From contig NZ_RKLO01000004.1 of the NCBI RefSeq assembly GCF_004011825.1, positions 1-64,000 on the forward strand: 64,000 nt of DNA. Direction: 5' to 3'. Under the pieces are notes generated by a model that made no database searches, had not been told where the DNA came from, and saw nothing but the letters and a program-made list of their open reading frames with translations. Made by a program: the position numbers and the translations under genes. Of the stretch, positions 1 through 64,000 are shown piece by piece (the stretch's first letter is position 1; every line of letters starts with the position of its first letter). The DNA is from Rhodococcus xishaensis. GTDB taxonomy: Bacteria; Actinomycetota; Actinomycetes; Mycobacteriales; Mycobacteriaceae.

Positions 1-2758
1 GACCCACCGTCACCGAAGACACCGCGAACTCGACACAACCACCCACACCCGACCGCACCGCAGGCCGCGGCCGATCCGTCGGCAACGCCAACACATCCGG
101 CAACCCCGCCAACACACCCGCCCAATAGTCGGATCGGCCGATGAGCTCGAGCGAGTACCCCTCGGCGCCGAGCGAAGGGACCCAGCGCACCTCGTCACCA
201 GTACGGTAGAGGCGCTGTCCCGGTTCCCCGAATGGGTTGGCTACGAAACGCTCCGCCGTCAACCCCCGACGGTCGTGATACCCGCGCGCCAGGCCCTGCC
301 CGCCCAGGTAGAGTTCGCCCACGACCCCCGCCGGGACCGGCTGCAGCCTGCGGTCCAACACGACGGCGCTCACCCCCCGGAGGGGTCGGCCGACGGTAAT
401 CGGGCTACCCCGCGACAGCGGTTCGCCGACGGTCGCAACGATCGTCGTTTCGGTCGGCCCGTAGCTGTTGGTGAACCGGCACACCATTCCGAACCGGTCA
501 ACGAGATCTGGTGTGCACACATCCCCGCCCACCACCACCGCTTCGAGATGCTCGAGTGTCCGCGGGTCGACGGTGTTCAGCGCCGCAGGAGCCGAAATGA
601 TGTGTGTCACCATCTCGTTTCGCAGGAGGTCGATCAGTTCGTTCCCGCCGCGCACTTCCGGTGGGACAACGACCATGGTGGCACCGGCACTGAATGCCGG
701 GATCATCTCGAACACAGAGGCATCGAAGCTCGCCGACGAGAAGCACAACACCCGCGATTGCGCGGTGACACCGAGTTCCGAGCGGGCGGCGGCCGCGAAA
801 TTCGCTAGCCCGGCGTGTGTGACCAGGACGCCTTTCGGGACACCGGTCGAGCCCGACGAGTAGATCAGGTACGCCGTGTTGTCCGGTCGCAACACCGAAG
901 TGCGCTCCCCATCCATGATCTGCGCGTCCGTCAGACCCGCACACTGCCTGATAGTTGCATCGGCGTCGAGCGTGATCCAGTGTGTGGTATCGGGCAGATA
1001 CGCGACCATCTCACTCAGCGTGATACCCACGAGCGCAACCGAATCGGAGAGTATGTGCGCGATCAGGTCGGTCGGCAGAGTCGGGTCGATCGGCACGAAG
1101 GCGGCGCCCGCCTTGGCAACTGCCCAGAACGCGACCAACGAATTCGTCGATCGCGGCAGGCTCAATGCGACAGAGGTCTCCGGGCCGGCACCACGCTCGA
1201 TCAGCAACCGCGCCAATCGGTTGGAACGGGCGTCGAGATCCCGGTAAGTGATCTCGGTTCCCGATGCACGGATCGCGATACCGTCCGGGGCGGCGGCCAC
1301 ACCATCGGCCAGCAGATCGGGCATCAGACACACCGGTTCAGGCTCCGGCCCGTGCGCGGGGACCAGGTGCGCGACCTCATCCTCGTACAGGATCTCGAGG
1401 TCGACGACCCTACGATCGGGCGGAGCAACGGCGAAGGCGGCCAGGAATTCGAGGAATCGCTCGTGGTGTCCGCGCAACTGCTCCTCGGTGTACAGGTTCG
1501 GATTGGCCTCGAAGTCGATCTGCGCCACCCGGCCCGCGACGCTGGGGTACAGATTCACGGTCAGATCCTCGACAGGACCGGTGCCCAAAACGTTGTAGCG
1601 GCCGACCGAGTCACGGACCCGAAACTCGTTCTGGAACAGCATGATGTTGATCGACGGACCGAAGAGGCCCAGATGACCCCCGCCGATCCCGGCGTCCCGT
1701 CGAATGTCCTCGGACCGGTACCGCTGGTGGCGCAGCGCACCCGCCAACTCGAGTTGCGCAGACCGCATCAAGTCGGCAACGGTCGTCTCGTCCCGTACAG
1801 CTAGACGGACCGGCACGACGTTCGCAACCATGCCACCGGAGTTGCGCAGTCGCGCGGTGGTTCGGGCCGAGACCGGAAGACTCAGCACGACATCGTCCTC
1901 ACCGGTCAGGCGGGACAAGAACGCCGCCACTGCGGCCACTGTCACGGCAGCGAACATCGAGCCCGGTTGCCTGGCCAGTAGCCGCTGCACCGCGACTTCG
2001 GTGGCGCGCGGCAGTGGTGCGCTGATCACCAGGGCAGGCAATCTGGGGGCTGCCGACCGTCCTGCAAGACTGCTCGGGTCCGGGAAGTCGCGGCTGCGCT
2101 CGGACCAATATCGGCGATCCTTCTCGAATCTGCTGGATGTGCGGTATCGAGCCTCGTCCTCGACGATTTCGCGGAGTGAACTTGCCAGGAACCTCGCCGG
2201 ATCGCGTTCCTCTACCGTTGCCGCATACAGTTCCGCGGCCCGGTTCATGAACGTCATTGCGCCGAAGCCGTCGAGCGCGATGTGGTGGATCCGCGAGTAC
2301 AAGTAGTAGTGGTTGTCGGCAAGGCGCAGCGTTGCGGCGCGGGCCAGCCGATCGCTCAGCAGGTCGATCGGGGTGCTGTTGTCGGCCCGCATCCAGGCGT
2401 GGGCGGCCGCGCGTGGATCTTCTTCGGCCCGGAAGTCGTGGTGAATCCACTCGAGGCCGAGCGACTCATCGATCAGCTGGAACGGTTCACCGTCTCTCTC
2501 GACGATCCGCAGCATGCCGGTTCCGAGTTCGCGCGCCGCGGTGAGCGCGCTCTCCACCAGCAAGTCGACGTCGAGATCGAGATCGGTGAACTCAATGTAC
2601 TGGGAGATCAGGATCGGAACATCATCGAGGAGATGCTGAGCGAACCAGATACCGCGTTGAGCAGCAGAAAGAGGAAACAGACCTGACTGCGTCGGGATGT
2701 CAGCGCTCGACACTCCCCATAGGGCGTAGCCGAAATCGAGATCGTCCGACGATGACAC
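1..2758 (-). CDS. Nonribosomal peptide synthetase, N-terminal part (C-A...), runs off window edge
   Basis: The open frame encodes a starter-type condensation domain (about residues 20-440; LSAAQRGIWFAQ near the N-terminus and HHIALDG motif) followed by an adenylation domain with the P-loop [10 protein letters not shown], core YGPTETT and YRTGD. GTG at 2758 is chosen because a GGTGGGG sequence lies about nine bases upstream; an in-frame stop lies farther upstream. By eye alignment to GrsA the specificity residues read D-A-F-I-V-G-S-I-V, suggesting a hydrophobic substrate, with low certainty. At about base 127 the adenylation domain breaks off after GRSD and continues in frame into YWAGVLAGLPDVLALP, which is the middle of a condensation domain. 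Codon choice also changes there, from C-ending codons to GTG/TTG/GGT. Adenylation cores A8-A10, the carrier domain and the condensation active site are therefore missing at the join. This is either an assembly chimera at a contig end or a real deletion. Confidence 0.9.
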   Translation of the reverse strand, partial: MSSSDDLDFGYALWGVSSADIPTQSGLFPLSAAQRGIWFAQHLLDDVPILISQYIEFTDLDLDVDLLVESALTAARELGTGMLRIVERDGEPFQLIDESLGLEWIHHDFRAEEDPRAAAHAWMRADNSTPIDLLSDRLARAATLRLADNHYYLYSRIHHIALDGFGAMTFMNRAAELYAATVEERDPARFLASSLREIVEDEARYRTSSRFEKDRRYWSERSRDFPDPSSLAGRSAAPRLPALVISAPLPRATEVAVQRLLARQPGSMFAAVTVAAVAAFLSRLTGEDDVVLSLPVSARTTARLRNSGGMVANVVPVRLAVRDETTVADLMRSAQLELAGALRHQRYRSEDIRRDAGIGGGHLGLFGPSINIMLFQNEFRVRDSVGRYNVLGTGPVEDLTVNLYPSVAGRVAQIDFEANPNLYTEEQLRGHHERFLEFLAAFAVAPPDRRVVDLEILYEDEVAHLVPAHGPEPEPVCLMPDLLADGVAAAPDGIAIRASGTEITYRDLDARSNRLARLLIERGAGPETSVALSLPRSTNSLVAFWAVAKAGAAFVPIDPTLPTDLIAHILSDSVALVGITLSEMVAYLPDTTHWITLDADATIRQCAGLTDAQIMDGERTSVLRPDNTAYLIYSSGSTGVPKGVLVTHAGLANFAAAARSELGVTAQSRVLCFSSASFDASVFEMIPAFSAGATMVVVPPEVRGGNELIDLLRNEMVTHIISAPAALNTVDPRTLEHLEAVVVGGDVCTPDLVDRFGMVCRFTNSYGPTETTIVATVGEPLSRGSPITVGRPLRGVSAVVLDRRLQPVPAGVVGELYLGGQGLARGYHDRRGLTAERFVANPFGEPGQRLYRTGDEVRWVPSLGAEGYSLELIGRSDYWAGVLAGLPDVLALPTDRPRPAVRSGVGGCVEFAVSSVTVG

Positions 2759-3116
2759 TGATTTGTTCCCCACCGCTACGTATGCGCGAGCCTGGGAACC
2801 TGGGTTGTGCCCCGGCGGACCCAGTACCGCCTGATTTACTCGTGCGAGGACCTACACCTGCGTACCCCCTAGCCAAGCGAGATCGTTTTCAGGTCGGGGT
2901 GTAACAGAGCATACCAACTAGCCCCTTTGACGGTGCCGCCGCTCCGTCGTACGTGGACGAAGGCTCCGGCAGCCCCGAGCACGACTTTCCCAACCGCAAC
3001 ACGACTTTCATGACCTAGAATTCGATGCACACCGAATCCGATGCACACCGCTGCGATGTTGAAGAACGCAGGCGGGTCAGGCCAACCGTTGCTTCACCGA
3101 TCGACGGGAAATTCAC
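2759..3116. other. Intergenic region between divergent NRPS fragment and amidotransferase gene
   Basis: This 358-base stretch has visibly lower GC than the flanking genes and must hold the promoters of the two divergent genes. No iron-box, convincing -35/-10 pair or small gene could be supported. It contains two short direct repeats (CGATGCACACCG twice, and CACGACTTTC twice) close to the amidotransferase gene. Confidence 0.6.
3023..3050. repeat. 12-bp direct repeat CGATGCACACCG, two copies
   Basis: Copies lie at 3023-3034 and 3039-3050, with a period of 16 bp, about 70 bases upstream of the amidotransferase start. They could be a regulator site, or chance. Confidence 0.5.
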
Positions 3117-3986
3117 TTGTGCCGATTGTTCGGGCTGTCCGCCTCCCCGTACCGCGTCCGCGCGTCCTTCTGGCTGCTCGATGCACCGGACAGCCTGGTT
3201 GAGCAAAGTTGGCGAGAACCGGACGGAACGGGACTCGGGACGTTTGCGGCGGACGGAGCACCAGTGGTGGAGAAGCGACCACTCGCCGCGCACGAAGACA
3301 AGCAGTTTGCCACTGAGGCGAAAGATCGGTACTCGACGACGTTCGTCGCCCACATCCGGTTCGCGACAACAGGTGATCTGCGTCCACGAAACACCCATCC
3401 GTTCGCTCAGTGCGGCCGCCTCTTCGCCCACAACGGTGTCGTTCAGAACTTGCCCCGGCTCGAGGCCGAACTAGGGTCCGACCTCGGCCTGGTCCGAGGC
3501 GACACCGACTCCGAGCGCATCTTCGCCCTCATCACCCGACACATCGAGAGAAGCAGCGGCGACGTGACCGCAGGGATCACCGCGGCGGTTGACTGGTTGG
3601 CCGACAACGTGCCGACTCACGCCCTCAACTTCATCCTGACTACCCCTGACGAACTGTGGGCGCTGCGCTACCCGGATACACACGACCTGCTGTTTCTCGA
3701 ACGTCACCCAGGCGGTCCGAGCGGCAGCCGTCATCTTCAGCAGACGAGCGGGACCGGTAGGATTCGCGCCCGGTCCGAAAACCTCGCTGAGCGCCCGGCG
3801 GTCGTGGTGGCAAGTGAGCAGATGGATGAGGACCCTGGGTGGACACCGTTGCGGTCAGGTGAACTCCTCCACGTCGATCGAGAACTCCGTACGAGCCGAG
3901 AAGTGATACTCGATCGCCCACCGCGCTACCCGATCCTCCTCGACGATCTGAGCGCACACGCGAAGGCTGCGGTGGCGCAAAAGTAG
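3117..3986 (+). CDS. Class II glutamine amidotransferase family protein
   Basis: The 289-residue product starts MCRLFG, giving the Cys2 nucleophile typical of class II (Ntn-type) glutamine amidotransferases after Met removal. Further family motifs are HIRFATTG (about residues 79-86) and FAHNGVV (about 104-110). There is no synthetase domain, so it resembles the stand-alone YafJ/EgtC-like branch that hydrolyses glutamine or a gamma-glutamyl compound; the substrate is not visible. The start is TTG, supported by GGGAA at a suitable distance. The gene is divergent from the NRPS fragment and converges on the sigma factor gene, with only about 55 bases between the two stops. It is not in an ergothioneine operon, so EgtC itself is unlikely. 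Confidence 0.85.
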   Translation: MCRLFGLSASPYRVRASFWLLDAPDSLVEQSWREPDGTGLGTFAADGAPVVEKRPLAAHEDKQFATEAKDRYSTTFVAHIRFATTGDLRPRNTHPFAQCGRLFAHNGVVQNLPRLEAELGSDLGLVRGDTDSERIFALITRHIERSSGDVTAGITAAVDWLADNVPTHALNFILTTPDELWALRYPDTHDLLFLERHPGGPSGSRHLQQTSGTGRIRARSENLAERPAVVVASEQMDEDPGWTPLRSGELLHVDRELRTSREVILDRPPRYPILLDDLSAHAKAAVAQK

Positions 3987-4041
3987 CGTTCCCTTGACCG
4001 TCACCGCCGAATGACACAGCGCTGCAGTCGAACTGAACGAG

Positions 4042-4659
4042 TCAGGCCGCGGCATCCGACGCCGGTCGCGCCCGGGTCCGCAACCGGCCGAGTGCACGAT
4101 GCTGGGCGATCCGGACCGCACCCGGTGTCGTGCCGAGCGCGTCTGCCGTCTCGGCCGCGGACATCCCCCACGCCAACCGCATCACCACGATCTGCCGATG
4201 GCGCGGCGACAGGGACTCGACGAGTTCCCGCGCCTGCTCGCCGCTCTCGATCGCGATGGCCCGATCCTCCGGGCCAGAATTCGGGCAGACCGGCTCGCCG
4301 GCATCCTCGAGCGGCGCGCACGCGCGACGAGTCGCGCGCCGTGCGTCCACGACCTTGTGCCCGGCGATCGCGTACACGTAGGTCAGGAACGACGAACCCT
4401 GGTCGCTGTACCGAGGCAGTGCCGTCATCAAGGCAAGGCACGTTTCGTGGGCAACGTCCTCGGCGACGGACCGGAGCTCACCAGGCCCCAACCGCGCGAA
4501 ACAGTAGCGCCGCACGAGCGGGTACACCAGGGCGAGAACCCTTTCGCTCGCGTCACGGTCACCCGCGACCGCTCGGGGCACCCATTCGTCGAGCACCTCC
4601 CGGGCGCGCGCCGGCGACATCTCGTCAGGTCGCGTTGCGGTGCACATGTTCCCGTACAT
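4042..4659 (-). CDS. sigD: ECF RNA polymerase sigma factor, SigD-like
   Basis: The 205-residue product has region 2 (DVAHETCLALMTALPRY, with core-binding and -10 recognition segments at about residues 30-100) and region 4 (SPRHRQIVVMRLAWG followed by the helix-turn-helix SAAETADALGTTPGAVRIAQH). Spacing and wording match mycobacterial SigD (for example LATITALPRYRDRG in the family), a sigma factor linked to starvation and stationary phase. ATG 4659 is preferred over an upstream GTG because GAGGAG lies six bases before it. No anti-sigma gene is adjacent: the neighbour upstream is a small membrane protein on the other strand, which could be coincidental. Assignment to SigD rather than another ECF group rests on remembered sequence similarity. 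Confidence 0.8.
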   Translation of the reverse strand: MYGNMCTATRPDEMSPARAREVLDEWVPRAVAGDRDASERVLALVYPLVRRYCFARLGPGELRSVAEDVAHETCLALMTALPRYSDQGSSFLTYVYAIAGHKVVDARRATRRACAPLEDAGEPVCPNSGPEDRAIAIESGEQARELVESLSPRHRQIVVMRLAWGMSAAETADALGTTPGAVRIAQHRALGRLRTRARPASDAAA

Positions 4660-4858
4660 GTCGGTCTCCTCGCCGGGCGGCACGCTCGGCCATCCCATTG
4701 ACATCGATCCTCGGCCCGGATCGGAAGGTCCGCCAGGCACCCTCGGGTGGGTGACGCGCACCCCCGCGCCAGCCTCCTGCTTCTCCTAGCCGCCGCGTGC
4801 GCGAAGGTACGGTTGACGTTTTGCACGAATCTGCCGTCTTCACCGGGAGTCCGACAGT

Positions 4859-5059
4859 ATGAGAAACACACTGCTATTGATCTGCCAACTTGCTGCATCC
4901 TTGATGTGTCTGCTGGGGATCATGACGTTCGTCTACGGGTTCTTCCCTGCAGGAAATTTCTATCGGGGATTGATCTACGGAGCGCTCTCCGTACTCTTCG
5001 GGATTGTTGCGATGAAGTGCGACGCTCGCCGGAAACTTGGTAATCGGCAACCACAATAG
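4859..5059 (+). CDS. Small membrane protein, unknown function
   Basis: The 66-residue protein has two hydrophobic segments (about residues 3-27 and 35-52) and a short basic tail (KCDARRKLGNRQPQ), so it should be a two-pass membrane protein. GGGAG lies about nine bases before the ATG. It is divergent from the SigD-like gene, about 200 bases away. I do not recognise the family. The length and residue pattern look like a real small gene, but coding bias is not strong. Confidence 0.5.
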   Translation: MRNTLLLICQLAASLMCLLGIMTFVYGFFPAGNFYRGLIYGALSVLFGIVAMKCDARRKLGNRQPQ

Positions 5060-5447
5060 GCTGCACGGCCCGTTCCGAGGTGTCCTGCCGAGCGGCAGAA
5101 GGTTCTCGCGTACCCTCTCGACCTGGCCAACCAACCTTCAGATTTCAAAGCCAGAAGACGTCATCCGCCAGCTGGAACACCTCCGTGTGACGGCGATCGG
5201 CGCTCTCGGCAAGGAAGAGGTCCGAGCGTTGTGCACCATGCTGACCCTAGGGACGCCTCCATCTCTCTTGCGAAGTGTGGAACCCGTCGCTCCCGCACCG
5301 GCGTCGACTGTCGCCGCAAGATGACGTAACGACCCCGTCGAAGGTGCCTGCTTCAACAGGCGGTCCCCCCTCCGGCGAACGGCGTCCGAATCTGCCTCAC
5401 GCCGATCAGGGGTAGGCACGCGGGCCGTCCGGTGGTGTCATTAACTC
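5060..5447. other. Gap with possible decayed regulator remnant
   Basis: This 388-base stretch has no convincing gene. A frame from about 5106 to 5324 on the plus strand encodes a helical segment ending VTAIGALGKEEVRALCTML, which recalls the last helix of MarR-family repressors. There is no DNA-binding domain and no good start, so it may be a remnant or chance. Confidence 0.4.
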
Positions 5448-5693
5448 ATGAGTGAGGACAAGCGACACTTCGTGGCGAGCCGCCTCGACGGACTCATCCA
5501 CACGCTCGAACTGAACGCACCAACAGCGGACGAGCCGTCTCCGGTGCCCACCGCGCACGGGTTCACCGGTTCGCTCGCCGAGGCACAGCGGCACCGCGCC
5601 GAACTGGAGTCGGCGACGCCCGCCCGCATCGACGAGATCGCGGCGGGCTACCCGGAGATCGAGAAGGACTGGGCGCAGCGGCAACCGACCTGA
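5448..5693 (+). CDS. Conserved-looking small hypothetical protein
   Basis: An 81-residue acidic, soluble, Glu/Ala-rich protein starting MSEDKRHFVASRL, with ATG start. The codons are strongly GC-ending at third positions, which supports real coding. It has no signal peptide, membrane segment or known motif. It converges on the UsfY-like gene with an 18-base gap. I do not recognise the family. Confidence 0.6.
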   Translation: MSEDKRHFVASRLDGLIHTLELNAPTADEPSPVPTAHGFTGSLAEAQRHRAELESATPARIDEIAAGYPEIEKDWAQRQPT

Positions 5694-5711
5694 CGACCGG
5701 TCGCCGGGACG

Positions 5712-5999
5712 TCAGTGCCCGTACGGGTAGAGCACACCTGCGGCGTCCAGCCGCTTGACCCGGCGATGTTCGATGAGGACCCACGTGGTTCCCAGCACGA
5801 GGCTGACCGCGCAGATCACCCCGGTGATCAGTGCCCAGCCCCGGAACCCGTAGCCGGCCGCGACAAGTGTCATGCCAAGGGTCACGATCGCGATCCCGAT
5901 CAGCCCGTACCCGGGCCAGTTACGGCTGTCTTCTATGGCCTCACCCGGATGGTCCCGCGGGATGTTGACCGGATGGTGTCCATCGTCGAAGTAGCTCAC
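5712..5999 (-). CDS. UsfY-like small membrane protein
   Basis: The 95-residue product has a polar N-terminus (DHPGEAIEDSRNWPGYG), two hydrophobic segments (about residues 33-50 and 54-76) and a basic tail (EHRRVKRLD). The order DH..GE..WPGY, two membrane helices, then EHxRVxR recalls mycobacterial UsfY, encoded upstream of sigF in that genus. GTG 5999 is chosen because GGGAG sits five bases upstream; the frame is open further. Its function is not known. Here it is not next to a sigF gene. Confidence 0.6.
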   Translation of the reverse strand: MSYFDDGHHPVNIPRDHPGEAIEDSRNWPGYGLIGIAIVTLGMTLVAAGYGFRGWALITGVICAVSLVLGTTWVLIEHRRVKRLDAAGVLYPYGH

Positions 6000-6271
6000 A
6001 AAAGCTCCCGGTTGATTCCGTTTGCGCTCTCGTCGTACTGCGTCGACTCGTCGCCAGACGAGACGGGCGACGGCCTCCTCCGCATTGTCTCCCACTGGGG
6101 GCTTTCCCGCACGTATATGGCATTCGCGTCGACCCCCTGGGGTGGCGAAATCAGCACCCTCGGTGATCTGCCGCGACTCCGTGGGGCGCTGGTGACGGGC
6201 TCCGCGGGCGACGAGATTGGGACGTGCGGTACCGAAACCGCACTTCCCGTCTCGATCACCTGGAGGGTGTC

Positions 6272-7186
6272 ATGCCGACCACTGTGCGCATCCACCAGCA
6301 GGGCCGCCCCCGGGTGGTCGAGGCCGACGACGGTGTCACTCTGGCCGTCCGCGAGTACGGTGACCCTGACGCCTCGGTGACGGTGGTGTTCGTCCACGGT
6401 CACTGCCTGCACACCCACTCGTGGGCGCGATTGCGTTCGCACCTGACCCGCGAGTGGGGGCCGTCGATCCGGATGGTGTTCTACGACCACCGTGGGCACG
6501 GCGAATCCGACAGCGCGCCCGCGCACACGTACACGATCGACCAATTGGGCCGCGACCTCGACACCGTCATCCAGGCGGTCGCACCCGACGGACCGATAGT
6601 TCTCGTCGGGCACTCGATGGGTGGCATGGCCACACTGGCCTACACGCGTCAGCATCCCGAGGTCGTCGGCAACCGCGTCGTGGGAGTGGGTCTGCTGTCC
6701 ACGGCCGCGAGCGGCATTACCCGCTCGGGGCTCGGCCGGTTCCTCCGACATCCCCTCGTCTCGGCGCTGCGGTTCGGCGCCGAGCGCATGCCTCGATTCG
6801 CTCAGCGCGTCGCCTCGATTGCGCTCGACAATCACACGTCCGTGGTCACGATGTACGGATTCCTCCGGTCGCTCGCCGGGTTCGACGAGTCCGAGTCGCT
6901 CGCCGCACTCGGCGACATCCCGTCCCTCGTACTTGGCGGCACCGCCGACCTGCTGACGCCGTTCGAACACTCCGTCGCGATCGCGGCCAACCTGCACTCC
7001 GCCGAATTGGTCCGTCTCCACGACGCCGGGCACTCGGTGATCCTGGACCAGGCAGCCGAGGTGGCGCACGCGTTGGTGCGTCTCGTCACCCGAGCCGGCC
7101 TCCACCACCCGATCGCGTCGACGACCGACCCGGTCTCGGAGGTCGCACAGCTGCGGGCCGACAATCTCGGATACGCCCTCGCATAG
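6272..7186 (+). CDS. Alpha/beta hydrolase
   Basis: The 304-residue protein has the complete alpha/beta hydrolase set: oxyanion region HGHCLHT (about residue 33), nucleophile elbow GHSMGG (about 112-117, Ser nucleophile), acid region GTADLLTPFEH (about 230) and catalytic His in AGHSVI (about 256). ATG 6272 is preceded by GGAGG. No signal peptide is seen, so it is probably cytoplasmic. The substrate cannot be read; esterase, lipase or epoxide hydrolase-like roles are all possible. It lies about 150 bases before the LuxR-type regulator on the same strand, so the regulator may control it or respond to its product. Confidence 0.85.
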   Translation: MPTTVRIHQQGRPRVVEADDGVTLAVREYGDPDASVTVVFVHGHCLHTHSWARLRSHLTREWGPSIRMVFYDHRGHGESDSAPAHTYTIDQLGRDLDTVIQAVAPDGPIVLVGHSMGGMATLAYTRQHPEVVGNRVVGVGLLSTAASGITRSGLGRFLRHPLVSALRFGAERMPRFAQRVASIALDNHTSVVTMYGFLRSLAGFDESESLAALGDIPSLVLGGTADLLTPFEHSVAIAANLHSAELVRLHDAGHSVILDQAAEVAHALVRLVTRAGLHHPIASTTDPVSEVAQLRADNLGYALA

Positions 7187-7332
7187 TCCGCAAATGCCCC
7201 TCGCACGACATGGATGTTGTGCCAGACTTTGCTGTTCGTGCACGTGACCTCAGTGAGTCACGATGTGCGCCGGGGTTTCATGGGGCAGTACCGCCTAGGC
7301 CGACGGTGTCGGTGGACGAGGGGAGCGTGGTT

Positions 7333-9873
7333 GTGGAGCCTGACCGGGGACCCGAACGCGATGGCCCGCCAGCGAGCAGGCGCCGAAAACTGTTCGACCG
7401 GCCGAGACTGTTCGCGATGCTGTCCGAGTGCGCTGCACTCACCGTCATTCGAGGGCCTCGGGGTTCCGGCAAGACCAGCCTGCTCAGGACGTGGATCGCG
7501 TCGGCCCGGGGAGGACCGGAACCGATCGTCACGATGCCGACACCGCAGCCGACCTCCGATTCGGACTCCTACTGGGCCGAGGTGGAAAGGCGGATCGATG
7601 CCGCCCTCACGTCGCCCGGCGAACGCGCGGTCGTGACCCTCGACGACGTCGACCGGTTGGGTGATCCCACGACCGAGGAACGCATCCTCGCATCTCTGCA
7701 CCATCACGAACGTCTGCACGTGGTCGTCACCACCCGTTCCGCCGAGGTGTTCAGCGGCACGGGACTGCTCGACCTCGATCACGTGGCCGTCCCTCCCGAC
7801 GATTTGCTGTTCACGGCCCAGGAGTGCCGAGCGGCACTGCTCGCACGCGGCATCGAGCTACCGCCACATCTGTGGAAGACCGTGCACGACGTCACCTCTG
7901 GTTTCCCGCCCATGGTTCAGGCGGCGATCGCCGTCATCCGTTCGTTCGGCGAACTCGACCACGGCCAGGAACTGACACGCCCCGCTCTCGAAAGGGCCAT
8001 CGATCGCTACGTCGAGCACGCGATCCTGGACGATCCGGAACTCACCGATCTACGAGAGTTCATCCACACGATCGCCGCAGCCCGTACCGTCACCGCCACA
8101 GCCGCCGAGGTGCTGACCAGCGCCGACGATGTCGCGCGGCTGCGTGAACTCGAGACCGCGGGTGTGCTGATCAGGTCGCCGTGGCCCAGGGACGACGAGT
8201 GGACCTTCGTTGCGCCAGTCCGCGACTCGCTGATGCGCGCGGTTCGCCGCGCCGCACCGGAAGGACCCCTGCGGGCTTCGAGTGACCTCGCGAAGTGGTT
8301 CCGCGACGGGGGGAACCCCACCGCCGCGCTCGAGCACGCGGTCGAGGCACAGGACTGGGATCTGGCGGTCGGGATTCTCAAGGCGAATTGGGTGGAGTTG
8401 GTCGCGCGCCGGTTTCACCTCGTCCGCGAAACCCTCACCTCGATCCCCGCGGCCGCGGCCGAAGCGGACCTGTCGATCCGAGCCGGGCGCGAACTCTTCC
8501 TCCGGCTCGGTTCCGATGCGACACAGCTCCCCGATCCGGTACCGCTGCCGGTGACCGGTGCACGGTCTTCCGACCCAGGCGGGGCCGCCGACGCGCTGGC
8601 GGTCGGCACCGTTCAGTCGCTGATTCAGCGCGTCGACGGTAACTACGCGGACGCCGCGGACATCAGCTCGAGGATGTCGGCGCTGGGTGACCGTTTGATG
8701 GCGACACAGTACGACGAGGTCGCCTGGTGCCTCCCACTGCTGCGCGTGCAGTGGGGAGTCACCCACCAGTTGCACGGCGACCTGGGAGGTGCGTCCGTAC
8801 AGTTCCGCCGCGCCTTCAACAGCAACCGGTCGATTGGATCGGACTTCGTCGCACGAAACGCCGCGGGAAACCTGGCATTGAACTACGCCCTGTCCGGCGA
8901 ACTGGGCCATGCCGAAGCCTGGCTCGACAAGGAACGCCGGTACAACGACGAGTCCGCCTGGGTCACCAAGATGGTCCGCGTCGGCGGTCTTGTGGCGTCC
9001 GCCCTGGTCGCGATCGACCGTATGGAGCTCGACGCCGCTGCGAAAGTCCTCGCCGTGCTCGGCGACCTGCCCGACGACGAGGAGTTGTGGGCGTTCGCGC
9101 TTTACGCGCAGTGCCAGTTGGCACTCGTCACCTGCCAGCCCGAGACGGGGCTGGACAGAATCCGTCGGACGACCGCGGTATACGACCGCTGGCTCACCAC
9201 GAGTTCGCTTGCGGCACCACTGCTCGCTGCCGCCGAGGCCGAGCTGCACTTGGCCCTCGGTCACGGCAACGAGACATGGATGACGCTCGAGAACGCGCGG
9301 GGACGCGGCCCGTGGACGACGATCGCCCACGCACGTATGGAACTGTCGAGCGATCGTCCCAACGAGGTGCTTGCGGACTGCGCACGTCCGGCTGTCTCGG
9401 AGTGCCCGTACCCGCACATCCGAATGGAGTCCGCACTGCTCCAGGCCGCCGCACACCTTCATCTCACGAACGAGATACAGGCACGGACCATGCTGCGCCG
9501 GGCCGTCGCGTTGTTCGACCAGACCGGGATGGTCCGCCCGTTCGTGTCGATGCCCGCCGGTTGGATAGCCCGACTGTCGGAGTTGGATGTCGAACTCCCT
9601 CCCGCCTGGACGTCAGCGGTGCCTGCTCCCGGCGCGGCGGTGTATCCGGACCGGATTCAGCTCGTCAACCTCAGCGACCGAGAATCGGCGGTGCTGGATG
9701 CTCTCGTGGCGACCCCGTCAGTTGCCGCGATCGCGGAGCAACTCTTCGTTTCCCAGAACACGGTCAAGACTCAGCTTCGTAGTCTCTATCGCAAGCTGGG
9801 GGTCCATTCGCGGGCGGACGCGCTGCTCACGGCCACTCATTTGGGTTTGATCACTCGGGAACCGGAGGCTTGA
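7333..9873 (+). CDS. Large LuxR-family (LAL/MalT-type) ATPase transcriptional regulator
   Basis: About 846 residues. An N-terminal AAA/NTPase has Walker A GPRGSGKTS (near residue 41) and Walker B VVTLDDVD (near 98). A long helical TPR-like middle follows, and a C-terminal LuxR helix-turn-helix (LSDRESAVLDAL...AIAEQLFVSQNTVKTQLRSLYRKLG, the last about 60 residues). This layout is that of signal-responsive MalT/LAL activators, which bind an inducer in the helical repeat region and DNA through the C-terminus. The start is uncertain: GTG 7333 is chosen because GAGGGGAG lies seven bases before it; GTG 7312 or ATG 7210 would also fit. The frame is open far upstream over the hydrolase gene, which is not coding there. 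It sits alone after the hydrolase gene. Confidence 0.85.
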   Translation: MEPDRGPERDGPPASRRRKLFDRPRLFAMLSECAALTVIRGPRGSGKTSLLRTWIASARGGPEPIVTMPTPQPTSDSDSYWAEVERRIDAALTSPGERAVVTLDDVDRLGDPTTEERILASLHHHERLHVVVTTRSAEVFSGTGLLDLDHVAVPPDDLLFTAQECRAALLARGIELPPHLWKTVHDVTSGFPPMVQAAIAVIRSFGELDHGQELTRPALERAIDRYVEHAILDDPELTDLREFIHTIAAARTVTATAAEVLTSADDVARLRELETAGVLIRSPWPRDDEWTFVAPVRDSLMRAVRRAAPEGPLRASSDLAKWFRDGGNPTAALEHAVEAQDWDLAVGILKANWVELVARRFHLVRETLTSIPAAAAEADLSIRAGRELFLRLGSDATQLPDPVPLPVTGARSSDPGGAADALAVGTVQSLIQRVDGNYADAADISSRMSALGDRLMATQYDEVAWCLPLLRVQWGVTHQLHGDLGGASVQFRRAFNSNRSIGSDFVARNAAGNLALNYALSGELGHAEAWLDKERRYNDESAWVTKMVRVGGLVASALVAIDRMELDAAAKVLAVLGDLPDDEELWAFALYAQCQLALVTCQPETGLDRIRRTTAVYDRWLTTSSLAAPLLAAAEAELHLALGHGNETWMTLENARGRGPWTTIAHARMELSSDRPNEVLADCARPAVSECPYPHIRMESALLQAAAHLHLTNEIQARTMLRRAVALFDQTGMVRPFVSMPAGWIARLSELDVELPPAWTSAVPAPGAAVYPDRIQLVNLSDRESAVLDALVATPSVAAIAEQLFVSQNTVKTQLRSLYRKLGVHSRADALLTATHLGLITREPEA

Positions 9874-10255
9874 CGACACGGAACCGGATGGGGCGGGAAT
9901 AGGTTCGCGCGCCTCGCGTTGACTACGGTAGCTTTGATTGAATTCTCAACTAGTTGGATGATCGGGAGAACCCCATGCCCGACTCGACCGTAGACAACGC
10001 ACAGGTGTCCGGCCCGGACGGCTTCGTCGGCCCGAGCGTCAGCCGACGCCGACTGGCCAGACCGCGGTGTTCGCCCGCGGCGGTACGATCGCTGTCGCGG
10101 CCGCGGACAATCAGAAATCGCGCACCGAGTCGGTCGATCCCCGCTGCGCACGATGTACTCGGCTGATGTCGATGTCGTTGCCGGACAACCGATCGCATCT
10201 GTATTTGGACGGCGATGCGGACACCCTGCCCGCGACTGCCACCGAGGAGGACCAC
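9874..10255. other. Gap before pirin gene
   Basis: This 382-base region has no intact gene. It holds AT-rich sequence around 9925-9960 that may carry a promoter, followed by the possible broken Tat-signal gene listed separately. Confidence 0.5.
9975..10166 (+). pseudogene. Possible relic of a Tat-exported protein gene
   Basis: ATG 9975 has GGGAG upstream and opens a frame with PSVSRRRLA, a twin-arginine-like motif. The hydrophobic stretch expected after it (TAVFARGGTIAVAAAD) is found only in another frame from about 10057, and a third frame holds YSADVDVVAGQPIASVFG from 10156. This pattern would fit a gene broken by small indels, or an exported protein that has been deleted. The remainder of any such protein is absent, since the pirin gene starts at 10256. 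It could also be chance. Confidence 0.25.
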
Positions 10256-11020
10256 ATGCCAGCTCTCACCACCCCGCACATCGACATCCACCGTGCCGGC
10301 GACCGATTGAAGACCCGGATCCAGTGGCTGGATTCGAAGCACTCGTTCTCGTTCGGTCACAACTACGACCCGGACAACACTCACCACGGACTGCTGCTGG
10401 TGAACAACGACGACATCGTCCAGCCGGGTCAGGGCTTCGACACCCACCCCCACAAGGACATGGAAATCGTCACCTGGGTGCTGCGCGGGTCCCTTGTGCA
10501 TCAGGACTCCATCGGCCACTCCGGCGTCATCTATCCGGGACTCGCTCAACGGATGAGTGCCGGCACCGGGATCCTTCACTCCGAGAAGAACGACTCGTGG
10601 CGTATGCAGGGCGACGAGCATCGTGACCCTGTCCGCTTCATCCAGATGTGGGTGATGCCTGACGAGGCCGGCATCACCCCCGGATACGAGCAGCTCGAGA
10701 TCGAGGACGAACTACTGGCCGGCGGGCTGGTTCCGGTCGCGTCGGGCATGGCGGAGCACCGGGATCACGCCGCCATCCGCATCAAGAACAAGTACGCGTC
10801 GCTGCACGCGGCACGCCTACAGCCAGGCAAAGCGGTGCAGATCCCCGAGGCGCCGTTCGTGCACGTGTTCCTCGCTCGAGGCAGCGCCGAGATGGCAGGC
10901 GTCGGAACCCTGTACGAGGGGGATGCGGTCCGGTTGAGCGCTTCGGGCGGCCAGACGATCACCTCCGAGACCGGCGCCGAAATCCTCATCTGGGAGATGC
11001 ACGCACGGCTCGGGGGGTGA
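10256..11020 (+). CDS. Pirin family protein (bicupin)
   Basis: The 254-residue protein matches the YhhW/pirin-like bicupin family. The N-terminal cupin carries the metal-ligand pattern FDTHPHKDMEIVTWVLRG (about residues 61-78) with IHSEKN-type sequence (GILHSEKNDSW) further on. The second cupin is degenerate. Relatives bind iron and include quercetinase-active proteins and transcription cofactors. ATG 10256 has GAGGAGG six bases upstream. It stands as a single gene, upstream of the M13 peptidase on the same strand with about 110 bases between. Confidence 0.85.
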   Translation: MPALTTPHIDIHRAGDRLKTRIQWLDSKHSFSFGHNYDPDNTHHGLLLVNNDDIVQPGQGFDTHPHKDMEIVTWVLRGSLVHQDSIGHSGVIYPGLAQRMSAGTGILHSEKNDSWRMQGDEHRDPVRFIQMWVMPDEAGITPGYEQLEIEDELLAGGLVPVASGMAEHRDHAAIRIKNKYASLHAARLQPGKAVQIPEAPFVHVFLARGSAEMAGVGTLYEGDAVRLSASGGQTITSETGAEILIWEMHARLGG

Positions 11021-11127
11021 GGTCCGAATCGGAGTGAACCGGTTCCTCGGGTTCGGGCCCCGCTCGGCATCCGAGACGAGATTTCGAGGACGGGCCCGCG
11101 CCGCCGAGTCGGTGTAAAGATGGAACG

Positions 11128-13086
11128 ATGACGACTGCGCAGCATTCCGGCATCGACCTCACCCATCTCGATCCGGGCACCCGACCACAGGATGATCTGT
11201 TCGTACACGTCAACGGCCAGTGGCTCGACGAGTACGAGATCCCCGCCGACCGTGCGGTGGACGGTGCGTTCCGGACCCTGTACGACAAAGCCGAGGAGGA
11301 CGTCAAGACGCTCATCCAGGAGGCGGCCCGGTCCGGCGCGGCCCACGGTACGGACGCGCAGAAGATCGGCGACCTGTACTCGAGTTTCATGGACGCGGAC
11401 GCGGTCGAGACGGCGGGACTGTCCCCGATCGCCGAGGAACTGTCGGCGATCGCGAACGCCGCGGACCTGACCGTGCTCGCCGAGATCATGGGGCGTCTGC
11501 AGCGCACCGGTGTCGGCGGCGCGGTCGGCCAGTACGTCGACACCGACGCCAAGAATTCGGCGCGCTATCTGGTGCACTTCACACAGTCCGGGATCGGCCT
11601 GCCCGACGAGTCGTACTACCGCGAGGACGAGTACGCCGGGATCCGCGAGGCGTACATCACGCACATCCGCAACATGTTCGAACTGGCAGGAATCCGCTAC
11701 GACGCCCAGCGCGTGTTCGACCTCGAGACCGCGGTCGCCGCGGGCCACTGGGACGTCGTCAAGCGCCGCGACGCGGAGCTGAGTTACAACCTGACAACGC
11801 TCGACGACCTGCAATCGCGTCACACCGGGTTCGACTGGGCTGCCTGGATTTCCGGCCTGCAGGCCACGGAGGAGCAGCTGGCCGAGATCGTCGTGCGTCA
11901 GCCGAGCTTCGTCGAGTCGTTCACGCAGCTGTGGACCTCGCGTCCGATCGAGGACTGGAAGGCGTGGGCCACGTGGCGGATCCTGCACGCTCGGGCCCCG
12001 TATCTGACGGAGGCGATCGTCGCCGAGGACTTCGCGTTCTACGGCAAGACCCTCAGCGGTACCGAGAAGAACCGGGAGCGGTGGAAGCGGGGGGTCTCGC
12101 TGGTGCAAGACCTGCTGGGCGAGGCGGTCGGCAAGCTGTACGTCGATCGGCACTTCCCGCCGGAGTCCAAGGCACGTATGCAGGTGCTGGTTGCGAACCT
12201 GCAGGAGGCGTACCGGCGCAACATCTCTGACCTCGAGTGGATGAGCCCACAGACCAGACAGGCCGCCCTGGCGAAGCTCGAGAAGTTCACCCCGAAGATC
12301 GGCTACCCGGACAAGTGGCGTGACTACTCGGCCGTCGTGATCGACCCGACCGACGTGGTGGGCAACTATCGCAGCGGCTACGCCGCCGAGCACGACCGCG
12401 ACATCGCCAAGCTCGGCGGCCCGGTCGACCGCGATGAGTGGTTCATGACCCCGCAGACGGTCAATGCCTACTACAACCCGGGTATGAACGAGATCGTCTT
12501 CCCCGCAGCGATTCTGCAGCCGCCCTTCTTCGACCCGGACGCCGACGACGCCGCCAACTACGGTGGTATCGGCGCGGTCATCGGCCACGAGATCGGGCAC
12601 GGCTTCGACGATCAGGGCGCCAAGTACGACGGCGACGGCAACATGGTCGACTGGTGGACAGACGACGACCGCACCGAGTTCGGCAAGCGCACCAAGGCCC
12701 TGATCGAGCAGTACAACGAGTTCGAGCCCAAGGACCTGCCGGGCCATCACGTCAACGGCGAGTTCACGATCGGCGAGAACATCGGCGACCTGGGTGGGTT
12801 GTCGATCGCACTCGAGGCCTACCGCATCGCCACCGATGACACCGAGGCCCCGGTACTCGACGAGTTGACCGGCCTGCAGCGGGTCTTCTTCGGCTGGGCT
12901 CAGGTGTGGCGGACGAAGGCACGCAAGGAAGAAGCACTGCGGCGATTGGCGGTCGACCCGCACTCACCGCCGGAGTTCCGGTGCAACGGCGTGATCCGCA
13001 ATCTCGACAGCTTCCACGAGGCCTTCGGGGTCGAGCCGGGTGACACCCTGTACCTGGAGCCGGAGAAGCGCGTCAAGATCTGGTAG
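11128..13086 (+). CDS. zmp1: M13 family zinc metallopeptidase (Zmp1/PepO type)
   Basis: The 652-residue protein is a full-length neprilysin-family peptidase. The zinc site is GHEIGHGFDD (near residue 486) and the third ligand lies in GENIGDLGG (near 550). The substrate-backbone motif NAYYNPGMNEIVFPA precedes it, and the C-terminus FRCNGVIRN...KRVKIW matches mycobacterial Zmp1 (Rv0198c). No signal peptide or membrane anchor is seen, as in Zmp1. In mycobacteria the enzyme is linked to virulence and inflammasome control; here only the peptidase activity is inferred. ATG 11128 starts the frame. A perfect hairpin terminator follows. Confidence 0.92.
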   Translation: MTTAQHSGIDLTHLDPGTRPQDDLFVHVNGQWLDEYEIPADRAVDGAFRTLYDKAEEDVKTLIQEAARSGAAHGTDAQKIGDLYSSFMDADAVETAGLSPIAEELSAIANAADLTVLAEIMGRLQRTGVGGAVGQYVDTDAKNSARYLVHFTQSGIGLPDESYYREDEYAGIREAYITHIRNMFELAGIRYDAQRVFDLETAVAAGHWDVVKRRDAELSYNLTTLDDLQSRHTGFDWAAWISGLQATEEQLAEIVVRQPSFVESFTQLWTSRPIEDWKAWATWRILHARAPYLTEAIVAEDFAFYGKTLSGTEKNRERWKRGVSLVQDLLGEAVGKLYVDRHFPPESKARMQVLVANLQEAYRRNISDLEWMSPQTRQAALAKLEKFTPKIGYPDKWRDYSAVVIDPTDVVGNYRSGYAAEHDRDIAKLGGPVDRDEWFMTPQTVNAYYNPGMNEIVFPAAILQPPFFDPDADDAANYGGIGAVIGHEIGHGFDDQGAKYDGDGNMVDWWTDDDRTEFGKRTKALIEQYNEFEPKDLPGHHVNGEFTIGENIGDLGGLSIALEAYRIATDDTEAPVLDELTGLQRVFFGWAQVWRTKARKEEALRRLAVDPHSPPEFRCNGVIRNLDSFHEAFGVEPGDTLYLEPEKRVKIW

Positions 13087-13094
13087 TGACGACC

Positions 13095-13130
13095 GGGCGG
13101 TTCGCCGGTCCCACAGCCGGCGAACCGCCC
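13095..13130. terminator. Rho-independent-like hairpin between convergent genes
   Basis: A perfect 14-bp inverted repeat (GGGCGGTTCGCCGG and its complement) with an 8-base loop begins eight bases after the peptidase stop. There is no T-tract, as is usual in actinobacteria. It can serve both this gene and the nitroreductase-like gene arriving from the other strand. Confidence 0.8.
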
Positions 13131-13165
13131 AAGTGCCGAAGGGTGCCGCGCCGGCCGTCCGATCG

Positions 13166-13540
13166 TCAGCCAGCGACCAGATCCATCCGGAGGAACTCGT
13201 TGACGCGAAGCAGTTTCGGCGGAAGTGTCACATCGTCCGGGAGGGCCTCGACCGCCTCGCTCCTTCCGACCACGCGTGGGGCCGCGAGTTCGACCTCTCG
13301 CCCGTCGACGCGTAGCCGTGCACTGCCGGCCGCCAGGACGTTCTGCACCCAGTCCGCGCCTGATCCGTACACCAGCACGAACATGTAGCCGGCGTCGACT
13401 GGATGCACCCCGAGCGGAGTGTGGTACGTCGCGCCGGACGCGCGACCGACGTGGATGAGCACAGGCCATTTCCCGCCCGCGATCGCGCGATTGTTGAATA
13501 CCCGCTTGTTCACGTGTCCCCACCACTTCGGCATGGCCAT
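13166..13540 (-). CDS. Deazaflavin (F420)-dependent nitroreductase-family protein
   Basis: The 124-residue protein has the Ddn-like fold signature: an N-terminal segment VNKRVFNNRAI, then GRASGATYHTPLGVHPVDAGYMFVLVYGSGADWVQN, typical of the nitroreductase family of deazaflavin-dependent oxidoreductases. Members reduce quinones or nitro compounds with F420H2. ATG 13540 is preferred over GTG 13543 since AGGAG lies seven bases ahead. It is divergent from a TetR gene, with two operator-like palindromes between, so its expression is probably controlled by that repressor. Confidence 0.85.
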   Translation of the reverse strand: MAMPKWWGHVNKRVFNNRAIAGGKWPVLIHVGRASGATYHTPLGVHPVDAGYMFVLVYGSGADWVQNVLAAGSARLRVDGREVELAAPRVVGRSEAVEALPDDVTLPPKLLRVNEFLRMDLVAG

Positions 13541-13568
13541 CACGGTCTCCTTCCGTCACCTGAACTCC

Positions 13569-13601
13569 CTTACACCGGTAAGGTTGTCTTACGGATGTAA
13601 G
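13569..13601. promoter_or_regulatory. Double operator CTTAC-N4-GTAAG
   Basis: Two copies of the same interrupted palindrome, at 13569-13582 (spacer ACCG) and 13588-13601 (spacer GGAT), lie 19 bp apart centre to centre between the divergent nitroreductase and TetR genes. Position and symmetry fit a TetR-family binding site with two dimers. Confidence 0.75.
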
Positions 13602-13649
13602 TTTGTCAATGGGTCAGCATCTTTGTCAGCACGTCCATAGGGGAGCCCT

Positions 13650-14309
13650 GTGTCACCATCACAGCCGCCACGACCGCCACTGAGCAGGGATCGCGTGCTC
13701 GCGGCCGCGATCGAGGTCGCAGATCGTGGCGGCGTGGAGGCGATCACGATGCGCAAGGTGGCGCAGGAACTCGGCGTCGAAGCGATGTCGCTCTATCACC
13801 ACGTACCGAACAAGGACGCGATCCTCGATGGTGTGGTCGACGCGGTGTTCGCGGCAATCGAGCTGCCCAGCCCGGGGTGCGACGACTGGCGTGATGCGAT
13901 ACGCACCCGCGCTTCCTCCGCGCGCGCAGTGCTGTCGCAGCACCGTTGGGCCCTCGGGCTCATGGACTCCCGTCGCAACCCGGGACCGGCGACGCTGCGC
14001 CACCACAACGCCGCCCTCGGAGTCCTCCGAGAGGCCGGATTCCCACTGTCGATGGCCGCGCACGCAGTTTCGCTCATCGACAGCTACATCAGCGGGTTCG
14101 TCCTCCAGGAAGCAAACCTCCCGGTGACGACACCGGACGATGTCGAGGAGCTGGCCGGTGACATCCTCGAGCAGCTACCGGCGAACGAGTTGCCGTACCT
14201 CCGTGAGTTGATCACCGACCACGCCCTGCGACCCGGCTACGACCACACCGGCGAGTTCGGCTACGGCCTGGACGTGATCCTCGACGCGCTCGAAGCTCGC
14301 CGCACCTAG
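13650..14309 (+). CDS. TetR/AcrR family transcriptional repressor
   Basis: The 219-residue protein has an N-terminal TetR helix-turn-helix (RVLAAAIEVADRGGVEAITMRKVAQELGVEAMSLYHHVPNKDAIL, about residues 14-57). Its C-terminal domain resembles the tetracycline-repressor type (DWRDAIRTRASSARAVLSQHRW, later FVLQEANLP). The start is GTG with GGGGAG upstream. Divergence from the deazaflavin-dependent enzyme and the twin palindromes between suggest it represses itself and that gene. The ligand is unknown. Confidence 0.85.
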   Translation: MSPSQPPRPPLSRDRVLAAAIEVADRGGVEAITMRKVAQELGVEAMSLYHHVPNKDAILDGVVDAVFAAIELPSPGCDDWRDAIRTRASSARAVLSQHRWALGLMDSRRNPGPATLRHHNAALGVLREAGFPLSMAAHAVSLIDSYISGFVLQEANLPVTTPDDVEELAGDILEQLPANELPYLRELITDHALRPGYDHTGEFGYGLDVILDALEARRT

Positions 14310-14355
14310 AGCCCGTAGCCGATCAGGGTCGAATATGCCGGTAGGAGTGCAGCTA

Positions 14356-15786
14356 TCAGCAGCAGCTGGCGGCGGCCGCGGCTGTCGCCCCCGCTGGGGC
14401 GGTACCGCAGCAAGCACTTGCCGTCTCGGCGACCTTTGCGGGGACGCCACAACCACCTAGGTCGACGTCGTCGAAGAGCTCGATCTCGCTGGGGCCGCCA
14501 CTGCTGGACTCGACTCGAGGGGCCTCGCCGACGGACGTGCTGGAGCAGACGCCTGTTTCGGGCAAAATCAACTCGATGCGTCGAGCGCCCTCGTGGTCGC
14601 CCGCGATCTCTGCCACGACGGAGCGGGCCTGCTCGTAGCCAGTCATCAGCAGGAACGTCGGGGCCCGCCCGTAGGACTTCATGCCGATCGGGTAGTAACC
14701 AGTGTCAGGATGGGCAAGCTCGTCGACGCCGTGGGGCCGGACGCTGCCGCAAGAGTGGATGTTCGGATCGATGAGCGGCGCCATCGTGGTCGTGGACTCG
14801 ATGCCGGCATCGATGTCCAATCGCAGCTCGCGTGAAATCGCGAAGTCCGGTCGGGCGCCGGTATTGGCGACGATGTAGTCGAATGGGCCGGCCTTCACGC
14901 CATCGGTCGATATCAAATAGACGCCGTCGCCCTTGTTGATCACTTCCTCGACTCGGAACCCGGTCACGAAGTCGACCGCTCCGCCGGTCGCGAGTCGTTC
15001 GGCGTCGGCACCGAGAGCGCCGCGGGCAGCTAGTTGGTCACTCGAGCCGCCACCGAACATCTGACCAGCCTCGGCCCGGCGAACCAGCCAAGTCGTCCGG
15101 GTGTCCGGAGCTTCCGTTCCGAGAGTGGCGAGATCGCGAACAACGTTCTGAGCCGAATGGCCCGAGCCGATCACGGCAACTCGTTTGTTGGCGAACTTCG
15201 CCTTGTCAGAACCCAACAGGTCCGGCATGCCGTAGCGGATCGCGCCGTCAGTCGCGGCTCGTTCCTCGCCAACGGCGGGAACTCCACCAGCACCGATCGG
15301 GTTCGGCTGATTCCAGGTGCCGCTGGCATCAACCACGGCCTGGGCGACGAAACGGACCTCTCCGTCAGGGGTGTCAGCGACAACGACGAACGGACGACCG
15401 TCTCGACCGTCGCTCTTGACCTTGTCCACGCCCTGGCGGGTCACGTGCTTCACCCGGTGGCTGAATCGAATCACTTCAGCCATCTGAGGTAACTCGGCGA
15501 GCGGCTCGAGGAACTCCTCGATGAGTTCTCCGCCAGTTGGGTGCCCGCCGTCGGCGGGACGCTTCCAACCAGCTGCGTCGAGCATCTTTTCAGCGACTGG
15601 GTCGACCAGGTACCGCCAGGGTGAGAACAACCGCACGTGAGCCCAGTCCCGGATGTTCGCTGCGATCGCGTCGCCTGCTTCCAGGACGATCGGGGTCATG
15701 CCCTGATCGAGAACGTTTGCTGCGGCTGAGAGTCCGATCGGACCGGCGCCGACTACTACTACCGGAAGATTGCTGTTCTGTTCCAT
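14356..15786 (-). CDS. FAD/NAD(P)-dependent oxidoreductase with Cys-rich tail
   Basis: The 476-residue protein begins NLPVVVVGAGPIGLSAA, an FAD-binding GxGxxG motif, and carries a second Rossmann motif, VAVIGSGHSAQNV, near residue 205 for NAD(P)H. It thus resembles flavin monooxygenases and the ArsO-like flavoproteins found in some actinobacterial arsenic clusters. The tail is unusual: after a Cys in ETGVCSSTS and another in LGGCGVP it ends with SACCGTAP and a final ASCC. Such paired Cys residues could bind a metal or metalloid. ATG 15786 is chosen because the protein then starts close to the FAD motif; GGAA lies ahead. It follows the ECF sigma gene on the same strand by 159 bases and is probably its target. 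The substrate is not known. Confidence 0.75.
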   Translation of the reverse strand: MEQNSNLPVVVVGAGPIGLSAAANVLDQGMTPIVLEAGDAIAANIRDWAHVRLFSPWRYLVDPVAEKMLDAAGWKRPADGGHPTGGELIEEFLEPLAELPQMAEVIRFSHRVKHVTRQGVDKVKSDGRDGRPFVVVADTPDGEVRFVAQAVVDASGTWNQPNPIGAGGVPAVGEERAATDGAIRYGMPDLLGSDKAKFANKRVAVIGSGHSAQNVVRDLATLGTEAPDTRTTWLVRRAEAGQMFGGGSSDQLAARGALGADAERLATGGAVDFVTGFRVEEVINKGDGVYLISTDGVKAGPFDYIVANTGARPDFAISRELRLDIDAGIESTTTMAPLIDPNIHSCGSVRPHGVDELAHPDTGYYPIGMKSYGRAPTFLLMTGYEQARSVVAEIAGDHEGARRIELILPETGVCSSTSVGEAPRVESSSGGPSEIELFDDVDLGGCGVPAKVAETASACCGTAPAGATAAAAASCC

Positions 15787-15945
15787 GGTGTGGTTCCTTG
15801 CGTCACTCGTGAGGTTCTCGTCTCTACAGACGACGCTCACCGAACATGGACGCAGAATCTTCCGAGGAATCTTCGAGGCGGTCCCGGCGCGGCTTCGGGA
15901 TCTGACGGCTATGGCGCTGAGATTACGTCTTCGGGTCAGTAAGAG

Positions 15946-16536
15946 TCAGCACGGAGACTCGCCATCGGGACGACGAGTCATCCCGATCGGACGGCCCCTG
16001 GCGTCAATCTCGATCTCGCAGCATTCTTCGAGGGCGCTCAACATCTTTCGGCGGGCGCGCTGGACCCGAGACTTCATCCCCGACACGCTCAACCCCAGCT
16101 CGCCCGCAACCTCGGTCTGTGAGTGACCTTGCATGTCAACCAACGACACGGCCTCGCGATCGGCATCGCTCAGGCCGCTCAGGAGCGGGTCCACACAGGC
16201 CACGAACTCCTGCCATACATCATCGTCGTTGGTTGCGTCGTCCAACTCGGGCAACAGATCGATTGTCACCGCCGGATCGGACGGGACCTCGCGGCGGCGT
16301 GGTGCAGATCGGTAGAAGTCGATGATCGAGTTTCGCGCAACCCTGTAGATCCAACGAGCGGGGTCGTCGATGTCGTCGATCTTTGCGTGCAGCCGGAGAA
16401 AGGTCTCCTGCACGATCTCATCGACATCGTCGGCGTTGTTGACGCGGCGGGCCACGAACTGGCGTAGAGAAGCCCCGAAATCGCGCCACAGATCCCCGGC
16501 AGTCGCCTTCCCGTCTGCCGAACCGTTCGACACCAC
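15946..16536 (-). CDS. ECF sigma factor with Cys-Cys C-terminal motif (SigZ-like)
   Basis: The 196-residue protein has sigma region 2 (VDEIVQETFLRLHAKI...ARWIYRVARNSIIDFYR, about residues 38-75) and region 4 (LSDADREAVSLVDMQGHSQTEVAGELGLSVSGMKSRVQRARRKM, about 120-165). After region 4 it carries CCEIEIDARGRPIG and a final Cys. This CC-x(n)-D-x-x-G tail occurs in SigZ-like ECF factors and may be a sensor, which would explain the absence of an anti-sigma gene. GTG 16536 starts the frame, with AAGG upstream; GTG 16533 is equally possible. It is divergent from the MFS gene and upstream of the Cys-tailed flavoprotein. Confidence 0.8.
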   Translation of the reverse strand: MVSNGSADGKATAGDLWRDFGASLRQFVARRVNNADDVDEIVQETFLRLHAKIDDIDDPARWIYRVARNSIIDFYRSAPRRREVPSDPAVTIDLLPELDDATNDDDVWQEFVACVDPLLSGLSDADREAVSLVDMQGHSQTEVAGELGLSVSGMKSRVQRARRKMLSALEECCEIEIDARGRPIGMTRRPDGESPC

Positions 16537-16653
16537 GCGCTGACCTTATCAAGAAGCGACCAACGAACGATCAGCAAAATCTGTGCGTCCAACGGCCGAC
16601 TGCTACGTCAAAAGAAAAAAGACATCGCCCATCCGCTACCCCGGTTGGAGACC

Positions 16654-17946
16654 ATGACGACCAACGCACCTACCCCTGCCGTCAACGGCGAACACAATGA
16701 CGGCTCGTGGCGACGAACCACCTCAGTCCTGTCGGTCAGCCAACTCATCACCTGGGGCATTCTGTACTACTCCTTCGCCGTATACATGCCCCAAATGCAT
16801 GCCGACCTCGGCTGGTCCATCCCGGCCATTTCCGCTGGCTTCGCGATCGCCACCCTCGTCTCAGGCATCACCGCTCCGCTCGTCGGCCGTATCATCGATC
16901 GCTCGGGTTCGCGGACAATCATGGCTCTCGGCGCCGCGGTCGGCATCGCCGGGCTTGGCCTCTGGTCAGCAGCTCATCATCTCGCGGTTTTCTACCTGGC
17001 ACTCGCCATCATCGGCCTTGCCCAGGCCGCCACCCTCTACGCCCCGGCGTTCGCCACCGTCATTCGCCATCACCCCACGAACAGCCGCTCGGCAATCATC
17101 ACCATCACCCTCGCGGGCGGACTGGCCTCGACCATATTCTCGCCGCTCGCCCAGATCCTGTCCGATCAAGGCACCTGGCGTACTGGGCTTTTCGTTCTCA
17201 CCATCGGCTTCGCGCTCACCGTCCTCCCCCTGAATTACAGCCTCCCCCAGGATGACAACCGCGACGCCACCGCAACGAACAACGAACCAGCCGCCAAACG
17301 AACGGGCAACGCCCAGCAGCGCCCGGCAGCGCTCTGGTGGGTCGCAGTCGTTTGGACACTCACCTCGGGCGTCTCCACGGCCTTCGCCGTCCACATCGTC
17401 GCGTTCCTGATCGACAATGGCCATGGTGCCGCTGCCGCAGCCTCTATCGCCGGCGCAGCGGGCATCGGCAAAGTCGCGGGCCGCGTATTGATCGCGGCAG
17501 GAAGCCGGCTCAGCTCGACAACGATGCTGCGCATCAGTCTCGGGATCCAAGCCGTAGCCCTTACCGTCCCCTTGGTTTGGAACACGACGCTTGCCTCGCT
17601 GCTCATGGTCACCGTGTTCGGCGCCACCGCCGGCTCGCTCACTGTGCTCCGCCCCATTCTGCTGGCCGAATTGTTCGGCAAGGAGGGCTTCGCAACGAAG
17701 AACGGCGAAGTTCAGCTGATCACAACGATCTCCAAAGCATCGACCCCAGTCCTGGCAGGCATCGCCGTGGCCGCAGTGGGGTACACGAACACCTGGCTCG
17801 GCCTCGCCCTGATCGTCACCGTCGCCATCGCTATCACGTTCCGCGCCCTCGGCACCAAGCCCTCGCGGACGCCCACCGTCCTGGCGATCGATTGCCAGGC
17901 AGGAGAATCAAGTCGTGACGCACTCCTCATCAAGCCACAACGCTGA
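16654..17946 (+). CDS. MFS transporter, 12 TMS
   Basis: The 430-residue protein has twelve hydrophobic segments and the loop 2-3 motif GRIIDRSGSR of the major facilitator superfamily. A charged central loop (about residues 200-225, Asn/Ala-rich) separates the halves. ATG 16654 follows GGAG closely; the frame also opens at TTG 16645. It is divergent from the ECF sigma gene, suggesting export of the compound that the sigma factor and flavoprotein respond to. Codons are somewhat richer in A/C (many AAC, ACC, CAA) than in neighbouring genes, so transfer is possible. The substrate is unknown. Confidence 0.85.
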   Translation: MTTNAPTPAVNGEHNDGSWRRTTSVLSVSQLITWGILYYSFAVYMPQMHADLGWSIPAISAGFAIATLVSGITAPLVGRIIDRSGSRTIMALGAAVGIAGLGLWSAAHHLAVFYLALAIIGLAQAATLYAPAFATVIRHHPTNSRSAIITITLAGGLASTIFSPLAQILSDQGTWRTGLFVLTIGFALTVLPLNYSLPQDDNRDATATNNEPAAKRTGNAQQRPAALWWVAVVWTLTSGVSTAFAVHIVAFLIDNGHGAAAAASIAGAAGIGKVAGRVLIAAGSRLSSTTMLRISLGIQAVALTVPLVWNTTLASLLMVTVFGATAGSLTVLRPILLAELFGKEGFATKNGEVQLITTISKASTPVLAGIAVAAVGYTNTWLGLALIVTVAIAITFRALGTKPSRTPTVLAIDCQAGESSRDALLIKPQR

Positions 17947-17979
17947 GTTCAGCTGCCTTCTCGAAATCAAGCACCCGGG

Positions 17980-18879
17980 TCAGCGATTCCAGTCGCCGAG
18001 CCCGTCGTAGCCGCTGAGGGTGCCGCCGGCGGTGTTCACCACGATCACCGGGTCGCCCTTCTTCGCGTTGTCGTAGAACCACTTGCCGTCCGCCGTGCTG
18101 ACGTTGAGGCAGCCGTGGCTGACGTTCCGGTGCCCCTGCGCGTCCACCGACCACGGGGCGGCGTGCACGAAAATGCCGCTGTAGGAGATGCGCGTGGCGT
18201 ACTCGACGTACGTCCGGTATCCCTCCGGCGCGTCGACTGGCACGCCGTACGTCGACGAATCCATGTACATATCGCGGTGCTTCTCGCCGACGATGTAGGT
18301 GCCGTTCGGGGTCTCGTAGCCGGGCTTGCCGAGCGATGTCGGCATCGTCTTGACCACCTCGCCGTTGCGGGTGACGGTGATTTGCTTGGTGTTGTCGTCG
18401 GCGACGGCGACGAGCGCGTCACCGATCGAGAACGTGGAGTGCGAGTCGCCGGCGTCGACGCTGACCCGGATGTTGGCCGGCCAGAACTCGTTGGGCTTCC
18501 ATCGGACCTGGTTGTCGGCCGGCCAGTAGAAGTGCCCGGCGACCGGAGGGTCGGTCGCGACGCGAATGGCACGTTCGGCGACCGCACGGTCCGTGATGTT
18601 CTCGTTGAAGCTGATGATGACCGGCTGGGCGATGCCCACAACCTCGCCCGGTGCCGGGTTCAGCGACGGAGCCGAGAAGTTCGCCGGCACGATCGCAGGC
18701 GTGGCCGATCCGGCTGGCATGGCGGTCTCGGGGACCTGCGAGCCACCGGAGAATAGCGGCGCGGCCTGAGCCGGGGCCGCAAGAACGGCCCCGACCGCGG
18801 CGGCGGTGACGACGAGGGCGGCGGCACGGGCGAATCGACGGCGGGGCCTACCGGCCTCTGCGATCGACGTCTCGGTCAT
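17980..18879 (-). CDS. L,D-transpeptidase (YkuD) with N-terminal Ig-like domain
   Basis: The 299-residue protein has a basic start (RPRRRFARA), a hydrophobic stretch ending AAPAQA-AP as signal peptide, an Ig-like domain (about residues 75-150, INFNENITDRAV-type sequence) and a YkuD domain. The catalytic motif is HRNVSHGCLNVS (Cys near residue 258). Such enzymes form 3-3 cross-links in peptidoglycan and are the targets of carbapenems in mycobacteria. GGGGAG lies eight bases before ATG 18879. It acts outside the membrane. It converges with the MFS gene. Confidence 0.92.
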   Translation of the reverse strand: MTETSIAEAGRPRRRFARAAALVVTAAAVGAVLAAPAQAAPLFSGGSQVPETAMPAGSATPAIVPANFSAPSLNPAPGEVVGIAQPVIISFNENITDRAVAERAIRVATDPPVAGHFYWPADNQVRWKPNEFWPANIRVSVDAGDSHSTFSIGDALVAVADDNTKQITVTRNGEVVKTMPTSLGKPGYETPNGTYIVGEKHRDMYMDSSTYGVPVDAPEGYRTYVEYATRISYSGIFVHAAPWSVDAQGHRNVSHGCLNVSTADGKWFYDNAKKGDPVIVVNTAGGTLSGYDGLGDWNR

Positions 18880-18980
18880 GTTGCGGTACTCCCCAGCTCG
18901 ACGACGCCCCGCGGGCAGAGCCCGGTCACCCCATTAGGACATAGAAGGATGCGACGGACAACACCCGCCCGTCCCCGAAC

Positions 18981-20672
18981 TCAGCCGGCTTCGCCGCGCG
19001 CCGCCTCGAGCATCGCTGCCACGTCGACGATCTTGGTACGCGCACGCCCGCTCTCGGAGCCGAGCACACGCTCCTTCTTGTCGATGCGCTGCCACCCCTG
19101 GAAGTCGATGGCGTCCGGCTGGCGCTCACCGATCAGCGCGGTCAAGTGCTCCTGGTCGCGACCGGGCTGAGTGAGCAGGCCGCTCGCGAAGTCGGACAGC
19201 AGCAGGTCCACGGTGGCCGCGGAACAGTGCTTGTTGGTGCCGATGACACCGGTGGGTCCGCGCTTGATCCAGCCCGCGACGTAGACGCCGTGGATGGGGG
19301 AGCCGGTCTCGGGATCGATGACGCGGCCGTTCTCGTTCGGGACGACGCCTCGGCGGTCGTCGAACGGCAGATCCGCCACCGGCAGGCCCTTGTACCCGAT
19401 CGACCGCAACACCAGCCCTGCCTCGAGGGCCTCGGTGTGATCGGTGGGGCGCGCGCTGAGCCTGGCCGGGTTGTCGGCGTCGGCGACGAGTTCGTTGCGC
19501 ACGAGACGGATGCCCTCGACGCGCCCGTCACCGAGGATCTCCTCGGGCGAGCTGAGGTAGCGCAGCACGATCCGCTTGCGGCCGTCCGAGCTTGTTCGCT
19601 TCGCGAACTCCTCGACCTGGCGAACCTTGAGCTTCTCGGAAGGCTCCGAATCCGGGCCGTCGATCCAGGATCGGCTGGCCGAGTCGAGGACTACCTCGTC
19701 CGGGTCGACGACGATGTCGATGTCAGCCATCTGGCCGAGGGCGATGAGCTCGGGGTTGGTGTACGCGGCCTGTGCCGGACCGCGTCGTCCGACGATGACG
19801 ACCTCACGGATGTTGCTGTGACGCAGCGCCTCGAGGGCATGCTCGGCCATGTCTGTCTTGGCGAGCTCGTCCGGGTCGGTGACGAGGATGCGGGCAACAT
19901 CCAGGGCGACGTTGCCGTTGCCGATGATGACCGCGCGCTCACCGGAGAGGTCGAATGCGTGGTCGACGTAATCCGGGTGGCCGTTGTACCAGGCGACGAA
20001 TTCGGTGGCGGCGTGCGATCCGGGCAGATCCTCGCCGGGCACACCGAGACGCCGATCGCTGGCCGCACCGACGGCGTAGATGACCGCGTGGTGGTGTTCG
20101 AGCAGCTCCTCGTGGCTGACGTGCTGACCGACGTCGACGTTGAAGTGGCAGTGCACCGAGCGCTTGCTCAGGGCCGAGCGGAAGACGTCGGCGACCCCCT
20201 TGGTACCGGGGTGGTCGGGCGCGACACCGGCGCGGACGAGCCCGTACGGCGTCGGGAGGCGGTCGAACATGTCGACCTCGACCCGCGGGCGCGAGGTGAG
20301 TTCGATCGCGGCGTAGCACGCGGCTGGACCCGAGCCTACGATCGCGACTCGCAGGGTTCCCAGGTCGGCGCTGAGCGAGCGCGGCTCGGGCAGCTCGGGC
20401 CAGTCGGGGCCGATCGGATGCTTCTCGTAGTAGCTCGCGTTGATATCGGCGTAGACCGCATCGGCCTCGCTGAGTTCGTTGTCGCCGAAGATCGCGTCAA
20501 CGGGGCATTCGTCGACGCAGGCGCCGCAGTCGATGCACGTCTGCGGATCGATGTAGAGCATCTCCGTGGTCGCGAACTCCGGCTCGTCCGGTGTCGGATG
20601 AATGCAATTCACGGGACAAACGTCCACACACGATGCATCGTTGCAGCACGCCTGCGTAATCACATAAGCCAC
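18981..20672 (-). CDS. fprB: Ferredoxin--NADP reductase with N-terminal ferredoxin domain (FprB)
   Basis: The 563-residue protein fuses a 7Fe/8Fe-type ferredoxin (CCNDASCVDVCPVNCI and CIDCGACVDECPVDAI, residues 8-62) to an adrenodoxin-reductase-like flavoprotein (FAD motif RVAIVGSGPAACYAA near 108; NADPH motif VIIGNGNVALDVARIL near 255; VYVAGWIKRGPTGVIGTNK near 470). This arrangement is that of mycobacterial FprB (Rv0886). It passes electrons from NADPH to ferredoxins serving, among others, cytochrome P450s. The start is GTG 20672, with AGGGAAG upstream. Its promoter region carries a 12-bp inverted repeat and a KstR-like palindrome. Confidence 0.93.
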   Translation of the reverse strand: MAYVITQACCNDASCVDVCPVNCIHPTPDEPEFATTEMLYIDPQTCIDCGACVDECPVDAIFGDNELSEADAVYADINASYYEKHPIGPDWPELPEPRSLSADLGTLRVAIVGSGPAACYAAIELTSRPRVEVDMFDRLPTPYGLVRAGVAPDHPGTKGVADVFRSALSKRSVHCHFNVDVGQHVSHEELLEHHHAVIYAVGAASDRRLGVPGEDLPGSHAATEFVAWYNGHPDYVDHAFDLSGERAVIIGNGNVALDVARILVTDPDELAKTDMAEHALEALRHSNIREVVIVGRRGPAQAAYTNPELIALGQMADIDIVVDPDEVVLDSASRSWIDGPDSEPSEKLKVRQVEEFAKRTSSDGRKRIVLRYLSSPEEILGDGRVEGIRLVRNELVADADNPARLSARPTDHTEALEAGLVLRSIGYKGLPVADLPFDDRRGVVPNENGRVIDPETGSPIHGVYVAGWIKRGPTGVIGTNKHCSAATVDLLLSDFASGLLTQPGRDQEHLTALIGERQPDAIDFQGWQRIDKKERVLGSESGRARTKIVDVAAMLEAARGEAG

Positions 20673-20692
20673 AGTTCTTCCCTACCTGTACC

Positions 20693-20744
20693 CGACCGAA
20701 ACTGTCGTACTCGCCCAGACTATAACGTGTTTCAGTTTCGGTCG
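20693..20744. promoter_or_regulatory. fprB promoter region: 12-bp inverted repeat enclosing a KstR-like site
   Basis: CGACCGAAACTG (20693-20704) and its exact complement (20733-20744) flank 28 bases holding TATAACGTGTTTCA at 20721-20734. That 14-mer fits the KstR consensus TNNAACNNGTTNNA at every fixed position. On the minus strand TATAGT-like sequence could be the fprB -10. The consensus is from memory of mycobacterial work. Confidence 0.6.
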
Positions 20745-20794
20745 AGATTGCCTGTGACGGGCACGTGATCCGGTGGGCTACACCGCCGTCCCCG

Positions 20795-21001
20795 CTACTC
20801 GAGCCGGAACCCGACCTCGAGGGTCACCTGTGTGTGAGCGATCGATCCATTCTCGATGTGGCCGCGAGTTTCCACCACCTCGAACCAGTCGAGATTTCGC
20901 ATCGTCGCGCTAACGCGGTCGATCGCGTTGGCGATCGCCGCGTCTACGCCGTCGGGCGACGACCCGACCACCTTGATCACCCGATAGACATGGCTACTCA
21001 T
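20795..21001 (-). CDS. Dodecin family flavin-binding protein
   Basis: The 68-residue protein MSSHVYRVIKVVGSSPDGVDAAI...LDWFEVVETRGHIENG...VTLEVGFRLE matches dodecins, which form dodecamers that store flavins. The conserved Trp (LDWFEV) and the ETRG segment are present. ATG 21001 has GAGGAGG ahead. It lies 12 bases after the esterase stop, and its ribosome-binding site overlaps that stop codon (TGAGGAGG), so the two are co-translated. Confidence 0.92.
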   Translation of the reverse strand: MSSHVYRVIKVVGSSPDGVDAAIANAIDRVSATMRNLDWFEVVETRGHIENGSIAHTQVTLEVGFRLE

Positions 21002-21013
21002 CGGCGGACCTCC

Positions 21014-22252
21014 TCACGAACGCATGATTGCCTGGGCCTCGGCACCCAGCCGAGCCAGCCGCAGGTCACCGAAGGCGGTGACAGCGTTGCCGAGCCTGTT
21101 GGTCACGAACGCGAGCGCGAGGCCCGTCTCCGGGTCCGCGTACGCGCCGGACCCACCGACCCCGTAGTGGCCGAGCCCTCGGGTCGGCTGGGCTCGGCTG
21201 GCCAGAATCGGCGGGTGATAGCCGAGACGCCACGCCAGCTTGATGCCCAGCACGTAGTCCCGGTCGCAGGTCTGCACCTCACCCATCTGTTCGAGGGTCT
21301 CGGGCTGCAGGAAGCGGGTGCCGTCGATGACACCGTCGTTCGCGATCGCGGCGTACATGCGAGCGAGGGACCGGGCACTGAACACGCCGTTCCATCCGGG
21401 CATGACCGCGTCATGGACGAGGGGGTTGCGGATTAGTTCGTCGAACCCGTCGGGCATCGCGGCCTCCGCGAGCCCGCGCAGCGGTCCCATGCGGGACATC
21501 AGGGACGACGTCAGTCGCCAGTCGACGCCAGGATTGATGTTCGGAAACAGCTTCGCGATCCGCGGCTTCTGATCGGCCGGCACCTGATACCAGAACTCGT
21601 CCACCCCGAGCGGTTCGGCGATCTCTTCGCGGACGATTTCGGTGAAGGGCTTGCCGGTGGCACGCGACATCGTCTCGGCAACGAGCCAGCCGAACGTGAC
21701 GGCGTGATAGCCCGGCCCACGGTGTCGGCGTCGGTCCGGAACGGATGCGGCCAGCGCCTCGATGACGGTGTCGTAGTCCAGAAGTCCGAGCCGACCCGGC
21801 ACGAGACCGCGGACCTTGTGCAGGCCCGTTCGATGCGTGAGCACGTCGCGAATCGTGATCGATTCCTTGCCGGCGGCCGCGAACTCCGGCCAGTACGTGG
21901 CGACCGGCGCGTCGTAGTCGACGATGCCGCGCTCGGCCAGGCGGTGGACGATCGTGCTGGCGACGCCCTTGCCGGTCGAGAACGACAGCGCGACCGTGTC
22001 GCGGTCCCACCGACGGTCGCGGTCGGCGTAGCCGGCCCAGATGTCGATGACCTTCTCTCCGTGCACGTAGGCGGCGAGCGCACCGCCGCCGTTCTGCGGC
22101 CGGCGGTACATCGAGAAGAAGCGGTCCGCGAGCGAGAGGAATCGGGGGTCGACCAGCATCTCTGTGCGCGCCGGTGTGATCGGTGCCCCTACGTGCGGCT
22201 GCGCGGGCGCCGCCGCCCGCAACTCGAGTCCACGCTCCACCTGGATCGTCAT
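21014..22252 (-). CDS. Beta-lactamase-fold serine hydrolase/esterase
   Basis: The 412-residue protein belongs to the class C beta-lactamase/EstB-like family (Pfam Beta-lactamase). The SxxK motif is FSTGKG (near residue 93), the Tyr motif is GPGYHAVTFGWL (near 190), and a late HYGVGG segment replaces KTG. No signal peptide is visible, so it is probably a cytoplasmic or cell-associated esterase similar to mycobacterial LipE/LipL proteins. ATG 22252 is preferred over GTG 22282 because GGAGG lies five bases upstream. It is the first gene of a two-gene unit with dodecin. Confidence 0.85.
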   Translation of the reverse strand: MTIQVERGLELRAAAPAQPHVGAPITPARTEMLVDPRFLSLADRFFSMYRRPQNGGGALAAYVHGEKVIDIWAGYADRDRRWDRDTVALSFSTGKGVASTIVHRLAERGIVDYDAPVATYWPEFAAAGKESITIRDVLTHRTGLHKVRGLVPGRLGLLDYDTVIEALAASVPDRRRHRGPGYHAVTFGWLVAETMSRATGKPFTEIVREEIAEPLGVDEFWYQVPADQKPRIAKLFPNINPGVDWRLTSSLMSRMGPLRGLAEAAMPDGFDELIRNPLVHDAVMPGWNGVFSARSLARMYAAIANDGVIDGTRFLQPETLEQMGEVQTCDRDYVLGIKLAWRLGYHPPILASRAQPTRGLGHYGVGGSGAYADPETGLALAFVTNRLGNAVTAFGDLRLARLGAEAQAIMRS

Positions 22253-22380
22253 CGCGACCTCCGATTCCGCTCCTGAGACCATTGTGATTGGCGCAGCTTA
22301 CGGGTGGAAGAGCCCCCGGGCGAGCCAAACGGACAAACAGGATCAGTGGGACCGGCATCCAACCTGGTCACACGATTCGA

Positions 22381-23427
22381 TCAGTTCTCCTTCCGGTCGC
22401 GGTCACGGCTCGGCTGCACCCTTTTGGGCTCGCCGGGCATCTTGGGATGGTTCGGCGGATAGGGCAGATCCCCCAGTCCGGCGGCCGCATCCCGCTCGGC
22501 CATCTCGAGCAGACCGTCGAGCGAATGCGCGACGTCGTCGAGCGTCGCCATCGGATCGCCGCGGCCGGCGAGCAGAGCCGGGACCGTTGCGATCGTGAAG
22601 TCGTCGGGCTCGACCGATGCCAGCTCCGCCCAGGTCACCGGGGTGGAGACGGTCGCAACCCGGGTGCGGCGCACCGAGTACGCCGAGGCGATGGTCTTGT
22701 CGCGGGCGTTCTGGTTGAAGTCGAGAAAGATGCGTTTGCCGCGTTCCTCCTTCCACCAGGCCGTCGTCGCTCTGTCGTCACTGCGTCGCGCGATCTCCCG
22801 ACACAGCGCGATGCCGGCGCGGCGCACCTCGACGAAGTCCCATCGCGGCTCGATGCGGATGTAGACGTGCAGCCCACGACCACCCGAGGTCTTCGGGAAC
22901 CCGACAAGCCCCAGTTCGTCGAGCAGCGGCTGCAGGATGTCGAGCGCGACCCCGCGGGCGTCGTCGAAGTCGGTGCCCGGTTGCGGATCCAGGTCGATCC
23001 GCAGTTCGTCTGGATGCTCGACGTCCGCGCAGCGCACGGCCCACGGGTGGAACGTGATCGTGCCCAGATTCGCCGCCCAGACGATGTCGGCGGCGCTGCG
23101 TACTCGCAGGACGTCGGCGGTGCGCCCCGACGGGAACGTGACCACGCACGACGCGACGTGCTCGGGACGCTTGGCCGGCACCCGCTTCTGGTAGATCTGC
23201 TCACCCTCGACGCCGTCCGGGTACCGCTCCAGATGCGTCGGTCGGTCCCGCAGGGCGCGCAGCAGCTCGCCACCGGTGGCCACTTTGCGGTAGTACTCGA
23301 CCAGGTGCCGCTTGGTTCCGCCCCCGGCCCCGAGCCGTGGAAAGTAGATCTTGTCCGGATTCGACAATCGCACGGCGATACCGTCGACGTCGAGTTCCTC
23401 CGTGCTGCCACGGTTGGCGCCGGCCAT
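22381..23427 (-). CDS. LigD-type polymerase-domain protein (PolD1-like)
   Basis: The 348-residue protein is a stand-alone primase-polymerase domain of the LigD family. Catalytic acidic residues lie in RIDLDPQPG (near residue 135), with KTSGGRGLHVYI (near 165) and the later LDFNQNARDKTIASAYSVR (near 225) typical of the family. There is no ligase or nuclease domain. Mycobacterial PolD1 (Rv3730c) is encoded next to LigC and fills short gaps with ribo- or deoxyribonucleotides in excision repair. ATG 23427 starts two bases after the ligase stop, so translation is coupled. Confidence 0.88.
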   Translation of the reverse strand: MAGANRGSTEELDVDGIAVRLSNPDKIYFPRLGAGGGTKRHLVEYYRKVATGGELLRALRDRPTHLERYPDGVEGEQIYQKRVPAKRPEHVASCVVTFPSGRTADVLRVRSAADIVWAANLGTITFHPWAVRCADVEHPDELRIDLDPQPGTDFDDARGVALDILQPLLDELGLVGFPKTSGGRGLHVYIRIEPRWDFVEVRRAGIALCREIARRSDDRATTAWWKEERGKRIFLDFNQNARDKTIASAYSVRRTRVATVSTPVTWAELASVEPDDFTIATVPALLAGRGDPMATLDDVAHSLDGLLEMAERDAAAGLGDLPYPPNHPKMPGEPKRVQPSRDRDRKEN

Positions 23428-23429
23428 GG

Positions 23430-24512
23430 TCAGCGCTCTCTCGCCAGCACGTCGGCGAGGTCGTATCGCAGCGGGACCTCGAGTTGCTCGAACGTGCACG
23501 ACTCCGGCGCCCGGTCCGGCCGCCAACGCAAGAATCGCGCCGCGTGCCGAAAGCGCACGCCCACCTGGCTCCCGACCTCCCCGAGCTCTCCTTCCATCTG
23601 GTCGTACGCGACCTCGAGAACTCGCTGGGGCCGCAATGGAATCCAGCTGCGGTCGGCGCTCGACCGCCACCGGGTCGCCTCTCCCTCCGCGACCACGTCG
23701 TCGCCTACCCGCAGGGGTTCGAGTTCGGCGAGCAGTTCGACGCGACGCTTCGCGGTGAAGGCCGACGCACCCCCGACCATGCGGAGTTCGCCACCGTCGT
23801 ACAGGCCCAACAGGATTGACCCTATGCCTGGCTGACTCTTGTGCGGTCGGTAGCCGATCGCCACTACATCCGCGGTGCGAGAATGCTTGACCTTCAACAT
23901 CTCCCGCTTGTTCGGACGGTATCGGCCATCGAGTCGTTTGGCGACGACACCGTCCAATCCGGCGCCCTCGAACGTCTCGAACCAGCGCTGCGCGGTCGCG
24001 GCGTCGCGGGTGGCGGCCGTGACGTGGCAACGGGTCCCACCTCCGACGGTTCCGAGCAGCGCGGTGCGGCGGTCGGAGAACGGGAGTGACGTCAGATCCT
24101 CGTCGCCGAGCGCCAGCAGATCGAATCCGACGAACTGCGCCGGGCTCTTCTTCGCGAGCAACCGCACACGACTGTCGGCGGGGTGGATTCGCTCGGACAG
24201 CGCCCCCCAGTCCAGCCGGGTCCGACCACCGATCTCGCGCGGCACCACCAGTTCGCCGTCGACGACGCAGCGCGGCGGCAGTTCGGCGCGAACCGCGTCG
24301 ACCATTTCGGGGAAGTAGCGTGCCAGGTCCTTGCCGCCGCGCGAACCGAACGCCACCTCCCCGCCGTCCCGGAACACGATGGCACGGAAGCCGTCCCACT
24401 TCGGTTCGTACGACCACACGAGCTCGCCGACAGGCTGCTCGGGCACACCGGATGCGGCCTTGGCCAGCATCGGTTGCAGGGGTGGCGCGATCGGCAGGTC
24501 CACGGGGTCCAT
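23430..24512 (-). CDS. ligC: ATP-dependent DNA ligase (LigC type)
   Basis: The 360-residue protein has the nucleotidyl-transfer Lys in YEPKWDGFRA (near residue 33), motif III FVGFDLLAL, motif IV LDGVVAKRLDGRY and motif V MLKVKH, followed by an OB-fold domain. Size and lack of extra domains match LigC (Rv3731) rather than LigB or LigD. ATG 24512 is chosen because the upstream extension is not ligase-like. It is the first gene of the ligC-polD1 pair. It should act in short-patch base excision repair with the polymerase. Confidence 0.9.
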   Translation of the reverse strand: MDPVDLPIAPPLQPMLAKAASGVPEQPVGELVWSYEPKWDGFRAIVFRDGGEVAFGSRGGKDLARYFPEMVDAVRAELPPRCVVDGELVVPREIGGRTRLDWGALSERIHPADSRVRLLAKKSPAQFVGFDLLALGDEDLTSLPFSDRRTALLGTVGGGTRCHVTAATRDAATAQRWFETFEGAGLDGVVAKRLDGRYRPNKREMLKVKHSRTADVVAIGYRPHKSQPGIGSILLGLYDGGELRMVGGASAFTAKRRVELLAELEPLRVGDDVVAEGEATRWRSSADRSWIPLRPQRVLEVAYDQMEGELGEVGSQVGVRFRHAARFLRWRPDRAPESCTFEQLEVPLRYDLADVLARER

Positions 24513-24715
24513 AGTGACACCCGACACCGACTTCGCACCGATTCCGTCCCGCGTGTCCCGCGTGTCGGCGCTACCCGGGTCAAAGATGCAGGTAGGCGGC
24601 CTGCCTCCGCCGTCGGCAAGGCGGCTGAGTGCACGGGACCGCACCTCGACAAACTATCGGCGAGGTGCGGTTCCCGTGAACACCATTCGTTCAGCCCTGA
24701 TCAGTGGATCGGGTT

Positions 24716-25249
24716 TCAGTAGGTGCCGAAATTCTGAGTGGCGAAGTGGCGGCCGTCACGCCCGGAGATCGCGTAGCCGACTCCGAGGTGAGTGAAATCC
24801 GGATTGAGGATGTTGGCACGGTGTCCGGGGCTGTTCATCCACCGCCTGACCAGGTCAGTACCAGATTCGGGAGGCCGTCCGTTGATGATGTTCTCGGCCG
24901 CCCGGGTCCATCCAGGCCGCATCTCCCGCGTGTACGACGGGTTGTGGCGGAAATTGCCTGTTGTCGCCATCGTGTTCGACCACCTCTGCGCGACCCCGGT
25001 GAGAACAGAATCGTAGGCGAGTGGCCGCAGCCCGCGGATGCGGCGTTCGGCATTGGTGGCCGAGACGATCTGTTGAACAACCGTGGCATCCACCGTAGCG
25101 GTGGATCCGCCTCCAGCCGATCCCGAAAACAGCAGATCGAAGGGAGATGACGCGGCGGCCGCGGTGGCGGTGCCGGCCGATAAGGCGAGGGAACAAGCCA
25201 GAGCGAGCGTCGCAGTGACGCGCTTGGATACAGCAACGGTACGTGACAT
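24716..25249 (-). CDS. Secreted CAP/SCP-domain protein
   Basis: The 177-residue protein has a signal peptide (RVTATLALACSLALSAGTATAAAA, cleavage about residue 33) and a CAP domain (about 57-177). The domain carries IVSATNAERRIRGLRPL, WSNTMATTGNFRHN, AENIINGR and MNSPGHRANILNPDFTHLGVGYA. Such proteins are exported; the bacterial function is mostly unknown. ATG 25249 is the start. It stands between ligC and corA on the same strand. Confidence 0.9.
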   Translation of the reverse strand: MSRTVAVSKRVTATLALACSLALSAGTATAAAASSPFDLLFSGSAGGGSTATVDATVVQQIVSATNAERRIRGLRPLAYDSVLTGVAQRWSNTMATTGNFRHNPSYTREMRPGWTRAAENIINGRPPESGTDLVRRWMNSPGHRANILNPDFTHLGVGYAISGRDGRHFATQNFGTY

Positions 25250-25421
25250 CGGGTTACAGAACTCCTAGAGATGAGCGATGGGACTCCACTTTGGAGACAT
25301 GTGAACCCGAGCAGCCTAACGAACAATTGGACCCGATGCCGACTGAATCAAGGACTACCTGGTCGAGCAGGCCATAACTTGTGAATCTCTGGCGATCTGC
25401 GTCTGCGAGTCTCCTAGGGCC

Positions 25422-26576
25422 CTACAGCCATCCACGCCTCTTGAAGACCGTGTAGAGGATCAAGCAGGTAAGCCCCATCGCTGCGAGTGCAATCAGATAG
25501 CCACCCGCCCACTCCAATTCGGGCATGTTCTCGAAATTCATGCCGTACACAGTGCCGATGAGTGTGGGCGCGAACAGGATTGCCGCCCACGAGGAGACCT
25601 TCTTGAGCTGCTCGTTCTCCGCGATGCTGGCATGTGTGAGCTTGCGCATCTCCTCGTTCTGCTCCTGCGAGATCAGCGTCGCGTTGACGGCGAGAATGTT
25701 GGCGAGCAGGTCCCGGAAGCCGTCGATCCGCTCCACGACGTTCGTCGCGTGATCGCTGACGTCGCGCAGGTACCTCTGTAGTTCGTCGTCGGTGTGATAC
25801 TTCTCGAACCCCGCCGACAGTGCCCGGAGCATGCCGAGCAGCGGCTTCGTCGCACGCTGGAACTCGATGACCTCGCGAGAGAGCTCGTAGATGCGCCGCG
25901 AGACCATCGGGTCGCCGCCGAACACCTCGGTCTCGATCTCGTCGATGTCGTTCTGCAGGCCGTCGACGACTGGGACGTAACCATCGACGACGGCGTCGAG
26001 GATCGCATAGAGCACGGCCTCGGGGCCGAGCTTCAACAGTTCCGGTTCGCTCTCCAGGCGCTCACGGACGCTCGACAGCTCCGGTGACTCACTGTGCCGG
26101 ACCGTCAGCACGAACGTCGGGCCGCAGAAGATGTGGAGTTCGCCGAAGTCGACGGTCTCCGACTCGTCGTGGTAGCGCGCCGAACGCAGCACGACGAACA
26201 ACGTATCCCCGTAGCGTTCGAGCTTGGGCCGCTGGTGCCGGTGGATCGCGTCCTCGACCGCCAGTTCGTGCAGATCGAACTGACTTGCTGCAGCATGCAG
26301 TTGCGCTTCGTCCGGGCGGTACAGCCCGATCCAGGCCATCGACGAGGCGTCGGGGAGGTGCGCGAGCGCCTCCGCCGGCGTCGCAGGCGTAGCGATACGC
26401 CGGCCGTCGCGGTAGACGGCGCTGTTCACAACGCTCGATTCGACGGCACTGGCCTGCGGCGCGGCGCCCTGACCGGGGTGACGTGGAGCCATCGAGTGCT
26501 CCGGTGAGACCGTGTCGTTGGCGGTGCCGGCGTCGCGGCGGGGCAGGATCGAACGAATGGGACGCTTCTGAGGCAT
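25422..26576 (-). CDS. corA: CorA family magnesium/cobalt transporter
   Basis: The 384-residue protein has a large cytoplasmic N-terminal domain and two C-terminal membrane helices. The CorA signature YGMNFENMP (near residue 345) closes the first helix. An Arg-rich, Gln/Ala-rich leader of about 50 residues precedes the CorA domain. ATG 26576 is chosen as the nearest start to the conserved part, without a clear ribosome-binding site; an in-frame ATG at 26615 is also possible, and the sequence there carries a hairpin and a tandem repeat. Confidence 0.9.
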   Translation of the reverse strand: MPQKRPIRSILPRRDAGTANDTVSPEHSMAPRHPGQGAAPQASAVESSVVNSAVYRDGRRIATPATPAEALAHLPDASSMAWIGLYRPDEAQLHAAASQFDLHELAVEDAIHRHQRPKLERYGDTLFVVLRSARYHDESETVDFGELHIFCGPTFVLTVRHSESPELSSVRERLESEPELLKLGPEAVLYAILDAVVDGYVPVVDGLQNDIDEIETEVFGGDPMVSRRIYELSREVIEFQRATKPLLGMLRALSAGFEKYHTDDELQRYLRDVSDHATNVVERIDGFRDLLANILAVNATLISQEQNEEMRKLTHASIAENEQLKKVSSWAAILFAPTLIGTVYGMNFENMPELEWAGGYLIALAAMGLTCLILYTVFKRRGWL

Positions 26577-26616
26577 GGCAAATACGGCTTTCGGGAAGGT
26601 TCGCAGGCAGGACATA

Positions 26617-26649
26617 AAGGCCATCGGCCTTCAGACAGGCCTTCAGACA
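26617..26649. repeat. Hairpin and 12-bp tandem repeat upstream of corA
   Basis: AAGGCC-ATC-GGCCTT forms a 6-bp hairpin at 26617-26631, and GGCCTTCAGACA occurs twice in tandem at 26626-26637 and 26638-26649. The region is either the 5' leader of corA or the very start of a longer reading frame. Confidence 0.5.
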
Positions 26650-26837
26650 CCAGTCGAACGCCACCCGCTCGGATGGCGTGGACAGCCTTGTTCAGCTGGC
26701 TCTCGGAGGTTGGCCACTCATCGCTGGCCTCACCTCCTCTTCCTCGAAGCCCGTAAACGGGCGCGGACCGACGAACGCCGCCACCCTACTCCGACACGCC
26801 GACGGCGACAACCCGAGCACGGGCCGCGGCCCCACGG

Positions 26838-29800
26838 TTACCCCTGTTCGAGGTAGGCCGCGAGAACGCTGCCGATCACCTCGAGAGAGTCCGGCTCGAT
26901 CATGTCGTTGTGATCGCAGTCGACGGGGCACTCGTCGATGCCACCGGTGACGATCGGACGCCACTCCTGCGGGGAGCGGCGCGCGCCCTCTGGGGCACCG
27001 ACCGCCGGAAAGACCAACAGGTCGCCGTCGAAGACTTCGGGCACGAAGCGATGCACCAGCAGTCGGGAGTTCGCGTATCCGTCATTGATCCGCTCGAGGT
27101 GTTCGGCGGTGACCCCGTCCGTCAGCCCCAGCCGATCGTTGAGCGCCCGAGCCGCGGTCTCGTACGTGAGATCCTCGGTCGCTACCTCGTCCAGCCCGAG
27201 TCCGCGCAGCAACTCGGCCAGTTCGAGCCCGCCGAGGAGCGCGTCCGAACCGTCGTCGGGATATGCGTCCATGACTGCGAGCGTCGCAACCTTCCGTCCC
27301 CGACGTTGCAGTTCGACGGCCATCGCATGCGCGAGGACCCCGCCGAGCGACCAGCCGAGCAGGTCATACGGTCCGTCGGGTGCTACGGCCGTCATCTCGT
27401 CGACGTACCTGCCGGCGAGGTCCTCGATCGAGGAGTACCGGGGTCCGCCGGCGATCGACGGTAGCTGGAGCCCGTACACGGGGCGATCCTCCGGGAGATG
27501 GCGCACCAGTCCGGCATACCCCCAGGACAGACCTATCCCGGGATGCACGCAGAACAGCGGTCTACCCGAGCCGTTCGCGCGCAAGTCGATCCGTACGGCC
27601 AGTGCCTCGTCGATGCTGCCAATCCCCACCGAGGTGATCCTCCGCGCCATTCCGGCTGGAGTCGGGGCCAGGAACAACGCCTGCAGCGGAACTGTCGTGC
27701 CGAGCCGTTCGCGGAGGTCGGTCACCACCTTCGTCGCGAGCAACGAGGTGCCGCCGAGGTCGAAGAAGTTCTCGTCCACCCCCACCCGGCCGACTCCGAG
27801 CACGTCGGCGAAGGACTGCACCACCGCCGACTCCACCGGTCCGGCGGGCTCGCGGTGCTCCGCCGACACGGACAGGAACGCCGGTTCCGGCAGTGCGTCC
27901 CGGTCGAGTTTGCCGGTCGGTGTCAGCGGGATCTGATCGAGGACGGTGACCGACGCGGGAACCATGTACGCCGGCAGGTGCCGCACGGCCGCGCGACGGA
28001 GGTCGTCAGGACCGACGTCGGTGTGCTCGACCGGACGTACGTACGAGCAGAGCAGCGTGTTGCCCGCGGGACCCGGACGCGCGAGGGTCACCGAGAACCC
28101 GACGTTCGGCTGGGCGGCGAGCACCGCGTCGATCTCGCCCGGCTCGATCCGGAACCCACGCACCTTGACCTGGAAGTCGCTGCGCCCGATGTACTCGAGG
28201 GTGTTGTCGGAGCGCCACCGCACCAGGTCTCCGGTGCGGTAGAGGCGGTCGCCCCCCCGACCCCACGGGTCGGCGACGAATCGGGACGCGGTCAGGGCCG
28301 GGCGCTCGTGGTATCCCCGGGCCAGGGCGGGCCCGCCGATGTACAACTCCCCGACCACGCCGCGCGGCACCGGATGCAGACGCGAATCCAACACGAGCTC
28401 GGTGACGCCGCGGATCGGGCCGCCGAGGGTGACCGGTTCCCCGGGACGCATCGGAGCACTGACGTTCGCCATGATCGTCGTCTCGGTGGGTCCGTACGCG
28501 TTGAGCATCGTGCGGCCGCGCGCCCAGCGAGCCACCAGTTCCGGCGGGCACGGCTCACCCGCCACCACCAGCGTCCGGAGCTCGTCCAGCCCCGTCGGGT
28601 CCACCGACGCGAGGGCGGTAGGAGTCACGAATCCGTGCGTCACCCGCTCTGATTCGAGCAACGAAGCGAGCTCGGTACCTCCGTAGACGTGCGGTGGAAC
28701 CACGACCATCGTGGCACCCGCGCACAGCGCCATCACTGTCTCGAACACGGAGGCGTCGAAGCTCGGAGACGCGAAGTGAAGGGTGCGCGCCCGCGGGGTC
28801 ACCTGCAGGTGGTCGCGCTCCTCGGCGGCCAGGTTCGCCAATCCGTGATGGGTCAGCACGACCCCCTTGGGGGTTCCGGTCGAGCCCGACGTGTAGATGA
28901 GGTACGCCGGATTGTCCGCCCGGACGGGGCGGATCAGCTCGGACGCATCGATCGGGGCGGGTGATGTCGCGGTGATCGCTGCGGCCGTCGCCGCGTCGTC
29001 GAGCTCCAACCAGTCGACTGTGTCGGGCAGCCGCTCGCGCCCCAAACTGGCCGTCAGCCCGAGGGCCGCGCCCGAGTCGGTCAACATCCACGAGATCCGC
29101 GCCGCCGGATAGTCGGGGTCGACGGGAAGAAAGGCCGCGCCGGTCTTCGCGACCGCCCACACCGCCGTCACCGAATCCGGCGAGCGTGACAGGCCGAGGG
29201 CGACGTACGTCTCGGGCCCCGCGCCCCGACCGATCAGATAGCGCGCCAGCTGGTTCGACCGTCCGTCGAGTTCTCGGTAGGACAGGTCGGCACCGGCGAA
29301 CGTGACCGCCTCCGCCGCGGGATTCCGCGCGGCCGCGGATGCGAGCAGGTCCGCCAAGCTGATCGGCGGAGCGTCGGGTCCGCCGCGCGCAGGCGCGAGA
29401 CCGCTCAGCTCACTCGCGTCGAGCATCTCGAGGTCCCCGACGGCCCGTCCCGGATCGGCGAGCGCGGAGTCGAGGATTCGGACGAACCGTTCGGCGAAGC
29501 CGTGCACCGTCCCCGGATCGAACAGATCGGTGGCGAAGATGATGCCGCCGTCCATTCCGGCGGGTTCTCCGGCGTCGTCGAACTGCTCACCCAGGACGAA
29601 CTCGAGGTCCTCCTTGACCACCTCGACGCCGTCGGCCAGAGCGTCGAGCGTCAGGCCGGGCAATTCGAGTCGCGCACCGGTGCCGTCCTGGAACTCGAGG
29701 GCCACCTGGAACAGCGGCGAGTAGGCGGTCGAACGCGCCGGATCGAGCTCCTCGACGACGCGCTCGAACGGGACGTCGGCGTGCGCGAAGGCTCCGAGGT

Positions 29801-30754
29801 CGACCTCCCGTGCCAGGTCCACCAGTTGCCAGAAAGACTGCCTGGCATCGACTCTTGTCCGCAGCGCCAGCGTGCCGACGAACATGCCGACCAGATCGTC
29901 GAGCACCCGCTCGCCGCGACCGGCAATCGGCGTCCCGATCACGATGTCGTCGGTGTCGCCGAGACGGCTGAGCAGAACCGCGAGCGCGGCGTGGATCGTC
30001 ATGAACAGACTCGCACCGCGATCTCTCGCGAACGACCGCAGTCGGCGGTGCAGATCGGCGTCGATCGTGAATTCAACCTGCCCGCCACGGAAGGACTGCT
30101 GGACCGGACGAGGCCGGTCGGCGGGCAGCCCCAACAGGTCCGGCGCTCCGGACAGAGTCCGGCGCCAATACGCCAGCTGCCGGGCGAGCAGTGAGTGCGG
30201 ATCGTCGCCGTCGCCGAGGAGTTCCCGCTGCCACACCGTGTAGTCGACGTATTGCACGGGCAACGGCGCCCAGTCCGGTGCGTGCCCGGCAACCCGCGCC
30301 GCGTACGCACGCATCAGGTCCTGGGCGAGCGGCCCGCTGGAGTATCCGTCGATGACGATGTGATGGGCCACGAACGCCAGGACGTGTTCGTCCGGGCCGA
30401 CCGAGAACAGCGCGCCGCGAATCGGGATCTGCTCGGTCACATCGAATCCCGCCGTGACGACCGCACGCACGCGGTCCCGGAGCTCGGACTCGTCCGGCAC
30501 GCGGATCGGTGTGAGCTCGATCGCCGCATCGGCGGCCGCGCGGACGTCCTGCACCGGCCCGTCATCGCCGATCGGGAAGACGGTGCGCAGCGACTCGTGC
30601 CGATTCACGACATCGTCGACCGCGGCTGCGAGAGCCGCGGTGTCCAGCGCTCCGCTGAGCCGAACCACCATCGGCACGTTGTATGCCGGCGACGACGGGT
30701 CGTACTGGTTGATGAACCACATCCGCTGCTGCGCAGCCGACAACGGCACCTGGG
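26838..30754 (-). other. NRPS module 7: C-A-T-TE, terminal module
   Basis: Condensation HHIVIDG near residue 7010, adenylation near 7500, carrier [11 protein letters not shown] near 7878, then a type I thioesterase from about 7935 with FCVHPGIG and GWSLGG. The code reads D-A-F-F-V-A-A-I-M, resembling codes for Phe or other hydrophobic residues. Confidence 0.75.
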
Positions 30755-33700
30755 ATGGCCGCACGACCGGTTCGAGCGCCGGCCGGCCGGACGGTCCGGT
30801 GTCCTGGTGCTCGATCCGTTCTGCCAGTGCGGCAGGCGTGGGCTCCTCGAACAGTGCCCGGACACCGAGGTCGACACCGAGGGCCTCGTCGAGCCTGGCG
30901 ACTGCCCGTGTTGCGGAGAGCGAGTTTCCGCCGAGATCGAAGAAGCTGTCGTCCACCCCTACCCGGCCGACGCCCAGAACATCGGCGAAGACCTCCGTGA
31001 CGGCCTCCTCGATCGGGTCGGTGGGTGCCCGGAAGACCCGCGCCGGGGCGCCGAACTCGGGGTCGGGCAGTGCACGTCGATCGAGTTTGCCGACCGGAGT
31101 CAGCGGGACGCTGTCGAGCACCTCGATCGCCGCCGGCACCATGTAGTCCGGGAGCCGTCCGGTCAGGCGGGCGCGGAGTGCACCGACGTCGACCGTGCGC
31201 TGTGGCGCCGCCGCGACGTAGCTGACGAGCACGTTGTCGCCGCCCGGACCGCGGCGACCCAGCGTTGCGGCGAACCGGACATCGGGGTGCGCCGTGAGTA
31301 CGGCGTCGATCTCTCCGAGTTCGACGCGGAAACCGCGGATCTGGACCTGGAAGTCGCTGCGCCCACGGTATTCGAGGCCGCCGTCGCTGGTCCATACACC
31401 GACGTCGCCAGTGCGGTACATCCGTTCGCCGGGAGCCCCGAACGGATTCGCGACGAACCTGGTGGCCGTGAGCCCGGGCCGACGGTGGTATCCGCGAGCC
31501 AACCCGGGGCCCGCGATGTACACATCGCCGGCGACCTCGGACGGTACCGGCTGCAGGCGCGCGTCGAGCACCGTCTCCGCGACCCCCGGGATGGGCCCAC
31601 CCAGCGTCAGTCGTGGCCCGCCCGTGTATTCCTCGATGTTCACGACGATCGTGGTCTCGGTGGGGCCGTACACGTTGAGGACCCGGCACCGTGGCAGCCA
31701 GTCGGCAACGAGGTCGGGCTGCCAGGATTCGCCTCCGACGAGGATGCACTCGAGGTCGACGAGTCCTGCGGGATCGACCGACGCGAGCGCGGCCGGGGTG
31801 ATGAATGCGTGGGTCACCCGCTGCTTCCGCAGCACAGCAGTGAGTTCGGTGCCGCCGTAGACCGAGCGCGGCACGATCACCATCGTCGCCCCGACCGCGA
31901 AGCACAGCAGGTATTCGAGGACCGACACGTCGAAACTGGGGGATGAGAAGTGCAGCGTCCGTGCCTCGGAGGTCACGCCGCTGCGCTCGCGCTGGATGTC
32001 GGCGTAGTTCGCCAGACCGCGGTGGGTGGCGACGACCGCCTTGGGGCGTCCGGTGGAGCCGGAGGTGTAGATCAGGTAGGCGGGAGCTTCGATGCGGACC
32101 GGAGCCGTCCGGTCCGCGTCGGTCACCGGCGCCGATGATCGCGCCTCGTACCCGCGCGTGAACTCGGGGTCGTCGAGCACCAACCAGCGCACCCCGCCGG
32201 GCAGGCGGGACCGATGCATCCGCGTGGTGACGCCGATCTCGGCGCCGGAGTCGGCGAGCATGTTCGCGACCCGCTCGGCCGGATAGTCCGGGTCTACGGG
32301 CACGAAGGCCGCTCCGGTCCGGGCCACCGCCCAGACCGCGAGGACCGACTCGACCGATCGTGCAATTCCCAGCACCACGAACGAATCGGGACCGATCCCC
32401 AGCTCGATCAGATGACGCGCGAGCCGGTTGGATCGACCGTCGAGCTCGCGGTAGGTCACCTGCTGGACCCCGTCGATGAGGGCCGTGGCGTCCGGATCCC
32501 GGGCTGCCGCCACGTCGAAGATCGCAGCGAGGGTGCGCGGCTGCGATCCCGGACCCGAACGCACCGGGGCCAATTCGCGCCGCTCGGCCACGGTGAGCAG
32601 GTCGAGATCCGCGAGTCGGCGGTCGGGCTCGTCGGCGAACAGGTGCAGTACCCGGAACAATCGATCGGCGATGTCGGAGACCCGATCCTCGTCCACCTGG
32701 TCGGGCCGGAACTTCAACGTCACCCGCAATCGGTCGGGGGCGGACGCAACGACGGTCAGGGGGTAGTGCGCGGAGTCACGGGCCTCGATGTCGACGATCC
32801 GCAGGCCGCCGATATCGATGTCGGTTCCGTCCCCGCGCACCGGGTACGACTCGAAGACGGTCAGCGTGTCGAATGCGGTAGCCGGACCCGCCGCCCTTTG
32901 GATGTCCGGGAGTCCGACATGGTGGTAGTCGAGCAACGCCGACTGCTCGGCCTGGATTCGGTCGAGCAACTCACCGAGAGTCTCGTACGGGTCCAGCCGA
33001 ATCCGCACCGGCACGGTGTTGATGAACAGTCCGATGGCGGACTCGACGCCGGCGAGATGAGGTGGCCGGCCGGACACGGTAGACCCGAACACGACGTCCT
33101 CGCGGCCGGTCAGTATCCCGAGCACGATTCCCCAAGCAGCCTGGACGACCGTGCCCAGCGTGATGCCCCGGTCCCGGACCGCCGCGCGTAGCCGGTCACT
33201 CGTCTCGGCGTCGAGCTCACAACTCAGATCCCGGGATTCGGTGAATCGGGTCGGGCCCCCCGACCGCTCAGGCAGCAGCAACGTGGGGTCGTCGAGCCCG
33301 GAAACGGCCTGGGTCCACGCCCGGATCGCCTCCGACGAGTCCCGCCCGGCCAGCCACTCGAGGAACCTGCGGTACGAGCCCGACCCGGCAGGGACGGCCG
33401 ATTCACCGTCGGTGGCATAGACCGCGAACAACTCCTCGAGCAGCAGTGGCGTAGACCAGCCGTCGAACAGGATGTGGTGGTTGGTGATCACCAGCTCGTG
33501 CCGTCCATCGGGCATGTGCAGCAGCATGATTCGCAACAGTGGTGGCCGGGCGATGTCGAACGGGGTCGCGCGGTCGGCGTCGAGGAGTTCGGCGAGTCGA
33601 TCCTCCGCTGCCGATTCCCCGAGGGAGCCGAGGTCGAGTTCGGTCCACGGCACCTCGACCGCATCCTGCACCACCTGCAGGGCGTCGCCGCCTCGTCCAC

Positions 33701-36700
33701 GGACGAATGCGACGCGCAGGTTCGGATGCCGGTCGAGCACCGCGCGCACTGCCCACTCCATCCGAGGCACGTCGACGGTCCCGCGCAGCGTCAGGATCAG
33801 CTGCACCATGTAGGCGTCCGCCGCATCCTCCACTGCTGCAGACAGTTCCGCGTGGAACATCATGCCCCGCTGCATCGGAGAGAGCGGCCACACGTCGGAC
33901 AAGCCGGTGAATCGGTGCTCGAGTCCCTCGATAGTCTCCTGATCAAGCTCGACCAGGTTGAGATCGGACGGTGTCAGCCCGCCTGCTCCGGGGGTGGTCG
34001 CGTGTTCGACCAGGGCCCGCGCCGCTCGAATCCACCAATGCGTCAAGCGCTCCACCTCACCCGAGGTGAGGACTCCACGCGGGAAGTCCCATGTCGCGGC
34101 GATTCGCGGTCCGTCCGGACCGGCCACCGTCGCGGCGTTGACGTCGATCACCGACGTCACCGCCAGATCAGGCGTCACCACCCCGCGAAGTCCGGAATCT
34201 TCTACCGGCAGCCACGTTCCGCTCTCGCGATCCCTCGCAACGGTGTCGGTCCGACCGAGGTAATTGAAGCTGATCTCCGGCAGTGGCTGCGTGGACAGTT
34301 CGGGTCGGGTGTCGTCGTCGAGATAGCGGAGCAGACCGAACCCGATGCCGTGGTCAGGGATCGACCGCATCCGTTCCTTGACGGTCTTCACCACGGCGCC
34401 GGCCGGTGCGTCGGCTGCCATCGCGGCGTCGACGTCGATGTCCGACAGATCGAATCGCACGGGGAACAGCGATGTGAACCACCCGACGGTCCGGGACAGG
34501 TCAGCGCCGGGCACCACCTGCTCCTCCCGGCCGTGCCCCTCGGTCACGATCGACACGGCGTCGGCATCGGCACCGCGTTCGCGGCGCCACAGCGTGATCG
34601 CGAGGACGAGCGCGCTCAGCAGCCCGTCGTCGACGCCGCCGTGAAACGCTTGCGGGACCGCGGTCGTGAGCCCGCGAGTCACCTCACCCGGAAGTTCGAC
34701 GGTGACGCGGTCCGTGGTGGCTCCGACATCGACTCGCGGATCCAGTTCGCGCGCACCGAGGCACGGACCCGACGGCTCGAGCATCGCCCGCCACAACCCG
34801 AGTTCGGAGCGACGGTCCCGACCGGCGGCCGCGAGGGAGTTCGCCCAAGTCCGCATCGACGTGCCGACCGGTTCGAGCACCGGGTCCTCGCCGGCCGCGG
34901 CCTGCCCGCACGCGGAGGCCAAATCGGGGACGAGGACGCGCCATGACACCCCATCGACGGCGAGATGATGAATGACGACGAGCAGCCGTGCACCGTCTGG
35001 GCCGGCGAAGTACACGACCTGGATCACCTTGCCCGAGAACGGGTCCAATCGATCCGCAGCCGCTTCCAGCTCGCGTCGGGCGAGTTGGGTGAATTCGGAT
35101 CCCTGCACCGTCTCGACGGGGACCGACCGCACGACCTCCAACCCGTCGACCGTCCCGGGAGGTGAAACCGTGACGCGCCAGCCGTTACGGGAGCGGTCGT
35201 CGCGGCGCAGCGAGGCCCGGAGCATGTCGTGGTGGTCCAGCACCGCGGTCACTGCCCTTGACAGGACATCGGTGTCCAGGTCGATCGGCACGTCCAACAG
35301 GACCGATTGGGAGTATCGGCCGAAGTCTCCCGAACGCTCCGCGAGCCAGTTCACGATCGGGGTCGTCACAACATCGCCGACACCACCGCCGGGCAGTTCC
35401 GGCAGGGGCTCGTCGGCCCGCTCGATCCGCGCGACCTCGGCGAGTCGGGCGACGGTGCGGCGCTCGAACACCTCGCGCGGGGTGATCACCACACCGGCAG
35501 TCTTCGCGCGGGATACCAGCTGGATCGACATGATCGAGTCCCCGCCGAGTCCGAAGAACGAGTCGTCGGCGGCCACCGTCTCGACCCCGAGAACCTCACC
35601 GAACAGTGTGGCGAGGGTGCGTTCCAGGCCTGTCGCGGGACGTCGACCGGTCCCGCCGGCCACGCGCGGGTGCGGCAGGGCCGCACGGTCGATCTTTCCG
35701 TTCGGTGTCAGTGGGAACTCGTCGAGCACGGCGACTGCGGCCGGCACCATGTAGCTCGGTAGCTGCCCCGCAGCCTCGTCGATCACCGCGTCGGCCGCGA
35801 CGTCCGCCCCGGGCTCGGGAACGACGTAGCCGAACAGTCGGGTCGTACCCGTGGAGGCGCCCGAGCCGTCGGGGCGGGCGAGCACCAGTGCCGAGGCGAT
35901 GCCCGGCATCGAGGCCAGCACGGACTCGACCTCCCCGGGTTCGACCCGGAATCCGCGGACCTGTACCTGGAAATCCGTGCGTCCCAGGTACTCGAGTCCA
36001 CCGCTTGGCGTGAGCCGGACCCGGTCACCTGAGCGGTACATCCGCTGCGAGGGTGCGAACGGGTCGGCCACGAACCGGGTAGCGGTCAGGCCCGGCTGTC
36101 GCCGATAGCCCCGCGCCAGCTGGGGGCCGAACACGTACAGCTCGCCCGCGACGCCGACGGGCACCGGATGCAGGCGATCGTCGAGGACACGGACGCCGAT
36201 CCCGGGCAGTCCGGCCCCGATCGCCGACCCCGGAGTCGGAGAGGCAAGCACTTCCTCCGCGGTGATCCGATGCCATGTGACATGGACGCACGTCTCGGTG
36301 ATGCCGTACATGTTCACGAGCGCCGGGCGGTGGGTGCCGCGACGGTCCACCCAGCCGGCCAGTCGCGGGGCGTCGAGCGCCTCACCGCCGAACACCACCC
36401 AGCGGAGGTCGAGTGCGCCCTCCGTCTCGGGATCGGCATCGGCATCGGCGTCGGCGAGTTGGTAGAAGGCCGACGGGGTCTGGCTGAGCATCGTCACCGA
36501 CTCGGCCCGCAGCAGCTCCAGCATGTCCGACGGCGACCGTGCGGTGTGGTAGTCCACGACGACCACGCGACCCCCGAATCCGATGGCCCCCCACAACTCC
36601 CAGACAGCGAAGTCGAATGCGTACGAATGGAACATCGTCCACACGTCGCGCGCGCCGAAGCCGAGAACCTCGCACGCACCGGCGAGCAGTGTCCGCACGT

Positions 36701-39700
36701 TGCGGTGGGTCACCACGACCCCCTTGGGTCGCCCGGTCGATCCCGACGTGTAGATCAAGTAGGCGGGAGACTGCGGGCGCAGCGGACCGACGCGGTCGGC
36801 GTCGGTGACCGTCGACGCCGGCTGGGCGTCGATCCGTGCGCGGATGTCGGGCGCCTCGGTGCGGACGACCGGAACATCTTCCGGGAAGACCTCATCTGGA
36901 ACGGAATCGTCGGCGAGGACACACACCGCCCCGGCATCCTCGACGACGAACCGGATGCGGTCGGTCGGATACCCCGGGTCCACCGGGAGGTAGGCCGCGC
37001 CCGCGCGCACGATGCCCACGAGGGTGGCCGCCAGGTCGACGGTCCGGTCCATCGCGACGGCGACCACCGACTCGGGGCCGAGCCCACGCTGGATCAGCCA
37101 GCGCGCCAGCCGGTTCGATCGCTCGTCGAGCTCCTGGTAGGTGAGGCGTGTTTCACCGCAGGTGACCGCCACGGCGCCGGGTGTCGCGGCGGCAGCTGAG
37201 CCGAACAGGTCCGCCAACGTGCCGTCCTGCTCGGTCGGCTCGGGACCAGCCTCGGGGCGCTCCGCCAACTCGATGTCGCCGACGGCGACCGAGGAGTCGG
37301 CCGCGGCCGCGGTGAGCAGCCGAGACAGCATCGCGGCGAGACGGGCGACGGTGGTGTCATCGAACACGTCTGTCGCGAAGACGATCTCACCGTTCAACCC
37401 AGCCGGCGCCCCGTCGTCGGTCCGGCTCTCACCGATCCCGAACTGCAGGTCGAACTTCGCTTCCCGGGTGTCGATGTCGAGGCCTTCGACGGTCAGGCCG
37501 GGCAGGTGCCCCTGCGGCCGGTCGACGTTGCGGAACTCGAGGAGGACCTGGAACAGCGGGGCGAACGACGTGTTGCGGGCGGCACCGGTGCGCGCCACCA
37601 AGCGCTCGAACGGTAGATCCGAGTGGGCGAAGGCGTCGATGTCGCTCTCCCGTACGGCGTCGAGCACACTCGAGAACGAGGCCGCCGGATCGATGTCGGT
37701 CCGGAGCACGAGCGTGTTCACGAACATGCCGACGACGTCGTCCAGTTCGGCCTCCCCACGCCCGGCGACAGGCGTACCTACAACCACGTCACGGGTCCCA
37801 CCGACACGCGCAAGCAGTGCTGCCAGCCCGGCGTGCACCACCATGAAGAGCGTCGAATCATGTTGTTGTGCAATCTCGACCAGCGCTCGGTGCGCCTCCG
37901 CAGTAACCGCGAACGGAACCCGGCTACCGCGAGTGGTACGCCGGGCGCCCCGTGGACGATCCAGCGGTAGCGTCGTCACCGGCGGCGCACCCGACAGTCG
38001 GTCCAGCCAGTAGGACTCCTCCTGGACAAGATGCGAACTCGGATCGTCGGGGCTGCCCAGAATCTCCCGCTGCCACAGCGCGTAGTCGGCGTACTGCACC
38101 GGTAGCGGCGACCAGTCCGGTGCGCTGCCCGTCACGCGCGCCCGGTAGGCGGTCACGACATCACGCACGAGGGGCCCGATCGAGAACCCGTCGGCGGTGA
38201 TGTGATGGAGTACCAGCACCAGAACGTGCTCGTCGGGCTGAAGTCGCAGCACCTGTAGCCGTACCGGGACGCTTTGCGCCACATCGAATCCCGCGCCGAT
38301 CAGTTCCTCAACCCGGGCTTCGAGGCCACCGGGCTGCACCGACTCCGGCTCGAGGGCGCCCACCGCGTCCTCGGCTGCCACAACCATCTGGGTCGGCCCG
38401 GTCGGCGCCGACGGGTACACCGTCCGCAGCGACTCCTGCCGCCGCACCACGTCGATCAACGCCTCCCGCAACGCCGGCACGTCGAGGGTTCCCGACAACC
38501 GCAGCACCATCGGCACGTTGTAGGTGGCGGACTCGGGCTCGAACTGGTTCAGGAACCACATGCGTTCCTGCGCCCACGACAGCGGCACCCGATCCGGCCG
38601 GATGCCGGCACGCAGCCGTGGTGTGGACACCGTTCGCGTGTGATCGGCACGCGACGCGAGACGTCCTGCGGTTCCGCAGTCGAACAAGTCCCGGACGTCG
38701 AGGTCGGACCCGAGTGAACGGTTGATCCGCGCGACCGCCCGCGTCGCGCTGAGCGAGTTGCCACCGAGGTCGAAGAAGCTGTCATCGACCCCCACCCGTT
38801 CGACACCGGTGATGTCCGCGAAGACCGCCACTACCTCCTCCTCGGCGTGGGTCGTCGGGGCGCGGAACTGCGAGGTCGCGGAGGCGAGGTCGGGTGCCGG
38901 CAACCGGTCCCGATCGAACTTGCCGACCGGGGTGAGCGGGAGTTCGTCGAGGATCATGATCCTGTCGGGCAGCATGTAGCCAGGTAGTCTGCGAGCCGCG
39001 AAATCGGTCAGTTCGGCGTCCTCGACGCCACCGTCCGCCATCGGCACCACGTACGAGACGAGAAGCGAATCGCCCGCGTCACGCCGTCGCGCAACGGTGA
39101 TCGCATGCGCCACCGCTGGGTGCGCCACCAACGCCGCGTCGATCTCACCGAGTTCGATCCGGAAGCCGCGCACCTTCACCTGGAAGTCGCTGCGTCCCAG
39201 ATAGTCCAGCGCACCGTCGGACCGTCTGCGCACCACGTCACCGGTGCGGTACATGCGGTCGCCGGCCTTGCTGGAGGGGCACGCCACGAACCGTGCGGCG
39301 GTCAGCCCCGGCTGCCGGTGGTAGCCGCGGGCCATGCCCGCGCCCGCGATGTACAGCTCTCCCGGCACCCCCGGCGGAACGGGACGGAGCAACGGGTCGA
39401 GCACCACCAGTTCGGTACCCCTGACCGGGGTGCCGATCGGGGTGTCGGCGCCGGAAACCAGCTGCCCACTGATCGTCGACACCACGGTCGACTCCGTCGG
39501 GCCGTAGGCGTTCAGCATCGTACGACCCGGCGCCCACGCGGCGACGAGTTCGGGCCCGAGGATATCGCCCCCCACGACCAGGACCTCCAGCGCGTCGAGC
39601 GGCTCCGGTTCGACCGTCGCGAGCGCCGCGGGTGTGATGCAGACGTGCGTGATGCGCTTCCCGGCAAGCAGTTCGGCCAACGCCGGTCCCCCGTAGACGT

Positions 39701-42700
39701 CGGGGGGCGCCACCACGAGCGTCGCCCCGGCAGCAAGCGCAGGTAGCACCTCGAACAACGAGTAGTCGAAACTCGGAGTAAGGACGTGCAGGCATCGCGC
39801 CGAACTCGTGATCGGATACCGCTGCCGCTGATCGTCCAGCAGGCTCGCCAGCCCACGATGGGTGACGCTCACCCCCTTCGGCTGCCCCGTGGACCCTGAC
39901 GTGTAGATCAGGTAGGCAATGTCGTCCACGTGCACCGAACGGGCGCGGTCCCGGCCGGTGAGTGCCGTCGTCGGGATCGAGGCCTCCACGACGTCCCGAT
40001 CGTCGAGCACAAGCCAGTGCACCGTTTCTGGCAGGCCCTCGCGGGCCGCCGCGCAGGTGACGCCCACCGTCGCACCGGAGTCGCCGAGCATGTGCTCGAT
40101 CCGCGCCGCCGGGTACGAGGGGTCGATGGGGACGAACGCCGCGCCGGTCTTTGTGACCGCCCACACCGCCAGTACCGAGGCCGCCGATCGTGGCACTGCG
40201 CATGCCACGACGGTGCCGGGGCCAGCTCCCACGCCGATCAGCTGTCGCGCCAACCTGTTCGACCGTGCGTCGAGGTCGCGGTACGACAGCTGCGCGTCGG
40301 GGGCGTCGACGGCAATACCGGTGGGGTTCGCGGCGGCCCCCTCGTCGAGGATCTCCGCAAGCAGCCGCGGCGCAGACGGCTCCCCGCCGTCCACGATGAA
40401 CTCGGCGCGCTCACGTGTCGTCAGCAGGTCGATTTCGGCCACCGGCAACCCATGGTGGTGGCTCACGCGGTCCAGCGCCAGAAGCAGTCTCCGCCTGAGA
40501 GATTCGATCGTCGGGGCGTCGAACGCATCCGCTCGATACTTCAGCGTCAGGTGGAGGCGATCGGTCAGGCCGGCCAGCAGTGTCAGGGGGTAGTGCGTCG
40601 AGTCGAGCCCACGCACACCCGTCACCCGGAGCCCGGCAATGTCGGTGCCGCGTTCGAGCGCGGTCCGGTCGACCGGGTAGGACTCGAATACCGTCAGCGT
40701 GTCGAACACGGCACCGGCACCGGCCGCGTGCTGGATGTCGGCGAGCCCTGTGTGGTGGTGGTCGAGAAGCGTGGCCTGCTCGTGCTGCACACGGCGCAGC
40801 AGGTGCCCGAGAGTTTCCCGTGGATCCAGCCGCACCCGCACCGGCACGGTGTTGATGAACAGTCCGATCATCGACTCGATGCCTGAAACGTCGGGAGGCC
40901 GCCCCGACACCGTCGCGCCGAACACGACGTCCGTTCGTCCGGTGAAGACCGCGAGCACGAGGGCCCACGCCACCTGGACGACGGTGTTGGGCGTGACCCC
41001 GTGATCGCGGGCCACGCGCGTGAGCACCGCCGTCTCGGATTTGCTCAGCGCCAGTTCCACATCACGCGATTGTTCGTATTGCTCGTCCACGGCGGACGCG
41101 TCCGGTGCGGCGAGCAACGTCGGCTCGTCCGTTCCGGCGAGCGCCCGACCCCACGCCGCGATCGACGCGTCGCGGTCACGCCCCGCGAGCCACGCCAGGT
41201 AGTCGTGGTAGTCACCGGCGGGGGGAAGGGCGGCGGGATCTCGCACGGCGTAGAGCATCAGGAGCCGTTGCAGCAGAAGCGGTGTCGACCAGCCGTCCAG
41301 CAGGATGTGGTGGTGGGTCAGCACGAGCCGGTACGACCGGGGCCCCACGCACACGAGGGTGAACCGCAGCAGCGGTGGCCGGTCCATCGCGAACGGTGTC
41401 GCCCTGTCGTCGGCCATCAGGTTGCGCCACCGCCGCTCGCCGGTTTCCGCTCCGTCCCCGGACCGGTCGACCTCACGCAGGTCGACCTCGCGCCACGGCA
41501 CCGGCACGTCGGACTCGATCACCTGGACCGTCTCGCCGCCGACATCATCGACGAAGCAGGCTCGCAGGTTGGGATGCAGGTCGAGCAGTTTGCTGACGGC
41601 GGAGCGCAGTCGCGCGCGATCGGGTTCGCCTCGCAACTCCACGACGAGCTGAACCAGGTAGGCGTCGAGCGCATCCGACGCCAGATGCGCGTGGAACAGC
41701 AGACCCGCCTGCAGCGGCGTCGTCGGCCACACGTCGACCAATCCGGGCCATCCGGCCTCGAGAACGTCGATCGCGTGCTGGTCGAGACGGACGAGGTCCA
41801 GATCGGACGGGGTGAGCCCGCCGGCTTCCGGGGTGCGCGCGTACGCGGCGAGGCCGCGCAGCGCGTCCAGCCACAGGTCCGCGAGCCGCACGACGTCGGC
41901 GCGGTGGAGAACTCCCGGGGCGAACGACCAGGACGCCTCCAGGACCGCCCCGTCGGGGTTGGCCTGCACCCCGGCGGAGATGTCGACGGGTGCCGTCACA
42001 GGCATGTCGGGATCGTGTGCGCCGCCGAGGGCGCCTGACGACACCGGCATCCACGGAGACGATTCCGAACCGCCGTCAGCGGCGACGGCGAGGCGGCCGA
42101 GGTAGTTCAGCACGATCTGAGGTGCGCTCCGCAGCAGACGTCCCTCGCCGCCGAGTTCGGTGAGCAGTCCGTACCCGATGCCGTGGTCGGGGATCGCCCG
42201 CAGGTGTTCCTTGACGAGTTTGACGACGGTCCCCGCAGTCGGTCCGCCGGCGTAGGCGTCGTCGAGGTCGATCCGGGACAGGTCGGGCCGCACGGGATGG
42301 ATCGTGGTGAACCAGCCCACCGTTCGGCTCAGGTCGGCTCCGGGGACGACGCTGTCTTCGCGTCCGTGGCCTTCGAGCCCGATCATCGTGGCCCCGGGCA
42401 TCGTGTCTGTGTCACCGTCGCGCTCGGCGCGCCAGCGCGCCACCGCCATCGCGAGCGCCGCCACCACGACGTCGAGGGCGCCACCGTGGACCGCGGTGGG
42501 CAGGTCCGTCAGCAACGTCGCGGTGTCCGCGGCCGACGCGGCGACACGGACCTCCTCCGCGGTCGCGTGGATATCTCGTTCCGGGTCGAGTGCCCGTCGC
42601 CCGATCGGGGGTTCGTCCTCATCGACGATGCTCTGCCACAGCGGCAGCTCCTCGGTCCGCGCGTCGGCGACGTCGTGCAGGGCGTGCGCCCAACGCCGCA

Positions 42701-45700
42701 TCGAGGTGCCGACCGGATCGAGCTCGGGGATCCGCCCCTCGGCGGCCTGCGACCACGCGGACGCAAGGTCGGGCACGATGATCCGCCAGGACACCGCGTC
42801 GACAACCGTGTGGTGGGCAACGATCAGCAGCCGCCCGCTGTCATCGGGCCCGCGGAACCAAACGAACTGAACCATCCGCGCCGCGGCCGGATCCAACCGG
42901 TCCGCCGCCGCATCCAGTTCCTCCGCGACACGAGAGACCGCTGCGGCGTCGAACGCCGCCACGGCACACTGCGTGAGAGTTCCGTGAGCATCGACATCTC
43001 CCTCCGGGAGAACGTCCATCCGCCAACCGGATTCGTCATCGATGTCGTACCCGGATTCGTCACGGACCAGCCGTGCACGGAGCATGTCGTGCCGGTCCAG
43101 CACGGCCTGTATCGCGTCGACGAGGTCGCGTTCGCTCACGGCCACAGGCAGGTTCAGCTGCACCGCCTGGGAGAATCGGCCGATCTTCCGGCCGGCACGT
43201 CGCAACAGCCACGCCAGGATCGGGGTCGGCGGCACCTCCCCCACGCCACCACCGGTGAACTCCGGAAGCAGCTCTGCTGCCTCCGTGGTCGGGGTTGCGA
43301 CCGCCGCCAATGCGGCGACGGTGCGGTGATCGAACACTTGACGGGGCGTTACGGACAGCCCCGCCGCTTTCGCGCGCGCGACCAACTGGATCGACATGAT
43401 GCTGTCGCCACCGAGACCGAAGAAGGAGTCCTCCACACCGACCGTGTCCAGCCCCAGCACGTCCGCGAACACACCGGCGAGCGTCCGCTCGACGTCGGTG
43501 GCCGGAGCCCGTGCGGGCGAGACCTCGGCGGCGAAGTCCGGGTCCGGCAGCCTGTCACGATCGAGCTTGCCGTGCACGGTCATCGGGAGCTCGGAGAGCA
43601 CGGTGATATGGGATGGCACCATGTACGACGGCAGCCGAGCGGCCACGGCCTCGTGCAGGTCCGCGGTGTCGACGTCGGCGCCGGCCGCCGGAACGACGTA
43701 GGCGACCAACCGTTCCCCGATCCGGCCCACCCGACGGATGTCCGCGACGGCGATCCCGACGTCCGGGTGCTGCGCCAACACCGCCTCGATCTCACCGAGT
43801 TCGATCCGGTACCCGTGAAGCTTGATCTGCCGGTCGATACGGCCCAGGTACTCGAGGGTTCCGGTCGCGATCCACCTCACTCGATCGCCTGTGCGGTACA
43901 TGCGTCCGCCGGGTGCCGCGCTCGGATCGGCGACGAACCGTGACGCGGTGAGCGCGCGGCGCCGATGATAGCCGCGCGCCAGGGCGGGTCCGGCGAGGTA
44001 CAACTCGCCGGGGGAACCGACCGGCACGGGCTGCAGCCGCGCGTCGAGGACCAGCGCGTGGAACCCCGGGGCGGGGCCTCCGATCGAGATCGTCTTGCCC
44101 GGAGTCAGAGCCGAGCTCATGGTCCCTACGACCGTCGTCTCGGTCGGGCCGTAGGCATTGAGCATCTTCCGGCCGGGTGCCCAACGGTCGACGACATCGG
44201 TCGGCACCGACTCGCCACCGGAAATCACGCACTCGAGGTCATCCAGACCATCGGGGTCCGTAGCCGCCAACGCCGACGGTGTAATGAGGCAGTGCGTCAC
44301 ATGCTCGGACGTCAACAACTCGCGCAGCTGCTCGCCGCCGTACACGGTGGGCGGGACGATCACCAACGTCGCGCCCGCCCCGACCGCGAGCGCGAGTTCG
44401 AGGATCGAGGCATCGAAGCTCGGCGATGCAAGCTGCAGAACTCTCGACTCCGGCACGGTCCCGCACCGATCGTGCATGTGTCCGACGAAATCGGCGAGCC
44501 CGCGGTGCGTGACGGAGACCCCCTTGGGGACACCTGTGGAGCCCGAGGTGTAGATGAGGTAGGCGGTCTCGTCGAGGCGCAGCGGCACCGTTCTTTCGTC
44601 GTCCCGGATGGGACGGTCGGACACGTCTGTGGTGGAACGTCTCTCGCCGAGTACCCAGCAGGGAATCTCTTCGGCGAACACGTCGAGGAACGGTCTCGTG
44701 GTAAGTCCCAGGCAGGCCCCGGAGTCGCTCAGCATCAGCGAGATCCGATCGGCCGGGTGGGCCGGGTCCACCGGGACGAATGCCGCACCGGTCTTCGCAA
44801 CCGCCCACACCCCGGTGAGGTACTCGGGGCATCGGGCCATCCCCAACGCCACTACCGATCCCGGGCCGATGCCCGCGCCGATCATCTCGCGAGCCAACAC
44901 AGTCGAGGCCCGATCCAGTTCGCCGTAGGTCGTGTCGGCTCCCTCGTACCGGATCGCGGCTCGCGTCGGGTCCGATTCGGCGGCCATGGTGAGGAGGTCA
45001 ACCAGCGAGCACGGCTCGGTTCCCGGATCCCCGCGGACCGGGGTCAACGCGGAACGTTCTTCCGCACCCAGGAGCTCGATGTCCGTGACGAGCGTGTCGG
45101 GCGTTCTGGTGGCGGCCTGCAGGATACGCAAGAGACGGCCGGCAAGGCCGCGAACGGTTTCCGTTTCGAACATGTCGGTCGCGAAGACGAACCCAACGGA
45201 CATCCCCGCGGGGGTACCGTCGTCGGCGAACTCTTCGGCCACTCTCAGTTGCAGGTCGAAATTGGCGACCTCGTCCCCGGCGTCGAGTCTCTCGACTCGC
45301 AGGCCTGGCATCTCCAAACGCGCAGGCGCGAGGGTGCGGAACTCGAGCATCACCTGGAACAGCGGCGAATGTGCGGTCGAACGAGGTGGATCCACCGCCT
45401 CCACAACACGTTCGAAGGGAACCTCGGCGTGCATGAATGCACCCAGATCAGTGTCGCGCACCTGCTCGAGCAACTCGGTGAACGAGCAGTGACCGACGTC
45501 GCACCGCAGCACGAGGGTGTTGACGAACATGCCGACCATGTCGTCGAGTGCCGCAGAGCCGCGACCCGCGATGGGGGTGCCGACCGTGATGTCATCGCCG
45601 CCGCCTAGGCGGGACAGCAGCACCGCGAGCGCTGCGTGCATCACCATGAAGACGCTCACGCCCTGGCTGCGAGCCAGCGCGACGATCTGCTCGTGCAGGT

Positions 45701-48700
45701 CGAGTGGGATCTCGAACTCGACCCGATCGCCACGCTGCGTACGCACGTTCGGGCGCGGGTGATCGGACGGAAGGTCGAGGGCTTCCGGCACACCCGCGAG
45801 AGTCTTTGTCCAGTAGTCGAGTTGCCGCGCCAGGGGAGAATCCGGGTCGTCTGCATCGCCCAGCCAGGCCGCCTGCCACAGCGCGTAGTCCGCGTACTGG
45901 ACGGCGGATGCCGGCCATACCGGCGGCACTCCGTCCCGCCGGGCCACATAGGCGGCGGCGAGATCCCGCGCCAACGGGGCCAGCGAGAAGCCGTCGGCAA
46001 GGATGTGATGGAGCACCACCGTCAGTACGTGTTCCGTGTCGTTGATCCGGAACATCCTGGCACGCAACGGTATCCGTGCCGTGACATCGAATCCGACGGA
46101 AGTGACCTCGCGGACTCGGTGTCGTAGGTCGTTCTCGTCGTCGACCTGGACGATGTCGAGGGCCGCGTCCACCGATCCGACCGGCAGGATCTCCTGTCGC
46201 GGTCCGGCGTCATCGAGCGGGTAGACCGTCCGCAGCGATTCGTGCCGCGTGATGATGTCCGCCGCCGCGGCGCGCAGCGCGTCGACGTCGAGGTCCCCGG
46301 ACAACCGGACCGACATCGAGATGTTGTACGTCGGCGACGCAGTGTCGAACTGGTTGACGAACCAAATGCGCTGCTGGGCAGGCGAGAGCGGAATACGATC
46401 GGGGCGCTCGCGGGCGACCAGTGGGGGCCGCGCCGGCTCACCGGCATGGGCTGCGCGCCGCGCTAGCCCGGAGACCGTGGGGTCGTCGAACACGTCCCGG
46501 ACACCGAGCGCAACCCCGAGGGCATCACCGACCCTCGCCGCGAGCTGCGCTGCGACCAGGGAGTTGCCGCCGAGTGTGAAGAAGTCGTCGTCGGCACCGA
46601 CGAATTCCAAGCCGAGCAGATCGGAGACTTCCGCGGCCACCGTCTGCTCGATCGGGTCGCGGACGGGGACGGGCCGCCGATCAACTTCGTCAGGCGTCGG
46701 CAACTCGGTGAGGTCGACCTTGCCGTGAACCGTTGTCGGCAACCGGTCGAGGACCACTACCGCAGAGGGCACCATGTAGCTCGGTAGCAGCCGTGCCGCA
46801 GTCTCCTTCACGTCGACCGGATCAACCGCTCCGGCTTCGGGCACGACATACCCGAAGATTCTGGTGCCGACCGGCCCCTCGTCGGTGACGGCGACAGCGG
46901 ACCCCACCCCTGGCGTCGCAACCAGTGCAGACTCCACCTCGCCGAGTTCGACCCGGTACCCGCGTACCTGTACCTGGCGGTCGGCGCGGCCGAAGTAGCG
47001 GAGCGTGCCCTCCACAGTGAAGGTGCCCAGGTCCCCCGTTCGGTACATACGGGCACCCGGCTGGTACGGATCGGCCACGAAGCGCCCGGCCGTCAGGGCC
47101 GGTCGGTCGAGGTACCCACGCGACAACTGGATCCCCGCGACGTACAGCTCGCCCACCACGCCGGGCGGCACCGGGTGTAGCCGGGCGTCGAGAACCCGAA
47201 CGGCCAGCCCCGGCAGGGGGGTCCCGATCGAATCCGCCGGGGGGCGCGCGACAGCGTCCGGACGGAGCGGGTCGTAGGTGACGTGGACGCAAGTCTCGGT
47301 GATCCCGTACATGTTCGTCAGCAGTGGCAGGGGACCGGAGTGCCGCTCGAACCACCCGGACAGCCGCGCCGAGTCGAGCGACTCACCACCGAAGATCACC
47401 TGCCGCAGCGCCGGCACCCCGTCGCCGCTGGTCTCCTGCCGATCCGCTTCGTCCAGTTGACCGAACGCGCTGGGGGTCTGGCTCAGCACCGTCACCCTCT
47501 CGCGGTGCAACAGTCCCAGCAGGTCCCCGGGCGACCGCGCGGTGTCACGACCGACGACCACGACAGTGCCGCCGTGCAGGAGCGCACCCCACAACTCCCA
47601 CACCGCGAAGTCGAAGGCATACGAGTGGAACATCGTCCACACGTCGTCTTCGTCGAAACCGAACAGCGCTCGAGTGCGGTCCATCAGCGTCATGACGCTG
47701 CGGTGGGGCACGGCAACCCCTTTGGGACGGCCGGTCGAGCCAGACGTATAGATGACGTAGGCAGTCGAATCGGGACGCAGCGGTAGCCGCTCATGGTCGG
47801 CGACGGGGTCCGGCGACAGCCCGGCGACATCCGCTGCCACGGACGAGCTGTCCAGATCCACTACGGGGACATCGACCGCGACCGAGGCCAGCCGTGCCGC
47901 ACCAGCGGCGTCGGCGAGCACACACACTGGTGCCGCGTCGGCGAGCACGAACGAAATCCGCTCGTCGGGGTACTCCACGTCCACGGGAACGTAGGCAGCT
48001 CCCGACCCCACCACCGCAGCGAGCACCACCGGCAGATCCACCGACCGGGTCATCGCGACCGCGATCCGGCTCTCCGGTCCCACACCACGCCCGATCAGCC
48101 ACCGGGACAGACGATTCGAACGTTCCGCGAGGTCGCGGTAAGCGATACGTTCGGCACCGGCCACCACCGCGGTGGCGCCCGACCTCGCCGCGCACACTCG
48201 CGCGAGCCGATCCGGGAGGGTGTCCGCAATGCCGACCGGGTCCGCGCGCGTCTCGGACAGCGCGCGTTCCGACGCCTCGGTGACATCGATGTCCCCGACG
48301 ACGGCGTCCCCGTTGGCGGTAACCACGGCCAGGACCCGTCCGAACCGCTCGACGAATCGAGCGACCGTCTCCCGATCTAACAGGTCGGTGGCGAAGTGCA
48401 TCGCCGCCGACATGCCGGCCGGCTCACCCGCGTCGTCGACCCGCTCACGAAGGCTCAGCTGCAACTCGAACTTCGCGACCCCCGGATCAACTTCGCGTAC
48501 TGCGACATCGAGCCCGGGGAGTTCCAGCGTCGCCGCCTCGGTGTTCTGCAACTCGAGCAGCACCTGGACGAGTGGCGCGTGTGCGGGCGACCGTTCGGTC
48601 GCCAACTCCTCCACGAGCCGTTCGAACGGCAGATCGGCGTTGGCGAGCGCACCCAGGTCGACCTCCCGCACGTGCGCGAGGAGGCCGACGAACGACACCG

Positions 48701-51386
48701 CGGGATCGACGTCGGTACGCAGGACGAGGGTGTTGACGAACATGCCTACGAGGTCGTCGAGTTCCGGCGTCGTGCGACCGGCAACTGGCGTGCCGATCAC
48801 GACGTCTCGGCCGACTCCCAGCCTCGACAGCAGCGTGACGAAGGCGGCGTGCAGCACCATGAACAGCGTGCAGTCCCGCTCGCGCGCGAGCTCCACCAAC
48901 CTGCGGTGCACGTCCGGGCCGATGTCGAACTCGACCCTTTCGCCCGTCGGAGACATTACGGGCGGCCGAGGCCGGTCGAGGGGAAGTGCGATCACCGGAG
49001 GCAGGTCCTCCAGACGAGACGTCCAGTACCTGAGCTCGCGTGCGGTAGGCGTGTCCTCCGCCCCTGGCGTGTCCGTCTGCTCCGACGTGCCCATCGTGTC
49101 TTGTTGCCACAGTGCGTAGTCCGCGTACTGGAGCTGGAGGGGAGCCCAACCTGGAGCCTGACCCGACCGGCGCGCAGCGTAAGCCACCATGATGTCCCGC
49201 GCAAGGGGCACCATCGATTGACCGTCCGCGGCAATGTGGTGGGCGACCACGGCCAGTACATGCACGTCCGGACCCATCCGGAACAGTCGCACACGCAGCG
49301 GAAGATCCTCGCGGACATCGAATCCTGTCGACGCCGCAGACCGTACGGCATCCGAAAGCTCGTCCGGATCGACGGCGACGGGCGCGAGATCCGGCAGAGC
49401 CGACTCAGTTGCAACGATCACCTGTCGCGGTCCGAGCGTGTCGGATGGGAACACGGTACGCAGGGCCTCGTGCCGGTCGACGACGTCGGCGAGTGCCGCC
49501 CGGAGCGCATGGAGGTCCAGTTCGCCGGTGAGGCTGACCGTGAAGGAAATGTTGTAAACCGGGGAAGCCGTATCGAGTTGGTTGACGAACCACATACGCT
49601 GCTGCGCCGGCGAGAGCAGGATCCGGTCGGGGCGTTCGTGCGTGGTTGGCGGCACGAGAGGCGGCGGCGGGGATCCGCCGTCGACGAGCGAGGCCTCGAC
49701 GTGGCGCGCCAGGCTCCGCACAGTCGGGCTCTCGAACAGATCGCGCACGGTCAATGCCGTTGCCAGGGCCGCGTTCAACCGGGCGATCACCTTCGTGGCC
49801 ACCAGGGAATCCCCGCCCAGATCGAAGAAACTGTCCCACGGCTCGACGGTCCGCCCTGGGGCGAGTACGGTCACGAACGCGTCCGCGATCGCCATCTCGA
49901 CGGCGGAGTCCGGGCGCTCCTCTGCTGCGCCCGAAACGGATTCGATATCGGATTTGCCGATCGTCATCGCAGGTTCCGGGGCTGCGTGCAAAGCCGGCGG
50001 CGCCTCAGCGCCGCGCAAGTCACCGAGCGGCATGTTCGGGTCGGCGGTGACGAACTCCTCGAGCAGCTCGAGAAACAGCCGGTGGTAGGCCCCTTGCTCG
50101 TCCGCCTGATATCGAAACGGATTCGCGCGGAAGTCGACGAAAGTCTTCACCGGAGTACCGGATTGGTAGACATTGACCAGAAGGTCTTCCACGGGGCCGG
50201 AAGTCAGGATACAGAACTCCGTCTGCAGATCCCCCATCACGATCTCGGGATGGAAGAACATCACGTTGACGATCGGCGCGGCCAGTTCACTACCGACATC
50301 ACGCCGGATGTCCGCGCGGCTGCAACGTTGATGCCGCAGGGCCGCAAGGAGCTCGAGCTGGACCCGCTCGACCAGCGTACCGACGGTGTCGTCGTCACAG
50401 ACCTCGACCGCCAGCGGTAGGAGATTGACCGTCATGCCACCGGAGCGGCGCAGCACCGCGGTGGTGCGCGCCGAGACCGGGATGTTGACCAGCACATCCC
50501 GTCTCCCGGTCATCCGACCGAGATAGCACGCGAACGCGGCGACGATTCGTGCGGCCGCGGAAGCTCCGCCCCCGCCGGGTTCCTCATCACGCTCGAGCGC
50601 CTCAACGGTCTCGGCCGACAATACTCCACTCGCGAGCCGACTCTCCGCGACCGCGGGTGCCACCGAGCCCGCCAGCGTGATCCCGCTCAGCCCGGACAGC
50701 TTTTGCGACCAGTACTCCCGGTCCTCATCGTGACGTTTCGATCCCCGATAACGTTCATCGATTTCGAGGAGTGCACGCAGGTCCGCCGCCCGTGGTGGAT
50801 CCGGCTCTTGTCCTCGGACCGCCGCAGTGTACAGGTCGGCGATACGGTAGAGCATCGTCGCGGCACCGAACCCGTCGAGGGCGATGTGGTGACTTCTGCT
50901 GTACCAGAAGAAATGTCGATCACCGACCTGAAGGATCACAGTTTGGACGAGCCGGTCGACGGACAGGTCGATCGGGGTCGCGAAATCACGGTTCATCCAC
51001 TCGTGGGCAGCTGCCGACGGGTCGCGCTCGGCGCGTAGGTCCACGAGCGCAATCGAGGTGTCCCGCCCTGGATCCACGTACTGCAGAGGCTCATCGCCTG
51101 TCGTGATGACCCTCAGGAAAGGGGATTGGAATTCGCGGGCCGCGCGCACATTTGCGTCGCGGAGCAGGCCGATGTCGAGGGGGCCCTCTATGTCCACGTA
51201 CTGCGCGATGAACAGCGGGACGTCGGGCGCGAGTTGCTGCGCGAACCACAGTGCACGCTGCGCCTCAGACAACTGGAAGCGGGATCCGACCGAGCGCGAC
51301 TCCATCGAGGGCGATTCGGCCTCAGTCGATCCGGAACAGGCCGATCCGGTATTGGGCGATTCGGGCAAAGGGTCGGCGGAGTCCAT
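26838..51386 (-). CDS. Giant seven-module nonribosomal peptide synthetase
   Basis: The 8182-residue protein (about 0.9 MDa by length) assembles a peptide on seven carrier domains. Domain order is C-T, C-A-T, C-A-T-E, C-A-T, C-A-T-E, C-A-T, C-A-T-TE. All seven condensation domains keep HHxxxDG, all seven carriers keep LGG(D/N/T)S, and both epimerases keep HHxxxDxxSW. The thioesterase has GWSLGG near residue 8012 and a late DHNDM His, so product is released by hydrolysis or cyclisation. The condensation domains after the epimerases (modules 4 and 6, starting VWPxxPxQxG) are of the D-accepting type, consistent with D-residues at positions 3 and 5. ATG 51386 has GGGGGTG six bases before it. The first module lacks adenylation, so its carrier must be loaded by another protein or stay idle. 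The product is unknown. Confidence 0.95.
30755..33899 (-). other. NRPS module 6: C-A-T, unknown substrate
   Basis: A D-accepting type condensation domain ([23 protein letters not shown] near residue 5970), adenylation near 6440 and carrier [11 protein letters not shown] near 6819. The code reads D-V-L-F-L-G-V-I-V, apparently hydrophobic, with no confident match. Confidence 0.7.
33900..38599 (-). other. NRPS module 5: C-A-T-E, threonine-like code
   Basis: Condensation HHITADG near residue 4396, adenylation near 4882, carrier [11 protein letters not shown] near 5280, epimerase [11 protein letters not shown] near 5475. The code reads D-F-W-S-V-G-M-V-H, threonine-like; the adenylation domain shares long identical stretches with module 2. 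D-threonine or D-allo-threonine is expected. Confidence 0.75.
38600..41749 (-). other. NRPS module 4: C-A-T, unknown substrate
   Basis: A D-accepting type condensation domain ([24 protein letters not shown] near residue 3357), adenylation near 3832 and carrier [11 protein letters not shown] near 4209. The code reads D-Y-F-C-V-G-A-V-V, which I cannot match to a substrate. Confidence 0.7.
41750..46419 (-). other. NRPS module 3: C-A-T-E
   Basis: Condensation HHILADG near residue 1794, adenylation near 2280, carrier [11 protein letters not shown] near 2661, epimerase [11 protein letters not shown] near 2859. The code reads D-A-L-L-I-G-A-V-V, closest to aromatic (Tyr/Trp-type) codes from memory. 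The epimerase means a D-residue is passed on. Confidence 0.7.
46420..49639 (-). other. NRPS module 2: C-A-T, threonine-like code
   Basis: Condensation HHIAADG near residue 720, adenylation [10 protein letters not shown] near 1214, carrier [13 protein letters not shown] near 1607. Specificity residues by eye alignment to GrsA read D-F-W-S-I-G-M-V-H, one change from the threonine consensus DFWNIGMVH. No epimerase follows. Confidence 0.75.
49640..51386 (-). other. NRPS module 1: C-T, no adenylation domain
   Basis: A starter-like condensation domain ([20 protein letters not shown] near residue 166) is followed by a linker of about 60 Pro/Ala/Ser-rich residues. The carrier domain comes next, with [13 protein letters not shown] near residue 527. 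No adenylation core motif lies between. The condensation domain resembles that of the NRPS fragment at the left end of the window, where an adenylation domain does follow. Confidence 0.85.
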
Positions 51387-51619
51387 GTATCACCCCCAAG
51401 GAGGTTGGTTCGCCAGCGGCATGTCACGCCACCGCCGTTGAACGAGCACTTCCCTCGATGAGCCGGTCCCGACGACGAGCGCTTACGTGAAGTATCCGCC
51501 AGAGGTGCAATACGGTCCAGATTGGCAGGTCAGACAAACGCGGGCAAGGTGGAGAGGTGCAAGAGGACGATCGAACAGGCGGGATCGGGCGGGGCGTGGG
51601 GCGTGGATACTGACACCCC
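51387..51619. other. Upstream region of the giant NRPS gene
   Basis: This stretch between the NRPS start and the transposable element should contain the NRPS promoter. No iron-box, clear -35/-10 pair or palindromic operator was recognised. Confidence 0.5.
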
Positions 51620-51627
51620 TAACGGTT

Positions 51628-51648
51628 CCCCACGGCCGAAGCCGGGGG
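51628..51648. repeat. Right-end hairpin of the tnpB element
   Basis: CCCCACGGC-CGAA-GCCGGGGG folds into a near-perfect stem-loop about nine bases beyond the tnpB stop. In related elements this is the 3' part of the omega RNA scaffold, with the guide starting just beyond it. Confidence 0.75.
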
Positions 51649-51657
51649 ATTTCCAAC

Positions 51658-52809
51658 TCAGACCGCACACACAACCGACCCGGGGGAAGGCCGCGCATGT
51701 CTGACGTCGTCGACGCTGGTGTGGCCCCGTTCTGCCACAGCCAGGATCACTCTGGCGGCGTTCCGGTCCCGACCACCGGTGTGTCCGCAGGTCTGGCACC
51801 GGAAGGTGCGTTCGTCGAGTCCGAGTCGCTGCTTGGCTCTCGCGAAGCAACTCGAGCACGTCATCGTCGTGTACGCGGGCGCGACGATCACCACCTTCCG
51901 GCCGGCCCGCCTGCCGCGGTCGATCAGTTCTCGTTTCGCCGCCCCGATGGCCGCGTCGGCGGCCTTGCGGGCCATCGTCGAACGGGCCAGGAACTTCGGT
52001 GTGAAGTCCTCCACCGCGATCAACTGATGGTTGTCGACGACCTTCTTGGCCCAGACGCGCGAATCGTGCCGGTTCTGCCGGGCCGCTTTCTTGTGGAGCT
52101 TCGCGGCCTGCCTGCGGGCACGCCGGTAGCCGTTCGACGGCGGGCCACCCTTGCGGTGGCGGCGCGCCATGCGGCGTTGCGCCTTCGCCAGCTCGGCGGC
52201 GCACCGTCTCCGGTGGCCGAGATACGGCAGGTCGTGGTGTGCGTCGGTGGTGGTCGCCGTGGTCGTGACACCCCAGTCGACACCGATTCCGCCGTCCACG
52301 TCCGGAGCGGTTCGGGCTTCACGGCGTACGACGAACGAGGCGTACCAGTGCCCCAGACTGTCCCGGTACACCCGGACCGAAGTGGGCGCGGACGGCAGCT
52401 CCCGCGACCACACCACCGGCACGCTCACCCCCTTCGGCAGCACCAAGCATCGGTCCCGGATCGAGAACCCACGGGTGGTGTATTCGAGCGACGGCAGCGT
52501 CTTCTTCCGAGCCTTGAACGCCGGCCGGCCACGGCCCTTCACCGTGAACGAGTGGTCCAGGGCCAGGCCGTAGGTGCGGAGCGTCTGCTGCTGGGCGACC
52601 TGGGAACCCGACCGCAGCCACGTGTTCGAGCTGCGGGCGGCGGTGAGGAGTCTCGACAGCTTCCCGAACGTCGGCCTCTGCCCGGACTTGTGGTGGTGGA
52701 CGGCCTTGTTCCACAGGAACCGGCAGCGATGCCACTCGTCGAGCAACGCCCGCTCGGCCCCCGCGCCGGGGCGCAGCCGATACGTGTACCGCACCACCTC
52801 TGCCCCCAC
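51658..52809 (-). CDS. tnpB: TnpB RNA-guided endonuclease of an IS1341-like element
   Basis: The 383-residue protein has the TnpB layout: an N-terminal segment RYTYRLRPG...LLDEWHRCRFLWNKAVHH, then a RuvC-type core. The acidic triad is visible in GIGVDWGVTTT (Asp, near residue 178), IAVEDFTPK (Glu, near 265) and GGRDRNAARV (Asp, near 355). A four-Cys zinc finger (CSSC ... CQTCGH) sits before the last Asp, so the nuclease appears intact. Relatives are guided by an omega RNA from the element's right end and cut DNA beside a short target-adjacent motif. The start is one of several close GTG codons; 52809 is taken, and 52797-region GTGs are equally possible. It lies between the NRPS and a TetR gene. 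Confidence 0.88.
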   Translation of the reverse strand: MGAEVVRYTYRLRPGAGAERALLDEWHRCRFLWNKAVHHHKSGQRPTFGKLSRLLTAARSSNTWLRSGSQVAQQQTLRTYGLALDHSFTVKGRGRPAFKARKKTLPSLEYTTRGFSIRDRCLVLPKGVSVPVVWSRELPSAPTSVRVYRDSLGHWYASFVVRREARTAPDVDGGIGVDWGVTTTATTTDAHHDLPYLGHRRRCAAELAKAQRRMARRHRKGGPPSNGYRRARRQAAKLHKKAARQNRHDSRVWAKKVVDNHQLIAVEDFTPKFLARSTMARKAADAAIGAAKRELIDRGRRAGRKVVIVAPAYTTMTCSSCFARAKQRLGLDERTFRCQTCGHTGGRDRNAARVILAVAERGHTSVDDVRHARPSPGSVVCAV

Positions 52810-52885
52810 GACCGGAAACCTAGCCGACCCCACCGACAGAACAGGAGCAGCCGCATGTTGGACGCACAACCTGACCGCCCTCCCT

Positions 52886-52906
52886 CCCCACGGCTGAAGC
52901 CGGGGG
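52886..52906. repeat. Left-end hairpin of the tnpB element
   Basis: CCCCACGGC-TGAA-GCCGGGGG, the same as the right-end hairpin except for one base in the loop, in direct orientation. It ends only 18 bases before the TetR start codon. Confidence 0.75.
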
Positions 52907-52924
52907 CTTCCCGGGCGGTGCCCG

Positions 52925-53653
52925 ATGAGTGAGCGAGCCGAGGGGATCGGGCCCGACAGCAACGGCGATGCGGCGGACTTCCGGGTACATGTCGCGACGC
53001 AAGCCATCCGCCTGTTCGCCGAACGCGGCTACGAGGCGACGACCGTCGACGAAATCGCGGCGGCTGCCGGGGTCTCGCGACGCACGTTCTTCCGACAGTT
53101 CCGGTCAAAAGAGGACGTGATCTTCGCCGATCACGAGTCGCTGCTCGAACAGGCGTCGGCGTACCTCGCGACCGCGACCCAGGAGCCGTGGGAGGCGGTG
53201 TGCGCGGCCGCCCATCTGGTGTTCGACCGCTTTCGGGAGAACCGTGAACTGTCGGTGCGGCGGTACCAGGTGGTCCAGCGGGTGCCGGCGCTGCGTGACC
53301 GCGAATTGGTCACCGGATACCGCTACGAGCGACTGTTCACCGACTATCTGCGGAGTGCGGTGCCGTCGGCCAAAGCCCTGGACATCGTAGGTTTCGCCGC
53401 CTCCGTGACGGCGTGCCACAACTACCTGCTGCGCGCGATGATCCGCGGCGACGAGAGCGCGACGCCGACCGAACTCGAGCGGACCCTGGTCGAGATCCGA
53501 CGCAGGTTCGGGGTGGCCGCTCGAGAGGCCCCGGCCGCGGCACCGGGCAGCTCAGCCGTGGCGGTCGTGACCTACCCGGCCGGAACACCCGTGGACGAGG
53601 TGGTCCGGAGGGTGCGCACGCAGCTCGAGGCGTTCGACCAACCCGATCCATGA
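52925..53653 (+). CDS. TetR family transcriptional regulator
   Basis: The 242-residue protein has a TetR helix-turn-helix (ATQAIRLFAERGYEATTVDEIAAAAGVSRRTFFRQFRSKEDVIF, about residues 25-67) and a C-terminal ligand domain (VQRVPALRDRELVTGYRYERLF). Position upstream of fadE25 and fadB2 on the same strand, with two identical palindromes between, suggests a fatty-acid-responsive repressor of beta-oxidation genes. A TetR gene (Rv0472c) also lies near fadB2 in M. tuberculosis. The left end of the tnpB element abuts its start, so its original promoter may have been displaced. Confidence 0.85.
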   Translation: MSERAEGIGPDSNGDAADFRVHVATQAIRLFAERGYEATTVDEIAAAAGVSRRTFFRQFRSKEDVIFADHESLLEQASAYLATATQEPWEAVCAAAHLVFDRFRENRELSVRRYQVVQRVPALRDRELVTGYRYERLFTDYLRSAVPSAKALDIVGFAASVTACHNYLLRAMIRGDESATPTELERTLVEIRRRFGVAAREAPAAAPGSSAVAVVTYPAGTPVDEVVRRVRTQLEAFDQPDP

Positions 53654-53655
53654 CC

Positions 53656-53668
53656 GGCACTTAGTGCC
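53656..53668. promoter_or_regulatory. Operator-like palindrome GGCACT-T-AGTGCC
   Basis: A perfect 13-bp palindrome just after the TetR stop codon. An identical site (apart from the centre base) lies exactly 100 bp downstream. Confidence 0.65.
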
Positions 53669-53755
53669 TCGCCTTATTGGGACTGTTCGCGAACTGGCAT
53701 GCACAAGCGGCGGAAACATGCCGCGCAGGTACACTGGTGCACGACCGAATTCGGT

Positions 53756-53768
53756 GGCACTGAGTGCC
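53756..53768. promoter_or_regulatory. Operator-like palindrome GGCACT-G-AGTGCC
   Basis: Second copy of the 13-bp palindrome, 67 bases before the fadE25 start. A TACACT sequence at 53730-53735, between the two copies, could be the -10 element of the fadE25 promoter. Confidence 0.65.
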
Positions 53769-53835
53769 TAGAACTTGCTGTCATCAGACCGTTTGCAAAA
53801 CACTTGACCGTCGCGTACACCCGAGGAGCGTTTCC

Positions 53836-54993
53836 ATGGCCGGCAACCCCGATTTCCCCCTCTTCCAACTGAATGAGGAGCACGAAGAGCTGCGGGCCGC
53901 GATCCGCGCACTCTCGGAGAAGGAGATCGCGCCGCACGCGAAGGATGTCGACGAGCAGGCGCGGTTCCCCGAAGAGGCTCTGTCGGCACTCCTTGCATCG
54001 GGCTTCAACGCCATCCACGTGCCCGAGGCGTACGACGGCCAGGGCGCGGACTCGGTCGCCGCATGCATCGTGATCGAGGAAGTCGCTCGCGTGTGCGGTT
54101 CGTCCTCGCTCATCCCAGCCGTCAACAAGCTCGGGACGATGGGACTCATCCTCAACGGTTCCGAGGACTTGAAGAAGAAGGTGCTGCCCGAGATCGCCGG
54201 TGGCGCGATGGCGTCGTACGCGCTCTCCGAGCGCGAGGCCGGCTCCGACGCCGCGAGCATGCGCACCCGCGCGAAGGCCGACGGTGACGACTGGATCTTG
54301 AACGGTTCCAAGTGCTGGATCACCAACGGCGGCCGTTCCACTTGGTACACCGTCATGGCCGTGACCGACCCCGACAAGGGCGCCAACGGCATCTCCGCGT
54401 TCATGGTCCACAAGGACGACGAGGGCTTCATCGTCGGTCCGCTCGAGCACAAGCTCGGCATCAAGGGCTCCCCGACCGCCGAACTGTACTTCGAGAACTG
54501 CCGCATCCCGGGCGACCGCATCATCGGCGCGCCCGGCACCGGCTTCAAGACCGCCCTCGAGACCCTCGACCACACCCGCCCCACCATCGGTGCCCAGGCA
54601 CTCGGTCTTGCGCAGGGCGCGTTCGACGCGGCCGTCGCCTACACCAAGGACCGCAAGCAGTTCGGCAAGTCGATCGCCGAGTTCCAGAACACCCAGTTCA
54701 TGCTCGCCGACATGGCGATGAAGATCGAGTCGGCCCGCCTCATGGTCTACACGGCCGCAGCTCGCGCCGAGCGCGGCGAGAAGAACCTCGGCTTCATCTC
54801 CGCCGCTGCGAAGTGCCTGGCCTCGGACGTCGCGATGGAGGTCACAACCAACGCTGTCCAGCTGTTCGGCGGCGCCGGCTACACCACGGACTTCCCGGTG
54901 GAGCGCATGATGCGTGACGCCAAGATCACCCAGATCTACGAGGGCACCAACCAGATCCAGCGCGTAGTCATGTCGCGGGCGCTCCTGAAGTAA
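53836..54993 (+). CDS. fadE25: Acyl-CoA dehydrogenase FadE25
   Basis: The 385-residue flavoprotein carries the acyl-CoA dehydrogenase signatures ASYALSEREAGSDAASM and QLFGGAGYTTDFPVERMMRDAKI, with the catalytic Glu in QIYEGTNQIQRVV. Its wording is nearly that of mycobacterial FadE25 (Rv3274c), including the NPxFxLFxLxEEH start. It carries out the first oxidation of beta-oxidation. ATG 53836 has GAGGAG seven bases ahead. In M. tuberculosis fadE25 lies elsewhere; here it is followed by fadB2, so the two beta-oxidation steps may be co-expressed. Confidence 0.93.
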   Translation: MAGNPDFPLFQLNEEHEELRAAIRALSEKEIAPHAKDVDEQARFPEEALSALLASGFNAIHVPEAYDGQGADSVAACIVIEEVARVCGSSSLIPAVNKLGTMGLILNGSEDLKKKVLPEIAGGAMASYALSEREAGSDAASMRTRAKADGDDWILNGSKCWITNGGRSTWYTVMAVTDPDKGANGISAFMVHKDDEGFIVGPLEHKLGIKGSPTAELYFENCRIPGDRIIGAPGTGFKTALETLDHTRPTIGAQALGLAQGAFDAAVAYTKDRKQFGKSIAEFQNTQFMLADMAMKIESARLMVYTAAARAERGEKNLGFISAAAKCLASDVAMEVTTNAVQLFGGAGYTTDFPVERMMRDAKITQIYEGTNQIQRVVMSRALLK

Positions 54994-55085
54994 TCCTGCA
55001 CAGCAGTCCTGCTCGAGTAGAAATCTGACCAAAGACAGCACTTCGCCCGACAGGCGAGGTGAAGAGACGACAGTGGAGAATCACC

Positions 55086-55934
55086 GTGGAGCTAGTTGGC
55101 GTGATCGGTGGCGGCACGATGGGTGCCGGCATCGCTGAGGTGTGTGCCAAGGCCGGAAGCGACGTCCTGGTCCTCGAGACCACGCAGGAGTTCGCCGACG
55201 CCGCACAGGCGCGCATCGCTAATTCGATCGGCAAGGGCGTCGCCCGCGGCAAGATCACGCAGGAGGAGGCGGACGCCGCCGTCGCCCGTGTTCGCGTGAC
55301 CCTCGATATCAATGAGTTTGCCGACCGCGACCTGGTCATCGAGGCCGCTCCGGAGATCGAGGCGCTCAAGGCAGACATCTTCGGCCGGCTCGACAAGATC
55401 GTGAAGCCGTCCGGGATCCTGGCGACCAACACGTCGTCGATCCCGGTCATCAAGATCGCGAACGCGACCCAGCGTCCGTCGCAGGTCGTTGGTGTCCACT
55501 TCTTCAACCCGGTGCCGGTCATGCCGCTGGTGGAGATCGTGGTCAGCCTGGTCACGTCGGAGGAGACGGTCAAGGCCGTCACCGACTACGCGCGTGAGAC
55601 CCTCGGCAAGAAGGCCGTCCGTGCCGGCGACCGCGCCGGCTTCATTGTCAACGCGCTGCTCATCCCCTACCTGTGCGACGCGGTCCGGATGCTCGAGTCC
55701 GGGTATGCGACGGCCGAGGACATCGACGAGGCCATGAAGGGCGGGTGCGGCTACCCCATGGGGCCGTTGACGCTGCTCGACACCGTCGGCCTCGACGTCG
55801 CGCTCGCGGCCGCCGAGTCGCTGCACGCCGAGTTCGGTCAACCGCACTACTCGCCGCCGGCCCTGCTCCGCCGCAAGGTCGACGCCGGGCATCTCGGCCG
55901 CAAGACCGGCCAGGGCTTCTACAGCTACAAGTAG
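55086..55934 (+). CDS. fadB2: 3-hydroxybutyryl-CoA dehydrogenase FadB2
   Basis: The 282-residue protein starts with the NAD-binding motif GVIGGGTMGAGIAEV and carries the family signature VGVHFFNPVPVMPLVEIV (near residue 135), with PMGPLTLLDTVGLDV in the C-terminal domain. It oxidises 3-hydroxyacyl-CoA with NAD(P). GTG 55086 has GGAG seven bases upstream. The gene follows fadE25 by about 90 bases. A methyltransferase of the mycolic acid type lies next, as near fadB2 (Rv0468) in mycobacteria. A perfect terminator hairpin follows. Confidence 0.93.
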   Translation: MELVGVIGGGTMGAGIAEVCAKAGSDVLVLETTQEFADAAQARIANSIGKGVARGKITQEEADAAVARVRVTLDINEFADRDLVIEAAPEIEALKADIFGRLDKIVKPSGILATNTSSIPVIKIANATQRPSQVVGVHFFNPVPVMPLVEIVVSLVTSEETVKAVTDYARETLGKKAVRAGDRAGFIVNALLIPYLCDAVRMLESGYATAEDIDEAMKGGCGYPMGPLTLLDTVGLDVALAAAESLHAEFGQPHYSPPALLRRKVDAGHLGRKTGQGFYSYK

Positions 55935-55944
55935 TCCCGTACAA

Positions 55945-55980
55945 CAGTGCCCCACCGTCTTCGAAGACGGTGGGGCACTG
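55945..55980. terminator. Strong 36-bp palindromic terminator after fadB2
   Basis: CAGTGCCCCACCGTCT, then TCGA, then the exact complement: a perfect palindrome ten bases after the fadB2 stop, with no T-tract. Confidence 0.85.
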
Positions 55981-56216
55981 TCACCCTCCCCGGGGCAGCC
56001 GGGCCCGGACAGGCTACGGCCCAGATCCCGACGTAGTCGCCTGCGGCACCGACAGCAAGCGGTCTGGACTACGCGTCCGTCAAGCGCACGGCGCTCACGG
56101 AGAACGCAAATTCACCTCGGCAGAGATTCTGCGGGACAGTCGATTTCGCTCCCCGGCACCCGAACCTCTACGAGTTATGTTCGCGTGACCCGGCAACGAC
56201 TCGAGGATGTCGCGGC

Positions 56217-57092
56217 TTACGCCGACCCCTTCTTGACCAGGGAGAACTGCATAACGTCGACACGTCCGCTGCGGAACTGTTCCGCAGAGCCCGTCAGGTA
56301 TTTCATGTACCGCTCATAGGTCTCTTCCGAGGCGATCCGGACGGCGTCGTCATGATGGGCAGCGAGCGCGGCGGCCCACAGGTCCAATGTGCGGGCATAG
56401 TGCGGCTGCAGGGGCTGAATCCGATCGACAGCGAACCCCGCTCGCTCGGCCGGGGCGGTAACCCATTGCGGTTCGGGTAGCTGACCACCGCGAAAAATCT
56501 CTCGAACGATGAAAACGGCGAAGCGAATGTAGTCCTCGGTGACGGGGATGCCCATCTTCTCGAGGGATCCTCGCTGGTAGGCGACGATCGAGTGCAGCAA
56601 CATGCGCCCATCCGGGGGAAGGAGGTCCCGGCACCTGCCGAAGAACGTGTCGTACCGGTGGCGCCGGAAGTGCTCGAATGCGCCGATGCTGATGATGCGG
56701 TCCACGGGCTCGTGGAATTCCTCCCAGCCCTGCAGTCGGACCTCCGCGGTCCGCGGAGCGCGCGGGTTGGAGCGGAGGAGGCTCTTTGTGTGCCGGTACT
56801 GGTTTTCGCTGAGGGTGAGGCCGATGACGTTGACATCGTATTTCTCGAGAGCACGCAGCATCGTCGAGCCCCAGCCGCAGCCGATGTCCAGCAACGTCAT
56901 GCCCGGATGCAGGTCGCACTTGCCGAGCGAGAGATCGATCTTGGCCAGCTGCGCTTGCTCGAGTGTCATGTCCTCACGCTCGAAGTAAGCGCAGCTGTAG
57001 GTCATGCTCGGATCGAGGAACAGCTGGAAGAAGTCATCGGCCAGGTCATAGTGGGACTGCACTTGCTTGAAATAGGGCTTGAAATCAGGCAT
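56217..57092 (-). CDS. Mycolic acid/cyclopropane fatty acid SAM-dependent methyltransferase
   Basis: The 291-residue protein matches the UmaA/PcaA/CmaA/MmaA family: YDLADDFFQLFLDPSMTYSCAYF at the start, SAM motif LLDIGCGWGS (near residue 66), LQGWEEF, ISIGAFEHF, and a C-terminal YMKYLTGSAEQFRSG. Such enzymes add methyl or cyclopropane groups to meromycolate or fatty acyl chains. ATG 57092 is chosen because AAGGA lies seven bases ahead and the homologous domain starts there. It lies on the opposite strand and converges on fadB2. Which chain it modifies cannot be told. Confidence 0.88.
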   Translation of the reverse strand: MPDFKPYFKQVQSHYDLADDFFQLFLDPSMTYSCAYFEREDMTLEQAQLAKIDLSLGKCDLHPGMTLLDIGCGWGSTMLRALEKYDVNVIGLTLSENQYRHTKSLLRSNPRAPRTAEVRLQGWEEFHEPVDRIISIGAFEHFRRHRYDTFFGRCRDLLPPDGRMLLHSIVAYQRGSLEKMGIPVTEDYIRFAVFIVREIFRGGQLPEPQWVTAPAERAGFAVDRIQPLQPHYARTLDLWAAALAAHHDDAVRIASEETYERYMKYLTGSAEQFRSGRVDVMQFSLVKKGSA

Positions 57093-57469
57093 CCGGAGAT
57101 CCTTACTTCGACCCATCGGGTCAGCTCACGGTCTCCTCGCCAGGGGAGACGACGCTCTCGAACGTACCTGAGCACGACGCCCAGCAGCGCGGCGCAGTCA
57201 CGATTCTTGGGCGATCTGGCGCAGCATGTCGACCCCTGCGCAAGCACCTCGTAGAAGACCATTTGGCCTGCCAAGCTCGATGTGATGACTCAACGGGGCC
57301 GAGGATATGAGCCATCTCTTCTCCCTGGTGATCGCTATTCGGTAGTGCTTGCCTTTTCGGTGTCTTACCACGGAGAGAATGCGTTCTGATTCAACAGACA
57401 TAACCAAGACAGCTCGATTCGGACAAACCAACTTTGCCTAAGTGGCCGGTTGCGCGCACGATTTATGAC
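57093..57469. other. AT-richer intergenic region between divergent genes
   Basis: This 377-base stretch has clearly lower GC than the genes on both sides and must hold the promoters of the methyltransferase and the MFS gene. A 67-codon minus-strand frame (57198-57401) lacks GC-ending codon bias and resembles nothing known, so it is not called. Confidence 0.6.
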
Positions 57470-58957
57470 ATGACCGCTTCAGCGCTCGCGTTGAGCTCGC
57501 CACGTGGCCGGTGGGTCGTGGCTGCGACGGTCCTGGGTTCGTCGCTCGCGATGCTCGATGGCACTGTCGTCAACGTCGCGCTGCCCCGCATCGGCAGTGA
57601 TCTCGGTGCCGAGGTGTCGGGCCTGCAGTGGACGCTGAGTGGTTACACGCTGACCCTGGCGTCGTTCATCCTCCTCGGCGGTGCGCTCGGTGACCGGTTG
57701 GGCCGACGACGCGTATTCGTCTGGGGAACGGTGTGGTTCGCGATCGCGTCCGCCTTGTGCGCATTCGCACCGACCGTGAACGTCCTCATCGCCGCGCGCG
57801 TGTTGCAGGGCGTCGGTGCAGCCCTGCTCACACCCGGGAGCCTCGCGATCATCTCCGCGTCGTTCGACGAAGACGATCGGGGTGCGGCCATCGGGCTGTG
57901 GTCCGGTCTCGGCGGAGTTGCGGCGGCCGTTGGACCCATGCTTGGTGGTTGGCTCGTGGACTTCGCGGGGTGGCGCTCGGTGTTCTTCATCAACCTGCCA
58001 CTCGCTGTCGCGGTCGTGTGGGTGGCGGCCCGGCACGTGCCCGAGACGCGCGATCCACACCCGCCGGAGCGACTCGATATTCCCGGGTCAGCGCTCGCCG
58101 CTGTTGGCCTGGGTGCACTCACCTACGGGCTGATCGAGAAGGTCACGTGGACGGCGATCGCCGGTGCCGTGCTGATGCTTGCGTTCGTGCTGGTCGAGCG
58201 GAGATCTCCGTATGCCCTGGTACCGAGTTCGCTTTTCGCGTCACGGGTCTTCGTCGCGGCAAACCTCGTCACCCTCGCCGTGTACGCAGCCCTTGGCGGT
58301 GTGTTCTTCCTGCTCATGCTGCAGCTACAGATCGTGTCCGGCTACTCTCCGCTCGCCGCGGGGATGTCGTCGCTGCCGATCACGATCTTGATGCTGCTGC
58401 TGTCGTCGCGAGCAGGACGGTGGGCCCAAGTCCACGGACCGCTTGTACCGATGTCCGTCGGGCCACTCTTGGCTGCCGCCGGTCTGCTGCTCATGCTGCG
58501 GATCGGCCCCGACGCTCCCTACCTGACGGAGGTCCTGCCTGCCGTTCTGGTATTCGGGCTCGGACTCTCCACGCTCGTCGCGCCCCTGACGGTTGCCGTG
58601 CTCGGGTCGGTGTCCACCGACCAGGCCGGCATCGCGTCCGGCGTCAACAACGCCGTGGCCCGGACGAGCCAGTTGCTCGCCGTGGCCGCGCTGCCGGCAC
58701 TGGCCGGAATCGGGACGGGCGCGCTCGCGGACCCCACCTCGTTCGCATCCGGTTTCCGGATCGCGATGGGCATCTGTGCGGGACTGCTCGTGGCCGGCGC
58801 GGCGATCTCCCTCGTCATGATTCCCCGGACCGCGAAGCCCCGGCCCGGGGAACCCCAACCCGAGAAGGCGCTGGAGGAAACGCTCGGTGAGACCGTCGCG
58901 TGCAAACCGCGCTGCGACGTCACCGCGCCCGCCGTGCAGCCGCCTCCACAGCGGTGA
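57470..58957 (+). CDS. MFS drug:H+ antiporter, DHA2 family (14 TMS)
   Basis: The 495-residue protein has fourteen hydrophobic segments and the DHA2 features: motif D1 LDGTVVNVALPRI, motif A GALGDRLGRRRVF and motif C GLGGVAAAVGPMLGGWLVD, as in EmrB/QacA-type exporters. It should expel cationic or lipophilic compounds using the proton gradient. ATG 57470 is chosen because it begins just before the first helix; TTG 57434 is also in frame. No regulator gene is adjacent. It could in principle export the NRPS product, but it is separated from that gene by unrelated genes. Confidence 0.88.
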   Translation: MTASALALSSPRGRWVVAATVLGSSLAMLDGTVVNVALPRIGSDLGAEVSGLQWTLSGYTLTLASFILLGGALGDRLGRRRVFVWGTVWFAIASALCAFAPTVNVLIAARVLQGVGAALLTPGSLAIISASFDEDDRGAAIGLWSGLGGVAAAVGPMLGGWLVDFAGWRSVFFINLPLAVAVVWVAARHVPETRDPHPPERLDIPGSALAAVGLGALTYGLIEKVTWTAIAGAVLMLAFVLVERRSPYALVPSSLFASRVFVAANLVTLAVYAALGGVFFLLMLQLQIVSGYSPLAAGMSSLPITILMLLLSSRAGRWAQVHGPLVPMSVGPLLAAAGLLLMLRIGPDAPYLTEVLPAVLVFGLGLSTLVAPLTVAVLGSVSTDQAGIASGVNNAVARTSQLLAVAALPALAGIGTGALADPTSFASGFRIAMGICAGLLVAGAAISLVMIPRTAKPRPGEPQPEKALEETLGETVACKPRCDVTAPAVQPPPQR

Positions 58958-58989
58958 CAGCCACCTCCGGAGTGATGACGAACTAGCGT

Positions 58990-59685
58990 CTACAGGTCGG
59001 CGACAATGCGTTCGGCCAGCGGCCGCGACGACGCCGGATTCTGGCCGGTGTACAGCTTGCGGTCTACGACCACGTGCGGAGCCCAGGCAGCAGCCGCATC
59101 GAAGGCCGCCCCCTGCTCACGCAAACGGTCTTCGAGAAGCCAAGCGGCCTTGTCGGCGAGACCGGCCTGCGTCTCTTCCTCGTTCGTGAACCCGGTGAGC
59201 TCGTAGCCGTCGAAGATCCAAGAACCGTCGGCCTTCTTGGCCGGCAAGAGTGCGGCGGACGCGTGACAGACGGCGGAGATCACTTTCCCCGCGGTGTAGA
59301 ACTCGACGAGCAGTTCACCGAACGACTCGGAGACCGCCAGATCCTCCATCGGACCGTGGCCGCCGGGCACGAAAACCAAGTCGAAGTCCTTGACGTCGGC
59401 GTCCTCGAGGACCGCGGGGGAATCGAGACCCGGCTTCAGCCGGGCGAGGTACTCCCTCAACTCCTCGGCACGCTCCTCACTCCCATTCACTTCCGCTGCC
59501 AGACTCGTCTGATCGACCACCGGCGCCTTGCCTCCAGGAGTCGTGATCACCACGTCATACCCCGCCTCCTCGAATACACGGTGGGATTCGACGAGCTCCT
59601 CCGCCCAGTACCCGGTCGGATGGGCCGTTCCGTCGGCCAACGTCCAGTGGTCGGCTGCGGTGACAACGAACAACACTCGCGTCAT
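58990..59685 (-). CDS. DJ-1/PfpI family protein (Hsp31-like)
   Basis: The 231-residue protein has the type 1 glutamine amidotransferase-like fold: FVPGGHGPMEDL (near residue 109) and the nucleophile Cys in SAVCHASAAL (near 140). Its length and TADGTAHPTGYWAEEL-like start fit the Hsp31/glyoxalase III branch, which detoxifies methylglyoxal or protects proteins. ATG 59685 is the start. It is divergent from ilvD and converges on the MFS gene. Confidence 0.9.
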   Translation of the reverse strand: MTRVLFVVTAADHWTLADGTAHPTGYWAEELVESHRVFEEAGYDVVITTPGGKAPVVDQTSLAAEVNGSEERAEELREYLARLKPGLDSPAVLEDADVKDFDLVFVPGGHGPMEDLAVSESFGELLVEFYTAGKVISAVCHASAALLPAKKADGSWIFDGYELTGFTNEEETQAGLADKAAWLLEDRLREQGAAFDAAAAWAPHVVVDRKLYTGQNPASSRPLAERIVADL

Positions 59686-59991
59686 GGAAGATCCTTAAAT
59701 TCGGCAATGCAGACTCGTGGTGCAACGCAAGAGAGCCAACGGTATTCCCACGGCGCGGTGCGCCATATCGGCCCAGCGCGGTGCGCCATATCGGCCCAGC
59801 GCGGTGCGCCAGATCAGCCCGGCCAAGCTACCTGGCAGGACCCGGCTGGTGCCTCCCGATCAGGGAACAGCACAACCATGCAGAGCGCGCTGAGCGCATC
59901 AGTTGACAATCCACACTCCCCCTGACCCCCGCGCAGTGGTTACATGGACCACGGCACCCATCCGTGACCGTCAATCGTTGGGAGCATCGCT
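59686..59991. other. Divergent promoter region of DJ-1 gene and ilvD
   Basis: This 306-base region contains a three-copy 23-bp tandem repeat (59753-59821) and a TTGACA at 59903-59908 that could be a -35 for ilvD, though no good -10 follows at the right distance. No leader peptide rich in branched-chain residues was recognised. Confidence 0.5.
59753..59821. repeat. 23-bp tandem repeat, three copies
   Basis: Units at 59753-59775, 59776-59798 and 59799-59821 begin GCGCGGTGCGCC. The first two are identical; the third differs at three positions near its end. They are contiguous without spacers. Confidence 0.85.
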
Positions 59992-61698
59992 GTGACCACC
60001 GCGCAGGACAAACCGGACATCAAGCCCCGCAGCCGAGACGTCACCGACGGGCTCGAGAAAACCGCCGCCCGCGGCATGCTGCGGGCGGTCGGCATGAGCG
60101 ACGACGACTGGGACAAGCCGCAGATCGGAATCGGCTCGTCGTGGAACGAGATCACCCCGTGCAATCTGTCGCTGGACCGACTCGCGGAGGCATGCAAGGA
60201 CGGGGTCTTCGCGGCGGGCGGCTATCCGCTCGAGTTCGGCACCATCTCGGTGTCCGACGGGATATCGATGGGCCACGAGGGCATGCACTTCTCGCTGGTG
60301 TCCAGGGAGGTCATCGCCGACAGCGTCGAGACGGTCATGCAGGCCGAACGCCTCGACGGATCGATCCTGCTCGCCGGCTGCGACAAGTCACTGCCGGGCA
60401 TGCTCATGGCGGCCGCTCGCCTGAACCTCGCCAACGTGTTCCTCTACGCCGGATCAATCCTGCCGGGCATCGCGAAACTGTCCGACGGCACCGAGAAGGA
60501 AGTCACGATCATCGACGCGTTCGAGGCCGTCGGAGCCTGCTCGCGGGGGCTCATGAGCCGCGAGGACGTCGATGCGATCGAGCGCGCCATCTGCCCAGGT
60601 GAGGGTGCGTGCGGCGGCATGTACACCGCGAACACCATGGCGTGCGCCGCCGAGGCACTTGGCATGTCCCTGCCCGGCAGCGCCGCTCCCCCCGCCACCG
60701 ACCGACGCCGCGACGCATTCGCCCGACGCAGCGGCGAGGCCGTCGTGGAGTTGCTCAGGCGGGGCATCACCACCGCCGATATCCTCACCAAGGAAGCGTT
60801 CGACAACGCGATCGCCGTCGTCATGGCGTTCGGTGGTTCCACCAACGCGGTACTGCACCTGCTCGCGATCGCCCGTGAGGCGGGGGTCCCGCTCTCGCTC
60901 GACGACTTCTCGCGCATCGGCGCCCGCGTCCCCCATCTGGCGGACGTCAAACCGTTCGGCCAACACGTCATGATCGACGTCGATCGGATCGGTGGCGTAC
61001 CGGTGATCATGAGGGCACTGTTGGACGCCGGCCTGCTGCACGGCGATTGCCTCACTGTCACCGGGCGGACCCTCGCCGAGAACCTCGCCGACATCGCGCC
61101 ACCAGACCCGGACGGCAAGGTGCTACGCGCGCTCTCATCACCGATCCACCCGACCGGCGGCATCACGATTCTGAAGGGATCCCTGGCGCCGGAAGGCGCG
61201 GTCGTGAAATCCGCCGGCTTCGATTCGTCCGTGTTCGAGGGCACGGCGAGGGTCTTCGATCGTGAACGAGCCGCCATGGACGCGCTCGAGGACGGCACGA
61301 TCACCGCCGGTGACGTCGTCGTGATCCGCTACGAGGGTCCCAAGGGCGGTCCGGGCATGCGCGAGATGCTGGCGATCACTGCCGCCATCAAGGGCGCCGG
61401 CCTCGGCAAGGACGTGCTGCTACTCACCGACGGCCGGTTCTCCGGCGGTACCACCGGCCTGTGTGTGGGGCACGTGGCGCCGGAGGCGGTGGACGCCGGA
61501 CCGATCGCGTTCGTTCGCGACGGCGACAGGATCCGCCTCGACGTCGCGAACGGCGTCCTCGACCTCCTCGTCGACGAGAAAGAACTCGCCTCCCGCGGCA
61601 GCAATTGGGAGCCCTTGCCTCCCCGCTACACCCGCGGTGTGCTGGCCAAGTACACCAAACTCGTAGGGTCCGCGTCCGACGGTGCCGTGTGCGGATGA
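59992..61698 (+). CDS. ilvD: Dihydroxy-acid dehydratase
   Basis: The 568-residue enzyme removes water from 2,3-dihydroxy acids in valine, isoleucine and leucine synthesis. Iron-sulfur cluster and family motifs are [10 protein letters not shown] (near residue 48), [12 protein letters not shown] (near 128) and [12 protein letters not shown] (near 205), with [15 protein letters not shown] near the C-terminus. GTG 59992 has GGGAG seven bases upstream. It is a single gene whose last codons form one arm of a terminator hairpin. Confidence 0.95.
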
Positions 61699-61717
61699 AC
61701 CTGCACACGGCACCGTC
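61678..61717. terminator. Terminator hairpin spanning the ilvD stop codon
   Basis: GACGGTGCCGTGTGC (61678-61692) and its exact complement (61703-61717) form a 15-bp stem with a 10-base loop. The ilvD stop codon lies inside the loop. It can also serve the convergent protease gene. Confidence 0.8.
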
Positions 61718-61732
61718 GGAGCGTCGATCAGG

Positions 61733-62389
61733 TCAGATCGGCGTGAAGCCTGCCCCCACTCCACCAGCTGCATCGAGGTCGTTGAGAATCGGGAGAATGT
61801 TCGTCCCCAACTCAGGTCCGAAGCACGCGATGGCCAGGTAGGCGTTCACCATCGCAACCAGCGTGTCGCCGACGACGACCGGCGATCCCGAGTCGCCCTC
61901 GACCACGCACATCTGAGTCCAGGTCTCCTGGGTTTGCAGCAGATCGCCATAGACGACGCCACATGTGTAGCCGGTGGTGCGGCCCTGCTTGCAAGCGACC
62001 GTCGGGAACTGGGCAGGCGACCCGATGCGGTCGATGGTGACCCGTCCGATGGTGTCGACCGGAGCGACCTTCGACTGGTCGAACTCGATGACCCCGTAAT
62101 CGTAGTCGGAATTGGACACCACGAACTCGCCGACGACACCGGCGCCAGGATCGGACTCGGACATCACCGGCCACCCGACCTCGCCGCAGTGCCCGGCCGT
62201 AATGCCGACGAGCCTGCCGGCGTTGTCATGTCCAATCGTGGTGAGTGTGCACTCGAACTTTTCGTCGATCACGATCCCGGATCCGCCGCCCATTGGGGTC
62301 TTGGGCGGTGCAGCGGTCGCAGTGCCGATCCCGACAGTGGCGACAATCAGCGCCAAAATTGCGGAGATCAAGGAAAGTCGCTTGAGCAT
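61733..62389 (-). CDS. Secreted trypsin-like serine protease (S1 family)
   Basis: The 218-residue protein has a signal peptide (LKRLSLISAILALIVATVGIGTATA-AP, cleavage near residue 26) and an S1 fold. The triad is visible as GITAGHCG (His, near residue 67), SDYDYGVIEFD (Asp, near 95) and VEGDSGSPVV (Ser, near 165). It resembles short actinobacterial extracellular proteases without a pro-domain. ATG 62389 is the start. The natural substrate is not known. Confidence 0.88.
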   Translation of the reverse strand: MLKRLSLISAILALIVATVGIGTATAAPPKTPMGGGSGIVIDEKFECTLTTIGHDNAGRLVGITAGHCGEVGWPVMSESDPGAGVVGEFVVSNSDYDYGVIEFDQSKVAPVDTIGRVTIDRIGSPAQFPTVACKQGRTTGYTCGVVYGDLLQTQETWTQMCVVEGDSGSPVVVGDTLVAMVNAYLAIACFGPELGTNILPILNDLDAAGGVGAGFTPI

Positions 62390-62575
62390 GTCGCCCCTCC
62401 CGGTTGGCGATGCGAATGTGCCGTTCGGTCGATCACCGCCACATGCCTGCTGTCACCTTTGCCTGCACGCCCTCGACGCCAACAGCGTCGAGTAGGCGGG
62501 ACACTCTATCCGCAACTTTCCCACCGGACGGTCAGTCGCTGGGCGCCCTTGATCCGATCGTCACCGAATCGCCTA

Positions 62576-63361
62576 CTAGGACGTCGCTCCGAGCGCCTCG
62601 AGCGCCCGGCGCGCCTCGTCGAGTTCCTTCGACAACGTCGCAATTCGCTGCTCCGCAGCCTCTCGGGCCGCCGAGATGACCGATTGGACTGCCTCGATAA
62701 CAGTCGGCTCCCCGAGTTCGCGAACGGCCCGGTCGACCGCTTCCGCGGTAACGGGAACGCCCTTGCCCGGCCGCTTCGCGCCGTTTACGACGGTGACCGT
62801 CCAATCGTTGTCAGATCCCGCGTGGATGGTGACGCTCACTCCGTTCGGTGCTTTCTTCCCGCGCCGCGAGTTCGGCGTCGCCGTCGAGATCGCAGCTTGC
62901 GTCGACGCGGCAGGCTTCGGCGGAGACTTCGGAGCCGAGGTGGACGCGGCAGGCTTCGATGGAGACTTCGGAGCCGAGGTGGACGCGGCAGGCTTCGATG
63001 GAGACTTCGGAGCCGAGGTTGGCGCCGACGCCCCGGCGTCCGGCCCAGGTGTGGGCTTGCGTTGCGCCGCTGGGCGTGCGGCGGACTTGGGCGACGCGAC
63101 CGGCTCCGGGGCTATGCGGGTCATGCGCAATTCCTCGGCCTCGAAGGGCAGTTCGTCATTGACTCCCTTGGGGCGGATGACGACCGTCTTCCCTTCGACC
63201 GAAACGACCTTGGCCGAGCATCCGGCCTCGATACCGAGGCTGGGGGTGGCCTCACGCAGATAAACGGTGGCGCGCTTGCCTTCAGCCACGGCCGCGGCCA
63301 GCGTCTCGAGGTTCTCCGCGGTTAGGTGTTCCGGCGTCCCGGAACGGCTGCGGGGCGGCAT
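62576..63361 (-). CDS. DUF6319 family protein with internal Ala/Pro/Lys repeats
   Basis: The 261-residue protein has a conserved N-terminal domain (HLTAENLETLAAAVAEGKRATVYLREATPSLG and VVIRPKGVNDELPFEAEELR, residues 10-80). A low-complexity middle contains three copies of a 13-residue Ser-Ala-Pro-Lys-rich repeat (about 113-152). The C-terminal domain has a likely coiled coil (about 220-258, AAEQRIATLSKELDEARRALEAL). I recall the N-terminal domain as DUF6319 of actinobacteria; the function is not known. The basic, proline-rich middle could be a flexible, perhaps nucleic-acid-binding, linker. AGGAGG lies before ATG 63361, and a 19-bp direct repeat lies just upstream. Confidence 0.8.
   Translation of the reverse strand: MPPRSRSGTPEHLTAENLETLAAAVAEGKRATVYLREATPSLGIEAGCSAKVVSVEGKTVVIRPKGVNDELPFEAEELRMTRIAPEPVASPKSAARPAAQRKPTPGPDAGASAPTSAPKSPSKPAASTSAPKSPSKPAASTSAPKSPPKPAASTQAAISTATPNSRRGKKAPNGVSVTIHAGSDNDWTVTVVNGAKRPGKGVPVTAEAVDRAVRELGEPTVIEAVQSVISAAREAAEQRIATLSKELDEARRALEALGATS
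62904..63020. repeat. 39-bp in-frame tandem repeat, three copies
   Basis: Units at 62904-62942, 62943-62981 and 62982-63020 lie in the DUF6319 gene. Each encodes 13 residues including SAPKSPSKPAA. The units are almost identical at the DNA level, so copy number could vary between strains. Confidence 0.9.
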
Positions 63362-63374
63362 GATGGTGTTCCTC

Positions 63375-63412
63375 CTGATACCTACCGAAAATTCTGATAC
63401 CTACCGAAAGTT
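63375..63412. repeat. 19-bp direct repeat upstream of DUF6319 gene
   Basis: Copies at 63375-63393 and 63394-63412 differ by one base. Read on the coding strand each contains TTTCGGTAGGTATCAG, ending next to the ribosome-binding site AGGAGG. Each holds a TAGGTAT that could be a -10 element. Confidence 0.8.
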
Positions 63413-63522
63413 CAAGCATCGGACACTCTTCCACAGTCCTCCGACAGCCGTTGCGGGGCTGGTGTCGACGTCTCGTCACCACCACTCGCCGGCGGGCAGT
63501 CCCGTGATGCGACGGCGGGCCG

Positions 63523-64000
63523 TCACCCCCAGCGGGACTGCCCGCCGTCAAGCGGAATCGTCGCGCCGGTGAGGTACCCGGCGTCGTCGCCGACGAGGAA
63601 GAGGACGGCGCGCCCGATGTCGGACTCTGCGTCACCGATGCGACGCAGGGGTATACCGGCCCGGAACTCCTCGGCCTCCTCCGGGAACTTGTTGATCCAC
63701 CATTCGAGGGCCGGCGACAAGGCATGCGGGGCGATGGCATTGACGCGGATCCCGTCGACGCCCCATTCGCAGGCGGCGGCTCGCGTCAATGCCCGCATGC
63801 TCTCCTTGGTCGCGGCGTACGCGCCGTAGTTGCTCGCGTCCCAGCGCACCGCGGCCGAGGTCACCAGGTTGATGATCGATCCGCCGCCACGCTCCTTCAT
63901 CGTGGGGTAACACGCGCGCATCAGACGCAGCGTCGCGAGGGGGCCGGTAGCGAACCCACGCTCGAAGTCCTCGTCCTTGACCGACAGCAACGGGCCCGGG
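63523..64000 (-). CDS. Short-chain dehydrogenase/reductase, 3' part, cut by window end
   Basis: The visible C-terminal 158 residues carry the SDR catalytic elements: Ser in INLVTSAAVRW, then YGAYAATKESM with the YxxxK pair, followed by RVNAIAPHAL and the tail YLTGATIPLDGGQSRWG. The frame continues past 64000 with PGPLLSVKDEDF, so the NAD(P)-binding N-terminus lies outside the window. The substrate is unknown. Confidence 0.9.
   Translation of the reverse strand, partial: PGPLLSVKDEDFERGFATGPLATLRLMRACYPTMKERGGGSIINLVTSAAVRWDASNYGAYAATKESMRALTRAAACEWGVDGIRVNAIAPHALSPALEWWINKFPEEAEEFRAGIPLRRIGDAESDIGRAVLFLVGDDAGYLTGATIPLDGGQSRWG

Follow-up and report, generated by a model that had tools for sequence, protein, structure and literature searches.

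In Rhodococcus xishaensis the first module of a giant NRPS lacks an adenylation (A) domain: a starter condensation domain (C1) is followed directly by a carrier domain (T1). This A-less first module is real and not an assembly error. It would, on balance, be supplied by the reused A domain of another module, most simply one of the same synthetase. The gene is located in the window, i.e., the whole stretch of 64,000 nucleotides that was analyzed. Domain searches assigned to its product of 8,182 aa seven carriers, six A domains, two epimerization (E) domains and a C-terminal thioesterase, the latter found in a scan of the R. xishaensis protein only (Table 1).

Table 1. Positions of the NRPS gene, its domains and neighboring genes (window positions unless a locus is named).
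Feature	Position	Strand	Remarks
Whole NRPS gene	26838..51386	-	8,182 aa; C1-T1, CAT, CATE, CAT, CATE, CAT, CAT-TE
C1, starter condensation domain	50052..51281	-	residues 36-445; putative acyl-CoA user
C1 catalytic motif HHIALDG	50871..50891	-	residues 166-172
C1-T1 linker	49914..50051	-	46 residues; site of halfC-A1 in orthologs; nearly unconstrained
T1 carrier	49695..49913	-	residues 492-564; without own A domain
C2, condensation domain	48327..49625	-	LCL group (label presumed); motif HHIAADG intact
A2	46698..48218	-	code DFWSIGMVH, presumably Thr-like
A3	43542..45017	-	code DALLIGAVV
E1, epimerization domain	41901..43211	-	module 3
E2, epimerization domain	34065..35357	-	module 5
A7	27885..29366	-	code DAFFVAAIM; proposed T1 supplier
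C-terminal stretch with thioesterase domain	26841..27632	-
Acyl-CoA dehydrogenase gene	53764..54993	+	conserved divergent neighbor, synteny marker
3-hydroxyacyl-CoA dehydrogenase gene	55059..55934	+	second synteny marker
Acyl-CoA synthetase genes downstream of the NRPS gene in other genomes	L043:1183-2997, L046:17221-18828, L047:1257-2858, L053:1240-2838

The original prediction that C1 is followed by a carrier with no A domain in between was confirmed by the Pfam order at the start of the NRPS, namely Condensation (window 50250-51275), PP-binding, Condensation and AMP-binding, and by the same start in relatives. The motifs of both domains had been described as intact, and this applies to the HHIALDG motif of C1 as well as to the phosphopantetheine site of T1 (LGGDSL, residues 523-528), beside which there is no A domain; the motifs of C1, T1 and C2 are kept in all 12 full-length copies compared. 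The linker is short and rich in Pro/Ala as predicted, 15 of its 46 residues being Pro or Ala.

In the comparison with homologous NRPS genes of relatives the A-less start recurs. The genus, i.e., Prescottella (Rhodococcus equi group) with close Rhodococcus species, was covered by 14 genomes including that of R. xishaensis, and in 12 of the 13 other genomes (13 of 14 with its own) a single frame matches C1 together with T1. The exception, G011, only has C1-like matches in other NRPSs, and one of the copies (G003) sits in a broken frame of 1,088 aa. The nearest relative is R. spongiicola with 90-91% over C1-T1. The 12 full-length copies have the domain order in common, comprising the same 22 domains by profile; the motif layout covered 11 of them, R. 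xishaensis included (the patterns failed to pick up a few motifs), the profile layout added G005, and G003 was left out. NRPS genes assemble badly and the R. xishaensis genome has NRPS fragments on small contigs, which would favor an assembly artefact, but the junction is identical in 12 of the 13 other genomes, including the single-contig genomes G006 and G008. Misassembly, which the original prediction had to reckon with, is excluded by the one-frame C1-T1 in these 12 genomes, and an artefact has a practically negligible probability.

The origin of the A-less start can be traced by its genomic neighborhood. In another genus, g23, six positional orthologs carry C1-halfC-A1, in which halfC denotes a condensation domain reduced to its C-terminal half. 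They adjoin the same two neighbor genes, the acyl-CoA dehydrogenase (84-89% identity) and the 3-hydroxyacyl-CoA dehydrogenase (81-83%), both of which adjoin the A-less NRPS gene in 11 of 11 genus genomes compared. Seven g23 NRPS loci were tested; both neighbors are present at six and absent at one (G176). Five of the six orthologs were read onward from A1 into T1, three of them in full (G035, G229, G117) and two through T1 and C2, while G194 was read only into A1. The rest of the domain order in the fully read orthologs is the same as in the 8,182-aa NRPS, and the C1 of the latter groups with the C1 of the g23 orthologs (0.984). The eight A1-bearing genes that were measured have 770-815 residues between C1 and T1, compared to 42-59 residues in the 12 A1-less genes. 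Since the syntenic orthologs keep halfC-A1, about 2.2 kb coding for this stretch were deleted, and its loss in the Prescottella lineage (about 735 residues net) is strongly supported. In R. xishaensis a TnpB-family gene (window 51658-53007, minus strand) lies between the NRPS gene and the acyl-CoA dehydrogenase gene, and the spacing of about 2.4 kb compared to about 1.1 kb in R. spongiicola fits an insertion of this gene. Elsewhere in the window (22381-24644, minus strand) a LigD-type primase-polymerase gene adjoins an ATP-dependent DNA ligase gene, likely forming an end-joining pair.

The R. xishaensis genome itself encodes a paralog on contig C12, an NRPS of 8,960 aa that differs in layout only at module 1, which is C1-halfC-A1-T1, and the layout of this paralog is also present in five NRPSs read from other genera. 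A humimycin-type paralog was found in 12 of the 13 genomes having the A-less gene and was not seen in G003. The C domains of the humimycin-type NRPSs of the genus are 53-57% identical to C1. The original prediction had instead pointed to an NRPS fragment at the left end of the window (C-A, positions 1-2773, minus strand, cut by the contig end) as related. Its C domain is indeed followed by an A domain, but with 42% identity to C1 it is not the nearest relative. Of 34 related loci, 32 have a halfC that begins at model position 182-190, with none at L028 and a weak match at L096; the halfC-bearing locus of the own contig C12 is L031:3654-4370. In literature titles and abstract openings no description of a halfC between a starter C and A1 was found.

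Moreover, three g21 genomes (G033, G090, G074; loci L124, L133, L135) encode NRPSs that start with C1-halfC-A1-T1 and share 71-72% identity with the 8,182-aa NRPS in the last module. Their bodies group with Prescottella G009 inside the otherwise A1-less group in four segments (0.996-1.0), one of which holds only G033 of the three genomes. Their C1 groups with a paralog of their own genus (0.971), and the two dehydrogenase neighbors are absent from the flanks read. These NRPSs are apparent chimeras with a break inside T1, as judged by eye from the alignment. Either the A1 front was regained by an A1-less body, or the G009 body came from g21. Because the chimeras carry an A1 front, the same kind of T1-C2 body seems to be served with and without an A1 in cis, an argument that is weakened by the possibility that G009 received its body from g21.

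After the loss the remaining first unit was maintained. Among the seven C domains, compared over 11 copies, C1 shows the highest mean pairwise identity (0.766; others 0.668-0.754) and the lowest pN/pS (0.291; others 0.325-0.443). T1 is the least conserved carrier (0.689; others 0.753-0.835) and has the highest pN/pS of the carriers (0.455; other six 0.182-0.339), and the linker has a pN/pS of 0.805, which is close to neutral. C1, T1 and C2 are under purifying selection, and due to these identity and pN/pS values C1 and T1 are regarded as kept, T1 less tightly than the carriers with their own A domain. The weaker conservation of T1 might indicate that C1-T1 is a remnant, so that residue 2 would be acylated by C1 directly on T2 or synthesis would begin at module 2, T1 and C2 being skipped. 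This is quite unlikely, as C1 is the most conserved C domain and the motifs of T1 and C2 remain intact in every full-length copy.

What T1 carries depends on the two condensation domains flanking it. The best matches of C1 among solved structures are RzmA-Cs entries such as 7c1k (4.9e-56), followed by ObiF1 and then by CDA entries. C1 groups with starter C domains of the humimycin-type clade and has an intact HHxxxDG motif; it is classified by these comparisons as a starter C domain and putatively uses acyl-CoA. C2 groups with ordinary elongation domains, which we take to be the LCL group, and not with starter domains; T1 should therefore carry an aminoacyl (or peptidyl) donor. C1 itself is changed at 11 positions that are at least 90% conserved in 41 other starter C domains (among these four duplicates, and one, L027, in which A1 was not seen). 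This corresponds to 11 of 177 conserved positions compared to 5 of 163 and 3 of 155 in control clades (Fisher p 0.05), and the stem branch of C1 is longer than in the control clades. Accelerated change of C1 is only borderline by the count, next to the longer stem branch. S165, A176 and L322 are present in 12 of 12 A1-less genes, where the 41 others mostly have I (38), M (39) and V (38), respectively. In the sequence alignment, position 165 (I to S) corresponds to Y138 of the RzmA acyl pocket and position 322 (V to L) to T289 near the acceptor. For RzmA it is reported that exchange of Y138 to alanine, together with R148G, lengthens the accepted acyl chain and that T289 is near the acceptor side chain (PMC7804268). 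The pocket changes in C1 are a lead only, because their count is borderline against the control clades.

These changes, including those at 165 and 322 that presumably lie at the acyl pocket and the acceptor, would fit a different use of the first unit, in which C1 would transfer a fatty acyl group from acyl-CoA directly to the thiol of T1 and C2 would couple it with residue 2, resulting in an acyl-hexapeptide with no amino acid on T1. No missing enzyme would be needed, and an acyl-CoA synthetase gene is found just downstream in 4 of 11 genomes, which suits ordinary lipid initiation too. However, C2 is not of the starter type, the changes in C1 do not clearly exceed those in the controls, and the stem branch is longer. 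We know of no starter C domain shown to acylate a carrier thiol. An acyl-hexapeptide made in this way is unlikely, and it is equally doubtful that the starter C was retuned after the loss of A1, making C1-T1 an acyl-CoA-fed lipid-loading unit without fatty acyl-AMP ligase or amino acid.

The acyl-CoA synthetase genes emerged from a survey of the flanks in 11 genomes. It covered 584 ORFs, reaching in ten genomes about 7-11 kb upstream and 3 kb downstream and further in R. xishaensis, and gave four A-profile matches at 1e-5, in G001, G006, G008 and G009. All four represent one protein (91-96% alike) encoded just downstream on the opposite strand, and acyl-CoA synthetase models lead by far for both of the two proteins scanned. 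An amino-acid A domain was rejected for this AMP-binding ORF by the family search; the enzyme could make acyl-CoA for C1 in those four species. The flanks of the other seven genomes, R. xishaensis included, gave no match to it, and in the window there are no AMP-binding matches outside the NRPS gene and the left-end fragment.

We consider it rather probable that the A domain of another module is reused to charge T1, the simplest candidate being A7 of the same protein, acting in cis or on a second molecule. C1 would then join a fatty acyl group from acyl-CoA to the amino acid on T1, C2 would pass the acyl-aminoacyl group to module 2, and the product would remain an acylated heptapeptide. A borrowed A domain is probable because the rest of the first unit is kept intact across nearly the whole genus. 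The original prediction had named a separate adenylation enzyme or the A domain of another NRPS; an A domain of the same synthetase, which we rate as the likeliest source, was absent from it. The A7 code differs at one position from DAFFVGAIM in A1 of the three fully read orthologs (codes taken at presumed positions), and of the six A domains in the 8,182-aa NRPS, A7 is the one most similar to the ortholog A1 (0.61-0.63). Alternatives to A7 would be A3 or A1 of the humimycin-type paralog. A1 of the C12 paralog and A1 of G033, the one g21 genome read for this, have the code DALFVGAVV, to which that of A3 is similar. Against A7 and A3, the C12 A1 is nearest to A6 (0.58) and not to A7 or A3 (0.56 each). 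Charging by A7 is also weakened by the low conservation of T1 and by the code positions being presumed ones. Convergence of T1 on another carrier was sought by comparison with T2 (0.44), T3 (0.43), T4 (0.49), T5 (0.46), T6 (0.54) and T7 (0.46), and no drift towards T7 or the others was found. T1 itself gives no pointer to A7, as it is not notably like any sister carrier.

Trans-acting A enzymes exist, and a dedicated stand-alone enzyme encoded elsewhere in the genome might charge T1 instead. Two own-genome matches above the NRPS A-domain cut-off lie in ORFs without a condensation match, a 1,383-aa frame on contig C19 and P0002, a stand-alone A-T protein whose N-terminal part was not recognized. 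P0002 was searched in 61 genomes, three of them from other Prescottella members that have C1-T1 (G004, G005, G007); as no full-length match turned up in these three, it was rejected as a general T1 supplier. Its gene is moreover surrounded by fatty-acid-type genes, which also speaks against this role. It is located on contig C12 (L101:3633-14578) beside FabH-like, olefin beta-lactone synthetase-like, OleD-like and MMPL genes, and relatives with 52-53% are found in two g21 genomes. A dedicated enzyme is improbable, and between the loss and the split module considered in the original prediction the former stands by the A1 retained in the syntenic orthologs, whereas for the latter no separate A gene among the candidates covered is supported so far.

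Beyond the genus, a profile of the C end and carrier was searched in 298 genomes of the order with at most nine candidates scored per genome. Among the matches listed, a near-full match of 238 positions was found only in the R. xishaensis genome and no other genome of the genus appears; at least five matches cover the carrier and part of the adjoining C end. Across the family, 301 genomes were searched (about four candidates scored per genome), and the C1+T1 matches among those listed are all in the Prescottella genus. Seven further loci were read, four of which have A-less C-T stretches by motif, located internally or C-terminally and none at the gene start (L115, L116, L118, L119; one is a tandem C-T-C-T). 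Literature titles and abstract openings, with most subscription journals outside the search, contain no description that we found of an A-less first module in these NRPSs, and a term search of the accessible part of PMC11433410 gave no match on it.

A-less modules served by another A domain and trans-loading are known already. New is a lipopeptide starter module that was made A-less by deletion and kept through nearly the whole genus. It represents a natural deletion experiment, in which one synthetase occurs at one locus either with or without its first A domain, and makes it possible to test the reach of an A domain towards foreign carriers. Furthermore, a peptide prediction based on the A domains would arrive at six residues although the product probably has seven, a miscount that bears on the way humimycin was discovered, namely from sequence to a synthetic peptide.

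As a summary of its relation to known systems, the 8,182-aa NRPS is by its domain architecture assigned to the humimycin-type seven-module lipopeptide synthetases, with which it shares the starter C, seven carriers, E domains in modules 3 and 5 and the remaining domain order. It differs in having six instead of seven A domains, lacking halfC-A1 of module 1, and due to the absence of a complete first module (halfC-A1-T1) it is a derived variant rather than a typical member. As reference, the gene for humimycin A is reported to be iupU of R. equi, and the C12 paralog is inferred to be its ortholog from architecture, not from comparison with the IupU sequence. Humimycin A is Tyr-Ser-dTyr-Phe-dThr-Val-Val as predicted from the R. 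equi NRPS (PMC12024397, PMC5550956). The E domains in modules 3 and 5 fit its D residues 3 and 5, and the C12 codes, read at presumed positions, are identical at positions 1 and 3, where these residues are the same save chirality. The RzmA initiation module has an A domain, and its acceptor is on the PCP of the same initiation module. The starter C of RzmA (rhizomide), the best solved match of C1, uses acyl-CoA (PMC7804268). Finally, CmnI and VioI of the capreomycin and viomycin synthetases likewise have a carrier without an A domain of its own in a working line, and CmnI is loaded by CmnA-A1, the A domain of another module (PMC12400406). CmnI is module 3 and is loaded across proteins, whereas T1 stands at the start of a lipopeptide line and would be loaded in the manner proposed here.
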